DNA of 51,385 nucleotides from Aestuariivirga litoralis. Lineage in GTDB: Bacteria; Pseudomonadota; Alphaproteobacteria; Rhizobiales; Aestuariivirgaceae. The position numbers were made by a program, and so were the translations under genes. Numbering within the stretch: position 1 is the stretch's first letter; each line of letters starts with the position of its first letter. Below the pieces are notes generated by a model that did no database searches, was not told the DNA's origin, and worked only from the letters and a program-made list of their open reading frames with translations. The DNA lies in NCBI RefSeq assembly GCF_003234965.1, contig NZ_QKVK01000014.1:1-51385 (forward strand). The letters run 5' to 3'. This document shows positions 1 through 51,385 of the stretch, in pieces.

Positions 1-18
1 TCTCTGCACGCGCCCTGA
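1..18 (+). CDS. 3' end of an upstream gene (partial)
   Basis: The first 15 bases read as Ser-Leu-His-Ala-Pro followed by TGA at 16-18, one base before the ATG of the next gene. The tight spacing fits an operon, and in polyamine-type ABC operons the periplasmic binding protein often sits next to the permeases, so this may be its C-terminus. Too little is present to identify it, and the frame choice rests only on the spacing. Confidence 0.3.
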   Translation, partial: SLHAP

Positions 19-19
19 C

Positions 20-877
20 ATGACCACCAAGCCCGCCACCAAGCCCGACCTCTACGCCATCGCCTGGCGCCTGCCGCTGATCGTGTGGCAGGGGCTGTTC
101 TTCGTGGGCCCCCTGCTCTTCATGGTGGCCATGTCCTTCTTCCTGGTGAAGAACTACCGCATGGAGTGGGCCTTCCAGTTCTCGAACTGGACGCGCATGC
201 TCTCCAAGGGCTTCTTCTGGGACGCCTATTTCTACACGCTCTGGCTCGCCCTGCTGGCCACCGTCATCACCAGCGCCATTGCCTTCCCTGCGAGCTATTT
301 CCTCGCCTTCAAGGCCAGCGATGCCGCACGCCGCTGGGCGGTGTTCTTCCTCATCATTCCCTTCTTCACCAGCTACCTGGTGCGCATCTTCGCCTGGCAG
401 GTGATCCTCGCCCAGCAGGGCGTCATCAATGCCGCCATTTCCTGGCTGGGCCTCGGCCCCTGGCAGATGCTCAACAGCCAATTCGGCACCATGGTGGGCT
501 ATCTCGTGCTCTGCCTGCCGCTCGCCGTCATCCTCCAGACCTTCTCGCTCGCCAACATCGACAAGCGCCTCGTCGAGGCGGCGCATAACCTTGGCTGCGG
601 GCGCCTGCGCACCGTCTTCACCGTCGTCGTGCCGCTGGCCAAGACCGGCCTCGTGGTCGCCGCCGTCTTCTGCTTCATCCTGTCCTTCGGCGATTTCGTG
701 GCGCCCTATTATCTCGGCGGCTCGAAGCCCCCCACCCTGTCGATCATGATCGTCGACACTTCGAAATCGGGCCAGCAATGGCCGCGCGCAGCGGTGGTCG
801 CCATCATGATGATCGTCACCCTGCTGGTCGTGGCCTTCAGCGCCATCGGCTTCGCCTACAGGAAGCGCGGAAAATGA
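20..877 (+). CDS. ABC transporter permease, spermidine/putrescine type (PotB-like)
   Basis: Inner-membrane permease of 285 residues, expected to pair with the next gene to form the channel of a polyamine-type importer. Hydrophobic segments recur across the protein, about six in all. The cytoplasmic EAA loop that docks the ATPase begins near residue 186 (EAAHNLGCGR followed by an aliphatic stretch with VVPLAKTG), and a late PYYLGG motif is typical of PotB/PotH proteins. The stop overlaps the next start as ATGA, indicating translational coupling. Polyamine specificity cannot be read from a permease: related systems carry putrescine, spermidine, thiamine, iron or opines, and the deacetylase at the end of the operon argues for a less usual cargo. 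Confidence 0.93.
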   Translation: MTTKPATKPDLYAIAWRLPLIVWQGLFFVGPLLFMVAMSFFLVKNYRMEWAFQFSNWTRMLSKGFFWDAYFYTLWLALLATVITSAIAFPASYFLAFKASDAARRWAVFFLIIPFFTSYLVRIFAWQVILAQQGVINAAISWLGLGPWQMLNSQFGTMVGYLVLCLPLAVILQTFSLANIDKRLVEAAHNLGCGRLRTVFTVVVPLAKTGLVVAAVFCFILSFGDFVAPYYLGGSKPPTLSIMIVDTSKSGQQWPRAAVVAIMMIVTLLVVAFSAIGFAYRKRGK

Positions 878-1674
878 AGGACGACCGTCTCCTCCGCTGG
901 GTGCTGGCGCTCTACACCGCACTCATCTTCATCTTCGTCTTCGCGCCCATCGTGGCGAGCCTCGTCTTCTCGTTCAATTCCGACCGCTTCCCCACGATCC
1001 CCCTGGGCTCCTTCACCACCGAATGGTACGTGAAGGCCTTCAGCAATCCGGAAGTCTGGGATGCCGCGTTGCGGAGCCTCATCGTCTCCACCGTCACCGC
1101 CATCCTCTCCACCGCCATCGGCTTCTCGGCGGCCTATACCGATTACCGCTACGACTTCTTCGGCAAGAAGGCCTTCCTCGTGCTGGCCCTGCTGCCGCCC
1201 ACGATCCCGCTCATCATCCTGGCGCTGGCCATGCTGGGCTGGCTCTCCATGTTCAATGCCTCGGGGCTCACCCTCTCCATCATCATCGCCCACACCGTGC
1301 TCTGCGCGCCCTTCGCCATGGCGGTGATCAGGCTGAGGCTCAACCAGATGGACCCCAATCTGGAGCCGGCCGCATGGAACCTGGGCGCGTCTGAATGGGT
1401 GACCATGAAGTCCGTCGTCATCCCCTTTGCACTCCCCTCCATCATCGCCAGCCTCTGCCTCACCGCGGCGGTCTCCTTCGATGAATTCGCGGTCGCCTGG
1501 TTCGTCTCGGGCCTCAACAAGACGGTGCCCGTCGTCATCCTCGAGATCCTTACCGGCAACATCGACCCGCAGGTCAATGCCATCGGCACCGCCGTCTTCC
1601 TCGTTTCCATCACCCTCGTCGTCATTGCACAGGTCCTCGCCCTGAGGCCTGCCAGAAAGCCGGAATCCGCCTGA
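874..1674 (+). CDS. ABC transporter permease, spermidine/putrescine type (PotC-like)
   Basis: Second permease of the importer, 266 residues from an ATG that overlaps the preceding stop by four bases. An open frame extends further upstream, but that part lies inside the previous gene and has no membrane character, so the coupled ATG is preferred. The protein opens with a transmembrane helix (residues about 8-30) and carries the EAA-type loop near residue 164 (EPAAWNLGASEWVTMKSVVIP). PotC/PotI relatives share the length and the DEFAVAWFVSG segment near the C-terminus. It ends as TGATG with the ATPase start, so all three subunits are likely made together. Confidence 0.93.
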   Translation: MKDDRLLRWVLALYTALIFIFVFAPIVASLVFSFNSDRFPTIPLGSFTTEWYVKAFSNPEVWDAALRSLIVSTVTAILSTAIGFSAAYTDYRYDFFGKKAFLVLALLPPTIPLIILALAMLGWLSMFNASGLTLSIIIAHTVLCAPFAMAVIRLRLNQMDPNLEPAAWNLGASEWVTMKSVVIPFALPSIIASLCLTAAVSFDEFAVAWFVSGLNKTVPVVILEILTGNIDPQVNAIGTAVFLVSITLVVIAQVLALRPARKPESA

Positions 1675-2735
1675 TGGCCGAACCCCTCGTCGTCTTCGAC
1701 AATGTCGTGAAGCGCTTCGGCACCTTCGAAGCGGTGAAGCGCATGAATTTCGAGATCCGCGAGGGCGAGTTCCTCGCCTTCATGGGTCCCTCGGGCTGCG
1801 GCAAGACGACGACACTGCGCATGCTGGCGGGCCTCGAACAGCCCACCGAGGGCGACATCCGCCTTGCCGGCAAGTCCCTCGTCGACGTCAAGCCGCATGA
1901 GCGCGACACGCCCATGGTCTGGCAGTCACTCGCCCTCTTCCCCTTCCTCAATGCCCGCGAGAACGTCGAGTTCGGCCTCAAGATGCGCGGGCTCGACAAG
2001 CCGACGCGCCGCAAGAAGGCGCTCGACTGGCTGGAGCGCATGGGGATCGGCGAATTCGCCGAGCGCGACGTGAACGCGCTGTCGGGCGGCCAGCGCCAGC
2101 GCGTGGCGCTCGCCCGCGCCCTCGTCACCGAGCCCAAGATCCTGCTGCTCGACGAACCGCTCTCGGCGCTGGATGCGCATCTCGTCATCCGCATGCAAGG
2201 CGTGCTGACGAAGCTCCAGCGCGAGCTCGGCATCACCTTCGTCTATGTCACGCATTCCCAGTCGGAGGCCTTCGCCATGGCCGACCGCGTGGTCATCATG
2301 TCCAAGGGCGAGATCGCGCAGATCGGCTCGGCGCGCGACATCTACCGCACCCCGGCCTCGCGCTTCGTCGCCGAGTTCGTCGGCCGCAACAACATCTTCG
2401 CCGGCAGCGTGAACGCGGCCGGCAACGTCGAGACGGCGGCAGGCACCTTCACCCTCGACGGCAAGGCGAAGCCCGGCGAGCAGGTCAGCTTCGTCGTCGC
2501 CGCCGACGTGGTCTCGCTGTCCACGACCAGGCCCACGGCCACCAACAGCTTCACCGCGCAGCTCATCTCGGAGGAATTCGTGGGCTCGATGGTCACCCTG
2601 TTCTTCGAGGCGCCCGGCGGCACCGAGGTCAAGGTCCAGGTGCAGGAGCGCCTGCTCGAGGGCATCCCGCGCGAGGCGGGCGAAACCCTCTGGCTGTCCT
2701 TCGACCCCTCCCACGCCCACGTCCTCAAGGGCTGA
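1674..2735 (+). CDS. ABC transporter ATP-binding protein (PotA-like)
   Basis: ATPase that powers the importer at the cytoplasmic face; 353 residues, normal for PotA-type proteins with a C-terminal regulatory domain. Walker A is GPSGCGKTT at about residues 38-46, the signature LSGGQ at about 136-140, Walker B ILLLDEP just after, and the switch histidine lies in YVTHSQSEA. After about residue 235 the sequence becomes a TOBE-like beta domain (FVGRNNIFAG onward), as in PotA, FbpC and MalK. Its start overlaps the permease stop by one base, and six bases separate it from the deacetylase gene, so the four genes read as one operon. Confidence 0.94.
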   Translation: MAEPLVVFDNVVKRFGTFEAVKRMNFEIREGEFLAFMGPSGCGKTTTLRMLAGLEQPTEGDIRLAGKSLVDVKPHERDTPMVWQSLALFPFLNARENVEFGLKMRGLDKPTRRKKALDWLERMGIGEFAERDVNALSGGQRQRVALARALVTEPKILLLDEPLSALDAHLVIRMQGVLTKLQRELGITFVYVTHSQSEAFAMADRVVIMSKGEIAQIGSARDIYRTPASRFVAEFVGRNNIFAGSVNAAGNVETAAGTFTLDGKAKPGEQVSFVVAADVVSLSTTRPTATNSFTAQLISEEFVGSMVTLFFEAPGGTEVKVQVQERLLEGIPREAGETLWLSFDPSHAHVLKG

Positions 2736-2740
2736 GCGCC

Positions 2741-3628
2741 ATGATCGCCAATCCCATCCCCTGGCCCAATGGCGCGCGCTGCGCCTGCGCCATCACCTTC
2801 GACATGGATGCGGATTCGCTCATCCACATTTCCCGCCCAAAAGATGGGCACGACCGGCTCTATCCGATCTCCATGGGCCGCTACGGCCCCACCGTCGCCG
2901 TGCCGCGCATCCTCGACACCTACCGCAAATATGGCCTGAAGCAGTCCTTCTTCATCCCCGCCTGGTGCATCGAGCAGTACCCCGCTGCGGTCGAGTCCAT
3001 CCTGCGTGACGGGCATGAGATCGGGCACCACGGATTGTTGCACGAGGATCCCGTCGAGACGCGTGGCGAACGGCAACAAAAAGCATTCGAAACCGCAACC
3101 GAAATTCATCAGAAACGCATCGGCCGCAAGCCGCGCGGCTACCGTGCACCCGTCTACAACGTCACCCAGCAGGTCATCGACCTGCTCGTCGCCAACGGCT
3201 TCCAGTATGACTCGTCCCTCATGGCGGACGACATTCCCTACCTGATGAAGACACCCTCAGGCACGCTCTGGGAAGCCCCCGTCCACTGGGGCACCGATGA
3301 CTGGCCGCCCTTCGCCCACTACGCCGAGATCGACTACATGATGCCGGTGAAGGCCCCCTCCGAAGGCCTCAAGGCCTTCTGGGAGGAGTTCGACGCGCAA
3401 TATGAGGCCGGCGGATTCTGGATCGGCATCTGGCATCCCTTCCTCACCGGCCGCCTGGCCCGCTGGCGCCTTGTGGATCAATGGCTTGAGCAGACTTTGA
3501 AGACCAAGAACGTGTGGTTCGCACCGCTCGAGGACATCATCGCGCATGTCGCGAAAGTGACGGCTGACGGCAGCTATTCGCCGCGCGTGGAGCAGCTGCC
3601 CTATTACACGCGGAGCCAGCTCGGCTGA
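2741..3628 (+). CDS. Polysaccharide-deacetylase-fold (NodB/PuuE-like) hydrolase, cytoplasmic
   Basis: A 295-residue NodB-fold, probably metal-dependent amide hydrolase. Family motif 1 is seen as FDMDAD (residues 20-25) and the metal-binding HxxxxH motif as HHGLLH (residues 96-101); a third conserved stretch reads RGYRAPVYN. There is no signal peptide or membrane helix, so it is probably cytoplasmic. It therefore resembles the PuuE allantoinase, cyclic imidase and HpPgdA branch more than secreted peptidoglycan or chitin deacetylases. It is five bases behind the transporter ATPase, so it probably acts on the imported compound. A small amide, imide or ureide substrate is an inference. Confidence 0.85.
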
Positions 3629-3690
3629 ACATTCCTCACTTGTCAGACGGCGCGCCGGCTGACAGGCTGGCGCGAGTGGAGACCAGTGAC

Positions 3691-4647
3691 ATGACCAAAA
3701 AGCCCGGCCGCGGAAGGATTTACAGCTCGATCACCGAAACCATCGGCGACACGCCCATTGTCCGGCTCGACCGGCTGGCGAAGAAGCACGGCGCCGTGGC
3801 CAACATCCTCGCCAAGCTCGAGTTCTTCAACCCGCTTGCCAGCGTCAAGGACCGCATCGGCGTCTCGATGATCGAAACCCTTGAGCAGGAAGGTAAAATC
3901 GGGCCGGATACAGTGCTGATCGAGCCCACCTCCGGCAATACCGGCATTGCGCTCGCCTTCGTCGCCGCCGCCAAGGGCATCCGCCTCATTCTCGTCATGC
4001 CGGAGTCGATGTCGGTCGAGCGGCGCAAGATGCTGGCGCTGCTCGGCGCCGAACTGGTCCTCACCGAGGCCGCCAAGGGCATGAAGGGAGCCATTGCGAA
4101 GGCGGAGGAGCTGAAGGCCGTGACGCCCGGCGCCATCATCCCCCAGCAATTCGAGAACCCCGCCAATCCGGCCATCCACAGGCGCACGACGGCGGAGGAA
4201 ATCTGGAACGATACCGATGGGTTGGTGGATTTTCTGGTGTCGGGCGTCGGGACCGGCGGCACCCTCACCGGGGTGGGCAGCGTGCTCAAGCCGCGCATCC
4301 CCACACTGCGTGTCGTCGCCGTCGAACCGGCCGATTCGCCGGTCCTTTCGGGCGGGCAGCCGGGGCCGCACAAGATTCAGGGCATCGGTGCAGGCTTCGT
4401 GCCGCCCATCCTCGACACCGGGCTGATCGACGAGATCGTCAAGGTGTCAAACGACGTGGCCCTGGCCACCGCGCGCGAGCTTGCGCGCACCGAGGGCCTG
4501 CCCGGCGGCATCAGTTCCGGGGCGGCCACCGCCGCCGCCCTGGAAATTGCCAAACATCCGGAAAACAAGGGGAAAAACATCGTCGTCATCATCCCCTCCT
4601 TCGCCGAGCGCTATCTCTCGACGGCGCTGTTCGACGGTCTCGCCTAG
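3691..4647 (+). CDS. cysK: Cysteine synthase (O-acetylserine sulfhydrylase)
   Basis: PLP enzyme that makes L-cysteine from O-acetylserine and sulfide in the cytoplasm. From the ATG at 3691 it has 318 residues, usual for CysK. The PLP lysine is K53 in NPLASVKDR, the substrate-binding loop is TSGNTG, and the phosphate-binding loop is [15 protein letters not shown] nine bases upstream supports this ATG; the same frame extends to a TTG at 3640, but the 17 extra residues do not look like the family N-terminus. It follows the deacetylase stop by 62 bases and may have its own promoter. CysM is an alternative, but the length and the [18 protein letters not shown] segment favour CysK. Confidence 0.93.
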
Positions 4648-4772
4648 TCGACGAGGCCGCTCTTCCAAGCGGAGAGGATGAGGGCCATTCCGGCGGCGGT
4701 GAGAACGGCAAGGCTGGCAAAAAGCATCATGACAGGGGTCCCGATCAACTGGAGTTCGCCCCCTTCTACCAA
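4644..4772 (-). CDS. Possible small membrane protein (42 residues)
   Basis: Reading from a TTG at 4772, or from ATG codons at 4730 and 4727, this frame encodes a short protein with one strongly hydrophobic stretch ([20 protein letters not shown]) and a polar tail ending KSGLVD. It lies 24 bases downstream of the ClC gene on the same strand, so it could be the last gene of that transcript, and its stop overlaps the cysK stop. No strong ribosome-binding site is visible before any of the starts. The single-helix composition is the only coding evidence, so it could be chance. Confidence 0.25.
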
Positions 4773-4796
4773 TGCTGCAGGTGCGAGAGAATTGCG

Positions 4797-6167
4797 CTAA
4801 CGCAAAAAATGCTGCACTGCGTCATTATTCCGCAGCCGCGCGTCCAGGCGGATCGTGCGGTCGCGCAAGGCATCATAGATCGGGCGCTCGCGCAGCAGTT
4901 CCGCCACCATCATCGCGGTGAAACTGGCGAAGACCGCCGGCAGCAGCAGCGAGGAACTGCCGGTCATCTCGCCCACCAGCACGATCCCGGTCAGCGGCGC
5001 CCGCACCACACCGGCGAAGAAGGCCGCCATGCCGATCACCGCAAAGCCTTCTGGCGGAAGGGAAATGAAGGGAATGGCGCCGCAGGCCGCGCCGAACAGG
5101 AAGCCGATCTGCGCACCCAGCACCAGCAGCGGCGCAAACAGGCCGCCCGGCGTTCCTGCCGCGTAGGAGGCCGCGCCCAGAAGGAAGCGCAGCGCGAAGA
5201 CGGCGGGCATCACGGCGAGCACCGCACCCCCCGACAGGATCGACTGCGTGATCGGATCGCCCCCGCCCACTAGCCCGGGGGCGAACCAGGCCACCGCGCC
5301 GATCACCGCGCCGACCAGCGCCGCGCGGCCCTCGACCGGCAGCCGCCTGGCCCGGTCGGCCAGCGCCAGGGCCCCGAGAATGCTGCGGTTATAGGCCACC
5401 GCCAGAGCCCCGGCGACACCGCCGAGGATCATGAACAGCGGCCAGCTTTCCACGCCGGGCTCAGCGAAGTGCATCACCTGGAAATCCGGCGCATTGCCGG
5501 TCAGCAGATGGCCCACCGTCACCGCACTGGCGGCTGCCCCGAGTGCGGCGATGGCGATTCGATGCTCGAAGCGCTGCACCAGTTCCTCCAGCACGAAGAC
5601 CGCGCCGGCAATGGGCGCGTTGAAGGCCGTGGCCAGGCCGGCGCCGGCGCCGGCCGCCAGCAGCACCCGGCAATCCGCCCACTTGCGCCGGAAGAGCCGG
5701 CCGATATCGAATGAAATGGCCGCTCCCATCTGCACGCTGGGGCCCTCGCGGCCCAGCACCAGGCCACCGCCGATCGCCAGCAGGCCGCCGATGAATTTCA
5801 CCACCGCCAGTCCCGAACCGGACGGGCTGATCTTGCCGTGCAGCACCGCCTCGACATGCGGAATGCCGCTGCCCGTGGCATGCGGCTGAAAGCGCCGTAC
5901 CAGCCAGGCCGCCAGCAGCGCCATCACGGCCGGCACGACGACAACCAGGCCGAAACCAGCGGCCCCCATGGCCTGGGCGTGGCCGATCAGCACGACCCGC
6001 AGCTGCTCGGCCTGTTCGAGCAGCACCCGGAACAGCGTCGCCACGAGTCCCGTCAGGGCCCCGGCCAGCAAGGTCAGCCCTGCCAGCATGATCAGGCCAC
6101 CGTCACGCATGTCGGGCGTGTCATCGCGTGGCGGGGCGCTTGCGTCGGAAGGCTCGGCTGGTTCCAT
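4797..6167 (-). CDS. ClC-family chloride channel / H+-coupled antiporter
   Basis: Integral membrane ClC protein, 456 residues from the ATG at 6167; an upstream TTG would add 13 residues without a clear ribosome site. The three anion-pathway motifs are present: GSGIP (99-103), GREGP (139-143, gating glutamate E141) and GGLFAP near the C-terminal third. A second glutamate, E195 in FVLEEL, sits where E203 of E. coli ClC-ec1 provides the internal proton path, which suggests Cl-/H+ exchange rather than a channel. There is no CBS domain. Such proteins serve in acid resistance and anion balance. It is convergent with cysK and ends 49 bases from the pilus-locus tail gene on the same strand. Confidence 0.93.
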   Translation of the reverse strand: MEPAEPSDASAPPRDDTPDMRDGGLIMLAGLTLLAGALTGLVATLFRVLLEQAEQLRVVLIGHAQAMGAAGFGLVVVVPAVMALLAAWLVRRFQPHATGSGIPHVEAVLHGKISPSGSGLAVVKFIGGLLAIGGGLVLGREGPSVQMGAAISFDIGRLFRRKWADCRVLLAAGAGAGLATAFNAPIAGAVFVLEELVQRFEHRIAIAALGAAASAVTVGHLLTGNAPDFQVMHFAEPGVESWPLFMILGGVAGALAVAYNRSILGALALADRARRLPVEGRAALVGAVIGAVAWFAPGLVGGGDPITQSILSGGAVLAVMPAVFALRFLLGAASYAAGTPGGLFAPLLVLGAQIGFLFGAACGAIPFISLPPEGFAVIGMAAFFAGVVRAPLTGIVLVGEMTGSSSLLLPAVFASFTAMMVAELLRERPIYDALRDRTIRLDARLRNNDAVQHFLR

Positions 6168-6215
6168 GGTGCGCCGATGTCTAGGCGATGCGCGGAGCAG
6201 CCACAACAGGGGGCG

Positions 6216-7010
6216 TCAGCCCGTGCAGCTCTCGTTCGGCTTCAGCCGCCGCGGGCTGATGGTGATCTGGTCCATGCGGCAGGTCACGACGATGGAGCCA
6301 TTCGCCGCGCAGAAGCGGGCGACCTTGATGGCTGGGCTGTCGGCCAGCACCTTGAGCTTGTCACGCGGGGCACCGGCATCATCGAGCAGGCCATAGACGG
6401 TATCGAGGCACTCCGACGATGGCCCGGGGAGCGAGACCGTGGCGAAGCTGCCGATTTCGACCCCACCGCCAGACTGCGCCCGGCGCAGGACCGGGCTCTT
6501 GACCAGTTGCGCAGCCGGATCTTCCGGCCCCACGGTCATGTCTCCCGAGCCATCGCCCTGATCGGGTTCCACCCCAGTCCCTTCGTCCATCGCCACGTCG
6601 ACCGGTTCGGTAACGGCGGCGGGCTCCACGCTGCCCTCCGGCGCGGAGGATGGCACGAGGGTCATCTGCAGCGATCCCTTGAGCTGCCGCTGCGGGCCGC
6701 TGGTGAGGAGTTCGTTGTCCTGAAGCTCCGGGCGGGCCAGGCGCAGCGAGTCGTCGCCGCCCGCCAGCCCGATGCCTGCAGGATCAAGCCTTTCGATGAC
6801 ATAGGCACGGACGCCATCGAAGTTCCAGCCGGCGACGAATACCCCGAGCAGGATCAGGTTGGTGATGCTGCTCCACAGCACGATGTCGAGGATGCGGCGG
6901 CTGGGGGAAGGCACTGCACGTTTCCATTCTGTCGCGACAGGATCATCCGGGCGCTTCTGGACCAGGTCCATGAGGTCGCTGACGAGGCGGCGATCGCTGT
7001 CGTTGGCCAT
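6216..7010 (-). CDS. Hypothetical single-pass membrane protein at the end of the tad operon
   Basis: A 264-residue protein that I do not recognise. An N-terminal cytoplasmic region of about 40 residues is followed by one helix (about 43-62, IVLWSSITNLILLGVFVAGW). Next comes an acidic, proline- and glycine-rich linker (about 110-160), then a small globular C-terminal part with three cysteines (ECLD, RFCAAN, VTCRMD). The topology suggests a periplasmic C-terminal domain. Its start overlaps the tadD stop by one base, so it is co-transcribed with the pilus genes and may assist Flp pilus assembly, but nothing in the sequence names that role. Confidence 0.75.
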   Translation of the reverse strand: MANDSDRRLVSDLMDLVQKRPDDPVATEWKRAVPSPSRRILDIVLWSSITNLILLGVFVAGWNFDGVRAYVIERLDPAGIGLAGGDDSLRLARPELQDNELLTSGPQRQLKGSLQMTLVPSSAPEGSVEPAAVTEPVDVAMDEGTGVEPDQGDGSGDMTVGPEDPAAQLVKSPVLRRAQSGGGVEIGSFATVSLPGPSSECLDTVYGLLDDAGAPRDKLKVLADSPAIKVARFCAANGSIVVTCRMDQITISPRRLKPNESCTG

Positions 7011-7543
7011 CAGTTGCCCGGGCGCTTCACGCTCTTCTCGGACTCGCCGAGCAGCTTGAGATTGTTCTGGATATAGGGGTTGTCGGGCTCGAGCTCATAG
7101 GCGCGCAGGAGGAAGCGCCGGGCGCTTGCCAGGTTGCCGCGCAAGAGCTGCGAATAGCCGGCGTTGTTGAGGATGGTGGCGTTCTGCGCGCCGAGCTGCA
7201 GCACCTTTTCATAGGCCTGGTCGGCAAGGTCGAAGCGCCGCAGATGGTCATAGCTGGCGGCAAGGCCGAGCCAGGCCTCGGCATCCTTGGGGGTAAGTTC
7301 CACCGCCTTGCGGAAGCTCTGGGCCGCAAGCCCATAGCTCTCGTTGCGGAAGTAGACCTTGCCCATGCGAAGGTAGTCGTCCGATGCGAAGAACGCCGCG
7401 TCCTCCACCTTCGGGGTCGGCTCCTTGGCATTCGGCCCGGCCAGAAGCATGTTCTCCTGCGAGGCGCATGCCGTGACCCCCGTGCAAAGCAGGATCAGCA
7501 CGATTGATCGTGCCGCCCACCCGGTTGTTCCCCTCGACCCCAT
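7010..7543 (-). CDS. tadD: TadD-like TPR lipoprotein for Flp pilus assembly
   Basis: A 177-residue outer-membrane-type lipoprotein with tetratricopeptide repeats. The N-terminus has a signal peptide ending in the lipobox VTAC, so lipidation is expected at that cysteine. Three to four TPR units follow, such as DDYLRMGKVYFRNESYGLAA, then DAEAWLGLAASYDHL and ATILNNAGYSQLLRGNLASA. TadD helps assemble or localise the secretin in tad systems. It starts one base before the tadC stop and overlaps the next gene by one base, inside the continuous tad operon. Confidence 0.85.
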   Translation of the reverse strand: MGSRGTTGWAARSIVLILLCTGVTACASQENMLLAGPNAKEPTPKVEDAAFFASDDYLRMGKVYFRNESYGLAAQSFRKAVELTPKDAEAWLGLAASYDHLRRFDLADQAYEKVLQLGAQNATILNNAGYSQLLRGNLASARRFLLRAYELEPDNPYIQNNLKLLGESEKSVKRPGN

Positions 7544-8503
7544 CTACTGCCCCTTCGATATCCCCAACGCGGTGAAAAGCTTGATCACGACCGGCACCAG
7601 CGTCACCCCCAGCACCACCGGGAAAATGAAAAACCCGAGTGGAAGCACCAGCTTCACCGGCAATGCGAAGGCCTTTTCCTCGGCCCTCGCCAGGCGCTTC
7701 TGGCGCATTTCCTCGCTGTACACCCGCAGCGACTGGACCAGGCTGGTGCCCAGCTCCTCGGACTGGCGGATGAGCGTGGAGAAGGACTTCGCCTCCGGAA
7801 TGCCGAGCCGCACGCCCAGATTATCCAGCGCCTCGCGGGTCGACTTGCCGGCTCTCATCTCGAGTGACATGAAACCCAGATTGCGCGCCAGCGAGGGATA
7901 GTCCCGTGCCAGGTCGCGGCTGATCCGCTCCATGGCGGAATCGACACCGATACCGGCTTCGACGCAGATCACGAGAAGGTCGAGGAAATCCGGAAAGCCC
8001 TGGCGGTGCTCCTCGAAGAGCTTGTCGCGCCGCACGCTGACCACGGCCCTCGGCAGCATGTATCCGATTGCAGTAAGAACCACGGCTGCCGCTATCGTGA
8101 AGATGAGGGGCTTGCCCGGATAGAGCCTGCCGAACAGCGCCGCGGTCGCCATGCCGCACAGCAGCGCGACGCCGATACGACTGGCCTGGAACAACACCAG
8201 CGCCCGGTCGCCATAGTAGCCGGCGGAGTTCAGGAACTTGACGAGTTCGGACTTCTTCGTCTCGTCCGTCGGCATCAGGCCCTTCAGGTAATCCGGGCCG
8301 GAACTGCGCTGCACCGAGGCCGCCGGCGCCGTCACGGCAGCTGCGCCGGTGGATGCTGTGCCCGCGTTGACGCGGCGCCTGACGCCCGACCATGAGGCCG
8401 TGATGGTACCGAAGGCAAAGGTCAGCGAGGCGACGGCCAGAAACACGGCTGCAAGGAGAAGAAGATCTCCCCGGGCTGCGAAAAATGCCGTGATCTGCTC
8501 CAT
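7544..8503 (-). CDS. tadC: Flp pilus inner-membrane platform protein TadC
   Basis: A 319-residue polytopic protein of the type II secretion F (T2SSF) family, one of two platform proteins that work with the TadA ATPase. It has an N-terminal helix (about 15-35), a pair of helices around 125-160, a cytoplasmic T2SSF helical bundle (EEHRQGFPDFLDLLVICVEA, then SLARNLGFMSLEMRAGKSTR), and a C-terminal hydrophobic end (VKLVLPLGFFIFPVVLGVTL). The order after TadB is the usual one. Seven bases separate it from tadB. Confidence 0.92.
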   Translation of the reverse strand: MEQITAFFAARGDLLLLAAVFLAVASLTFAFGTITASWSGVRRRVNAGTASTGAAAVTAPAASVQRSSGPDYLKGLMPTDETKKSELVKFLNSAGYYGDRALVLFQASRIGVALLCGMATAALFGRLYPGKPLIFTIAAAVVLTAIGYMLPRAVVSVRRDKLFEEHRQGFPDFLDLLVICVEAGIGVDSAMERISRDLARDYPSLARNLGFMSLEMRAGKSTREALDNLGVRLGIPEAKSFSTLIRQSEELGTSLVQSLRVYSEEMRQKRLARAEEKAFALPVKLVLPLGFFIFPVVLGVTLVPVVIKLFTALGISKGQ

Positions 8504-8510
8504 GGACCTG

Positions 8511-9473
8511 TCAGTATTTGAAGTTGATCATCTTGTAGATCATGATGTCGCCGATGATCTTCCAGACAATGAGCGCACCCATCACCAGCTGGAAGATCGG
8601 CAGGTGCCAGACATCCGTGTAGTACTTGGGGTTGGGAAAATAGATCGCGAGCGCGATGGCCACCGGAAGGATGGTCAGGCCATAGGCGGAGAACCGCCCT
8701 TCCGCCGAGAGCGAGCGCACCTTGCGCTTCAGCTGGAAGCGCTCGCGCAGCACGCGCGACAGATTTTCGAGAACCTCGCCAAGATTGCCGCCGGCGCTCG
8801 ACTGCAGCGACACGGCCGTCACCAGCAGCGACATGTCCGCCACGCCGACGCGGTTCGACAGGTTCTGGAGCGCACTGGGAAGGTCCAGCCCATAGGTCAG
8901 TTCGTCGGTGGTGAGGCCGAATTCCGTGCCGATGGGATCGGCCATCTCGCGGCCTACCAGCATCAGCGCCGTAGGCACCGGGTGGCCGCTGCGCAGGCTG
9001 CGCACCACGACGTCCAGTGCGTCCGGCAGCTGCGTCTGGAATTCGGTGCGGCGTCGATTGCGGATGTGACGGACGACCAGAAACGGCAGGCCCATGCCGA
9101 CGAGGAGGCCGATCGCGATGCTGCCGGCAGCCGGCAGCGTCGTCAGCACCAGAAGTCCGGTCACCAGCGCCGTGCTGGCGAGTACCATGATCGTCAGGAA
9201 GCGCGCCAGCGTCAGCGACAGGCCGGACTGGATCAGCATCTTGCGAAGGCCGCCCATGACGGCCACGTCGCCCTTGATGCCGCGCTCCGCCTTGAGGCGC
9301 AGCATCGCCTGCTCGCCGCCGGATACGTCGTTCTGCACCTTCAGGCGGCGGTTGATGGCCCGGCGCGAGCGCATCGGCGCCAGCACGCCGAGATAAAGGG
9401 CCTCGGCGAGGAAGATCAGCGCCAGCGCCGAGCAGACGTAGAATGTCATCCTGATGAAAAAGCCGGTATCCAT
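8511..9473 (-). CDS. tadB: Flp pilus inner-membrane platform protein TadB
   Basis: A T2SSF-family platform protein of 320 residues from the ATG at 9473. The frame continues upstream into the ATPase gene, but the arginine-rich extension is not family-like, and the ATG falls one base after the tadA stop. Helices lie at about 6-25 and 80-125. The T2SSF domain follows (QLPDALDVVVRSLRSGHPVP), with a hydrophobic C-terminal end. It is expected to form a hetero-oligomeric platform with TadC that passes pilin subunits into the growing fibre. Confidence 0.92.
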   Translation of the reverse strand: MDTGFFIRMTFYVCSALALIFLAEALYLGVLAPMRSRRAINRRLKVQNDVSGGEQAMLRLKAERGIKGDVAVMGGLRKMLIQSGLSLTLARFLTIMVLASTALVTGLLVLTTLPAAGSIAIGLLVGMGLPFLVVRHIRNRRRTEFQTQLPDALDVVVRSLRSGHPVPTALMLVGREMADPIGTEFGLTTDELTYGLDLPSALQNLSNRVGVADMSLLVTAVSLQSSAGGNLGEVLENLSRVLRERFQLKRKVRSLSAEGRFSAYGLTILPVAIALAIYFPNPKYYTDVWHLPIFQLVMGALIVWKIIGDIMIYKMINFKY

Positions 9474-9474
9474 C

Positions 9475-10893
<1,419 letters not shown>

Positions 10894-10895
10894 AC

Positions 10896-12050
10896 TCAAT
10901 ACCCCAGGATCTTGGACAGGTCGGAATTGAAGCTGTTGCGCGGCTTGATATCGGTCGTCGGCACGCCGCGGTCCATCGCCTCGCGGATCAGGCGCTCGTC
11001 GGCGGGAAGGGTGCCGGCCAGCACGTCGCCGAGCAGTTCCTTCACCTCGCTTGACGAAATGCCGGTTCCGAACAGGGGACGGTTGAACTTGTTGACGATC
11101 ACCTTCGGCTTCACCAGTTCACCGAACTGGCCCGTCAGGTCATTCACCATGCGGCGGGCAGCCTTGAGGCCCGGGACCGAGAAATCGGTGACGACATAGA
11201 TGTCGGTGGAGCCGAGCACCACCGCGTCCGTCCAGTTCTCGACGTGGCGCGGCAGGTCGACCACCAGTGTCTGGTGGGTCTGCGAGATGATGTCGAGGGT
11301 GCGGGTGATGACCTCCGGCGCGAAGGTGAAGGCCTCGCCGAACTTGCGCTGCGCCGACAGCACATCGAGCTTGTTCTTGTAGGTCGAGGTCATGAGTTCA
11401 AGCATGTGCGGGTCGAGACGCGCCGGATTGGCGATGATCTCGTCCAGCGCCCAGGCCGGGCGGAGATCGAGATATTCCGCGCAGGCCCCGCCGGTGAGGT
11501 CGAGGTCCACGATGCAGGTCGTGGGTGTTGCCGACTTGCTGCGCCCGGCCGCGAGCAGGGCGGCATGGACGGCAACCGCGGTGGCGCCCACGCCGCCGCG
11601 CGCGCCGAGGAACGTCATGCACTTGAGGTCGGACTTGGCGCCCGTGCTTTGGCTCAGCACACGGCCGCAGGCGGCAATGAGCTCTCCGGCGCTGAGCGGC
11701 GCCTTCAGCCAGTCCGCCACCCTGAGACGCAGCAGCCAGCGGACGAGGTCGTCGCCCAGTGCAGGCGACAGGACGATCACCGGCAACTGCGGCGGCCGCT
11801 GCGCCATGAAGCGTTCGAATTCGCGCTGGGCGGCCTCGGTGGAAGATTCGAGGTCATAGACGAAGATGCTGACGCCGCGCGGATCGAAGCCCTGCGTCAC
11901 CTTCGCCGAGGCGATGAGGGTCAGGTCCACACCCTCGCGCTGGGCGACGTATTCCTTGAGCTGGCGCCCCACTTCCTCGTTCTGCGTGACGAAGCCGATC
12001 CCCATGATGGGGTTGGCGGAGCGGACCGAACGGCTGAAGATCTGCAACAT
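10896..12050 (-). CDS. cpaE: CpaE/TadZ pilus localisation ATPase
   Basis: MinD/ParA-related protein that positions the pilus machine; 384 residues from the ATG at 12050. A receiver-like N-terminal domain (about 1-135) is followed by an ATPase domain opening with the deviant P-loop GARGGVGAT (149-157). The second lysine of the MinD/ParA loop is not present, as in other CpaE proteins. Walker B-like VDLDLTGG and the later VVDLPRHVENW are also seen. A GGAG eleven bases upstream supports the ATG; a TTG at 12083 in the same frame is less likely. It directly precedes the ATPase gene. Confidence 0.9.
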   Translation of the reverse strand: MLQIFSRSVRSANPIMGIGFVTQNEEVGRQLKEYVAQREGVDLTLIASAKVTQGFDPRGVSIFVYDLESSTEAAQREFERFMAQRPPQLPVIVLSPALGDDLVRWLLRLRVADWLKAPLSAGELIAACGRVLSQSTGAKSDLKCMTFLGARGGVGATAVAVHAALLAAGRSKSATPTTCIVDLDLTGGACAEYLDLRPAWALDEIIANPARLDPHMLELMTSTYKNKLDVLSAQRKFGEAFTFAPEVITRTLDIISQTHQTLVVDLPRHVENWTDAVVLGSTDIYVVTDFSVPGLKAARRMVNDLTGQFGELVKPKVIVNKFNRPLFGTGISSSEVKELLGDVLAGTLPADERLIREAMDRGVPTTDIKPRNSFNSDLSKILGY

Positions 12051-12051
12051 G

Positions 12052-12255
12052 TCAGCGGCTGCTCCACGCTGCCCCGAAGGCAACGGTCAGACGGCGCTGG
12101 CAGAATGAGACGGCAAGAGCTGCGCTGTCGCCGGAAAGCCGCGTCATTGCATTCCGTGATCGCGCGCATGCAGCGGCGCACCTGCGGCGGGCCGCTGCCC
12201 CCGGCAGCGCCCCGGCTTCGGCACCTGTCTCCTGCACAAGGCGCATCCCGGCCAC
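12052..12255 (-). other. 211-base stretch before cpaE with a doubtful small frame
   Basis: Between the small secreted protein gene and cpaE lie about 210 bases. One frame runs from a GTG at 12255 to a stop one base before the cpaE ATG, giving 67 residues that are arginine-, alanine- and cysteine-rich and match no family I know. In many alphaproteobacteria cpaD lies here, but this peptide does not look like CpaD. It may be a leader, a decayed remnant or simply untranslated operon spacer. Confidence 0.2.
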
Positions 12256-12261
12256 CTCACC

Positions 12262-12687
12262 TCAGTTGCCGCCTGTCCCGGTCGAGACACCCGCGGTCGA
12301 CGAGCCCACGCCTTCGGCCGACGAGCCCGCGCCGGTATTGGCCCATTCGGAGTACTGCGTGCGGGCGCCGCCCGGCAGGTATTGCTGGATCATGTTGTCG
12401 AGCGCGCTGATGCCCTGCATCGACGGTGTCCTGATGTCGGTGTTGTTGACATAGGACGGCCACGGCGTGGGGTTCATGATGATGATGTTCGAGGTCGGCG
12501 CATCTCCGAGCCCGATCGTCACCGAGTCGCGGTGGTTCATGTAGTCGTAGATGTAGTTGTCGTCGAGATAGCTGCTGCGGTTGTCGTTGCGGCCGCTGAT
12601 GGTGTCGTCATCCGCAAGCGCGGGCACGGCAGTCACTGCTGCAGCGACGAGGAAGCCGGCGAGGAGACTACTTCTGCGGAGCGCCAT
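12262..12687 (-). CDS. Small secreted protein of the tad locus (CpaD position)
   Basis: A 141-residue protein with a clear Sec signal peptide (cleavage likely after VPALA, about residue 25). Its central block (HRDSVTIGLGDAP, then NIIIMNPTPWPSYVNNTDI) resembles a short conserved protein I recall next to cpaC in Rhizobiales, whose pattern is roughly GDA, N, PWP, N. The C-terminus is a low-complexity Gly/Ser/Thr tail. It lacks the features of CpaD, although CpaD is normally encoded at this place. Its start lies inside the end of cpaC (20-base overlap), so it is translationally coupled to the secretin and probably reaches the periplasm or outer membrane. Confidence 0.75.
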   Translation of the reverse strand: MALRRSSLLAGFLVAAAVTAVPALADDDTISGRNDNRSSYLDDNYIYDYMNHRDSVTIGLGDAPTSNIIIMNPTPWPSYVNNTDIRTPSMQGISALDNMIQQYLPGGARTQYSEWANTGAGSSAEGVGSSTAGVSTGTGGN

Positions 12688-14113
12688 AATTCACCTGTGG
12701 AAGATCGATGATGTGTCCGTAGACACCGTTGTAGGTCCTATCGAGGCTCCGGCGGGAAACCTCCTGCTTGCCCATCAGGAAGAACTCGGGCTCATTGGCC
12801 GAGACCAGCCCGTCGTTGAGCGGATCCTTCAGCTGCTGCTGCGTGCCAACCGGGCGCACCAGGCGCGGCGTCACGATGATGACGAGATCCGATTCCTTCT
12901 TCTGGAAGGCGGATGACCGGAACACCGTGCCGATGACCGGCACGTTGCCGATCCACGGCACGCTGCTCGCATCCTTGGCATTGAGCGACTGCAGCAGGCC
13001 GGCGATGGCGAAGCTCTGGCCATCGCGAAGTTCCACGCTGGTATTGGCGCGGCGCACGACGAAGCCCGGGTTGCCGTCGACGCTGATCGAGGGATCGATT
13101 TCGGAGACTTCAGGGTTGATCTGGAGATTGATCAGCCCGTCATCGAGCACCGTGGGGGTGAACCGCAGCTTGACGCCGAAGTCCTTGTAGGTGACGGAGC
13201 AGGTCTGGTCCGCCAGCGAGCCGTCGCAGGTCTGCACCGGCACTTCGCCACCGGCATGGAAGCTGGCGGCCTGGCCGGAGAGCGCGGTGAGGTTGGGTTC
13301 CGCAAGGCGCCGGGCAAGGCGGCGGGCTTCCAGCGCGGTGATGATCAGGTCGGGCGAGGTGCCGTTTTCGAGAATGTTAGCGATGACGGTGCCGAAGGGC
13401 AGCATGCCGGAGAGCGCCCCGGCCGCGGCGGCCATTCCCAGCGCGTTTGGCTGAACACCGGTGCCCTGGGCATAGCCGTTGCCATCATTGGTCAGGTTCC
13501 AGTTGAACCCCAGTTCCTTGCCCACCGATCGCGCCACCTCGATGACGCGGACCTCGAGGTTCACCTGCTGGTTGGCGGCGATGGCGAAGGAGTTGGTGAC
13601 GTTGTCACCGGCAAAGTCGCGGGCGATGTTCATCGCCTTTTCGGCGGCCGGCGCACTTGGCACCACGCCTTCGAGCATGACGCGGCCGTTGAGGCTCTTC
13701 ACGCGCAGATTGGAACCGGGCAATGCCTGCTTCAGCGCCTCGCGCAGGCCGCTGAGATCATGCGTCACCTCGACGTCGAGCACGGCGAGCAGGTTCTTGT
13801 TCTCGTCGAACAGCGTGATGTTGGTGGTGCCGAGCTTACGGCCCAGCACATAAAGGGTGCGGTCGCTCAGGGCATTGACGTCGGCCGTCTCGGGATCGCC
13901 CACCACGATCTCGCCGAAGGGAACGGTGAGGCGGAAGGTTTCGGACCGGCCGCTGACGACCTTCAGCCGCGCCACCCGGTCATCCGAGGAGATCTTGACC
14001 AGCGTCGCGGCCGACGCCGGAGCGGCCATCTGCCCGGCTGACAGCAGCAGCAGCGCCAGCGCGGCGGCGAACAGTGGTCTCAGCTGGCTCCTGGGGCGGG
14101 CGAAACGGGTCAT
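12668..14113 (-). CDS. cpaC: Flp pilus outer-membrane secretin CpaC (RcpA)
   Basis: Secretin that forms the outer-membrane gate for the pilus; 481 residues. Signal peptide cleaved near residue 35 (AAPASA). An N-terminal pilus/N0-like domain (FRLTVPFGEIVVGDPETADV) is followed by a BON-like repeat (LREALKQALPGSNLRVKSLN) and the secretin domain from about residue 200 (QQVNLEVRVIEVARSVGKEL). The conserved secretin end reads VPWIGNVPVIGTVFRS and LVIIVTPRLV. A CSVTYKD insertion with two nearby cysteines may form a disulfide. It overlaps cpaB by four bases. Confidence 0.94.
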   Translation of the reverse strand: MTRFARPRSQLRPLFAAALALLLLSAGQMAAPASAATLVKISSDDRVARLKVVSGRSETFRLTVPFGEIVVGDPETADVNALSDRTLYVLGRKLGTTNITLFDENKNLLAVLDVEVTHDLSGLREALKQALPGSNLRVKSLNGRVMLEGVVPSAPAAEKAMNIARDFAGDNVTNSFAIAANQQVNLEVRVIEVARSVGKELGFNWNLTNDGNGYAQGTGVQPNALGMAAAAGALSGMLPFGTVIANILENGTSPDLIITALEARRLARRLAEPNLTALSGQAASFHAGGEVPVQTCDGSLADQTCSVTYKDFGVKLRFTPTVLDDGLINLQINPEVSEIDPSISVDGNPGFVVRRANTSVELRDGQSFAIAGLLQSLNAKDASSVPWIGNVPVIGTVFRSSAFQKKESDLVIIVTPRLVRPVGTQQQLKDPLNDGLVSANEPEFFLMGKQEVSRRSLDRTYNGVYGHIIDLPQVNYGAPQK

Positions 14114-15090
14114 TGATTGGCATCCAGCGGAACGGTGTAGGAGGTGCCCTGCAGCCCACGGAAGATCTGCACCTGCGCCGTGGTCGGCAGCACGTCTTCG
14201 GCGGCCGTATCGGCGGGCTTCGCATCCGTCACCACCTGCACGGCCCGGTTCTGCTCGCTCTGCTTCAGCCGGGCTTCAAGCTCGGCGATGCGGTTCGAGA
14301 GTTCGGCCTGCCCCTCGGCAAGGGCATCCTTGGGGGGCTGATACATCGAGGGATCGGAGACGAGTTCGTTCTCCACCACGCGGCGCGCCGGTGCCACGTC
14401 GAGCGAGCCTGCGGAGCGGAGCGTGAAGGTAAGGCCGCCGGTCGATTCCGCCAGCGCCAGCTTCTGGGCATCCACCGGAGTCAGTTCGAGTGTGGCGACG
14501 CGGCCGTCGATGGGGGCGCCGTTCTTCTCGTCGGCATTCTGGTTGATGGCGAGGACACGCACGTTCTGGAACAGCACGTCGATGCTGGCCTGATCACCGC
14601 TGCGGGTATAGAGCACGTCGACCCGATCGCCCGGCAGCACGAAGCCGGCCACGCCCGACGTATCGTTGACGCGGATGGTCACGGCCCGCATGCCTTCCTT
14701 GACGAGGGCAGACAGGCTCGCCCGGGCGCCAGGGCCCGAAATCTTCCACGCGAGGATGGGCTCGTTGGGGGCAATCGGCGTCAGCACCACGCGACGCCCG
14801 TCCTTGTCGATGTCGGCAATTGTCTTGAAGGACCCGTCGGGAAGCGCTTCCTTGGGCCATTCGATCTCGGTCAGCACTTCAGGCGTCAGCGGTTCGCCGA
14901 AGTGCAATTCCTTCTTGGCCACCACGACAGTCTGGGTGTCGACTTTCACCGTCTGGACCACGGTCTGCTGCTGCTGCGCGACCTGCACCTGCTGGTTGGC
15001 AAGCCAGACCTTGGCGATGAATACGGCGAGCGCGCCGAACAACAACGCCACGAGAAGCATTACAAGTGTGCCGGTCCGCACAGGGAGCAT
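14110..15090 (-). CDS. cpaB: Flp pilus assembly protein CpaB (RcpC)
   Basis: A 326-residue periplasmic protein anchored by one helix (about 9-30). A Gln/Val-rich stretch (QVQVAQQQQTVVQTV) leads to a SAF domain (about 55-115) and the RcpC/CpaB domain, with the typical GMRAVTIRVNDTSGVAGFVLPGDRVDVLYT. A short coiled-coil-like stretch (AELSNRIAELEARLKQSEQN) follows near residue 260. CpaB/RcpC stabilises or modifies the secretin pore in tad systems. It follows flp in the operon with about 97 bases between, including a hairpin. Confidence 0.92.
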   Translation of the reverse strand: MLPVRTGTLVMLLVALLFGALAVFIAKVWLANQQVQVAQQQQTVVQTVKVDTQTVVVAKKELHFGEPLTPEVLTEIEWPKEALPDGSFKTIADIDKDGRRVVLTPIAPNEPILAWKISGPGARASLSALVKEGMRAVTIRVNDTSGVAGFVLPGDRVDVLYTRSGDQASIDVLFQNVRVLAINQNADEKNGAPIDGRVATLELTPVDAQKLALAESTGGLTFTLRSAGSLDVAPARRVVENELVSDPSMYQPPKDALAEGQAELSNRIAELEARLKQSEQNRAVQVVTDAKPADTAAEDVLPTTAQVQIFRGLQGTSYTVPLDANQ

Positions 15091-15143
15091 TCGCTTTCAC
15101 TCGATCTCGAAGTCCGCTGCAGCGCGGAATGACGGTACAAAAC

Positions 15144-15171
15144 AGCTGCCGCGACCCGAATCGCGGCAGCT
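15144..15171 (-). terminator. Hairpin between flp and cpaB (terminator or attenuator)
   Basis: A perfect 11-base inverted repeat with a 6-base loop lies 16 bases after the flp stop. On the minus strand the stem is followed by GTTTTG, a weak U-tract. This fits partial termination or an RNA 3'-end stabiliser that lets the pilin be made in large excess over the downstream assembly genes. Confidence 0.7.
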
Positions 15172-15187
15172 ATTAGCAATCGTTTGC

Positions 15188-15385
15188 TTACGGCGTGCAG
15201 CCGACGGTCGACGTGGAGAGATTGCTGCAGAGAGCGTTCCACACACCGGTCGCCCAGCCACCGACCGCTGCGAGAACGGCCAGACCGACGGCAAGAATAA
15301 CACCGAGAAGCGCGGTGTATTCGATGAAGGCCGCGCCGTTTTCATCAGCGTGAAGGGCGCGGAAGAGAGAAACAATCGATTTCAT
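15188..15385 (-). CDS. flp: Flp-type IVb pilin
   Basis: Major pilin precursor of 65 residues from the ATG at 15385, with an AGGG nine bases upstream. The leader MKSIVSLFRALHADENG ends at G17, where the CpaA/TadV peptidase should cut. Mature residue 5 is E22 followed by Y23, the G/XXXXEY Flp signature. The hydrophobic helix then runs from about 24 to 46 (LLGVILAVGLAVLAAVGGWA). Two cysteines near the C-terminus (CSNLSTSTVGC) could form a small disulfide loop, which is not universal in Flp pilins. It is the first gene of the minus-strand tad operon. Confidence 0.93.
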   Translation of the reverse strand: MKSIVSLFRALHADENGAAFIEYTALLGVILAVGLAVLAAVGGWATGVWNALCSNLSTSTVGCTP

Positions 15386-15938
15386 TTTTGCAGTCCCTAC
15401 TAGTGGTTCACATACGCAAGTTTGTTGCAGTTCAGCTCGCAATCAAGGGTTAGTCCCTTGGTAGACCCGGTTTCCACTGAGGCAAATAACGATTGCCGAA
15501 GCGAAAACCGGGGTTTCTACTGAGTTTAGACTACCACCCCCCTAGGTCCTTGTCCAATCAACGAATTACCGAAGATTGCCGGGGCAAATCGTTAACGGGC
15601 ACAATAGTCAGTAATAATACCAAGTCGTGACAACAAGAACTTCCGATTACTTCACAATCTGAGCGCGCCGAATGAGTAATCTCTCGGTTTTCCGAAGCAA
15701 ATAATGCAAATAAATGATTAATACGGCGCGCCGCCCAAGCAGCACCGGAAAACCATCACATTGGGCATCCTGCGCTTGCATAGGATTACTTGCGAAAATG
15801 CCTTGAATTTGTTTCTGCGTTTTATGCAACCCTGGAGGGTGCGACATCCCGGGCCACGACGTCCCGCTGCGTCTGTCACTGGCGAAGTCGGGCCAGACCC
15901 GCTAGCTAGTTCCACCCCAGTCAGACGATGATGGTGAC
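15386..15938. promoter_or_regulatory. 553-base divergent control region between flp and cpaA
   Basis: No convincing gene is seen in this stretch, which is clearly richer in A and T than the flanks. It must carry the promoters of the minus-strand pilus operon and of cpaA. A direct repeat (GGTTTCYACTGAG at 15469-15481 and 15512-15524) and an inverted pair CCCGGTTT/AAACCGGG (15466-15473 and 15505-15512) sit on the flp side. GATTGCCG occurs twice (15491-15498 and 15574-15581). No clean CtrA box (TTAA-N7-TTAA) and no clear -10/-35 pair could be fixed. Confidence 0.6.
15469..15524 (-). repeat. Pair of direct repeats upstream of flp
   Basis: GGTTTCCACTGAG (15469-15481) and GGTTTCTACTGAG (15512-15524) match at 12 of 13 positions and are 43 bases apart, about four helical turns. 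They lie 84-139 bases upstream of the flp ATG, where an activator would bind. The regulator is unknown. Confidence 0.5.
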
Positions 15939-16475
15939 ATGCTCGCGCCGGTGATTTCCATTCTGCCCTTCGCCTTTGCCTTTCTCGTCATTTTCGGCGC
16001 CTTGAGCGATCTGTCCACGTTCCGGATCCCCAATTGGGTATCCTACGGGCTCGTATTGCTGTTCTGCATCCACGCCTTCCTTCTCTGGCTGACCGAGCCC
16101 TACATGCCCACCATGTCCTTCCGGGTGCCGGCTTCTGCCTACAATTTTGCAATCGGTTTCGCCGTCCTCGTCGTCTCCATCATCTTCTGGCGGCGTGGCT
16201 ATATCGGCGGTGGCGACGCCAAGTACCTCGCTGCCACCTCATTGTGGATGGGGCCGGTCGGCGTCGTCCAGTTCATGGTCATCCTTTCGGCCCTGGCGCT
16301 GATCATGGCGCTCATCCTGAAGATCTCGGCAAGCTGGGGGTTCCTGGTGCATGCCGGGGGCTTGCCGGCTTTCGTGAAGCGCCTCTATGCCAAGTTCGAG
16401 GACAACCAGCTGCCCTATGGTTTCCCCATCGGCGTGGCGGCACTGATCATGATCCCCGAAATCTTCAAGCTCTGA
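15939..16475 (+). CDS. cpaA: Prepilin peptidase CpaA (TadV)
   Basis: Short type IV leader peptidase (A24 family), 178 residues, an inner-membrane aspartyl protease that processes Flp pilin. The two catalytic aspartates are D24 in GALSDLSTFRIPN and D93 in IGGGDAKY. Hydrophobic segments give about five to six helices. It lacks the N-terminal methyltransferase domain of PilD, as is normal for CpaA. It is divergent from the pilin operon and appears to be monocistronic: 86 bases and no overlap separate it from the next importer genes. Confidence 0.93.
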   Translation: MLAPVISILPFAFAFLVIFGALSDLSTFRIPNWVSYGLVLLFCIHAFLLWLTEPYMPTMSFRVPASAYNFAIGFAVLVVSIIFWRRGYIGGGDAKYLAATSLWMGPVGVVQFMVILSALALIMALILKISASWGFLVHAGGLPAFVKRLYAKFEDNQLPYGFPIGVAALIMIPEIFKL

Positions 16476-16561
16476 GGGCGCAATGCTGCCGTACTTGCAA
16501 GACGCCGGGAATTGCTCGATAGATTTCGGCCTTCATTGCAAGAGCGGGTTCCGGCAGGCCG

Positions 16562-17413
16562 ATGGGCGACACATGGAGGCGATTCCGCCGCGACAGGCTG
16601 GCGTTGGCGGGGTTGGTGGTCATCTTCATCTTCGCCGCGGCCGCCCTCTTCGCCCCGGTGATCGCACCCTACAATCCTTCTGAACAGTTCTTCGACGGGT
16701 TGACCCTGGAAGGCTCGCCCCTGCCGCCCGGCTGGCGCTTCTGGTTCGGCACCGACACCAATGGCCGTGACCAGTTCTCGCGTCTCGTCTATGGCGCCCA
16801 GACCTCTCTGTTGATCGGCATCGTCGCCAACGGGATCGCCGTTGCGGTGGGGACCGCCCTTGGCCTCGTCGCCGGCTACCTGCGCGGCTGGTCCGGGGCC
16901 GCCATCATGCGCCTCACCGACCTGATGATGGCCTTCCCGCCGCTGTTGCTGGCGATCGCGCTCGCCGCCATCCTCAAGCCCGGCCTCAACATCGTCATCC
17001 TCGTCATCGCGCTCGTGAACTGGGTGCAGATCGCGCGCGTGATCTACACCGAAACGGTCTCGCTCTCGGAGCGTGAATACATTGAGGCGGCGCGCGCGCT
17101 GGGTGCGGGCAACGCGCGCATCCTGCTGCGCCACCTGCTGCCGCACCTGATCCCGACGGTGATCGTCTATGCCACACTCGGGATCGCCACCACGGTGCTG
17201 CTGGAGGCGATGCTCTCCTTCCTCGGCCGCGGCGTGCAGCCGCCGACACCTGCCTGGGGCATGATGATCTTCGAGAGCCAGTCCTATTTCCTCAACGCGC
17301 CCTGGCTCGTCTTCATTCCCGGCGCCGCGATCCTCATTCTCGCGCTGGCATTCAACCTGGTGGGCGACGGGTTGCGCGACGCGCTGGACCCCACCCAGCG
17401 CGGGAGGGGCTGA
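16562..17413 (+). CDS. ABC transporter permease, dipeptide/oligopeptide type (DppC-like)
   Basis: Inner-membrane permease of 283 residues. An N-terminal helix (about 13-35) is followed by the DppC-type loop ending WFGTDTNGRDQFSRLVYGAQ. The EAA motif starts near residue 175 (EAARALGAGNARILLRHLLP), and the C-terminus has the family ending NLVGDGLRDALDP. It pairs with the next gene, whose start overlaps the stop by one base. Permease order (C before B) is the reverse of the usual Dpp layout. Confidence 0.93.
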   Translation: MGDTWRRFRRDRLALAGLVVIFIFAAAALFAPVIAPYNPSEQFFDGLTLEGSPLPPGWRFWFGTDTNGRDQFSRLVYGAQTSLLIGIVANGIAVAVGTALGLVAGYLRGWSGAAIMRLTDLMMAFPPLLLAIALAAILKPGLNIVILVIALVNWVQIARVIYTETVSLSEREYIEAARALGAGNARILLRHLLPHLIPTVIVYATLGIATTVLLEAMLSFLGRGVQPPTPAWGMMIFESQSYFLNAPWLVFIPGAAILILALAFNLVGDGLRDALDPTQRGRG

Positions 17414-18333
17414 TGCTGGGCTATCTCGCCAGGCGCCTCGCTGCCTCCGTGCTGATCCTGCTTGGCGTCTCGATCGTCACCTTCGGCCTCACCTTCATGA
17501 TCCCGGCCGATCCCGTGGCGATGATCGCCGGCCGCAACTCCACCCCGCAGATGCGCGAGCAGATCCGCGAGCAGCTTGGCATGAACAAGCCAGTGCCAGA
17601 ACAATATGCGCGCTACCTCGGCCGCCTTGTCACCGGCGATCTCGGCATCTCCTATGCGCGCAAGTCGGAAGTGGCGCCGCTCATCGCCTCGCGACTGCCA
17701 CCCACGCTGCTGCTCATGCTCGGTGCCATCATCGCGGAACTGCTGATCGGCATTCCCGCCGGCATCTATGCCGCCACGCGCCGCGGCCGCTTCGGCGACA
17801 AGGCGGCGATGACGCTGTCCTTCCTTTCCGTCTCCACTCCGCAATTCGTGCTGGGGCTCACCCTGCTCTATCTCTTCGCTTACTTGTGGAACTGGTTCCC
17901 GCTCGGCGGCTACGGCAAGCTTTCGAACCTCGTGCTGCCAGCGCTCACGCTGGGTCTCGCCGGCGGCGGCTGGTATTCGCGCATGATGCGCTCCTCGATG
18001 ATCGAGGTCTTGCGCAATGACTATATCCGCACGGCCCGCGCCAAGGGCATGAGCGAATGGCGGGTGGTCATGAAGCATGGCTTCCGTAACGCCATCCTGC
18101 CGATCGTGGCGATGATCGGCCTCGACGTCGGCATCTTCATGTCGGGCGTGGTGGTGGTGGAGAATGTCTTCGGCTGGCCCGGCATCGGCCAGCTGATGTG
18201 GCAGGCCATCCAGTCGCTGGACATTCCCGTCATCATGGGCGTCACCATCGTGGCGGCCTGCTTCATCGTGCTCGGCAACCTCATCGCCGACCTCGTCTCG
18301 CCGCTGATTGACCCGCGCATCCGCTTGCGCTGA
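17413..18333 (+). CDS. ABC transporter permease, dipeptide/oligopeptide type (DppB-like)
   Basis: Second permease, 306 residues. It begins with the DppB signature MLGYLARRLAASVLILLGVS, includes the periplasmic loop MREQIREQLGMNKPVPEQYAR, carries the ATPase-docking region YIRTARAKGMSEWRVVMKHG, and ends LVSPLIDPRIRLR. Six transmembrane helices are expected. It is translationally coupled to the DppC-like gene and is followed 43 bases later by the binding protein. Confidence 0.94.
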   Translation: MLGYLARRLAASVLILLGVSIVTFGLTFMIPADPVAMIAGRNSTPQMREQIREQLGMNKPVPEQYARYLGRLVTGDLGISYARKSEVAPLIASRLPPTLLLMLGAIIAELLIGIPAGIYAATRRGRFGDKAAMTLSFLSVSTPQFVLGLTLLYLFAYLWNWFPLGGYGKLSNLVLPALTLGLAGGGWYSRMMRSSMIEVLRNDYIRTARAKGMSEWRVVMKHGFRNAILPIVAMIGLDVGIFMSGVVVVENVFGWPGIGQLMWQAIQSLDIPVIMGVTIVAACFIVLGNLIADLVSPLIDPRIRLR

Positions 18334-18376
18334 AATGACGTACACAAACGATTAGAACAAAACAGGGAGAAGCTCG

Positions 18377-19993
18377 ATGAAGAAACTGCTGATTTCGGCC
18401 GTTGCGGCCATTGCCCTCATGGCAGCCGCCCCGCTCGCCATGGCGGACGCCCCCAAGCAGGGCGGCCAGGCCACCATCACCTTCAACAACGACCTGACCA
18501 CGCTGGACCCGCAGGTGGGCTATGACTGGCAGAACTGGTCGGTCATCAAGTCGATCTTCGACGGGCTGATGGACTACAAGCCCGGCACCACCGAGCTCGA
18601 GCCGGACCTGGCCGAGAGCTACACCGTCTCGGATGACGGCCTCACCTACACCTTCAAGCTGCGGGACGGTGTCAAATTCCACAACGGCCGGCCGATGACC
18701 TCCGCCGACGTCAAGTATTCCTTCGAGCGCGCGGTGAACCCCGCGACGCAGAGCCCGGGCGGCGGCTATTTCGGCATGATCGCCGGCTATGACGACGTGG
18801 CGGGCGGCAAGGCCACCACGCTGTCAGGGATCGAGACGCCCGACGACAAGACGGTGATCTTCAAGCTCACCCGGCCGGATGCCACCTTCCTGCACCTGAT
18901 GGCCATCAACTTCGGCTATGTCGTGCCGAAGGAGGAAGTCGAGAAGGCGGGTGCCGACTGGGGCAAGAAGCCGGTGGGCACGGGCGCCTTCAAGTTCGTC
19001 GAATGGGTGCCGGGCCAGTCGATCAAGCTCGAGCGCAACAAGGACTACTACAAGGCGAACACGCCCTATCTCGATGGCATCACCTTCGAGTTCGGCCAGG
19101 ACCCCACCGTCGCGGTGCTGCGCCTCAAGAAGGGCGAGATCGACATCGTGGGCGACGGCATCCCGCCCGCGCAGTTCGCCGAACTGATGGCGGACGCCGC
19201 CAACAAGGACCTGATCGCCGAGGGCGACCAGCTGCACACCGGCTACGTCACCATGAATGTCACCCAGCCGCCCTTCGACAACGTGAAGGTGCGCCAGGCG
19301 GTGAACATGGCGATCAACAAGGACCGCATCGTGCGGCTCATCAACAACCGCGCGGCTCCGGCTTCCCAGGCACTCCCGCCCGCCATGCCCGGCTACAACC
19401 CCGACAACAAGGGCTATGCCTATGATCCCGAAGGCGCCAAGAAGCTTCTCGCCGAAGCGGGCGTGGGCGAGATCACGACCGAGCTCTACGTGATGAACGT
19501 CGATCCCAACCCGCGCATCGCGCAGGCGATCCAGCAGGACCTCGCGGCCGTCGGCATCAAGGCCGAGATCCGCTCGCTGGCCCAGGCGGAAGTCATCGCC
19601 GCCGGTGGTGCGGGCAAGGCGCCGATGATCTGGTCGGGCGGCATGGCCTGGATCGCCGACTTCCCGGATCCTGCCAACTTCTACTACGGCATCCTTGGCT
19701 GCGCGGGTGCGGTGGAAGGCGGCTGGAACTGGTCGCGCTACTGCAACAAGGCACTGGACGAGCGCGCCACCAAGGCCGACGCCATGGTGAAGGACGACCA
19801 GAAGGACGCCCGCATCGCCGAGTGGAAGGCCGTCTTCGACGACGTGCTGAAGGATGCGCCGTGGGCGCCCATCTTCAACGAGAAGCGCTTCACCTACCAC
19901 TCAGAGCGACTGGGCGGCGACCCGGCGCTCTTCACCGACCCGATCCACATTCCGGTGAACTACGACTACATCTACGCCAAAGACGCTCAGTAG
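18377..19993 (+). CDS. Periplasmic substrate-binding protein, dipeptide/oligopeptide type (DppA/OppA-like)
   Basis: Family 5 solute-binding protein of 538 residues that captures the importer's cargo in the periplasm. A Sec signal peptide is cut after about residue 23 (LAMA). The family signature appears as DLAESYTVSDDGLTYTFKLR and VKFHNGRPMTSADVKYSFER. A strong GGGAG lies 9 bases before the ATG. A cysteine pair (GILGCAG and SRYCN) may form a disulfide, as in several relatives. A stable hairpin follows the stop, consistent with excess expression over the ATPase genes. The ligand could be a peptide, an amide or another small compound. Confidence 0.93.
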   Translation: MKKLLISAVAAIALMAAAPLAMADAPKQGGQATITFNNDLTTLDPQVGYDWQNWSVIKSIFDGLMDYKPGTTELEPDLAESYTVSDDGLTYTFKLRDGVKFHNGRPMTSADVKYSFERAVNPATQSPGGGYFGMIAGYDDVAGGKATTLSGIETPDDKTVIFKLTRPDATFLHLMAINFGYVVPKEEVEKAGADWGKKPVGTGAFKFVEWVPGQSIKLERNKDYYKANTPYLDGITFEFGQDPTVAVLRLKKGEIDIVGDGIPPAQFAELMADAANKDLIAEGDQLHTGYVTMNVTQPPFDNVKVRQAVNMAINKDRIVRLINNRAAPASQALPPAMPGYNPDNKGYAYDPEGAKKLLAEAGVGEITTELYVMNVDPNPRIAQAIQQDLAAVGIKAEIRSLAQAEVIAAGGAGKAPMIWSGGMAWIADFPDPANFYYGILGCAGAVEGGWNWSRYCNKALDERATKADAMVKDDQKDARIAEWKAVFDDVLKDAPWAPIFNEKRFTYHSERLGGDPALFTDPIHIPVNYDYIYAKDAQ

Positions 19994-20009
19994 GCTGATC
20001 AAACCGGAC

Positions 20010-20039
20010 ATGCTCCCTTCCTTGTCGGGAAGGGAGCAT
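20010..20039 (+). terminator. Strong hairpin after the binding-protein gene
   Basis: A perfect 12-base inverted repeat with a 6-base loop begins 16 bases after the binding-protein stop and ends 16 bases before the amidase start. It is followed by TTGTC rather than a U-run, so it is more likely an RNA stabiliser or partial attenuator than a full terminator. Downstream genes remain tightly linked. Confidence 0.7.
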
Positions 20040-20055
20040 TGTCATTGAGGGCACC

Positions 20056-21003
20056 ATGCACAAGCACGTCTGCAACCACACGATCCACGACCACCAGTGC
20101 CATTTCGGCTGGAACCGCGACAACCCGCCGGTCATCCGCATTGCCCCCGGCGAGACGGTGGAATTCCACCCCGTCGATTCCTCCGGCGGCCAGCTCAATG
20201 CCAGGTCGACGCTCGCCGATCTCAATGCGCTGGACTTCGGCAAGGTCAACCCCGTTGCGGGCCCCGTCTACATCGAGGGCGCTGAGCCCGGCGATGCCAT
20301 CAAGGTGACGCTGCTCGACTTCGCGCCCTCGGGCTGGGGCTGGACGGCGAACATCCCGGGCTTCGGCCTGCTGGCGGACCAGTTCAAGGACCCCGCGCTC
20401 CACATCTGGAAATATGACGCAACGAGCCTCGCGCCCGCCATGTTCGGCCCCGGCGGCCGCGTGCCGCTGAAGCCCTTCTGCGGCACCATCGGTCTCGCAC
20501 CGGCGGAGGCCGGGCAGCATTCCGTCGTGCCGCCGCGCCGCATGGGTGGCAACATGGACATCCGCGACATGGCGGCGGGCACCGAGCTCTATCTCCCCGT
20601 CGAAGTGGCGGGCGGGCTGTTCAGCGTCGGCGACACGCACGCTTGCCAGGGTGACGGCGAAGTCTGCGGCACCGCCATCGAAAGCCCCTGCTCGGTGCAG
20701 GCGAAGTTCGAACTCGTCAAGAACGCCAACCTGCCCTTCCCGCGTTTCACCACGCCGGGGCCTGTGTCGCGCCATCTCGACGTGAAGGGATACGAGGTGA
20801 CCACCGGCATCGGCCCGGACCTGATGGAAGGGGCGAAGGCCGCCGTCTCCGGGATGATCGACCTCCTGTCCAGGCGCTACAACATGAATGCGGTCGACGC
20901 CTACATGCTGTGCTCGGTCTGCGGCGACCTGCGCATCAGCGAGGTGGTGGACATGCCGAACTGGGTCGTCTCCTTCTACTTCCCGCGTGTCGTGTTTGAA
21001 TGA
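20056..21003 (+). CDS. Acetamidase/formamidase (FmdA/AmdA family)
   Basis: Amide hydrolase of 315 residues that would release ammonia from a small amide in the cytoplasm. Family features are IRIAPGETVEFHPVDSSGGQ, the metal- or substrate-site segment GWGWTANIPGFGLL, FCGTIGLAP, and the glycine-rich GGLFSVGDTHACQGDGEVCG with its DxHxxQGDGE motif. It lies between the binding protein and the ATPase genes of a peptide-type importer and overlaps the next start by four bases, so it is probably produced with the transporter. The compound imported is likely an amide or is turned into one; whether it is formamide, acetamide or larger cannot be read here. Confidence 0.9.
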   Translation: MHKHVCNHTIHDHQCHFGWNRDNPPVIRIAPGETVEFHPVDSSGGQLNARSTLADLNALDFGKVNPVAGPVYIEGAEPGDAIKVTLLDFAPSGWGWTANIPGFGLLADQFKDPALHIWKYDATSLAPAMFGPGGRVPLKPFCGTIGLAPAEAGQHSVVPPRRMGGNMDIRDMAAGTELYLPVEVAGGLFSVGDTHACQGDGEVCGTAIESPCSVQAKFELVKNANLPFPRFTTPGPVSRHLDVKGYEVTTGIGPDLMEGAKAAVSGMIDLLSRRYNMNAVDAYMLCSVCGDLRISEVVDMPNWVVSFYFPRVVFE

Positions 21004-21967
21004 GCGACCACGCCCTGCTCCGCGTCGAAGGCCTGACGGTCGGCTTCAACACGGAGCAGGGACCCGTCCGGGTCACCGAGGATGTCTCCTTCGAACTGAA
21101 GGCCGGCCACACGCTGGGCCTCGTGGGCGAGTCGGGCTGCGGCAAGAGCGTCACGGCGCAGACCATCATGCGCCTGCTGCCGAGCCCCCCTTCGCGCATC
21201 GATGCAGGGCGCATCCTGTTCGAGGGCAAGGACCTCGCCACCGCCTCGCAGCGCGAGATGCAGAAGATCCGCGGCGACCGCATCGGCATGGTGTTCCAGG
21301 AACCGATGACCAGCCTGAACCCCACGCTCCGCATCGGCGAGCAGATCGCCGAGCCGTTGATGCTGCATCGTGGCATGACGCGGGCAAAGGCAGATGAAGA
21401 GGTGGTCAAGGTCCTGAAGCAGGTCGGCATCGGCAATGCCGAACGCCGGCTGCTGCAATATCCGCATGAGCTGTCGGGCGGCCTGCGCCAGCGCGTGATG
21501 ATCGCGATCGCCATCATCTGCAAGCCGCAGCTGCTGATCGCCGACGAGCCGACCACGGCGCTGGACGTAACCATCCAGGCGCAGATCATGGAACTCCTGA
21601 AGGCACTGCAGAAGGAGCTGGGCCTCGCCGTGCTGCTGATCACCCATGACCTCGGCATGGTGGCCGAGATGTGCGAGACCATCGCCGTCATGTATGCCGG
21701 CCGCATCGTCGAGACCGGGCGCACGGCGGATGTCTTCGCCAGGCCGCATCATCCCTACACCCATGGCCTGCTGAACTCCTCGCCGCGCCGTGCGAAGAAG
21801 GGCGAGCGCCTGCCCTCGATCCCCGGACTCGTGCCACCGCCCGGCGCGCGCGGAACTGGCTGCAGCTTCGCCGCGCGCTGCCCCAATGTGCTGGAGCGCT
21901 GCCGGGCCGAAGCGCCGCCGCTGATCCCGCAGGGCAATGATGCCGCCGCCTGCTGGAACCCCATGCC

Positions 21968-21971
<4 letters not shown>
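21000..21971 (+). CDS. ABC transporter ATP-binding protein, dipeptide type (DppD-like)
   Basis: ATPase subunit of 323 residues. Walker A GESGCGKS at 43-50, signature LSGGLRQRV, Walker [13 protein letters not shown], switch histidine in [13 protein letters not shown]. The C-terminal oligopeptide-transporter extension contains [17 protein letters not shown], whose cysteines in some relatives bind an iron-sulfur cluster. It pairs with the next ATPase to energise the importer. Start ATG overlaps the amidase stop as ATGA, and the end overlaps the next start in the same way. Confidence 0.94.
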
Positions 21972-22917
<946 letters not shown>

Positions 22918-22921
<4 letters not shown>

Positions 22922-24111
22922 GGTCGCGCCCGCCGCCTTACGAAGAGCGGCGCATAGACCACGGCGAAGAGCAGGAAGGCCAGCACCCAGCAGGTGGCGG
23001 CGAGGTGGAGGAGCCAGTCCGCCTGCGGCAGCAGTCCAGCTCCCACCCGCGCCAGGGCCGCGGTCGCCGCCAGCACATAGATCCCCGTGATCCGCCAGTC
23101 GGCATGCAGCGGCAGGCCGCTGTGGCCGAGGCTGGCGCGCGTCATCACGGCGAGGGTCATCAGCACGATCGCCCCCACCGTCCAGGTATGGAGCCCCGCG
23201 GATTGCGGCACGGCCTCCGGAAACAGCACGGAGGCTGCCACGGCGAAGAAGCCGAGCGGCAGGAAAAGGTAAGCCAGGTGCAGGATGGCCACCAGCGGTT
23301 CGGCAAGGCTGCGCCAGCCGGCCCAGCGCGACAACCGCCAGAGATTGCCGATGCCAGCAGCCAGCATGGCCAGCGCCGTGGCGATCGAAAGCGGCATGAC
23401 GAGCCACAGCAGAAGGGCAAGGGCGGTGACGGCGATGATCACCTTGTCGTCGCCGTCGAACGGCATCGGCAACACACCGGGCGCACGGCGCACCAGCCAG
23501 TTGCGGGTGAAGCTGGGGATGATGCGTCCGCCGATCACCGCGATCAGCAGCACGGCGCTGGCAAGGCCGATGCGCAGCCCGAGGCTGTCATGCGCGCTTC
23601 CGCCGCTCATCATCTCCGCATGATAGACGGCATTGCCGGCCAGGAGCAGGCCCACCATCAGCAGAACCTTGAGGTTGCGCCAGTTGCGGCCGGCCACGAT
23701 CTCACGCCCCAGCATGAAGATCAGGAGCACGAGAAAGCCGAGGTCGATGGCGGCGGTCGGCAACGGCGGAAGATGGGCGGAAAGGAACACCGCGATGCGC
23801 CCCGCCGCCCAGCTGCACCACAGCACGGCAAGCGGCAGGCCGGTGATGGGCAGCCGCCCCGTCCAGTTCGGCACGGCCGTAAGCATGAAACCCGCCACCA
23901 CGGCGCTCAGATAGCCCCACAGGAATTCATGCGCATGCCACTCCACGGCGCCAAAGGCCGAGGGGATGGACCAGAGGCCGGACAGCGCCCCGATCCAGGC
24001 CAGCATGGCCAAGGCGGCGAACAGCGCCGCGCCGAGGAAGAAAGGCCGGAAGCCGTAGCCGAGGATCTGTGGTCCGGTCCAGGCCCGTATGCGCTGTGCC
24101 GATGTCGTCAT
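22918..24111 (-). CDS. nnrS: NnrS-family membrane protein (nitric oxide stress)
   Basis: Polytopic membrane protein of 397 residues, about twelve helices, of the NnrS family, which protects against nitric oxide and is often in NnrR/NsrR regulons. Visible family marks are the N-terminal GPQILGYGFRPFFLGAALFA, the WHAHEFLWGYLSAVVAGFML segment with histidines that may bind haem and metal, VYHAEMM, GGRIIPSFTRNWL, and the later AVMTRASLGHSG. It starts 17 bases after the hemerythrin-like gene on the same strand, so the two are probably one transcript. It ends in a shared stop with the importer operon. Confidence 0.92.
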
Positions 24112-24128
24112 CTCAACTCACCCCCGGC

Positions 24129-24644
24129 TCACGCCTGGGCGCTGGTGCAGCGTGGCGCAGGGCCGTGTTCGAAGCGCGGAAAGAGGACCTCGTTCTCGAG
24201 CCGCATCTGTTCACGCAACGCGGCGCAGAGTTCCGCCACGCCCTGGTAGAGCCGCCGCCAGGATCCGCAGGCCGCCACCGGCGGCACGAAGTCATGGGCG
24301 AGCTCCTGCACCCTGTCGAGTTCCGCCGCATAATCCTGGTGCTCGGTCCGCATCACGCCGATGGGATGGACGAGCGCGCTGCCGATCTCCTGCTGCATTG
24401 CCCGGAAAACGACCGCCTCCTCGACCTGCATGTGCATGTCGAGTTCCAGCGCCACGTGTTCCAGTGCATCGGCGAGGCCAAGCGGGGCGGCCGGGACGTC
24501 GTGGTGCACGTGCTCGACCTTGCGTGCGAGCGCGATCAGCTCCGGCAGCACCCGCCGGTGCGCCGCCTGGTAGCGCCCGGCGATGAGGGCGAGAAGGTCA
24601 TCGGTGCTCATGGCATGGGCCGAACGGGGGGTGAGGCTGGTCAT
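24129..24644 (-). CDS. Hemerythrin-like iron-sulfur repair (RIC/YtfE-type) protein lacking the N-terminal domain
   Basis: A 171-residue helical protein aligning with the hemerythrin domain of YtfE/ScdA (repair of iron centres), from LPELIALARKVEHVH to LENEVLFPRF. Compared with E. coli YtfE as I recall it, H105, H129, E133, H160 and E208 correspond to H47, H71, E75, H102 and E150. H84 and H204 are replaced by Q26 and Q146, so the di-iron site may be altered. The N-terminal cysteine domain of YtfE is absent, but a related small protein is encoded divergently. An AGGAG six bases upstream supports the start. Confidence 0.87.
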   Translation of the reverse strand: MTSLTPRSAHAMSTDDLLALIAGRYQAAHRRVLPELIALARKVEHVHHDVPAAPLGLADALEHVALELDMHMQVEEAVVFRAMQQEIGSALVHPIGVMRTEHQDYAAELDRVQELAHDFVPPVAACGSWRRLYQGVAELCAALREQMRLENEVLFPRFEHGPAPRCTSAQA

Positions 24645-24697
24645 GGGTCGCTCCTGCGCTGCTCTGCCCCTTCACTAGGGCAAGGGCCGGGAATGGT

Positions 24698-24715
24698 GTT
24701 TGTGCTGGCGCAAAC
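24698..24715. promoter_or_regulatory. Crp/Fnr-type operator 1 (GTTTG...CAAAC)
   Basis: An 18-base palindromic site with core TTGTG-CTGG-CGCAA and outer arms GTTTG/CAAAC. Its centre is about 62 bases upstream of the hemerythrin-like ATG, which would place it near -41.5 if transcription starts near 24665. The form is close to the TTGCG-N4-CGCAA type reported for NnrR-like regulators. Confidence 0.65.
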
Positions 24716-24737
24716 CCGCCCACGACCGCCCCGGAGT

Positions 24738-24751
24738 TTGCGGTCGCGCAA
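24738..24751. promoter_or_regulatory. Crp/Fnr-type operator 2 (TTGCG-N4-CGCAA)
   Basis: Perfect inverted repeat TTGCG-GTCG-CGCAA. Its centre lies 38 bases from operator 1 and about 68 bases upstream of the DUF1858-protein ATG, so a start near 24786 would put it at -41.5 for that gene. The regulator encoded at 25030-25728 is the obvious candidate binder. Confidence 0.68.
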
Positions 24752-24812
24752 TGCCGCGGACCGGCTTCGGCGCTAGACACCATCATCGGGCGGCCTGCCC
24801 ATGGAGTTGAAC

Positions 24813-25025
24813 ATGACGGAACCGAACATCACGCTGGCCACGCCGGTGGATGGCATCATGCGCCGGTGGCCCGCCACCATCAGGTCCTTCCTCGACCACC
24901 GCATGAACTGCCCCGGCTGCCCGATCGCCTGCTTCCACTCGGTGGCCGACGCCTGCCGCGAGCACCATGTGGACGCCGAGGCCTTCCTCGCTGGCCTGCG
25001 TATCCGCACGGCCGAGGCCGCCTAG
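24813..25025 (+). CDS. DUF1858-type small cysteine protein (hybrid-cluster-associated)
   Basis: A 70-residue protein from the ATG at 24813, chosen because a GGAG lies six bases before it; an in-frame ATG at 24801 has no such site. The fold resembles DUF1858 and the N-terminal domain of ScdA/YtfE: a helix (VDGIMRRWPATIRSFLDH), then a cysteine block NCPGCPIACFHSV, then DACREHHVDAEAFLAGL. Such proteins are linked to nitric-oxide or anaerobic regulons. It is divergent from the RIC-like gene, and together they resemble a split YtfE. It ends four bases from the convergent regulator gene. Confidence 0.82.
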   Translation: MTEPNITLATPVDGIMRRWPATIRSFLDHRMNCPGCPIACFHSVADACREHHVDAEAFLAGLRIRTAEAA

Positions 25026-25029
25026 CGCC

Positions 25030-25728
25030 TCAGCCGCCGTGGCCTTCGGCCAGCATGAAGATGCGGTGCGGATCCCTGAGCGTGATCTTCTGGCGCCCGC
25101 TCTCGACGAGGCCGCGCTCCTCCCAGGCGCTCAGCACGCGGCTCACGGTGTGGAGCGTCGCACCCGTCATCTCCGCCACGTCCTGGCGCGAGATCGGGAA
25201 GTCGATCTGGATTCCCGCCTCGACCTTGCGGCCGGACTGCTGGGCCAGCCGCAACAGCGCATGGGCAATACGGCGCTCCACCTGCTCGGTGGACATCTCG
25301 ACCACGCGCGTCTGCGCATCCTGAAGCCTGCTGCCCACGGTGCGCAGCGTATTGGCGAGAAGGGCGGGATAGCGCTCCGACAGGCGCGGCCACACGGCGT
25401 TGGGCCAGACGAGCGCCACGCTGTCCACCACGGCCAGGGCGGTGGCAGGGTAGGTGGAACGGCCCAGCGCCATTGCCACCCCGAAGATTTCACCCGGCGA
25501 AATATAACGCACCACCACCTGCTGGCCGTCCGGCGTCAGGCGGAAGACACGCAGGTGGCCATGCAGCAGGAGATAGAAGAACGCCGCCTCGCGATCCTGC
25601 TGGAAGACTTCGCTGCCCTTGGCATACCGCACCGACTGCGCCTCGCTCAGCACGTCCTGCTGCTGCTCCGGCGTCAGGCCCTGGAAGGCGTCAAGGCTGG
25701 CGATCAGCGATCTGTCGAGTGCAGGCAA
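25030..25728 (-). CDS. Crp/Fnr-family regulator without Fnr cysteines (NnrR/Dnr-like)
   Basis: A 232-residue regulator: a cyclic-nucleotide-fold sensor domain (about 15-130), a long dimer helix (TLRTVGSRLQDAQTRVVEMS), and a winged HTH with recognition segment GATLHTVSRVLSAWEERG. No ATG lies near the family N-terminus. The start is taken as TTG at 25728 because a perfect GGAGG stands five bases before it. The protein has no cysteine, so it cannot hold an Fnr-type 4Fe-4S cluster, which fits haem- or NO-sensing Dnr/NnrR relatives. Its location beside NnrS, the RIC-like protein and two boxes supports control of that group. Confidence 0.88.
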   Translation of the reverse strand: MPALDRSLIASLDAFQGLTPEQQQDVLSEAQSVRYAKGSEVFQQDREAAFFYLLLHGHLRVFRLTPDGQQVVVRYISPGEIFGVAMALGRSTYPATALAVVDSVALVWPNAVWPRLSERYPALLANTLRTVGSRLQDAQTRVVEMSTEQVERRIAHALLRLAQQSGRKVEAGIQIDFPISRQDVAEMTGATLHTVSRVLSAWEERGLVESGRQKITLRDPHRIFMLAEGHGG

Positions 25729-25878
25729 GGCAACCTCCGCGCGCGATGCAGCAGAACCATGACGGCAGAATAGGCGCGATGCGCCGCTTCCCTCAACTCT
25801 TTCCGCCGCGTGTGACGAGTACCATTGCCGCTTCGCCGCAAACGTGCAGAATCGCAGCCGCCTGCCGGAGGCCACATC

Positions 25879-27075
25879 ATGCATCACGCTCCCCACCTCA
25901 CACGCCGTCATCTTCTTGCCCTTGCTGCGGCGACGGTGCTGCCCGCTCCGCTGGCCATGGGCGCCGCCGCAGATGAGCTGTCGCGGCTGCTGGCGGAGCG
26001 CTGGACCGCGCGCTACGGCGGCAAGCCCGGAGGCCTCACGCTGCTGGCACTCACGCCGAGGGGCGATTTCTTCGCAACGACGCTGGAGGGCGTCACGGCG
26101 AAGAGCCATTTCCGTGGCGCCAGCACGACCAAGACCTTCACCGCCGCGGCCATCATGCTGCTGGACCAGCGCGGGCTGCTGAAGATCGATGACGTGCTGA
26201 CCGCCACCATGCCGGGCAAGAGCGAACCCTACCTGCCGGACACACCCGCCTTCGCCATCCCTCACAAGGCAGACATCACCATCCGCCAGCTCCTCAGCCA
26301 CCGTGCCGGCGTCTTCGACCTCGCCAACCAGGACATTCCGGCGGACAAGCCCGTGCCCTATGCCGGCAAGCGCTATGTCGACTGGGCGGTGGAGCAGGAC
26401 GCGCAGCACAGCTTCACCAAGCCGGAGCTGATCGGCGTGGTGGCGGAAACCCAGGTGTCGAACGCCGCGCCGGGTGCGGGCTACGGCTATTCCGACACCC
26501 ACTACACGCTGCTCGGCGAAATCGTTGAACGTGTCTCAGGCCTACCACTCGACCAGTTCAAGCGCACCGAACTGCTGACGCCCAACGGGTTGGACGATAC
26601 GCAGTTCATCATCGATGGCCATACCTCGAAGCTGCCGCCGCCCGCCATCGGCGCCTTCTCGCTGGAGCAGGGAAAAGCCATTCCCATGGATGACTATAAT
26701 TATTCCTATGATCCCGGCTCCGGCAACGTCTTCACCACGCCGGCCGATCTGGTGCGCTGGATCAGGCTGCTGGTGCGCGGCGAGGCGGGCGTCTCGAAGC
26801 CGCAGGTCGCGCGCATGACCGAGGTTTTGCCGGACTCGCATTACGGGCTCGGCCTCTCCACCAAGTCGGCCGGCACCTACGATCTGGGCTATGGCCACAA
26901 TGGCGGCACGCCGGGTTTCCTCACCGACCTCGCCTACAACCCGGCCAATGACATGGGCTATGTGCTGGTCTCGTCGCTCATCGACTTCGACGACCTGCGC
27001 GGGCAACTGGGCTGGATGGACGAGGTCGCGGCAGAGGCCCTGCAGCAGATCGCGAAGGGCCAGGGGGCCGACTAG
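25879..27075 (+). CDS. Serine hydrolase of the beta-lactamase/D-Ala-D-Ala carboxypeptidase family, exported
   Basis: From the ATG at 25879 (CGGAGG seven bases upstream) this is a 398-residue class C-fold hydrolase. The leader has a twin arginine (TRRHLLALAAA, R9-R10) and ends near AMGAAA, suggesting Tat or Sec export. The catalytic SxxK is S82-T-T-K85, the YxN-equivalent is YSD in YGYSDTHY, and the third motif is HNG in GHNGGTPGF. Family members include peptidases, esterases and amidases; a true beta-lactamase cannot be claimed. It is divergent from the Crp/Fnr gene and 52 bases upstream of the methyltransferase operon, which it might feed by releasing an ester- or amide-linked compound. Confidence 0.87.
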   Translation: MHHAPHLTRRHLLALAAATVLPAPLAMGAAADELSRLLAERWTARYGGKPGGLTLLALTPRGDFFATTLEGVTAKSHFRGASTTKTFTAAAIMLLDQRGLLKIDDVLTATMPGKSEPYLPDTPAFAIPHKADITIRQLLSHRAGVFDLANQDIPADKPVPYAGKRYVDWAVEQDAQHSFTKPELIGVVAETQVSNAAPGAGYGYSDTHYTLLGEIVERVSGLPLDQFKRTELLTPNGLDDTQFIIDGHTSKLPPPAIGAFSLEQGKAIPMDDYNYSYDPGSGNVFTTPADLVRWIRLLVRGEAGVSKPQVARMTEVLPDSHYGLGLSTKSAGTYDLGYGHNGGTPGFLTDLAYNPANDMGYVLVSSLIDFDDLRGQLGWMDEVAAEALQQIAKGQGAD

Positions 27076-27127
27076 TCCTGCAGGCACGCTTGCCGCTGCC
27101 GTGGCGCTGGACAATAGTCCCGCGGCA

Positions 27128-28663
27128 ATGACCCGACTGACCCAGAAGCGCCGCAGCCGCCACACCCCCGCCGAAGACGGAAGATCCGCGCCAGCCCGCG
27201 CGCCCTTCATCTCGCGCCAGCTCGACACCTTCAGCGTGCTGTCGCAGGAGGGCCTCGAACTCATCGAACGCAATGCCGACCGCATCCTGCAGGACACCGG
27301 GATGGAGTTTCACGGCGATCCCGAAATCCTCGACATCTTCCGAATGGCCGGCTGCACCGTCGAAGGCGCGCGCGTGCGCTTCGATCCCGGCTTCTGCCGC
27401 AGGACCATTCAGGCCACAGCACCCCGCCAGTTCACCCAGCATGCGCGCAATGCGGCCAACAGCGTGCAGCTCGGCGGCAATGCCACCGTTCTCTGCCCCT
27501 CCTGGGGGCCGCCCTTCGTGCATGATCTCGACCGCGGCCGCCGCTATGCCTCCCACGCCGATTTCGTCGAACTGGTGAAGCTGCACCAGAGCCTGCCCTG
27601 GCTGCACCATTCGGGAGGCGTCGTCTGCGAGCCCGTGGACCTTCCCGCCAACAAGCGCCACCTCGACATGCTCTATGCCCATATCCGCTGGTCGGACCGG
27701 GCCTTCATGGGCGCCTTCATCGGGGCGGAGCGCGCCGGCCACGCCATCGACATGGCGCGCATTCTGTTCGGCGCCGATTACGTGGCCGAACACCCCGTGC
27801 TCTATTGCGTGTCCAACACCAATGCGCCGTTGGTGCTCGATTCGCACATGTCGGGCGCGCTCAAGACCTATGCCCGCGCCAACCAGCCTGTGGCCTGCAC
27901 GCCCTGGGTTCTCACCGGCGCGATGAGCCCCACCACCGTGGCCGGCACGCTGGCCCAGGTGCTGGCCGAGGCCACCGCCTGCCTCGCCCTCGTGCAGCTG
28001 ATCAATCCCGGTGCCCCCTGCCTCATGGGCAGCTTCGCCTCCACCATGTCGATGCAGTCGGGCGCCCCCACCTTCGGCACGCCGGAGGCGGGGCTGATGG
28101 TGCTGGCCGCCGGCCAGCTCGCCCGCCGCCTTGGCGTGCCGCTGCACACGGTGGGAACGCTCTCGGCCTCCAAGCTCCCCGATGCGCAGAGCCAGCAGGA
28201 GGCGGCCTGGGGCCTGCTCATGTCGATGTTCGCCGGCGCCAACCTCATCAACCACGCCACCGGCTGGCTCGAGGGCGGCCTCGTCACCTCCTACGAGAAG
28301 ACGCTGATCGACCACGACATCTGCGGCAAGGTGGCGCGCTTCTTCGACGGCATCGACCTGAGCGAGAACGCCCAGGCGATGGATGCGATCGCACTCACCG
28401 GCCCCGGCCAGCATTTCCTCGGCAGCGATCACACGCGGCTCAACTTCATGTCGGCCCTGTTCCGCCCCTGGACGGCCGACAACAACTCCTTCGAGCAGTG
28501 GCAGGCCGAGGGCGGCAAGGATGCCGCGACGCGGGCCAACGCCCTGTGGAAGAAGCAGCTCGAGCGCTATGAAGATCCCGGTCTCGACCCGGCCATCGAC
28601 GAGGCGCTGAAGGACTACGTTGCGAAGGTGAAATCCTCTATGCCGGATGTGAATTATTTCTGA
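27128..28663 (+). CDS. MttB-family (trimethylamine/quaternary amine) methyltransferase homologue 1
   Basis: A 511-residue TIM-barrel protein of the MttB superfamily, whose known members move a methyl group from a methylated amine to a corrinoid protein. Shared landmarks with the second copy at 47568 are DLPANKRHLD, NTNAPLVLDSHMSGAL, TPWVLTGAMSPTTVAGTLAQ and SMQSGAPTFGTPEAG. There is no in-frame TAG, so it belongs with the non-pyrrolysine group that includes betaine methyltransferases such as MtgB. No corrinoid protein or corrinoid reactivase gene is present in the window. The stop overlaps the next start (TGATG), tying it to two DMGDH-like enzymes. ATG 27128 lacks a strong ribosome site. Confidence 0.88.
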   Translation: MTRLTQKRRSRHTPAEDGRSAPARAPFISRQLDTFSVLSQEGLELIERNADRILQDTGMEFHGDPEILDIFRMAGCTVEGARVRFDPGFCRRTIQATAPRQFTQHARNAANSVQLGGNATVLCPSWGPPFVHDLDRGRRYASHADFVELVKLHQSLPWLHHSGGVVCEPVDLPANKRHLDMLYAHIRWSDRAFMGAFIGAERAGHAIDMARILFGADYVAEHPVLYCVSNTNAPLVLDSHMSGALKTYARANQPVACTPWVLTGAMSPTTVAGTLAQVLAEATACLALVQLINPGAPCLMGSFASTMSMQSGAPTFGTPEAGLMVLAAGQLARRLGVPLHTVGTLSASKLPDAQSQQEAAWGLLMSMFAGANLINHATGWLEGGLVTSYEKTLIDHDICGKVARFFDGIDLSENAQAMDAIALTGPGQHFLGSDHTRLNFMSALFRPWTADNNSFEQWQAEGGKDAATRANALWKKQLERYEDPGLDPAIDEALKDYVAKVKSSMPDVNYF

Positions 28664-31059
28664 TGCCCAGCGTCATCATCATCGGCGGCGGCGCAGTGGG
28701 GCTGAGCGTGGCCTATCACCTGGGCCAGCGCGGCGCCACGGACGTGGTGCTGCTGGAGCGCAACCAGCTCACCTCCGGCACCAGCTGGCACGCGGCCGGC
28801 ATCGTGGGCCCGCTGCGCGCCACCGCCAGCATGACACGACTCGCTTCTCATGCCCTCACCCTCTTCCCGCGCCTCGAGGAAGAGACCGGCATGAGCACCG
28901 GCTATCGCCGCACCGGCGGCTATTGGCTGGCCCGCGTGCCTGAGCGCATGGACGAGCTGACGCGCATCTGCAGCGTCGGCCGCCACATGGGCCTGACGCC
29001 CTCGATCATCGCGCCGCAGGACGTTGCCATTCCGCAGCTTGCCCTCGCCGATCACGTCGGCGCGCTGATGGTGCCGGAGGATGCCAACGTCAACCCGGTC
29101 GATCTCTGCATGGCCTATGCCAGGGCGGCGAAGAACCATGGCGTCATGATCCGCGAGAACACCGGCGTGCGCCGCATCCTCACCCAGCACGGGCGCGCCA
29201 CCGGCGTCGAACTTACCGACGGCAGCACGCTAGCCGCCGACAAGGTGGTGCTCTGCGCCGGTGCCTGGTCGAAGACGCTGGCGGATGCGGCAGGCGTGGC
29301 ACTGCCGCTGCAGGCGGTGGAACACATGTACATCGTCACAGAGCCCATGCCCGGGTTTCCCAACCCCTTCCCCGTGGTGCGCGACCTCGACCGCGGCATC
29401 TATGTGAAGGGTGATGCCGGCCGGCTCGTCATCGGCGGCTTCGAGCCGGATGCTAAGCCATGGGACCCCCAGGGCCCGGAAGGCGACCGCGCCTTCCTCG
29501 AGATGCCGGAGGACTGGGACCAGTTCGCCCCCTTCATGGAAGCGGCGCTCGCCTTGATCCCGCAGCTGGCGGAGACCGGCATCCAGCGCTTCATGAACGG
29601 CCCCGAGAGCTTCACCGCCGACACCCGCCCCTATATCGGCGAGACGCCGGAGGTCGATGGCCTCTATGTCGCCGCCGGCATGAATTCGGTGGGCATCATG
29701 AGTTCCGCCGGCATCGGCGACGTGCTGGCCGACTGGATCATTACCGGCGAAGAGCCGCGCGACCTGTGGGGCGTCGACATCGCGCGTGCCGACCCGAGGA
29801 CGGCCTCTGGCGCGCACATGCGCGAGCGCATGCGCGAGGCGGTATCGGACCTCTTCGCGGTGCACTGGCCCTTCAAGCAGCCGCGTGCCGGGCGCGGCCT
29901 GCGCAAGTCTCCCCTGCATGATCGCTGGGCCGCGCAGGGCGCCGTCTTTGGCCTCACCGTGGGCTGGGAACGCGGCCTGTGGTATGCGCGGAACGAGGCC
30001 GAGCGCGACCTTCCCTATTCGGTGGACGGCGCGCAGCCCTGGCAGGCGCTTGCCGAACGCGAGGCCGCGGTCATGCAGCACGGCGCCGCGCTGCTCGACC
30101 TGACGCCCTTCACCAAGATCGATGTAGCAGGCCCCGACGCCCTGGTGCTCCTCAACCACCTCGCCGCCGCGCAGATGGACGTGGGCATCGGGCGCGCCGT
30201 CTACACGCCGCTGCTCAACTCCAGGGGCGGCATCGAGGCGGACGTCACCGTCACGCGGCTTGCGGCGGACCAGTTCCGCCTCGTCTCCGGTGCTGCCACG
30301 CGCCGCCGCGACCTGGCGCTGCTGCGCCGGGCCGCGAAGGACCGCGACGTCACCATCACGGATCGCACCGAGGACTTCTGCGTCATCGGCGTGATGGGTG
30401 CCGGGTCACGCTCCATGCTTGCGCGGCTCGCCGGGGAGGACTGGACGGATTTTCCCTTCTCCACCTCACGCGCCGCCACCATCGCCGGCGCCACCTGCCT
30501 TGCCACGCGCATTTCCTATGTGGGCGAACTCGGCTGGGAGATCACCATCGCGAACGGAGAGGCGCCTCAGGTCTTCGATGCCCTCATCGCCGCGGGCGCA
30601 AAGCCCATGGGGCACCATGCGCTCAATGGCTGCCGCATCGAAAAGGGCTATCGCCACTGGGGCCATGATCTCGGCCCGGAGATCACGCCGTTGGAGGCGG
30701 GCCTCGGCTTCACCATCGACTGGGCCAAGGACTTCCGCGGCAAGCCCGCACTCGAAAGGCAGAGGCAGCAGGGCCTCACGCAACGGATGGTGCTGCTCTC
30801 GGTCGAGGGCAGCCCGCTGGTGGTGCATGACGAGCCGGTTATGGAACATGGCGCCGTCGTGGGCCTCACCACATCGGGTGCGCGGGGTGCTCGCACCGGG
30901 CTGACGCTCGCCCTTGCACTGGTGAAGGTGGCACCGGGCGAGACCGCCGCCCAAACCGCCCAGCGCAACTTCGAAGTCGAGATCGCCGGATCAAGATACA
31001 AGGCAGCCGTGCTTGCGCGGCCGCCACATGATCCGCGCGGTGAAAGGATGACGGCATGA
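28663..31059 (+). CDS. Dimethylglycine/sarcosine-dehydrogenase-like flavoprotein 1 (FAD oxidoreductase + GcvT)
   Basis: A 798-residue two-domain enzyme. The N-terminal DAO-type FAD domain opens with IIIGGGAVGLSVAYHL, and H43 in SGTSWHAAG is the position where FAD is covalently held in dimethylglycine dehydrogenase. The C-terminal half (from about 430) is an aminomethyltransferase/GcvT-like domain (LLDLTPFTKIDVAGPDALVL, then ISYVGELGWEI), expected to bind tetrahydrofolate and accept the one-carbon unit. It would oxidatively remove an N-methyl group in the cytoplasm. The gene overlaps MttB homologue 1 upstream and a paralogue of identical length downstream, so it probably acts in sequence with them. 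Confidence 0.92.
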   Translation: MPSVIIIGGGAVGLSVAYHLGQRGATDVVLLERNQLTSGTSWHAAGIVGPLRATASMTRLASHALTLFPRLEEETGMSTGYRRTGGYWLARVPERMDELTRICSVGRHMGLTPSIIAPQDVAIPQLALADHVGALMVPEDANVNPVDLCMAYARAAKNHGVMIRENTGVRRILTQHGRATGVELTDGSTLAADKVVLCAGAWSKTLADAAGVALPLQAVEHMYIVTEPMPGFPNPFPVVRDLDRGIYVKGDAGRLVIGGFEPDAKPWDPQGPEGDRAFLEMPEDWDQFAPFMEAALALIPQLAETGIQRFMNGPESFTADTRPYIGETPEVDGLYVAAGMNSVGIMSSAGIGDVLADWIITGEEPRDLWGVDIARADPRTASGAHMRERMREAVSDLFAVHWPFKQPRAGRGLRKSPLHDRWAAQGAVFGLTVGWERGLWYARNEAERDLPYSVDGAQPWQALAEREAAVMQHGAALLDLTPFTKIDVAGPDALVLLNHLAAAQMDVGIGRAVYTPLLNSRGGIEADVTVTRLAADQFRLVSGAATRRRDLALLRRAAKDRDVTITDRTEDFCVIGVMGAGSRSMLARLAGEDWTDFPFSTSRAATIAGATCLATRISYVGELGWEITIANGEAPQVFDALIAAGAKPMGHHALNGCRIEKGYRHWGHDLGPEITPLEAGLGFTIDWAKDFRGKPALERQRQQGLTQRMVLLSVEGSPLVVHDEPVMEHGAVVGLTTSGARGARTGLTLALALVKVAPGETAAQTAQRNFEVEIAGSRYKAAVLARPPHDPRGERMTA

Positions 31060-33452
31060 CGGACGTGAATGTGGTGATCATCGGCGGCGGCGCCATGGGC
31101 TGCTCGCTGCTCTATCACCTCGCCAAGGCGGGCTGGCAGGACATCGTGCTGGTCGAGAAGAACGACCTCACCCACGGTTCCACCTGGCATGCCGCGGGCC
31201 TGTGCACGCACTTCGCCCACAACCCCACGATTCAGGAACTGCGCGCCACCTCGGTGCGGCTCTACCGCGACATCCTGCCTGAGGAGACGGGCGAGAGCTG
31301 CGGCTTCCACCGCTCCGGCGCCATGCGCGTCACCCGTAATCCGGACCGCATGGACGAGTTCCGCCACGTCGCGGGCCTCTCGGAGTTCACCGGCTATCCG
31401 CTCGAGATCATCGACCAGGAGCGCATCGCGGAGCTGCATCCGCTCGCCGTGCGCGATGGCCTGCTGGGCGGCATCTATGAACCCGACGACGGCCATGTCG
31501 ATCCCTCGCTTGCCACCAACGCCATGGCCAAGGTGGCCCAGCGCCATGGCGCGGTGATCCAGCGCTATAACCCCGTGCATTCCATCCATCACGAGAATGG
31601 CCGCTGGGTGGTGGAAACGAAGAACGACACGCTCCGCGCGCTGCACATCGTCAATGCTGCGGGCACCTGGGGCTTCGAGGTCGGCCGCATGATGGGCGTC
31701 AACGTGCCCTCGGTGCCGGTCCTGCACCAGTATCTTGTCACCGACACCGTGCCAGCCATCGCCGAACGCCAGAAGAAGGGCCTGGCCGAGCTGCCCATCA
31801 TCCGCGATCCGGAAGAAAGCTGGTACTGCCGGCAGGAGCGCGACGGCTTCATCCTCGGCCCTTATGAGAAGCAGGCGCAGGTCTGGTCGGTCGATGGCGT
31901 GCCGCCAGAGTTCGGCGCCGAGCTGATGGCGCCGGATCTCGACCGGGTGGAGCACATCATCGAGGCCGCCATGGCCCGCGTGCCCGCACTCGCCACGGCT
32001 GGCGTCAAGACGGTGGTCAACGGCCCCATCACCTTCACGCCCGATGCCAACCCGCTGATCGGCCCCGCCCATGGCGTGCCGAACGCCTGGCTGCTCACCG
32101 GCTCCTCCATGGGCGTGATGGAAGGCGGCGGCGCGGGCAAGTTCCTGGCGCACTGGATGACCCATGGCGCACCGCCCATGGATGCGCTCGCCGTCGACAG
32201 CCGGCGCTTCGGCCCCTGGGCCGATCGGCGCTATCGCGTCGACAAGGCCATCGAATGCTTCGGCCTGCAGTTCGGCGTGCACTATCCCTTCGAGGAGCGC
32301 CCCGCCGCCCGCAACCTGCGCACCTCAGCCTTGCATGAGCTGATGCTGGAGCGCGGTGCGGTGATGGGTGCGGCCCACGGCGCCGAGCGGCCGAACTGGT
32401 TCTCCTCCCGGCCGCATGACGAAACCCGCGACAGCTTCCGCCGCACCAACTGGTTCGAGGCGGTAGCGCGTGAAGTGGACTGCGTGACGAACCGCGTGGC
32501 ACTGGCCGACCTCAGCGTCTTCTCCAAGTTCGACGTCACCGGGCCCGACACGCTGCGTTTCCTCGATGCGCTGGGCGCCAACACGCCTCCGAGGCCAGGC
32601 CGCATCGGACTCACCCACGCATTGACGCCCGCAGGGGGTGTCGCTTCCGAATTCACCGTCACCGTCTTCGCGCCGGAGCGGGCCTATCTCAACTCCGCCG
32701 CCGCGGCGGAGGAGATGGACCTCGACCTGCTCAGGACCCGCGCCCAGGGCTTCGACGTGCGCATTCGCAACCGCACCGATGAACTCGCGGTGATCGGCCT
32801 CATGGGTCCGCGTTCGGGTGACGTGCTGGGGAAGCTGGCCGATGTCACCGGCCTGTCATGGCTCTCGGCACGCGAGATGGACGTGGCCGGACTCCCTGTC
32901 CGCGTTCTACGAGTGTCCTATGTGGGCGAGAAGGGCTATGAGCTCCATCTCGACCGCGCCCATGCTGCGCAACTCTTCCTGGCGCTCGAGGAAGCCGGCA
33001 ACGCTTTCGGCATCGGTCATTACGGGGCCTATGCCGCCAATTCCATGCGGCTGGAAAAGGGCTATCGCGGCTGGGGCATGGACCTGACGACGGAGCGAAC
33101 GCCGCTGGAGACCGGCCTCGCCTTCCTGGTGAAGCCTGACGGCCGCGATTTCATCGGCCGCGATGCCTTGCTGAAGCGCCAGCCCGGCTGGGACATGGTG
33201 CTGCTCGAGATCGACACGGAGGGCGAGGTGGAGCCCTTCTATTCCCACACCGTCTTCGCCGCGGGCCGCCCCGTCGGCGTCGTCACCTCGGGGGCCTTTG
33301 GCCACCGCGTTCGCAAGTCTCTGGCCCTTTCCTTTCTGCGCGAGCGGGATATGCGGGAAGGGCTCACGGTGAAGTTGCTGGGAATCGAGCGGCCGGCCCG
33401 CATCCTCGCCCAGCCGCCCCACGACCCGCAGAACCTCAAGCTCAAGGCCTGA
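31056..33452 (+). CDS. Dimethylglycine/sarcosine-dehydrogenase-like flavoprotein 2 (FAD oxidoreductase + GcvT)
   Basis: Second 798-residue enzyme with the same domain order: FAD domain (VVIIGGGAMGCSLLYHLA, covalent-FAD histidine candidate H45 in GSTWHAAGL), then a GcvT-like folate domain (LADLSVFSKFDVTGPDTLRF, VSYVGEKGYELH, RLEKGYRGWGMDLT). The STWHAAGL motif is closer to mitochondrial DMGDH than that of its neighbour. Sequence differences throughout show old paralogues, not a recent duplication, so different substrates are likely, for example the tertiary and secondary amines of one pathway. It overlaps the first by four bases and is followed 13 bases later by the aminotransferase with a strong GGAGG. 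Confidence 0.92.
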   Translation: MTDVNVVIIGGGAMGCSLLYHLAKAGWQDIVLVEKNDLTHGSTWHAAGLCTHFAHNPTIQELRATSVRLYRDILPEETGESCGFHRSGAMRVTRNPDRMDEFRHVAGLSEFTGYPLEIIDQERIAELHPLAVRDGLLGGIYEPDDGHVDPSLATNAMAKVAQRHGAVIQRYNPVHSIHHENGRWVVETKNDTLRALHIVNAAGTWGFEVGRMMGVNVPSVPVLHQYLVTDTVPAIAERQKKGLAELPIIRDPEESWYCRQERDGFILGPYEKQAQVWSVDGVPPEFGAELMAPDLDRVEHIIEAAMARVPALATAGVKTVVNGPITFTPDANPLIGPAHGVPNAWLLTGSSMGVMEGGGAGKFLAHWMTHGAPPMDALAVDSRRFGPWADRRYRVDKAIECFGLQFGVHYPFEERPAARNLRTSALHELMLERGAVMGAAHGAERPNWFSSRPHDETRDSFRRTNWFEAVAREVDCVTNRVALADLSVFSKFDVTGPDTLRFLDALGANTPPRPGRIGLTHALTPAGGVASEFTVTVFAPERAYLNSAAAAEEMDLDLLRTRAQGFDVRIRNRTDELAVIGLMGPRSGDVLGKLADVTGLSWLSAREMDVAGLPVRVLRVSYVGEKGYELHLDRAHAAQLFLALEEAGNAFGIGHYGAYAANSMRLEKGYRGWGMDLTTERTPLETGLAFLVKPDGRDFIGRDALLKRQPGWDMVLLEIDTEGEVEPFYSHTVFAAGRPVGVVTSGAFGHRVRKSLALSFLRERDMREGLTVKLLGIERPARILAQPPHDPQNLKLKA

Positions 33453-33465
33453 CGGAGGAGTTCGC

Positions 33466-34776
33466 ATGAAAGACGCCCTCGACATCGACTGGACGGTTGA
33501 AGAGACGGCCCGCCGCCGCAACACCTACTACGCCGCCTCGCAGCGCAAATTCGTGCCCTTCAAGGACCCGCTGGTCTTCCGCAAGGGTTCCATGCAGTAC
33601 CTGTGGGATGCGGAAGGCAAGAAATACACCGACCTCCTGGGCATGAATGTCTGCATCTCGGTGGGCCATTCGCACCCCACCGTGGTCAATGCGGCCATGG
33701 CCCAGGCGCAGGAACTCACCCACTGCACCACCATGTTCTACCACCCCGTTCCGGCCCATTTCGCCGAGGAACTCGCCGCCACCATGCCGCAGGGCGAAGA
33801 GTGGGTGGTGCACTTCACAAACTCGGGCTCGGAAGCGATCGACCTCGCCATGGTGATGGCGCGCACCTATACCGGCAATCTCGATCTCCTGGCGCTGCGC
33901 ACCGCCTATCACGGCCCCACTTCCGCCGCGCAGTCGCTGACCGGCATTGCCGGCTTCCGCCACCCCGGCATGCCGGGCAACGTCGCCTTCGTGGCGGAGC
34001 CCAACCAGTATCGCGGCATCTTCGGGCCGGGCACCGAGCCCTATCTCGACGAGATCGAGCGCACCATCGCCAGCGCCACCACCGGCAGGGTGGCGGGCAT
34101 CTTCGTCGAAAGCGTGCAGGGCTATGGCGGCATCGTGGAAATGCCCAGGGGCTACATGTCGGGCGCGGCCGAGCGGGTGCGCGCCGCAGGCGGGCTTTAC
34201 ATAGCCGACGAAGTGCAGTCCGGCTTCGGCCGCACCGGCGACAACATGTGGGGCTTCGAGGCCGATGGCGTGGTGCCGGACATCGTGGTGATGGCCAAGG
34301 GCATCGGCAATGGCTTCCCGCTGGGCGCGGTGGTGGCGAAGAAGGCCATCGGCGACGTGATGGCGGAGAAGTTCATGTTCCACACCTATGGCGCCAACCC
34401 GACGAGCTGCGCGGCAGGCCGCGCCGTGCTTCAGGTGATCCGCGAGGAAAAGACGCAGGAGAATGCCCGCCAAGTCGGCGGCGCGCTGCTGGCCCGCCTC
34501 AAGGACCTGCAGCAGAAGCACGCGTCCATCGGCGACGTGCGCGGCCGCGGCCTGATGCTGGCGATCGAGATGGTGAAGGACCGCCGCACCAGGGAGCCCG
34601 ATGCGGGCGTCACCGCCGCGGTGTTCGAAAACTGCCGTGCCCAGGGCCTCATCCTGTCGAAATCCGGGCCGCACCGCTCGGTATTGCGCATGGTGCCGCC
34701 GATGTGCCTGTCGATGGCGGATGTCGAGGTGGTTGCCGAAGGCATCGACCGCGCCTTCACGGAGGTCACGGCGTGA
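33466..34776 (+). CDS. Class III PLP aminotransferase (AGXT2-like)
   Basis: A 436-residue omega-amino-acid-type aminotransferase. GGAGG lies seven bases before the ATG. Family landmarks are SVGHSHPTVVNA, HFTNSGSEAIDLAMVMAR, the cofactor aspartate in ADEVQSGFGRTG, and the PLP lysine K278 in VVMAKGIGNGFPLG. Related enzymes include alanine-glyoxylate aminotransferase 2, beta-alanine or GABA transaminases and ethanolamine-phosphate lyases; the exact reaction is not fixed. It follows three demethylating enzymes, so its likely substrate is the primary amine left after full N-demethylation. The stop overlaps the next start (GTGA). Confidence 0.92.
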   Translation: MKDALDIDWTVEETARRRNTYYAASQRKFVPFKDPLVFRKGSMQYLWDAEGKKYTDLLGMNVCISVGHSHPTVVNAAMAQAQELTHCTTMFYHPVPAHFAEELAATMPQGEEWVVHFTNSGSEAIDLAMVMARTYTGNLDLLALRTAYHGPTSAAQSLTGIAGFRHPGMPGNVAFVAEPNQYRGIFGPGTEPYLDEIERTIASATTGRVAGIFVESVQGYGGIVEMPRGYMSGAAERVRAAGGLYIADEVQSGFGRTGDNMWGFEADGVVPDIVVMAKGIGNGFPLGAVVAKKAIGDVMAEKFMFHTYGANPTSCAAGRAVLQVIREEKTQENARQVGGALLARLKDLQQKHASIGDVRGRGLMLAIEMVKDRRTREPDAGVTAAVFENCRAQGLILSKSGPHRSVLRMVPPMCLSMADVEVVAEGIDRAFTEVTA

Positions 34777-35525
34777 GTCACCCCATCATCGCGCTGTGGT
34801 CGCACCCGCGCTCGATGTCCACCGCCTTCGAGCGCATCATGCGCTCGCGTGGCGACCTCGACTGCCTGCATGAACCCTTCATGTATGATTACTACGTCAA
34901 CCGCTCCACCCGGCAGATGCCGCACTTCGATGCGAAGGACGATCACCCGCGCAGCTATGACGCCATCCGCGCCATGATCCTGGCCAAGGCCAAGCGCGGC
35001 CCCGTTTTCTTCAAGGACATGAGCTACTATGTCGTGCCGCACCTGCTTGCGGACGAGATTTTCTTCAACCGCATCACCCACAGCTTCCTCGTCCGCGACC
35101 CGCGCGCATCGATCCTGTCCTATGCCAAGCTCGACCCGGACATGCTGTGCGAGGAAATCGGCCTCGAGGCGCAGTGGCGCCATGCCGAGGCGGTGATGGC
35201 GCAGACCTGCAGGCCGCCCGTGGTGGTGCGCAGCGAGGCGGTACAGGCCGACCCGCAGGGGCAGATGGCGCACTACTGGGCGGCAGTGGGCCTTGCCCCC
35301 AGGCCGGAGGCCCTGCACTGGGACGATCCTGCCCCGGCCGACTGGCAGCAGGTGCAGGGCTGGCACGGCGAGGTCATGGCGAGCAGCACCATCCGCCCCA
35401 TCACGCCTGAACAGCAGGCCCGAAGCGAAGCGGAATTCGAGTCATTGGCCGAGGGGCAGCCCAGGTTCAGGGCCTATCTCGACCACCACCTGCCTTTCTA
35501 CCAGCGCCTCCTCGCCTTCGCCTGA
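34773..35525 (+). CDS. Sulfotransferase-family protein
   Basis: A 250-residue protein starting at GTG 34773 inside the aminotransferase stop (GTGA), so it is translationally coupled. The 5'-phosphosulfate loop is visible as WSHPRSMSTAFER (residues 9-21) and the 3'-phosphate region as FLVRDPRASILSY, which places it in the PAPS sulfotransferase fold (the branch with SxSTAFER). No signal peptide, so cytoplasmic. Its role in an amine-degrading operon is not clear: it may sulfate a hydroxylated intermediate, or the fold may be used for another transfer. Earlier codons of the same frame lie within the aminotransferase gene and are not counted. Confidence 0.85.
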   Translation: MSHPIIALWSHPRSMSTAFERIMRSRGDLDCLHEPFMYDYYVNRSTRQMPHFDAKDDHPRSYDAIRAMILAKAKRGPVFFKDMSYYVVPHLLADEIFFNRITHSFLVRDPRASILSYAKLDPDMLCEEIGLEAQWRHAEAVMAQTCRPPVVVRSEAVQADPQGQMAHYWAAVGLAPRPEALHWDDPAPADWQQVQGWHGEVMASSTIRPITPEQQARSEAEFESLAEGQPRFRAYLDHHLPFYQRLLAFA

Positions 35526-35590
35526 AGCGCTGCGGCGGGTGACGCCACGCCGAATTTGCGCCATGCTGGGTGGAGAAAAGACGCTCCACC

Positions 35591-36124
35591 ATGGCTCGCC
35601 CGCAGATCCGTCCTTCCATCTTCATAGCCCTGCAGAACGGGCTTGCCTCGCTGCTGTTCCTGGCGCTGCTGGGCGCCGAGACGGTGCGCCGCCTGCTTTA
35701 TCACCACCCCCAGTCAGAGCTTCTCTGGCAATTCTCGACCCTGGCAAACCGCACGGTGATGCCGGTGCTGCGCTACTGCGAGCAGCTGTTGCCGGATCCC
35801 GACAGGCTCATGCTGGGGCTGGCGGCGGGCGTGGTCATCCCGCTGCTCGCCTGGTGGACGCGCTACTGGTTCGCCACCGCGCTTGCCGGGCACGTGCTGC
35901 TGGGCGGCCTCGTCGTCATCACATATTCCGTGTTCAGCAGGGGTAACCTGGCGCTGGCCACGCTGGACCTGCCGGAGGAACTGGCCACGCTTCATCCTGG
36001 CCTCGCCGGCTATGTCCTGCTGGCCCTCACCCTCTTCGTCCTGGTGATGTGCATTGCCGATCATGTCGCATTTCTGAGATATCTCGCCTCGCTCCGGAAA
36101 CATTTCGGCGGGAGAAGCCGCTAG
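35591..36124 (+). CDS. Hypothetical membrane protein
   Basis: A 177-residue protein with about four hydrophobic helices (around 12-32, 70-90, 95-118 and 140-165 from the ATG at 35591). I do not recognise it. A GTG at 35570 in the same frame is an alternative start; neither has an ideal ribosome site. A few conserved-looking elements are seen (ETVRRLLYHHPQSELLW, WWTRYWFATALAGHVLLG). It lies 65 bases after the sulfotransferase gene and 55 before the kinase gene, on the same strand, so co-transcription is possible but not shown. Confidence 0.65.
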   Translation: MARPQIRPSIFIALQNGLASLLFLALLGAETVRRLLYHHPQSELLWQFSTLANRTVMPVLRYCEQLLPDPDRLMLGLAAGVVIPLLAWWTRYWFATALAGHVLLGGLVVITYSVFSRGNLALATLDLPEELATLHPGLAGYVLLALTLFVLVMCIADHVAFLRYLASLRKHFGGRSR

Positions 36125-36179
36125 GGGGGAACCTGCGGCTTGCGGAAGCCTCGACAATCCGGCAGGACGCGCCTGAGCG

Positions 36180-37205
36180 ATGTACGGAACGGGAATGACA
36201 GCCTTCAACCTGCTGGCGCATGACGAACAGATGCGGATCCTCCACGATCTCGCCCTGCGTGCACTGGCCCTTTACCCGCTTCCGCCCGGCACCACAGCGA
36301 AACTCCTGAACCTCTCGGAAAACGCAACCTACCGCATCGATGCGCCCGATGGCCGCCGCTGGGCGCTGCGCGTTCACCGCGACGGCTACCAGTCGGACAT
36401 GGCCATCGCCTCCGAGCTTGCCTGGGCCGTTGACTTGCGGCGCAGTGGCATCGCCGTGACGCCCAATCCCATCCACGGGCGTGACGGCGCACTGGTCCAG
36501 TCCGTGCCGGACGCGCGCATGGCCTCGCCGCGGCGCGTCGTCCTCTTCGACTGGGAAACCGGCGCCGAGCCGGGGATCACCGATAATCTCACCCATTCCT
36601 TCGCAGCCCTGGGCGAGATCGCGGCCCGCATGCATGTCCATGCCCGGCGGTGGCAGCGGCCCCAATGGTTCACGCGCCATACCTGGAACTTTGACACGGC
36701 GCTGGGGGAAGACCGGCCCCACTGGGGCCGCTGGCGTGACGGCATCGGCATGGACGGCGAGAAGCGGCGACTTTTCCAGCGAACTGTTGACCTCATCGGA
36801 CGGCGGCTCGCCGCCTATGGCATGGGCCGTGAGCGCTTCGGTCTCATCCATTCCGACCTGCGCCTCGCCAACCTGCTGATTGACGGCAGCACCGTGAAGG
36901 TCATCGACTTCGACGATTGCGGCTTCAGCTGGTACATGTATGACGCTGCAACACCCGTCTCCTTTTATGAGCATGAGCCCCAGGTGCCGGAACTGATCGA
37001 GCACTGGAAGGCGGGCTACCGCAAGGTGCTGCCCTTGTCGCAGGAAGACGAGGCGGAGATCCCCACCTTCGTGATGCTCCGCCGCATCCTGCTCGTGGCG
37101 TGGATCGCCTCCCACATCGAGGCGGAATTCCCGAAGTCGCTGGGGGCCGGCTACACCGATGGCACCCTGCCGCTGTGCGAGGATTATATGCGCCGCTTCG
37201 GTTAG
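36180..37205 (+). CDS. APH-fold phosphotransferase (homoserine/hydroxylysine-kinase-like)
   Basis: A 341-residue small-molecule kinase of the aminoglycoside-phosphotransferase fold. The catalytic loop is LIHSDLRLANLLID (H224, D226) and the metal-binding DFD-type motif is VIDFDD. An in-frame ATG at 36195 is an alternative start. Relatives phosphorylate homoserine, choline, hydroxylysine or antibiotics. Because it follows an AGXT2-like aminotransferase, a hydroxyamine substrate is plausible, but this is inference. The TAG stop overlaps the convergent regulator's stop by four bases. Confidence 0.85.
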   Translation: MYGTGMTAFNLLAHDEQMRILHDLALRALALYPLPPGTTAKLLNLSENATYRIDAPDGRRWALRVHRDGYQSDMAIASELAWAVDLRRSGIAVTPNPIHGRDGALVQSVPDARMASPRRVVLFDWETGAEPGITDNLTHSFAALGEIAARMHVHARRWQRPQWFTRHTWNFDTALGEDRPHWGRWRDGIGMDGEKRRLFQRTVDLIGRRLAAYGMGRERFGLIHSDLRLANLLIDGSTVKVIDFDDCGFSWYMYDAATPVSFYEHEPQVPELIEHWKAGYRKVLPLSQEDEAEIPTFVMLRRILLVAWIASHIEAEFPKSLGAGYTDGTLPLCEDYMRRFG

Positions 37206-37813
37206 GCGCTCAGTACGGCAGTGAGCGTGCGCCGGCACAGGTCCTTGGCGCGGTCGAGCGACAGCAGGCTCTGGTCGATGCATTGTTCGAGCCACAGCCC
37301 ATCGACCAGCGAAATGACGATGGTGGCGACGTCATAGCTGTCCACCGTCACGCCCTGGCCGCGGGCGAAGGCGGAGATCGCCCGCGCAATGCGCTCGCGG
37401 TAGAGCGCATAGTTCTTGCGGTGCTCCACCTGCAGCACCGGGTTCACCGCGATCTCGCCCCACAGCGCGAGCCAGACATTGAGATAGTCGCGGCTGAGGA
37501 AACTGTCGGCGAACATCATGTCGACGAGTTCGTCGATGCTCTGCGGCGTGGTTTCGGCCCGGTCGAGGTTGTCCAGCACCTTGCCGTAGATCGAGGCGTA
37601 GGCGGCCGCGAGCAGCGCATTCTTCGAACCGAAGTGGTGCGTGATGAGCCCGCGCGAGGTGCCGGCCTCATGGCAGATGTTATCAACCGTGAAGCCCTGG
37701 ATGCCGCCCTTGGCGAGGCAGGCGATCGACGCCGCGATCAGCCGTGCCCGGCGCTCGTCGGGAGCGATGCGTTCGAACTTGGGTGCCGCTGCTTTCTTGG
37801 TCATCGTCGTCAT
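37202..37813 (-). CDS. TetR-family regulator, BetI-like
   Basis: A 203-residue repressor. The N-terminal HTH runs through RARLIAASIACLAKGGIQGFTVDNICHEAGTSRGLITHHFGSKNALL, broken here by motif: recognition helix near TSRGLITHHF. The C-terminal ligand domain (WLALWGEIAVNPVLQVEHR, VISLVDGLWLEQC) resembles BetI, the choline sensor of betaine operons. It lies after the binding-protein gene on the minus strand, separated by a hairpin, and may be read from the same long transcript. It is a candidate to control the importer/CocE and TMADH-like arms at the 45.2-45.5 kb operators. Confidence 0.88.
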   Translation of the reverse strand: MTTMTKKAAAPKFERIAPDERRARLIAASIACLAKGGIQGFTVDNICHEAGTSRGLITHHFGSKNALLAAAYASIYGKVLDNLDRAETTPQSIDELVDMMFADSFLSRDYLNVWLALWGEIAVNPVLQVEHRKNYALYRERIARAISAFARGQGVTVDSYDVATIVISLVDGLWLEQCIDQSLLSLDRAKDLCRRTLTAVLSA

Positions 37814-37818
37814 GAAGA

Positions 37819-37845
37819 GGAGGCGCGGGTCATTCCCGCGCCTCC
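37819..37845 (-). terminator. Hairpin after the second binding-protein gene
   Basis: A perfect 11-base GC-rich inverted repeat with a 5-base loop begins nine bases after the binding-protein stop on the minus strand. No U-run follows (TCTTCATG), so it is a better candidate for an RNA stabiliser or attenuator ahead of the TetR gene than for a full terminator. Confidence 0.6.
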
Positions 37846-37854
37846 GGGTTGAGG

Positions 37855-39411
37855 TCAGGCCTTGGTGAACTGCGTCGGGTCCGGATGACCGTCCGCCAGG
37901 ATCACCGGGTTGATATCGGACCTGTAGATCGCAAGGAAGGGCCGGAAGCAGATGAAGATGAAGCCGCCCGAGTCTTCCATCAGGTCTTCCATCCGGTTGA
38001 AGATTTCCTTGCGCTTGGCATCGTCCTGCTCGACCAGGCCCTTCTGGTAGAGGTCCTCGTACTCCTTCGAGTCGAAGAAGGACCAGTTGTAGACGCCGAT
38101 CTGGTCCGGCCGGAACCAGACGAGATTCTCGGTGGGGTCGATGCCGCCGGCGAAATCCATCAGCACCATCTCGATGTTCTTGTAGCCGTCGCCCTGCGTC
38201 TTGTCGCCCAGAGCCCAGTAGGCGGCATCCTCTGTGGGCTGGATGTTCACCGTGATGCCCGCCTCGCCAAGGCTTGACTGGATGATCTGCGCGGTGGACT
38301 GCGAGACCGAGTCGGTGAGGCAGTAGAGATTGAGTTCCAGAGCCGAGACGCCGGCCTCGGCAAGCAGTGCCTTGGCCTTCTCGATGTCGCGCGTGGCGAT
38401 CTTGTTGGCGGCGCGCGAGAACTGGCTGTCGGCCTGCACGACGCCCGTGGCGCGGGTGGTGAGCCCGTCATAGGCGCCCTGCAGCACCGCGTCGCCGTCA
38501 TAGGCATACTGGATCGCCTGGCGCACGCGCGGGTCCTTCAGCTTCTCGGCATTCATGTTGATGGTGAGCCAGACATAGCGCGTGGACCGCGCCTCGATGA
38601 GCTTCGAGTCCGCCGGCACATTGGCCTTGATCTGCTTGGCGGAGCTCTGCGCCAGCTTGGTATAGTCGAAGGAATCCGCCTCATAGGCCAGCAGGGCCGC
38701 CTGGTCGTCGGTGACGATGAAGTATTCGACCTTGCTGAAGGCCGGCTTCTCGCCCTTCCAGTCGGGGTTGGCCACAAGCGTCACCTTCTGGTTCTGCTCC
38801 CACTTGTCCAGGAGGTAAGGGCCGCACTCGGCGGGGATCGATGTCGTGTAGCTGCCGCCTGCCTTCTCCACCGCCGCCTTGCACACGATGTGGCCGCCAT
38901 AATAGGGCAGCGTGATGTACAGAAACGGCTTGAATGGCTCGGTCAGGTGAATGAGGCCCGAGCGCTGGTCGATGACCTCCACCTTGTCGAGCTTCTCGAA
39001 CTGGTAGGCCCAGGCCGAGTCGGAGCCCTTGATGCGCTCGAAGGAGAACTTCACGTCCTCCGCCGTCACCGGGCCGAAGCCGTTGTTCCAGGTGAGGTAG
39101 TCATGCAGCGTGAAGGCGATGGTCTTGGGGTCCTTCCACTCGAAGACCTTCGCGGCATAGGGCGTGATCTTGTTGCCGTCGCGCATGTCGCCCAGCCGCA
39201 CCAGCGTCACCTGCGTGCAGCGGGGGATGACGTCATCGAGCTCGCCGATGATGCCCTTGGGGTCCAGCACCTGCAGGTCCGCCGTGGCGCGCAGCCTGAG
39301 CGTGTCGCCGTCCGCCGCCCAGGCGAAATGCGGCCGCGCCGCGAGTCCTGCAAACAAGGCCCCGCCCGCTTTCAGCAGGCCGCGGCGATCCGTGCTCCAG
39401 TCAAGTCCCAT
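37855..39411 (-). CDS. Periplasmic substrate-binding protein, dipeptide/oligopeptide type, Tat-like leader
   Basis: Family 5 solute-binding protein, 518 residues. The N-terminus has a twin arginine (STDRRGLLKAGG, R9-R10) and cleavage near HFAWA, suggesting Tat export of a folded protein. Signature regions are VFEWKDPKTIAFTLHDYLTW and TAEDVKFSFERIKGSDSAWA. The body has the usual DPRVRQAIQYAYDGD and KALLAEAG segments. The ATG lies inside the end of the DppF-like gene (11-base overlap) with GAGGAAACC before it, so translation is coupled. It serves the importer encoded just upstream; the cargo may be an N-methylated ester or amide. Confidence 0.92.
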   Translation of the reverse strand: MGLDWSTDRRGLLKAGGALFAGLAARPHFAWAADGDTLRLRATADLQVLDPKGIIGELDDVIPRCTQVTLVRLGDMRDGNKITPYAAKVFEWKDPKTIAFTLHDYLTWNNGFGPVTAEDVKFSFERIKGSDSAWAYQFEKLDKVEVIDQRSGLIHLTEPFKPFLYITLPYYGGHIVCKAAVEKAGGSYTTSIPAECGPYLLDKWEQNQKVTLVANPDWKGEKPAFSKVEYFIVTDDQAALLAYEADSFDYTKLAQSSAKQIKANVPADSKLIEARSTRYVWLTINMNAEKLKDPRVRQAIQYAYDGDAVLQGAYDGLTTRATGVVQADSQFSRAANKIATRDIEKAKALLAEAGVSALELNLYCLTDSVSQSTAQIIQSSLGEAGITVNIQPTEDAAYWALGDKTQGDGYKNIEMVLMDFAGGIDPTENLVWFRPDQIGVYNWSFFDSKEYEDLYQKGLVEQDDAKRKEIFNRMEDLMEDSGGFIFICFRPFLAIYRSDINPVILADGHPDPTQFTKA

Positions 39412-40408
39412 GGTTTCCTCCTTGCGTTTCTATCCTGGTTTCTTCGGCAAAATGGCAGCGCACCATGCGCTCCGGTGTGATCATCTGGGGCCGCGGCTCC
39501 TCCGATGCGCAACGCGGGCGGGCGAGCGGGCAGCGGGTGTGGAATTCGCAGCCGGTGGGTCTTGCCAGCACGCTGGGAATCTCGCCCTTGAGCGCGAGGT
39601 CGGCGCGGCGCTTGCGCGGGTCGGCCTGCGGCTCCGCCGCGATGAGGCTCCGCGTATAGGGGTGATAGGGCCGGCTGAAGACCTCGCGCGTCGGCCCCCA
39701 CTCCGCCATGCGGCCGAGATAGAGCACCGCCACCCGGTCGGTCACGTGGCGCACCACCGCGAGATTGTGGGTGATGATGAGGAAGCTCAGACCCATGTCG
39801 CGGCGGAGCCCCGTCATCAGGTTCAGGATCTCGGCCTGGACGGAGACATCGAGCCCCGCCGTCGGCTCATCCGCGATGACGAGCTTCGGCTTCAGCGCCA
39901 GCGCACGGGCGACGGAGACGCGCCGCGCCTGCCCGCCCGAGAGCTCATGCGGATAGCGCTGGGCCAGCGCCGGGGGCAGGCCGACGCGCTCCAGCATGGC
40001 GAGCGGCGTCTTCTCGCCGTCAGGCAGCGGCACGCCGTTGATCTGGAAGGGCTCGATGATCTGCGCCGCCACCTTGCGGCGCGGGCTGAGCGAGGCCACC
40101 GCATCCTGGAACATCAGCGCCGCGCCCTGCCGCACCTTCACGAAGTCGGCGCGGCTCCGGACAGGCTGCCCCTCGAAGCGCAGGTTGCCTTCGGTGATCT
40201 TGACGAGCCCCATCATGGCGCGTGCCAGCGTGCTCTTGCCCGAACCGGACTCACCCACGAGGCCCAGCATCTCGCCCTGCCCCACGCTGAGGGACAGGTT
40301 GCTGAGGATCGTCATGCGCGGCGCAGGGCCGGGCAGCAGGCGCTGCAGCCCGGCTGAAGGTGCGGCCAGGTCGAGCGAGACATTCTCCACCTCGTAGAGG
40401 GCGCTCAT
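39401..40408 (-). CDS. ABC transporter ATP-binding protein, dipeptide type (DppF-like), second system
   Basis: ATPase of 335 residues from the ATG at 40408, which overlaps the DppD-like stop (ATGA); the upstream extension of the frame is not family-like. Walker A GESGSGKST, Q-loop LMFQDAVASLSPR, signature LSGGQARRV, Walker B LVIADEPTAGLD. The C-terminal extension carries FHTRCPLARPRCASEEP. The signature departs slightly from the usual LSGGQRQRV. The end overlaps the binding-protein start. Confidence 0.93.
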   Translation of the reverse strand: MSALYEVENVSLDLAAPSAGLQRLLPGPAPRMTILSNLSLSVGQGEMLGLVGESGSGKSTLARAMMGLVKITEGNLRFEGQPVRSRADFVKVRQGAALMFQDAVASLSPRRKVAAQIIEPFQINGVPLPDGEKTPLAMLERVGLPPALAQRYPHELSGGQARRVSVARALALKPKLVIADEPTAGLDVSVQAEILNLMTGLRRDMGLSFLIITHNLAVVRHVTDRVAVLYLGRMAEWGPTREVFSRPYHPYTRSLIAAEPQADPRKRRADLALKGEIPSVLARPTGCEFHTRCPLARPRCASEEPRPQMITPERMVRCHFAEETRIETQGGNHGT

Positions 40409-41376
40409 GGCAGCGCCTCGTGGCAGCGCGCGAAGTGGCGGGAGCCGACCTCGACATGCGGCGGCGCCACGCTGCGGCAGTGGTCCGTGGCGCGCGCGCA
40501 CCGGGCGGCGAAGCTGCAGCCCTGAGGCGGGTTCACCAGATCCGGCAACCGGCCCGGAATGGTGGGCAGCACCGGCGTCTGGTCATGGATATTCGCGGGG
40601 TCGCAGGCGATGAGCGCCTGGGTATAGGGGTGGCGCGGGCTGTGATAGACGTCGTCCGTCGAGCCCTCCTCCACCACCTCGCCCGCATACATCACATAGA
40701 CCCGGTCGCAGAGCTCGCCGACGAGGCCCAGGTGATGGGTGATGATGACGATGGCGCCATTGTAATCCTGCCGCAGCGCGCGCAGCAGGTGGATGATCTG
40801 GGCCTCCATGGTGACGTCGAGCGCGGTCGTCGGCTCGTCCGCCACCAGCACCTGCGGCGCCATGAGCAGGGCTGCCGCAATGGCCGCGCGCTGGCGCATG
40901 CCGCCCGAGAGTTCGTGCACGTAGCGGCCGAGGCAGCGTTCGGGGTCCGGGATGCCGACACGCTTCAGCATGGCGGCGGCCGCGCGCCGCTTGTCCGATT
41001 TCGACAGGCCTTCGCGCTGGTCCTGGAAATCGACGAGCTGCTCGCCGATGGTCAGCACCGGGTTGAAGGAAGTCATCGGGTCCTGGAAGATCATCGCGAT
41101 GTGCCGGCCGCGGATCCGGCGCTGCTCTTCGTCCGAAACCGCGAGAATGTCCTTGCCGCCGAACCGCACCCCGCCGGAGGTGACCCGCGCATTGCGGGCG
41201 AGCAAGGTGATCAGGGCCGAGGCGAGCGTCGACTTTCCGCAGCCCGACTCGCCCACGATGCCGATGGCCTCGCCGGCGCGGGCTTCCAGCGTGGCGTGGC
41301 GCAGCGCCTGCAGGGCGCCTTCCTCGCTGGCATAGGCGATGGAGAGATCATCGACCTTGAGGAGCGGCTCGCTCAT
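40405..41376 (-). CDS. ABC transporter ATP-binding protein, dipeptide type (DppD-like), second system
   Basis: ATPase of 323 residues, the same length as its counterpart at 21000. Walker [11 protein letters not shown]-loop [13 protein letters not shown], signature [12 protein letters not shown], Walker [13 protein letters not shown], switch region [14 protein letters not shown]-terminal [17 protein letters not shown]. It overlaps the DppC-like and DppF-like genes by four bases each. Confidence 0.93.
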
Positions 41377-42227
41377 CGCAGCGTCCTCAACTGCAGGCGG
41401 GGGTCCAGCGCATCGCGGAGCGCCTCGCCGAGGAAGGTGAAGCCGAGCGTGGCGAGGATCAGCGGAATGCCCGCGATGATCACCATGCCCGGCGACTGGC
41501 GGAGCGAGACATAGCCGTCATAGACGATGTTGCCCCAGGAGGGCGTGGGCGGCTTGACGCCGAGGCTGAGATAGCTGAGCCCCGCCTCGAGCATGATGAC
41601 CACCGGAATGTCCATCGACAGCACCACCAGCAGCTGCCCCGCCACGTTGGGCAGCAGATGGAGCAGGATGATGCGGGCGTTCGACGCGTTCATCGCCTGC
41701 TCCGCCATGATGAAGTCGCTGCGCACGAGGCTCAATGTCTGTGCACGGATGAAACGGGCATAGCCGGGGATCGAGACCAGAATGATGACGAGGATCAGCG
41801 TGGCGGTGGAGGGCCCCAGCACGGTGATGACGGCGAGGGCGAACATGATCATCGGCAGCGAGGTCATCGAGTCGAAGCAGAGGATCAGGAGCGAGTCGAG
41901 CCAGCGCGGACCATAGCCGGCAACGAGGCCAAGCAGGATGCCGGCGAGCCCCGCGATGCCCGTGGCGGTGATGGCGACGCCCAGCGCGGTGCGCGCGCCA
42001 TAGATGATGCGCGAGAGGAGGTCGCGGCCCAGCTGGTCGGTGCCAGCCCAGTGGGCGAGGCTGGGCGCGGAGAACTTGTGCATCACGTCGATCTTCAGCG
42101 GGTCATAGGGTGCGAGCCAGGGCGCGAAGAGCGCCATCAGCACGAAGGCCAGCACGATGATGCCACCCATCACGCCCAGCGGCTCGCTGAGCAGGGCACG
42201 CCACACATTGCGCTTGCCGCTAGCCAC
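41373..42227 (-). CDS. ABC transporter permease, dipeptide type (DppC-like), second system
   Basis: Inner-membrane permease, 284 residues, with an N-terminal helix (about 18-38) and the loop HWAGTDQLGRDLLSRIIYGAR. The ATPase-docking region is MAEQAMNASNARIILLHLLP, and the C-terminus ends FTFLGEALRDALDPRL. In the docking motif the usual EAA reads AEQA, a mild departure. It overlaps the DppB-like gene by eight bases. Confidence 0.93.
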   Translation of the reverse strand: MASGKRNVWRALLSEPLGVMGGIIVLAFVLMALFAPWLAPYDPLKIDVMHKFSAPSLAHWAGTDQLGRDLLSRIIYGARTALGVAITATGIAGLAGILLGLVAGYGPRWLDSLLILCFDSMTSLPMIMFALAVITVLGPSTATLILVIILVSIPGYARFIRAQTLSLVRSDFIMAEQAMNASNARIILLHLLPNVAGQLLVVLSMDIPVVIMLEAGLSYLSLGVKPPTPSWGNIVYDGYVSLRQSPGMVIIAGIPLILATLGFTFLGEALRDALDPRLQLRTLR

Positions 42228-43170
42228 GGAGCGTGTCCCGCACGCGCGGGTCGAGCTTCGCCATCAGCAGGTCGGCGAGCGTGACCACGGTGAGGTAGAA
42301 GGCCGTCATGAAGAGGACCGAGCCCATGACGACGGGAAAGTTGCGCTTCTGCACCGCCGAGGTGATGAGCGTGCCGATGCCGGGGCGCGAGAAAACCGTC
42401 TCGACGAAGACCGCACTGGACAGGATGGACCCGAAGCCAACCGCCACGATGGCGATGACCGGCACAATGGCGACGCGCAGCGCATAGCGCAGCACGATCT
42501 TCGCATCGGTGAGGCCGAAGGCGCGCGCCGTGCGCACATGGTTCGCCGACATCACCTCCAGCATGGAGGCGCGCACCAGGCGGGCGAGATAGCCGACCCA
42601 GGTGATGGCGATCGCTGCGGCGGGCAGCACCACGGCGCGGATCTGGCTGCCCCAGTCACCGGGATCCCCCGCGCCGATGGCGGGGAACCAGCCGAGCCAG
42701 ACGGCGAAGACGAGGAGGAGATAGATGCCGACCACGAAGGACGGGATCGAGATCATCGAGACGGAGAGCACCGCCAGCACCCGGTCGATGCTGCGGCCCT
42801 GCCACACCACCGCGAGGCAGCCAAGCCCGATCCCCGCGACCAGCGCGATCGACATCGCCACGGCGCCAAGGAACAGCGTGTTGGGGAAAACCTCGGCGAT
42901 CATCTGCGCCACCGGGCGCTTGGACCAAACGTCATAGCCGAGGTCGCCCCTCAGCACGTTGCTGAAGAAATTCCAGACCTGAACATAGATCGGCTGGTCG
43001 AGGCCCATGCGCTGCATCAGCTCGGCCTTGAGCTGCGGCGTGGCGCGGGGGCCGAGCGCCAGCGAGGCCGGGTCGCCCGGCACCAGGAAGACCATCGCAT
43101 ACATCGCCAGCATGACCACGCAGATGATCAGCAGGGCAAGGCCGATGCGCTTGATGGCATAGGTCAGCAC
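42220..43170 (-). CDS. ABC transporter permease, dipeptide type (DppB-like), second system
   Basis: Inner-membrane permease of 316 residues. It begins MLTYAIKRIGLALLIICVVM, has the periplasmic loop LKAELMQRMGLDQPIYVQVW and the docking region HVRTARAFGLTDAKIVLRYA, and ends LAKLDPRVRDTLRG. Six helices are expected. It follows the CocE-type hydrolase gene by 37 bases on the minus strand, so the hydrolase and importer form one operon. Confidence 0.93.
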   Translation of the reverse strand: MLTYAIKRIGLALLIICVVMLAMYAMVFLVPGDPASLALGPRATPQLKAELMQRMGLDQPIYVQVWNFFSNVLRGDLGYDVWSKRPVAQMIAEVFPNTLFLGAVAMSIALVAGIGLGCLAVVWQGRSIDRVLAVLSVSMISIPSFVVGIYLLLVFAVWLGWFPAIGAGDPGDWGSQIRAVVLPAAAIAITWVGYLARLVRASMLEVMSANHVRTARAFGLTDAKIVLRYALRVAIVPVIAIVAVGFGSILSSAVFVETVFSRPGIGTLITSAVQKRNFPVVMGSVLFMTAFYLTVVTLADLLMAKLDPRVRDTLRG

Positions 43171-43207
43171 GGCGTCCCGTCAGCCTCCCCGCCCTGGACT
43201 TCGTGGC

Positions 43208-45226
43208 TCAGACCATGTCACGCGCGATGTTCTCATGCCAGTGCCGTTCGAAGACCGTCTTGCCGTTCTCGCCGATGGAGAGATCCATCTCGATGATGAA
43301 ATGCGTCGCCGTGCAGGTCATCCTGCCCGTGCTGCGGTGGGTGATGGTGGCGTCGGGCCGGACCATCTCGACATCATAATCGGTGACGAGGGTGGCCGAG
43401 AGCGGGTCGCCGTCGATGATCTCGTAGCGTGCGAAGGCGGAGGAGCGCTGGGTCTGGCCGATGTCGTGCATGTGCTTCGAATAGGTCCAGCGCGGGAAGT
43501 CCACCCTGATCTTGCCCGAGAGGAGGTCGCGCACCACGCGGCGCGGGTGGGTCTGCTCCACCGGGTCACGCGTGACCGGCGGGAGCGGCGCCATTTCCGG
43601 CGGGTCGAATTCGCGGAGCTTGTCATCCGCCGGGTCCGGCGGGCGGACGGGGAGCTTCAGCACCGTGTCACCCAGCGCGACGGTGAGGGTTGCGAGCTCC
43701 GGCGAGGGCCAGGCCACGGGCCAGTAGGTGGTCGAGAGCGAGACCGCGATGCGATGGCCCGCGGGGAAGGCATGGGCGATGTCGTCCATCTCCACCACCG
43801 CCGTCGTCTGCTGGCCGGGCACCAGCGGCTCGGGGAACTCGTGGCTGTTGCGGTGGGTGAGGTTGAGGAGGCCATAGGTGACGCGCGTCGAGCGGCCATC
43901 GGGCGCCACGTCGTTGAGGCGGACGCAGACCAGCGCCTGCGGCTTGTCGCTGGCGAAGGCGAGGGTGAGGGTGGGGGCGCCGAGGATTTCCAGCTGCCCG
44001 GTGAGCGGCTCGGAGACGAAGACCAGCGAGCCGCCATCATCCTCGCGCTGGTCGGGCGGCCATTCGGCATCCCCGCCATAGCGGCCGATCTCACCCGCCG
44101 CGACGCCGACCCAGAGCGGCGAGCAGATCGATCTTGATCCGCCGACGGAGGATTTTGCCGAGAGGCTGCCGCCGGCATCGAGGAAGAACGCCTGCTCGCG
44201 GATGCGCGGGCTCGGCCACTGCGCCTCGCCCACCCAGCGGCCGGGACGCGCGTCATAGCAGGTCCGGGGCGGCACGCTCTCCTGCATCCAGGCGCGCAGC
44301 ATGGGCTCGTCCATGATGCCGGTGTCGCGGCCCTTCAGCCAGTGGTCGCACCAGCGCAGCACCTCCTGCAGCCAGCCGATGGCGGGCTCCACCGCCACGT
44401 CATGCGGATAGGAATGCGCCCATGGGCCGATGAGGCCGCGGCGCGGCACGTCGAGGCCGGCCAGCAGGCGCGGCACGGCTTCCGAATAATTGTCGGCCCA
44501 GCCGGAGACGGCATAGACGGGAATCCTGATCTTCGCGAAATCCTCGCAGACCGAGCCCTGCTTCCAGTAATCGTCGCGGCGCTGGTGCCTGAGCCAGGTG
44601 AGGATCCAGGGCGTGTTCTGCGCCATGCGCTGCTGCCACATGGCCCGCCAGGCCTCGCCCACGATCTCCGGGTCGGGCGGCAGGTCATTGTGGGCGAACA
44701 TGGTGGAGGACCAGTCGAAATTGTCCTTCGACAGGCAGCCGCCGACCCAGTGGATGTCGGTGGCATAACGGTCGTCGGTGGAGCCCACCGTGATGATGGT
44801 CTTGAGCGCGGGCGGCTGGCGCGCCGCGATCTGCAGCCCGTTGAAGCCGCCCCAGGAGATGCCGATCATCGCGACCTGGCCGTCGCACCAGCCTTGCGAG
44901 GCGATCCAGGCGATGGCCTCGCAGCCGTCCAGCTGTTCCTGCACGGTATATTCGTCGTCGATCAGCCCCTCGCTGTCGCCCGTGCCGCGAATGTCGAGAC
45001 GAAGACAGGCATAGCCGTGGCCGGCGAGATAGTGATGGAGCCCCTGGTCGCGCGGCCTTGTGCCGTCACGCTTGCGGTAGGGGAGATATTCGAGAATGGC
45101 TGGTACCGGCTCCGCCGTTTCGGGAAACCAGCAACGGGCCGCGAGCCGCGTACCGTCCGGCAGGGGGATGAAGATGTTCTCCACCACCCGGACGGCAAAA
45201 GGAAAATCGGACCGCACGGCGACCAT
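43208..45226 (-). CDS. CocE/NonD-type alpha/beta hydrolase (X-Pro dipeptidyl-peptidase family)
   Basis: Serine hydrolase of 672 residues, cleaving an ester or amide bond. The alpha/beta-hydrolase core carries the nucleophile S124 in GISWGG, the acid likely in VSGWADNYSE, and the histidine in GPWAHSYPHD. The second half is a jelly-roll domain (LTGQLEILGAPTLTLAFASD), as in cocaine esterase and X-Pro peptidases. There is no signal peptide, so it probably works in the cytoplasm on what the adjacent importer brings in. It is the first gene of the minus-strand operon; an AGAGG sits eight bases before the ATG, and an operator-like inverted repeat lies 17-30 bases upstream. It is longer than cocaine esterase (about 574 residues). 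Confidence 0.9.
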   Translation of the reverse strand: MVAVRSDFPFAVRVVENIFIPLPDGTRLAARCWFPETAEPVPAILEYLPYRKRDGTRPRDQGLHHYLAGHGYACLRLDIRGTGDSEGLIDDEYTVQEQLDGCEAIAWIASQGWCDGQVAMIGISWGGFNGLQIAARQPPALKTIITVGSTDDRYATDIHWVGGCLSKDNFDWSSTMFAHNDLPPDPEIVGEAWRAMWQQRMAQNTPWILTWLRHQRRDDYWKQGSVCEDFAKIRIPVYAVSGWADNYSEAVPRLLAGLDVPRRGLIGPWAHSYPHDVAVEPAIGWLQEVLRWCDHWLKGRDTGIMDEPMLRAWMQESVPPRTCYDARPGRWVGEAQWPSPRIREQAFFLDAGGSLSAKSSVGGSRSICSPLWVGVAAGEIGRYGGDAEWPPDQREDDGGSLVFVSEPLTGQLEILGAPTLTLAFASDKPQALVCVRLNDVAPDGRSTRVTYGLLNLTHRNSHEFPEPLVPGQQTTAVVEMDDIAHAFPAGHRIAVSLSTTYWPVAWPSPELATLTVALGDTVLKLPVRPPDPADDKLREFDPPEMAPLPPVTRDPVEQTHPRRVVRDLLSGKIRVDFPRWTYSKHMHDIGQTQRSSAFARYEIIDGDPLSATLVTDYDVEMVRPDATITHRSTGRMTCTATHFIIEMDLSIGENGKTVFERHWHENIARDMV

Positions 45227-45242
45227 CGATAGCCTCTGTTGT

Positions 45243-45278
45243 TGTACGCATGTATAATTGGTCTTGGAAGACGGTCAA
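45243..45278 (-). promoter_or_regulatory. Promoter with overlapping operator for the CocE-importer operon
   Basis: On the minus strand TTGACC (45273-45278) and TATACA (45251-45256) are separated by 16 bases, a plausible sigma-70-type promoter. The -10 lies within an inverted repeat, on the plus strand TGTAC-GCAT-GTATA (45243-45256). This is close in form and position to the repeat in front of the divergent gene, so binding there would block transcription. Confidence 0.6.
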
Positions 45279-45321
45279 CAGGCTTCTTTCGCAGGGCGTT
45301 CCTATCGAGGGATAAAAATCC

Positions 45322-45350
45322 TTGACAGCGCGCGCTCTGTGTGCTATAAA
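45322..45350 (+). promoter_or_regulatory. Near-consensus sigma-70 promoter
   Basis: TTGACA (45322-45327) and TATAAA (45345-45350) are separated by exactly 17 bases. Expected start is near 45357, giving a leader of about 178 bases before the TMADH-like ATG. It may read through the downstream operator or supply a basal transcript. Confidence 0.65.
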
Positions 45351-45478
45351 GGCGCATTCTTCCGAATTGGGCATGGAATTTCGCAGGTGCAGCGCAAGCC
45401 GCGCCTGTTTTGCTGCGCTTGCGTTCAACTCTCGGACGCCGCGTGTACGGCGGAAACGGGCGGGGAGAGTACCCTCCC

Positions 45479-45519
45479 TTGACCGTACCCGAAACATCGT
45501 TTTACTATACAACCGTATA
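45479..45519 (+). promoter_or_regulatory. Proximal promoter and operator for the TMADH-like operon
   Basis: TTGACC (45479-45484) and TACTAT (45503-45508) with 18 bases between form a weak promoter. The -10 runs into a perfect inverted repeat TATAC-AACC-GTATA (45506-45519), which ends 15 bases before the ATG. The layout mirrors that of the divergent CocE gene. Apart from the promoters, the 308 bases between the two starts show no gene. Confidence 0.6.
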
Positions 45520-45534
45520 ACAGTGGGCGAACCG

Positions 45535-47571
45535 ATGCTGCGAGACTGCCGCTACGACATTCTCTTCGAGCCCGTGAAGATCGGTCCCGTGACCGCGCCC
45601 AACCGTTTCTACCAGACGCCGCATGCCATCGGCATGGGCTGGCAGCGGCCGAAGGCGGGTGCCGCACTCCGCGGCATCAAGGCCGAGGGCGGCTGGGGCG
45701 TGGTCTGCACCGAATATTGTTCCATTCATCCGACATCGGACGATTCGCCCTATGGCTTCCTCACGCTGTGGGACGACGACGACGTGGCGACGCTGGCGCT
45801 GACGGCGGATGCCATCCACGCCCATGGCAGCCTGGCGGGCGTCGAGCTCTGGCATGGCGGCTCGCATGCCTCGAACCGCATGACGCGCGTGCCGGGCATC
45901 GCGCCCTCGACGATCCCCGCCATGTATCACCTTCCCACCACGGCGCGCGGCATGGACCTTGCCGACATCCGCGCCTTCCGCGGCTGGCAGCGCGACGCGG
46001 CGAAGAGGGCCAAGCGCGCCGGCTTCGACATCGTCTATGTCTATGCCGGGCACGACTACCTGCCCTTCCAGTTCCTGTCGCCGCGCCACAACCGGCGCAC
46101 GGATGAATATGGCGGCAGCCTCGTGAACCGCGTGCGCCTGCTGCGCGAGATGATCGAGGACACCAGGGAGGCCGTGGGCGACACCTGCGCGGTCGCCGTG
46201 CGGCTTGCCGTCGACGAGCTCCATGGGCCCGGCGGCATCACGTCCGATGGCGAGGGGCGCGAGATCGTGGCGATGCTGGCCGAGCTTCCCGACCTGTGGG
46301 ACGTGAACGTGGCAGGTTCGCTGGGCAATGATTCGAAGTCGGCGCGCTTCAGCCAGGAAGGCTACCAGGAGCCGCAGGTGGCCTTCGTGAAGCAGCTGAC
46401 GACGAAGCCCGTCGTCTCGGTGGGCCGCTTCACCTCGCCCGACGTGATGGTGAGTCAGATCAGGCGCGGCATCCAGGACTTCATCGGCGCGGCCAGGCCC
46501 TCGATCGCCGACCCTTTCCTACCCAACAAGATCCGCGACGGGCGGCTGGACGAGATCCGCGAATGCATCGGCTGCAACATCTGCCGCGCGGCGAACAATG
46601 AGGGCGTTCACCTGCGCTGCACGCAGAACCCGACGATCTCGGAAGAATGGCGGCGCGGCTGGCACCCGGAGAAGATCGCCACCTATACGAAGCGCGAGAA
46701 GGTGCTGGTGGTGGGTGCAGGCCCCTCAGGCCTCGAAGCGGCGCTGAGCCTCGGCCGCCGCGGGCTGGACGTGACGCTGGCGGAGCGCAGGGCCAAGCTG
46801 GGCGGGCGCATCCTGAATGAGTCGACGCTCCCCGGACTCGCGACCTGGATCCGGGTGCGCGACTGGCGCCAGCAGATGATCGCGAAGCTGCCGACTATCG
46901 AGGTCTTCCCCGGCAGCGAGATGACGGCGGATGACATTGCAGGTTTCGGCGCCGACCACGTGGTGCTGGCGACGGGTGCCAAATGGCGGCGCGACGGGGT
47001 GGGGGTGAACGGCATGGACGTGCTCGACCTGCCCCATGCACTGACGCCCGATGACGTGTTCGCCGGTGCGCAGCTCGCGGGCCACATCGTGATCTATGAC
47101 GACGAGCATTACTTCATGGCTGGTGCACTGGCGGAAAAACTGGCGCGCGCCGGGCATAGCGTGACGCTGGTGACGCCAAATCCCACCGTGTCGAGCTGGA
47201 CCGCGATGACCGACGAACAAGGCTTCCTGCAGGCGCGGCTGCATGAGATCGAACTTCCGATGCAGACCGGCCGCCTGCTGCAGGGGCAGGAGAAAGGCAG
47301 GCTGCGGCTTGCCTGCAGCGCCTCGGGCAAGGCGAGCGAACTGGCCTGCGATACGTTGATCGTGGCCACTGGCCGGGTGCCGGACGACCGGCTGTTCCAT
47401 GAGCTGACGTCCACGGCGCGGCCCTTCACCGTGAGCCGCGTGGGCGATTGCCTGCAGCCCTCCTCCATCGCCGATGCCGTCTATTCCGCCCACCGCTTCG
47501 CAAGGGAATTCGGCGAAGCCTCCGTTGCCGTGCCGCGCCGTGAACGCCCGCCCGTAAAGGACATTGCATGA
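45535..47571 (+). CDS. Trimethylamine-dehydrogenase-like FMN/4Fe-4S/ADP-binding oxidoreductase
   Basis: A 678-residue N-demethylase candidate. An OYE-type FMN barrel (from ILFEPVKIGPVTAPNRFYQ) is followed by a 4Fe-4S site CIGCNIC with a fourth cysteine after 11 residues (first cysteine C344), then RRGWHPEK and a dinucleotide domain (VLVVGAGPSGLEAALSL). It matches TMADH closely, but the FMN-linking cysteine (Cys30 of TMADH) is Ala31, and the aromatic W355 of TMADH is N354, so FMN should be non-covalent and the substrate different. Tyr and His of VYVYAGHDYLP are kept. DgcA or StcD-type activity (dimethylglycine, N-methylproline) is possible. ATG 45535 is chosen at the family N-terminus; it overlaps the next start (ATGA). 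Confidence 0.9.
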   Translation: MLRDCRYDILFEPVKIGPVTAPNRFYQTPHAIGMGWQRPKAGAALRGIKAEGGWGVVCTEYCSIHPTSDDSPYGFLTLWDDDDVATLALTADAIHAHGSLAGVELWHGGSHASNRMTRVPGIAPSTIPAMYHLPTTARGMDLADIRAFRGWQRDAAKRAKRAGFDIVYVYAGHDYLPFQFLSPRHNRRTDEYGGSLVNRVRLLREMIEDTREAVGDTCAVAVRLAVDELHGPGGITSDGEGREIVAMLAELPDLWDVNVAGSLGNDSKSARFSQEGYQEPQVAFVKQLTTKPVVSVGRFTSPDVMVSQIRRGIQDFIGAARPSIADPFLPNKIRDGRLDEIRECIGCNICRAANNEGVHLRCTQNPTISEEWRRGWHPEKIATYTKREKVLVVGAGPSGLEAALSLGRRGLDVTLAERRAKLGGRILNESTLPGLATWIRVRDWRQQMIAKLPTIEVFPGSEMTADDIAGFGADHVVLATGAKWRRDGVGVNGMDVLDLPHALTPDDVFAGAQLAGHIVIYDDEHYFMAGALAEKLARAGHSVTLVTPNPTVSSWTAMTDEQGFLQARLHEIELPMQTGRLLQGQEKGRLRLACSASGKASELACDTLIVATGRVPDDRLFHELTSTARPFTVSRVGDCLQPSSIADAVYSAHRFAREFGEASVAVPRRERPPVKDIA

Positions 47572-49109
47572 GCATCGAGCCAGGAGACACCCGCCAGCGC
47601 CGCCGCCCCGCACGCGCCGCGCGGGTGACGGGCGAGTTGCACCAGCGGCCCTTCGGCCGCGTCACGCGGCCCTACAAGCCCATCGAGGTGCTGAGCGCGG
47701 ACAATGTGGCATCCCTGCACGAGACGGCGCTGAAGGTGCTGCGCGACATCGGCATGCGTGTGCTGGAGGACAGCGCGCGCGATCACTTCCGCCGGGCGGG
47801 TGCGGTGATCGAGGGCGACACGGTGAAGCTCGACCCCGCCCTGGTGATGGAGCGGCTCTCCACCGTGCCGCAGAGCTTCACGCTGGCGGCGCGCAACCCG
47901 GCCCGCTCTCTCTTCATCGGCGGTGACGACGTGATCTTCGCCTCGGTCGGCGGGCCTGCCTATGTGATGGACAATGACGGCGGGCGGCGCGACGGCACCC
48001 ATGCCGAGATGTGCGATTACCTGCGGGTGATCCAGTCGCTCGACATCATCCACCAGGAAGGTGGCGGGCCCTTCGAGCCGATGGACCTGCCGGCCAATAC
48101 CCGCCACCTCGACCTCTACCGTGCGCAGATCACCATGCTCGACAAGAGCTGGCAGACGCAGACGCTGGGCCGGGCGCGCACCATGGACGGCCTCGTGCTC
48201 GGCGCGCTGTCGCTGGGGCTTTCGATGGATGAACTGACACGCACCCCGGCACTGCTCGGCATCATCAACACCAATTCGCCGCTGCAGCTGGACATTCCCA
48301 TGGGCGAGGGGCTGATCGCCATGGCCGAGCATGGCCAGGTGAACGTGATCACGCCCTTCACGCTGGCAGGCGCCATGAGCCCGGTGACGCTGGCCGGCGC
48401 CCTCGTCCAGCAGCATGCGGAGGCCTTGCTGGGGATCGTGCTGACCCAGATCGTGCGCCCCGGCGTGCCGGTGATGTATGGCGGCTTCACCTCGAACGTC
48501 GACATGCGCTCGGGCGCCCCCGCCTTCGGCACGCCCGAATATGCCAAGGCGGCGCAGGCCTCGGGCCAGCTGGCGCGACACATCGGCGTGCCGTTTCGCT
48601 CCTCCAACGTGAATGCGGCGAACGAGGTCGACGCGCAGGCGGCCTATGAGAGCCAGATGTCGCTGTGGGGCTCCGTCATGGGAGGTGCGCACCTGATCGA
48701 GCATGCGGCGGGCTGGATGCATGGCGGACTCACCGCCAGCTTCGAGAAGCTGATCCTCGATGCCGAACTCCTGCAGATGATGGCGGCCTATTGCGACCCC
48801 GTGGTGGTCGACACCGAGAGCCTGGCGCTGGAGGCGATCCGCGACGTGGGGCCGGGCGGGCATTTCTTCGGCACGCCGCACACCATGGAGCGCTACCAGA
48901 CGGCCTTCTATTCGCCGCTGCTCTCCAACTGGGACAACCATCCCAACTGGCTGGAGCGCGGATCGGTGGATGCGCGCATGCGGGCCAACACCATCTGGAA
49001 GCAGCTGCTGCGCGACTACGAACAGCCGGCGATCGATGCCGGCCGGCTGGAGGCGATCGACGCCTTCATCGCGCGGCGCAAGTTAGAGGGCGGCGCACCC
49101 TTGAATTGA
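47568..49109 (+). CDS. MttB-family (trimethylamine/quaternary amine) methyltransferase homologue 2
   Basis: A 513-residue MttB-superfamily protein with no in-frame TAG. Landmarks are DLPANTRHLD, NTNSPLQLDIPMGEGL, TPFTLAGAMSPVTLAGALVQ and DMRSGAPAFGTPEYAKAA. It is clearly homologous to the protein at 27128 but diverged along its length. An arginine-rich N-terminus (RQRRRPARAAR) precedes the barrel, similar to RRSRHTP in the first copy. The start overlaps the TMADH-like stop, so the two are coupled and probably act on the same compound, one at the quaternary and one at the tertiary amine stage. No corrinoid partner is encoded nearby. Confidence 0.88.
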   Translation: MSIEPGDTRQRRRPARAARVTGELHQRPFGRVTRPYKPIEVLSADNVASLHETALKVLRDIGMRVLEDSARDHFRRAGAVIEGDTVKLDPALVMERLSTVPQSFTLAARNPARSLFIGGDDVIFASVGGPAYVMDNDGGRRDGTHAEMCDYLRVIQSLDIIHQEGGGPFEPMDLPANTRHLDLYRAQITMLDKSWQTQTLGRARTMDGLVLGALSLGLSMDELTRTPALLGIINTNSPLQLDIPMGEGLIAMAEHGQVNVITPFTLAGAMSPVTLAGALVQQHAEALLGIVLTQIVRPGVPVMYGGFTSNVDMRSGAPAFGTPEYAKAAQASGQLARHIGVPFRSSNVNAANEVDAQAAYESQMSLWGSVMGGAHLIEHAAGWMHGGLTASFEKLILDAELLQMMAAYCDPVVVDTESLALEAIRDVGPGGHFFGTPHTMERYQTAFYSPLLSNWDNHPNWLERGSVDARMRANTIWKQLLRDYEQPAIDAGRLEAIDAFIARRKLEGGAPLN

Positions 49110-49215
49110 GCGGGCATCCGTGGCCTGATCACATTTCCCGAACCACGTATTTTTACGCTGTCGACTTGTCGTCCCGGCGCACTATTGAATGCGTTATCAA
49201 TTGGAGAACCGTCCC

Positions 49216-51006
49216 ATGTGCCGCGCCTGTGTCAGCCCCGTCCTGAACCACCCTTCGCTGTTTGAAAGCCCGGTCGCCTTTACCCCCCTGGGCGCCGTCA
49301 CGCCGAACCGCCGCGGTTTCATGGCCCTGTCGACCGCGGCCCTTCTGGGTGCAGGCCTGCCTGCCGTCGGCGGCGGTTCGGCGCGCGCCGCGACGAGTGA
49401 TGGCTCGATCGACACCATTTTCAAGGGCGGCAACATCATCCCGATCGTCGGCCCCGCTTCGGCCGAAGCCATTGCGGTGAGCGGCGGCAAGATCGTGAAG
49501 CTGGGCGCTGCCTCCGACATCATGTCGATGGCCACCGCCAAGACCCAGGTGATCGACCTCCAGGGCCGCACGCTGCTGCCGGGCCTCATCGACCCCCACA
49601 ATCACACGGTTCTGTCGTCGATTTATCTCGAGCTTCTCACCGATGTGGGATACCTCAAGAACAAGACGCGCGAGGACCTGATCGCCAATCTCAAGCTGCT
49701 CGTCTCCATCACGCCGGAAGGCTCATGGGTGCTGGCCTCGAACTTCGACAACCTGCTGCAGGGCGGCGATCTTTCGCGCGATGAGCTGGACAAGATCTCG
49801 TCCACCACGCCGATCTTCGTCTGGTACACCAATGGCCATGACGCCTGCGTGAACAGCCCGGCACTCAAGGCCGCGGGCATCACCGAGGACATCGGCGAAC
49901 TGCCGGGCGGCGGCCATTTCGGCCGTGGCCCCGATGGCAAGCTGAACGGCCTCGTCTATGAGGAAGCCGCCCTCCTGAAGACGATCAAGCCCGGCCTGCC
50001 GACGATCACGCCAGCCATCGCCATCAGCGCGGTGAACAAGTTCGTGGCTGCCTGCGCCGCCGCCGGCAACACGCTTCTGCATGAGCCCGGCACACTGAAG
50101 GCCGATTGGATCGCGCCCTTCATGAAGCTTGCCGCCCAGGCGCCGCTGCGCACCTCGGCGAGCCTGATGTATGAGGACATGAAGGGCTATGACGACTACC
50201 GGAAATACGGTGTGGGCGCCAAGGCCACACAGCTTCCCGATACGCTGTTCACGCTCTATGGCGTGAAGCTGATCGGCGACGGGTCGAACCAGACCGAGAC
50301 CGGCGCCCAGACCAAGCCCTATCTCAACAGCACCTCCTCCGGAAAGCCGAACTTCGATGCGGCGGCGATGAAGGAAATGGTGGCCAATGTGAAGGCGGCG
50401 GGCCTGCCCAGCCTCATCCACTGCAATGGCGACCTCGCCATCGACATCGCCCTCGATGCGCTGGAGGGGGCCTATGCGGGCTCGACGGAACTCGGCATCA
50501 ACCGGATCGAGCACGCCACCATGGCCCGCCAGGACCAGATCGACCGGATGAAGAAGCTCAATGTCGAGCCGAGCTTCCTGATGAACCACGTGACGCTCTA
50601 CGGTGCGGCCTACCGCGACCAGATCTTCGGCCCGGAGCGGGCGAATTTCATGGATCCGGCGGGCGCCTGCGACAAGGCGGGCCTGCGCTTCACGCTGCAC
50701 ACCGACTCGCCCTGCTCGCCCATCGGGCCGCTGCGCCTGGTCAAGACCGCGGTGACCCGTCTCTGCCAGATCGACAATTCGGTGATCGGTGCCGACCAGG
50801 CGGTGAGCGTGCAGCGCGCGTTGGAAGCCATCACCATCGACGCCGCGCGCCAGGTGGGCCAGCCCGACCGGCTGGGCTCGCTGGAGGCCGGCAAGGAGGC
50901 CGACTTCACCATCCTCGAGGACAACCCCTTCACCGTCGACCCGGCCAAGATCGACACCATCAAGGTCAGCGAGACCTGGGTGGCGGGCGACAAGAAGTTT
51001 GGCTGA
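49216..51006 (+). CDS. Tat-exported amidohydrolase (YtcJ-like, amidohydrolase 3 family)
   Basis: From the ATG at 49216 (GGAG nine bases upstream) the protein has 596 residues; an ATG at 49189 in frame is less likely. A Tat signal is seen late, NRRGFMALSTAALLGAG (R32-R33), after a long N-terminal part that begins MCRACVSP with a C-x2-C. The hydrolase has metal ligands HNH in LIDPHNHT, a histidine in SLIHCNGD, RIEHATM, and an aspartate in HTDSPCSP. YtcJ-type enzymes hydrolyse N-acyl or cyclic amides. It is 106 bases behind the second MttB gene and probably has its own promoter. It would act in the periplasm. Confidence 0.88.
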   Translation: MCRACVSPVLNHPSLFESPVAFTPLGAVTPNRRGFMALSTAALLGAGLPAVGGGSARAATSDGSIDTIFKGGNIIPIVGPASAEAIAVSGGKIVKLGAASDIMSMATAKTQVIDLQGRTLLPGLIDPHNHTVLSSIYLELLTDVGYLKNKTREDLIANLKLLVSITPEGSWVLASNFDNLLQGGDLSRDELDKISSTTPIFVWYTNGHDACVNSPALKAAGITEDIGELPGGGHFGRGPDGKLNGLVYEEAALLKTIKPGLPTITPAIAISAVNKFVAACAAAGNTLLHEPGTLKADWIAPFMKLAAQAPLRTSASLMYEDMKGYDDYRKYGVGAKATQLPDTLFTLYGVKLIGDGSNQTETGAQTKPYLNSTSSGKPNFDAAAMKEMVANVKAAGLPSLIHCNGDLAIDIALDALEGAYAGSTELGINRIEHATMARQDQIDRMKKLNVEPSFLMNHVTLYGAAYRDQIFGPERANFMDPAGACDKAGLRFTLHTDSPCSPIGPLRLVKTAVTRLCQIDNSVIGADQAVSVQRALEAITIDAARQVGQPDRLGSLEAGKEADFTILEDNPFTVDPAKIDTIKVSETWVAGDKKFG

Positions 51007-51028
51007 AGATCGAAAAGGACGGGACGAG

Positions 51029-51385
51029 ATGATGAAGACGACACTGGTCGCGGGGGCGATGCTCGGGCTGGCGCTGGCGACACCGGCCCAGGCCGACGAC
51101 ACCGCTGACCTGGCCCAGGAACTGACCAACCCGGTGGCGAACCTGATCAGCGTGCCCTTCCAGGGCAACTGGAACCACGGCATCGGACCCGATGACGGCG
51201 ACCAGTATTATCTCAACGTCCAGCCGGTCATTCCCATCAAGCTGAACGACGACTGGAACCTCATCTCGCGCACCATCCTGCCGGTCACCTCGCAGAACGA
51301 CATTGCGGGCCCATCCGGCAACCAGTGGGGCCTCGGCAACACCCAGCAGAGCCTGTTCCTCTCGCCGTCGAAGCCCACCCACGGC
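51029..51385 (+). CDS. Outer-membrane-type protein, 5' part only
   Basis: The frame opens with two adjacent ATGs (51029 and 51032), 22 bases after the amidohydrolase stop, and runs off the end of the window. It has a Sec signal peptide (TTLVAGAMLGLALATPAQA), then DLAQELTNPVANLISVPFQG and YYLNVQPVIPIKLNDDWNLIS, with alternating polar and hydrophobic residues. This looks like the start of a transporter-like outer-membrane beta-barrel found in many Proteobacteria. It probably forms a transcript with the amidohydrolase. The remainder is not visible. Confidence 0.75.
   Translation, partial: MMKTTLVAGAMLGLALATPAQADDTADLAQELTNPVANLISVPFQGNWNHGIGPDDGDQYYLNVQPVIPIKLNDDWNLISRTILPVTSQNDIAGPSGNQWGLGNTQQSLFLSPSKPTHG

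Follow-up and report, generated by a model that had tools for sequence, protein, structure and literature searches.

Among the closest described systems, the non-pyrrolysine MttB methyltransferases act on substrates that so far carry a carboxylate, phosphocholine excepted, and choline, in Eubacterium limosum, is demethylated by an MttB homolog only after its phosphorylation (both according to the available part of PMC12155760). For Ruegeria pomeroyi, the available part of PMC12478193 describes one shared corrinoid subunit and presents the dimethylglycine and sarcosine demethylation steps as predictions, and the class III lyase PbfA is also among the closest known enzymes (PMC8154272, in the part available). 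Full-text literature searches, whose coverage leaves most subscription journals outside, retrieved no paper joining MttB with a phospho-lyase, or with Rhodobacter, an aminotransferase and betaine; none on trimethylamine methyltransferase together with sulfotransferase, dimethylglycine and class III aminotransferase (three of four terms); and none on a bacterial choline-O-sulfate sulfotransferase and demethylation. For MttB together with dimethylglycine dehydrogenase and betaine, a single paper came up, on methane at cold seeps (PMC8547467).

The window analyzed here is a stretch of 51,385 nucleotides from the genome of Aestuariivirga litoralis. The first-pass annotation had placed four genes in the region 27128–34776, encoding an MttB-family methyltransferase, two flavoproteins similar to dimethylglycine dehydrogenase (DMGDH) and a class III aminotransferase, and the Pfam analysis identified all of them, the last as a class III PLP enzyme. 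The three junctions are exactly as it had described them: the MttB gene and the first flavoprotein gene overlap by 1 base at 28663 (letters TGATG), the two flavoprotein genes overlap by 4 bases at 31056–31059 (ATGA), and a 13-base gap on the forward strand (33453–33465), with a GGAGG resembling a ribosome-binding site, precedes the ATG of the PLP gene at 33466. The four-gene unit stands, but its extent was given one gene short, as the run has a fifth member that had been missed, a PAPS-type sulfotransferase gene (34773–35525), which shares 4 bases with the PLP gene (GTGA, its start lying within the PLP stop) and co-occurs with it across genomes. We propose, with a probability of roughly 0.62, that the MttB protein, the two flavoproteins, the PLP enzyme and the sulfotransferase make up a conserved module that breaks down a quaternary ammonium compound. 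The gene identities, the operon structure, the conserved linkage and the co-occurrence of the sulfotransferase were observed directly; the order of reactions, the substrate class and the activity of each enzyme are what we infer.

The four-gene arrangement is more than a chance association. We compared 80 loci, chosen because they encode the best-matching relatives of the PLP protein. Of these, 67 extend 9 kb or more upstream of the PLP gene, and 65 of them carry the full set of four (36 colinear, 28 divergent, 1 of another arrangement); two of the 13 loci with shorter upstream sequence, which were left out of this count, likewise hold the complete set. A rarity of the combination, which the first-pass annotation had named as evidence against a common pathway, is thus not seen among close relatives of the PLP gene. 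An OpuAC-type binding protein is encoded in 14 of the 80 loci (L044 and L068 among them), and an annotated glycine-betaine ABC transporter adjoins the module on the Mesorhizobium plasmid NZ_CP083957. A LysR-type gene is present in 61/80 loci. Among the roseobacters with the module are Roseovarius nubinhibens ISM (L087) and Leisingera sp. ANG-M1 (L051), the latter having its sulfotransferase gene at another place. Because the genes are linked in nearly all loci, usually with LysR and sometimes with an OpuA-type transporter, stepwise N-demethylation followed by removal of the amine is the best reading. The earlier proposal of such a pathway is supported in this respect, by the conserved unit and the betaine-type transporters, but not in its transaminase step or in its choice of a betaine of an omega-amino acid as the substrate (see below). 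As a point against this reading, the PLP gene also occurs without the module: in L082 (genome G389), where there is no match to the second flavoprotein above 39% and no close sulfotransferase, and alone at the locus in L174, L175 and L176. In L017 and L021 the LysR gene has a TauD-type neighbor, which resembles FrbJ and, more weakly, TmpA; it was rejected as a module member, as it is found in just two of the 80 loci.

The first gene (27128–28663, forward strand) encodes a non-pyrrolysine MttB-superfamily methyltransferase of 511 aa, with a full-length match to PF06253 (1.2e-195, 650.7 bits, profile positions 5–500 of 500). It starts at ATG 27128, with a further in-frame ATG at 26891, and its reading frame has no internal stop and hence no in-frame amber codon. 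Searches of the PDB with the sequence from residue 2 onwards gave 4yyc as the best match (6.4e-176), followed by 2qne and the glycine betaine methyltransferase 9yce (both ~1e-102). This protein would pass the first methyl group on to a corrinoid protein whose gene lies at another site of the genome: none was found within the window or at any of the 80 homologous loci, and an MtgC-like corrinoid protein is encoded on contig C12 of the same assembly. Of 39 genomes with the PLP gene, 38 have a close ortholog of this MtgC-like protein; in R. pomeroyi, however, the corrinoid protein has a second role in methionine synthesis, so that finding it tells us little about the module.

Both flavoproteins (798 aa each, forward strand, 28663–31059 and 31056–33452) possess the complete domain set of the DMGDH family (DAO, FAO_M, GCV_T, GCV_T_C). 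The best PDB match of the first is the DMGDH structure 4pab (3.4e-112), and the second matches 5l46 (4.9e-195), which we take to be human DMGDH. According to the alignments, both keep the WHAAG motif, whose His binds FAD covalently in DMGDH. Identity to 5l46 is 31% for flavoprotein 1 and 42% for flavoprotein 2, the latter value being the highest among the six proteins of this genome that were usably compared, four of them paralogs. The two enzymes would oxidise off the second and the third methyl group, with the carbon passed to folate.

The class III PLP enzyme (33466–34776, forward strand, 436 aa; PF00202, Aminotran_3, 5.2e-84), with the catalytic Lys at position 278, would take the nitrogen from the resulting primary amine, leaving an aldehyde. 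Its nearest solved relatives are the ethanolamine-phosphate phospho-lyases 6tor (3.3e-85) and 5g4i (4.8e-71), with which it is grouped, apart from GabT and PuuE, with support 99/99 in a tree of 21 rows that excluded PbfA and gave long-branch warnings. Position 151 is Pro in 79 of 79 aligned orthologs and Arg in GabT and PuuE, while Asn61 is common to the lyases alone among the rows compared. The tree position and Pro151 both speak against the label "aminotransferase". On the other hand, position 408 is Arg in all 79 orthologs, as in GabT, PuuE and PatA, and Lys in both solved phospho-lyases, and none of the four residues common to 6tor and 5g4i (His65, Arg90, Lys408, Lys/Arg410), which presumably bind phosphate, is kept in the PLP enzyme, the 79 orthologs having Ser65, Met90, Arg408 and Val410. 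Since Arg408 is retained, the enzyme may still act by transamination, and the sequence is compatible with either a lyase or a transaminase. The predicted structure of the enzyme was of middling quality (pLDDT 78), and no conclusion was drawn from it.

These residues bear directly on the strongest alternative, namely that the substrate is a betaine of an omega-amino acid (beta-alanine betaine, gamma-butyrobetaine, or carnitine converted to 4-amino-3-hydroxybutyrate), processed by a true transaminase, with the sulfotransferase incidental or serving a side branch. Arg408 would agree with it, as would the lack of the charges that the phospho-lyases carry at positions 65, 90 and 410 and the carboxylate found on the known substrates of non-pyrrolysine MttB proteins save phosphocholine (available part of PMC12155760). 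We regard it as possible but not favored, considering the invariant Pro151, the lyase-like Asn61 and the placement with the lyases, and because it leaves the association of the sulfotransferase with the module across genomes unexplained. In particular, the absence of the Arg151 of GabT and PuuE and the co-occurrence of the sulfotransferase with the PLP gene argue against the omega-amino-acid betaines suggested in the first-pass annotation.

The sulfotransferase (34773–35525, forward strand, 250 aa; Sulfotransfer_5, PF19798, 2.1e-10) gave 42 Foldseek matches at E<=0.001, all of them sulfotransferases except the kinase 3adb, with modest TM-scores of 0.33–0.52 by query. Its sequence contains HPRS.ST and R.P..SI.S, which we assume to be the 5'- and 3'-phosphate binding motifs of PAPS sulfotransferases, and H11, P12, R13, S14, S16, T17, R108, P110, S113, I114 and S116 are invariant in the 12 sulfotransferase sequences aligned. 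With both the fold and the motifs present, it is predicted to be a PAPS sulfotransferase; none of its PDB sequence matches names a substrate. Among 198 genomes, the sulfotransferase is found in 11, the PLP gene in 11 and both in 10, on separate contigs in four of the latter. It is encoded in 33 of the 80 loci, in varied positions and orientations; as evidence against the proposed module, a close ortholog is missing from 8 of 36 genomes tested. This co-occurrence suggests that the substrate is hydroxylated and O-sulfated rather than a plain omega-amino-acid betaine, and the sulfotransferase would then be part of the same process, sulfating a hydroxyl group on either the substrate or one of the intermediates. 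The neighbors of the unlinked sulfotransferase gave no lead to its role: the recurring ones (4 or 5 of 17 loci), identified by reading and not by searches, resemble hflK/hflC, a protease and an oxidoreductase. The sulfotransferase family has a second subfamily, which is encoded in a different operon alongside a Rieske oxygenase and a DMGDH-like protein. Four homologs are encoded on Streptomyces plasmids; the one examined sits in an NRPS region, which merely fits a tailoring-type sulfotransferase.

Sulfation could also be the activating step, whereby a quaternary amino alcohol (choline- or carnitine-like) would be O-sulfated to yield an anionic MttB substrate, demethylated three times, and the resulting vicinal amino sulfate split by PLP-dependent elimination of sulfate and ammonia, in the way phospho-lyases eliminate phosphate. 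The second subfamily, the distribution of the sulfotransferase among loci and genomes, and a PLP enzyme that is phospho-lyase-like yet has Arg408 in place of the charges shared by phospho-lyases all point in this direction, and the phosphorylation of choline in E. limosum provides a parallel (available part of PMC12155760). Nonetheless, we consider this route unlikely, because betA (830 bits) and the choline sulfatase gene betC (734 bits) give this genome ordinary routes for choline and choline sulfate, which also lowers the case for either as the sole substrate. PAPS is, moreover, a costly activator for catabolism, the ortholog is lacking from some of the genomes tested, and the PDB sequence matches name no sulfate acceptor. 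Also unlikely is the idea that aerobic bacteria open up quaternary amino alcohols by sulfation, with the PLP enzyme as a sulfo-lyase producing sulfate, ammonia and an aldehyde.

An ordinary route from glycine betaine to glycine, with the PLP gene as an accidental neighbor, would be in line with the closeness of flavoprotein 2 to 5l46, but it is improbable, given that the PLP gene accompanies the other three in 65/67 loci (loci that were, admittedly, chosen by the PLP protein) and that neither a class III PLP enzyme nor a sulfotransferase is needed to make glycine.

Downstream of the module the window contains a small hydrophobic open frame with no Pfam match (35591–36124, forward strand, 177 aa, GRAVY 0.66), an APH-family kinase (36180–37205, forward strand; nearest PDB chain 6ef6, 5e-80, presumably an aminopropanol kinase), a convergent TetR regulator with a BetI-type C-terminal domain (37202–37813, reverse strand) and a dipeptide-type ABC transporter comprising a binding protein (37855–39411), two ATPases and two permeases (37855–43170, reverse strand). 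The hydrophobic frame, the kinase, the regulator and the binding protein lie beside the module only in L009–L011, that is in 3 of 80 loci, and it is doubtful that the kinase is a module member. Least probable of all is a phosphate-activated route, prompted by the PDB matches and by this kinase, in which the latter would phosphorylate an amino alcohol for a PLP enzyme acting as a phospho-lyase: the best NCBIfam matches of the PLP enzyme are indeed PRK06148 and PRK06149, and the kinase aligns with the opposite end of PRK06149, as if the two were parts of a fused protein, but we dropped the combination on account of the three loci and the four phospho-lyase positions that are not retained.

Such bacteria can hold many MttB genes without an assigned substrate, and A. 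litoralis has nine MttB and nine FAO_M matches, so that both families may serve many substrates. A transferable module that degrades a quaternary amine all the way to ammonia would close one of these gaps, and the sulfotransferase, if it acts in the path, would give sulfation an unusual catabolic role. As in DMGDH, the domain order and the WHAAG motif are found in both flavoproteins, but here two such proteins occur in tandem, at 31% and 42% identity to 5l46. The PLP enzyme shares the tree branch and Asn61 with the ethanolamine-phosphate phospho-lyases 6tor and 5g4i and differs from them at positions 65, 90, 408 and 410. With the non-pyrrolysine MttB methyltransferases MtgB, MtcB, MtyB, MtpB and MthB the locus has in common the full-length PF06253 domain, the lack of an in-frame stop and a corrinoid protein in the genome; it differs in having no corrinoid gene at the locus and in the later demethylations, apparently carried out by two flavoproteins. 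The MtgBCD system for glycine betaine demethylation in R. pomeroyi, a member of the same bacterial class, also combines a PF06253 protein with a single corrinoid protein encoded elsewhere, and no comparable PLP enzyme or sulfotransferase was seen for it in the available part of PMC12478193, whereas the A. litoralis MttB gene is linked with those for two DMGDH-like proteins, a PLP enzyme and a sulfotransferase. The MthB/MthK choline pathway of E. limosum is similar in the possible activation of a hydroxyl ahead of MttB; there, as far as the available part of PMC12155760 goes, a kinase forms phosphocholine in an anaerobe and the path ends at the dimethyl compound. A kinase conserved with the MttB gene, as in the MthK/MthB type, is not seen here, the APH kinase being confined to the three loci mentioned above, and the A. 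litoralis module has instead a sulfotransferase together with flavoproteins and a PLP enzyme.

The four genes recognized by the first-pass annotation, all on the plus strand, encode an MttB-family methyltransferase (27128–28663), two DMGDH-like flavoproteins of 798 aa each (28663–31059 and 31056–33452) and a class III PLP enzyme (33466–34776); their coordinates were reproduced, and Pfam agrees with the family assigned to each. The junctions also proved to be as described (a 1-base and a 4-base overlap, then a GGAGG-containing gap of 13 bases), but the set does not end at the PLP gene: a gene for a 250-aa sulfotransferase (PF19798, 34773–35525, plus strand) overlaps it, with a GTG start within the PLP stop codon (GTGA). 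Further downstream lie a hydrophobic frame with no Pfam match, an APH-family kinase gene, a convergent TetR gene and a dipeptide-type ABC transporter.

Searching named genomes for relatives of the PLP protein revealed 201, the best 80 of which (73–95% identity) were taken as loci; judging by their record titles these are mostly from Alphaproteobacteria, with a few from Granulosicoccaceae and one from Chromatiales (Gammaproteobacteria). Upstream sequence of 9 kb or more was available for 67 loci, and 65 of these hold all four genes (13 loci with less were left out of this count); 36 are colinear like the window, 28 have the flavoproteins divergent from MttB-PLP and one has another order. The two incomplete loci are L058, whose genome carries a flavoprotein-2 ortholog (72%) on contig C23, and L082, in whose genome (G389) no flavoprotein-2 ortholog exceeds 39%. 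In the 28 divergent loci (e.g. L016, L020, L047) MttB shares just 50–56% identity with its counterpart in the window, against 65–84% for the flavoproteins and the PLP enzyme, as if two MttB types fed one downstream path. PLP-gene relatives in L082, L174, L175 and L176 (49–76% identical) have no close MttB or flavoprotein gene adjoining.

The P-loop and 3'-phosphate motifs of the sulfotransferase are invariant in an alignment of 12 members. Its predicted model (pLDDT 88) gave 42 Foldseek matches at E≤0.001 with modest TM-scores (0.33–0.52), all to sulfotransferases except 3adb, a kinase. The gene occurs in the flanks of 33 of the 80 loci, in varying positions and orientations. Among 36 genomes tested from the 47 loci without it (two of their loci, L031 and L085, show less than the full module), a close ortholog (E<1e-90) lies elsewhere in 28 and is missing from eight, five of these reaching only a homolog at 1e-42 to 1e-47 and three only one at 1e-25 to 1e-27. 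Twenty of the 28 orthologs were viewed in context, in stretches of 3.7–16.8 kb: four lie in the same cluster just past the flank, two adjoin OpuA-type transporter genes, and 14 have no module gene near.

In one family, sampled by 198 genomes, 11 carry the sulfotransferase (E≤1e-90), 11 the PLP gene (E≤1e-150) and 10 both, a co-occurrence with a hypergeometric P of 6e-15 that ignores kinship. Four of the ten (G290, G296, G398, G458) have the two genes on separate contigs, and the sulfotransferase there has no module gene nearby; the two contigs of G464 look like parts of one cluster; in G518 the sulfotransferase adjoins MttB and the flavoproteins, and a 62–63% PLP gene is elsewhere; the remaining four have both genes on a single contig. 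G331 has the sulfotransferase and G389 the PLP gene, each lacking the other and a close flavoprotein-2 ortholog. In a broader set of 289 genomes from the class, the host alone has a sulfotransferase match at E≤1e-90; three more genomes have weaker ones, at 1e-31 to 1e-46. A second sulfotransferase subfamily, 32–39% identical, sits in a different operon (conserved in L159, L160, L162, L163, L164 and L167), with a Rieske oxygenase, a DMGDH-like flavoprotein, an RpiR regulator, an AMDase-like protein and a Zn-ADH. All six genes are present in five of ten loci viewed; L163 lacks flavoprotein and regulator matches, two loci have just the genes for the sulfotransferase and the AMDase-like protein, and two represent a third, solitary group. 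L164 and L167 additionally have an ALDH.

In a 21-row tree (midpoint rooting only, with long-branch warnings) the PLP family groups with the phospho-lyases 6tor and 5g4i (support 99/99), apart from a PLP paralog, a racemase, GabT, PuuE and PatA. Asn61 is common to the PLP enzyme and these lyases and is absent from GabT, PuuE and PatA, but the lyases' charged residues His65, Arg90, Lys408 and Lys/Arg410 are replaced by Ser, Met, Arg and Val. Arg408 is shared with GabT, PuuE and PatA, yet all 79 orthologs have Pro where GabT and PuuE have Arg151. From these sequence features we conclude that the enzyme is neither a proven phospho-lyase nor a GABA-type transaminase; class III lyases acting on amino alcohols or their esters have been described (PMC8154272).

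No corrinoid protein was matched in the window or in any of the 80 loci. The host encodes an MtgC-like one on contig C12, near three more MttB genes, and a single ortholog occurs in 38 of 39 genomes with the PLP gene (the exception being G320). This distribution would fit a shared subunit acting in trans, as described for Ruegeria pomeroyi (PMC12478193); since that subunit is said there to serve methionine synthesis too, its presence is weak evidence for the module specifically. A second MttB gene of the window (47568–49109) overlaps by 4 bases an OYE and pyridine-nucleotide-oxidoreductase flavoprotein gene (45322–47571) and is followed by one for an Amidohydro_3 protein (49189–51006); 45322–49109 looks like another demethylation unit. 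On host contig C24 (L091), a putative B12-binding protein adjoins a frame resembling bacteriochlorophyll synthesis proteins, and the host may therefore be an anoxygenic phototroph. Both flavoproteins of the module match dimethylglycine dehydrogenase over their whole length and retain the WHAAG motif (identity to 5l46 is 42% for flavoprotein 2 and 31% for flavoprotein 1); FAO_M matches in the host genome total nine.

A LysR-type gene accompanies 61 of the 80 loci and is absent from the window (tblastn, nothing better than E 0.2), where a beta-lactamase-like gene ends 52 bases upstream of MttB (gap 27076–27127). In L009 and L010, by contrast, a LysR gene separates these two genes; L011, like the window, shows none. 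OpuAC-type binding proteins occur at 14 of the 80 loci (11 with one type, 6 with another, 3 with both), the commoner type matching 4xz6 and OpuAC, and on a Mesorhizobium plasmid homologous genes adjoin an annotated glycine betaine ABC transporter. Elsewhere in the window lie dipeptide-type ABC transporter genes (16562–22921) with an FmdA/AmdA-type amidase between binding protein and ATPases and, on the minus strand, genes for NnrS, a hemerythrin and a cyclic-nucleotide-binding/Crp-type regulator (22918–26502), possibly nitric-oxide related, and for Tad/Flp pilus assembly (7544–15090; T2SSF twice, T2SSE, secretin, RcpC/CpaB).

The economical reading of the module is sequential demethylation followed by amine removal, and the presence of the sulfotransferase suggests that the substrate bears a hydroxyl. 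The closest precedent found is in Eubacterium limosum, where choline is phosphorylated before MthB acts (PMC12155760); by analogy, we infer that sulfate may have here the role of phosphate. If the substrate were sulfated, demethylation would leave an amino sulfate, the kind of compound that a lyase akin to the phospho-lyases would naturally act on. A betaine whose demethylated form is an omega-amino acid, proposed earlier with transamination as the last step, is a possible substrate. Against the simple choline version of the sulfate route stand the host's betA and betC and the eight genomes without a close sulfotransferase. The component families are all known, and full-text searches covering openly licensed papers did not find their combination.
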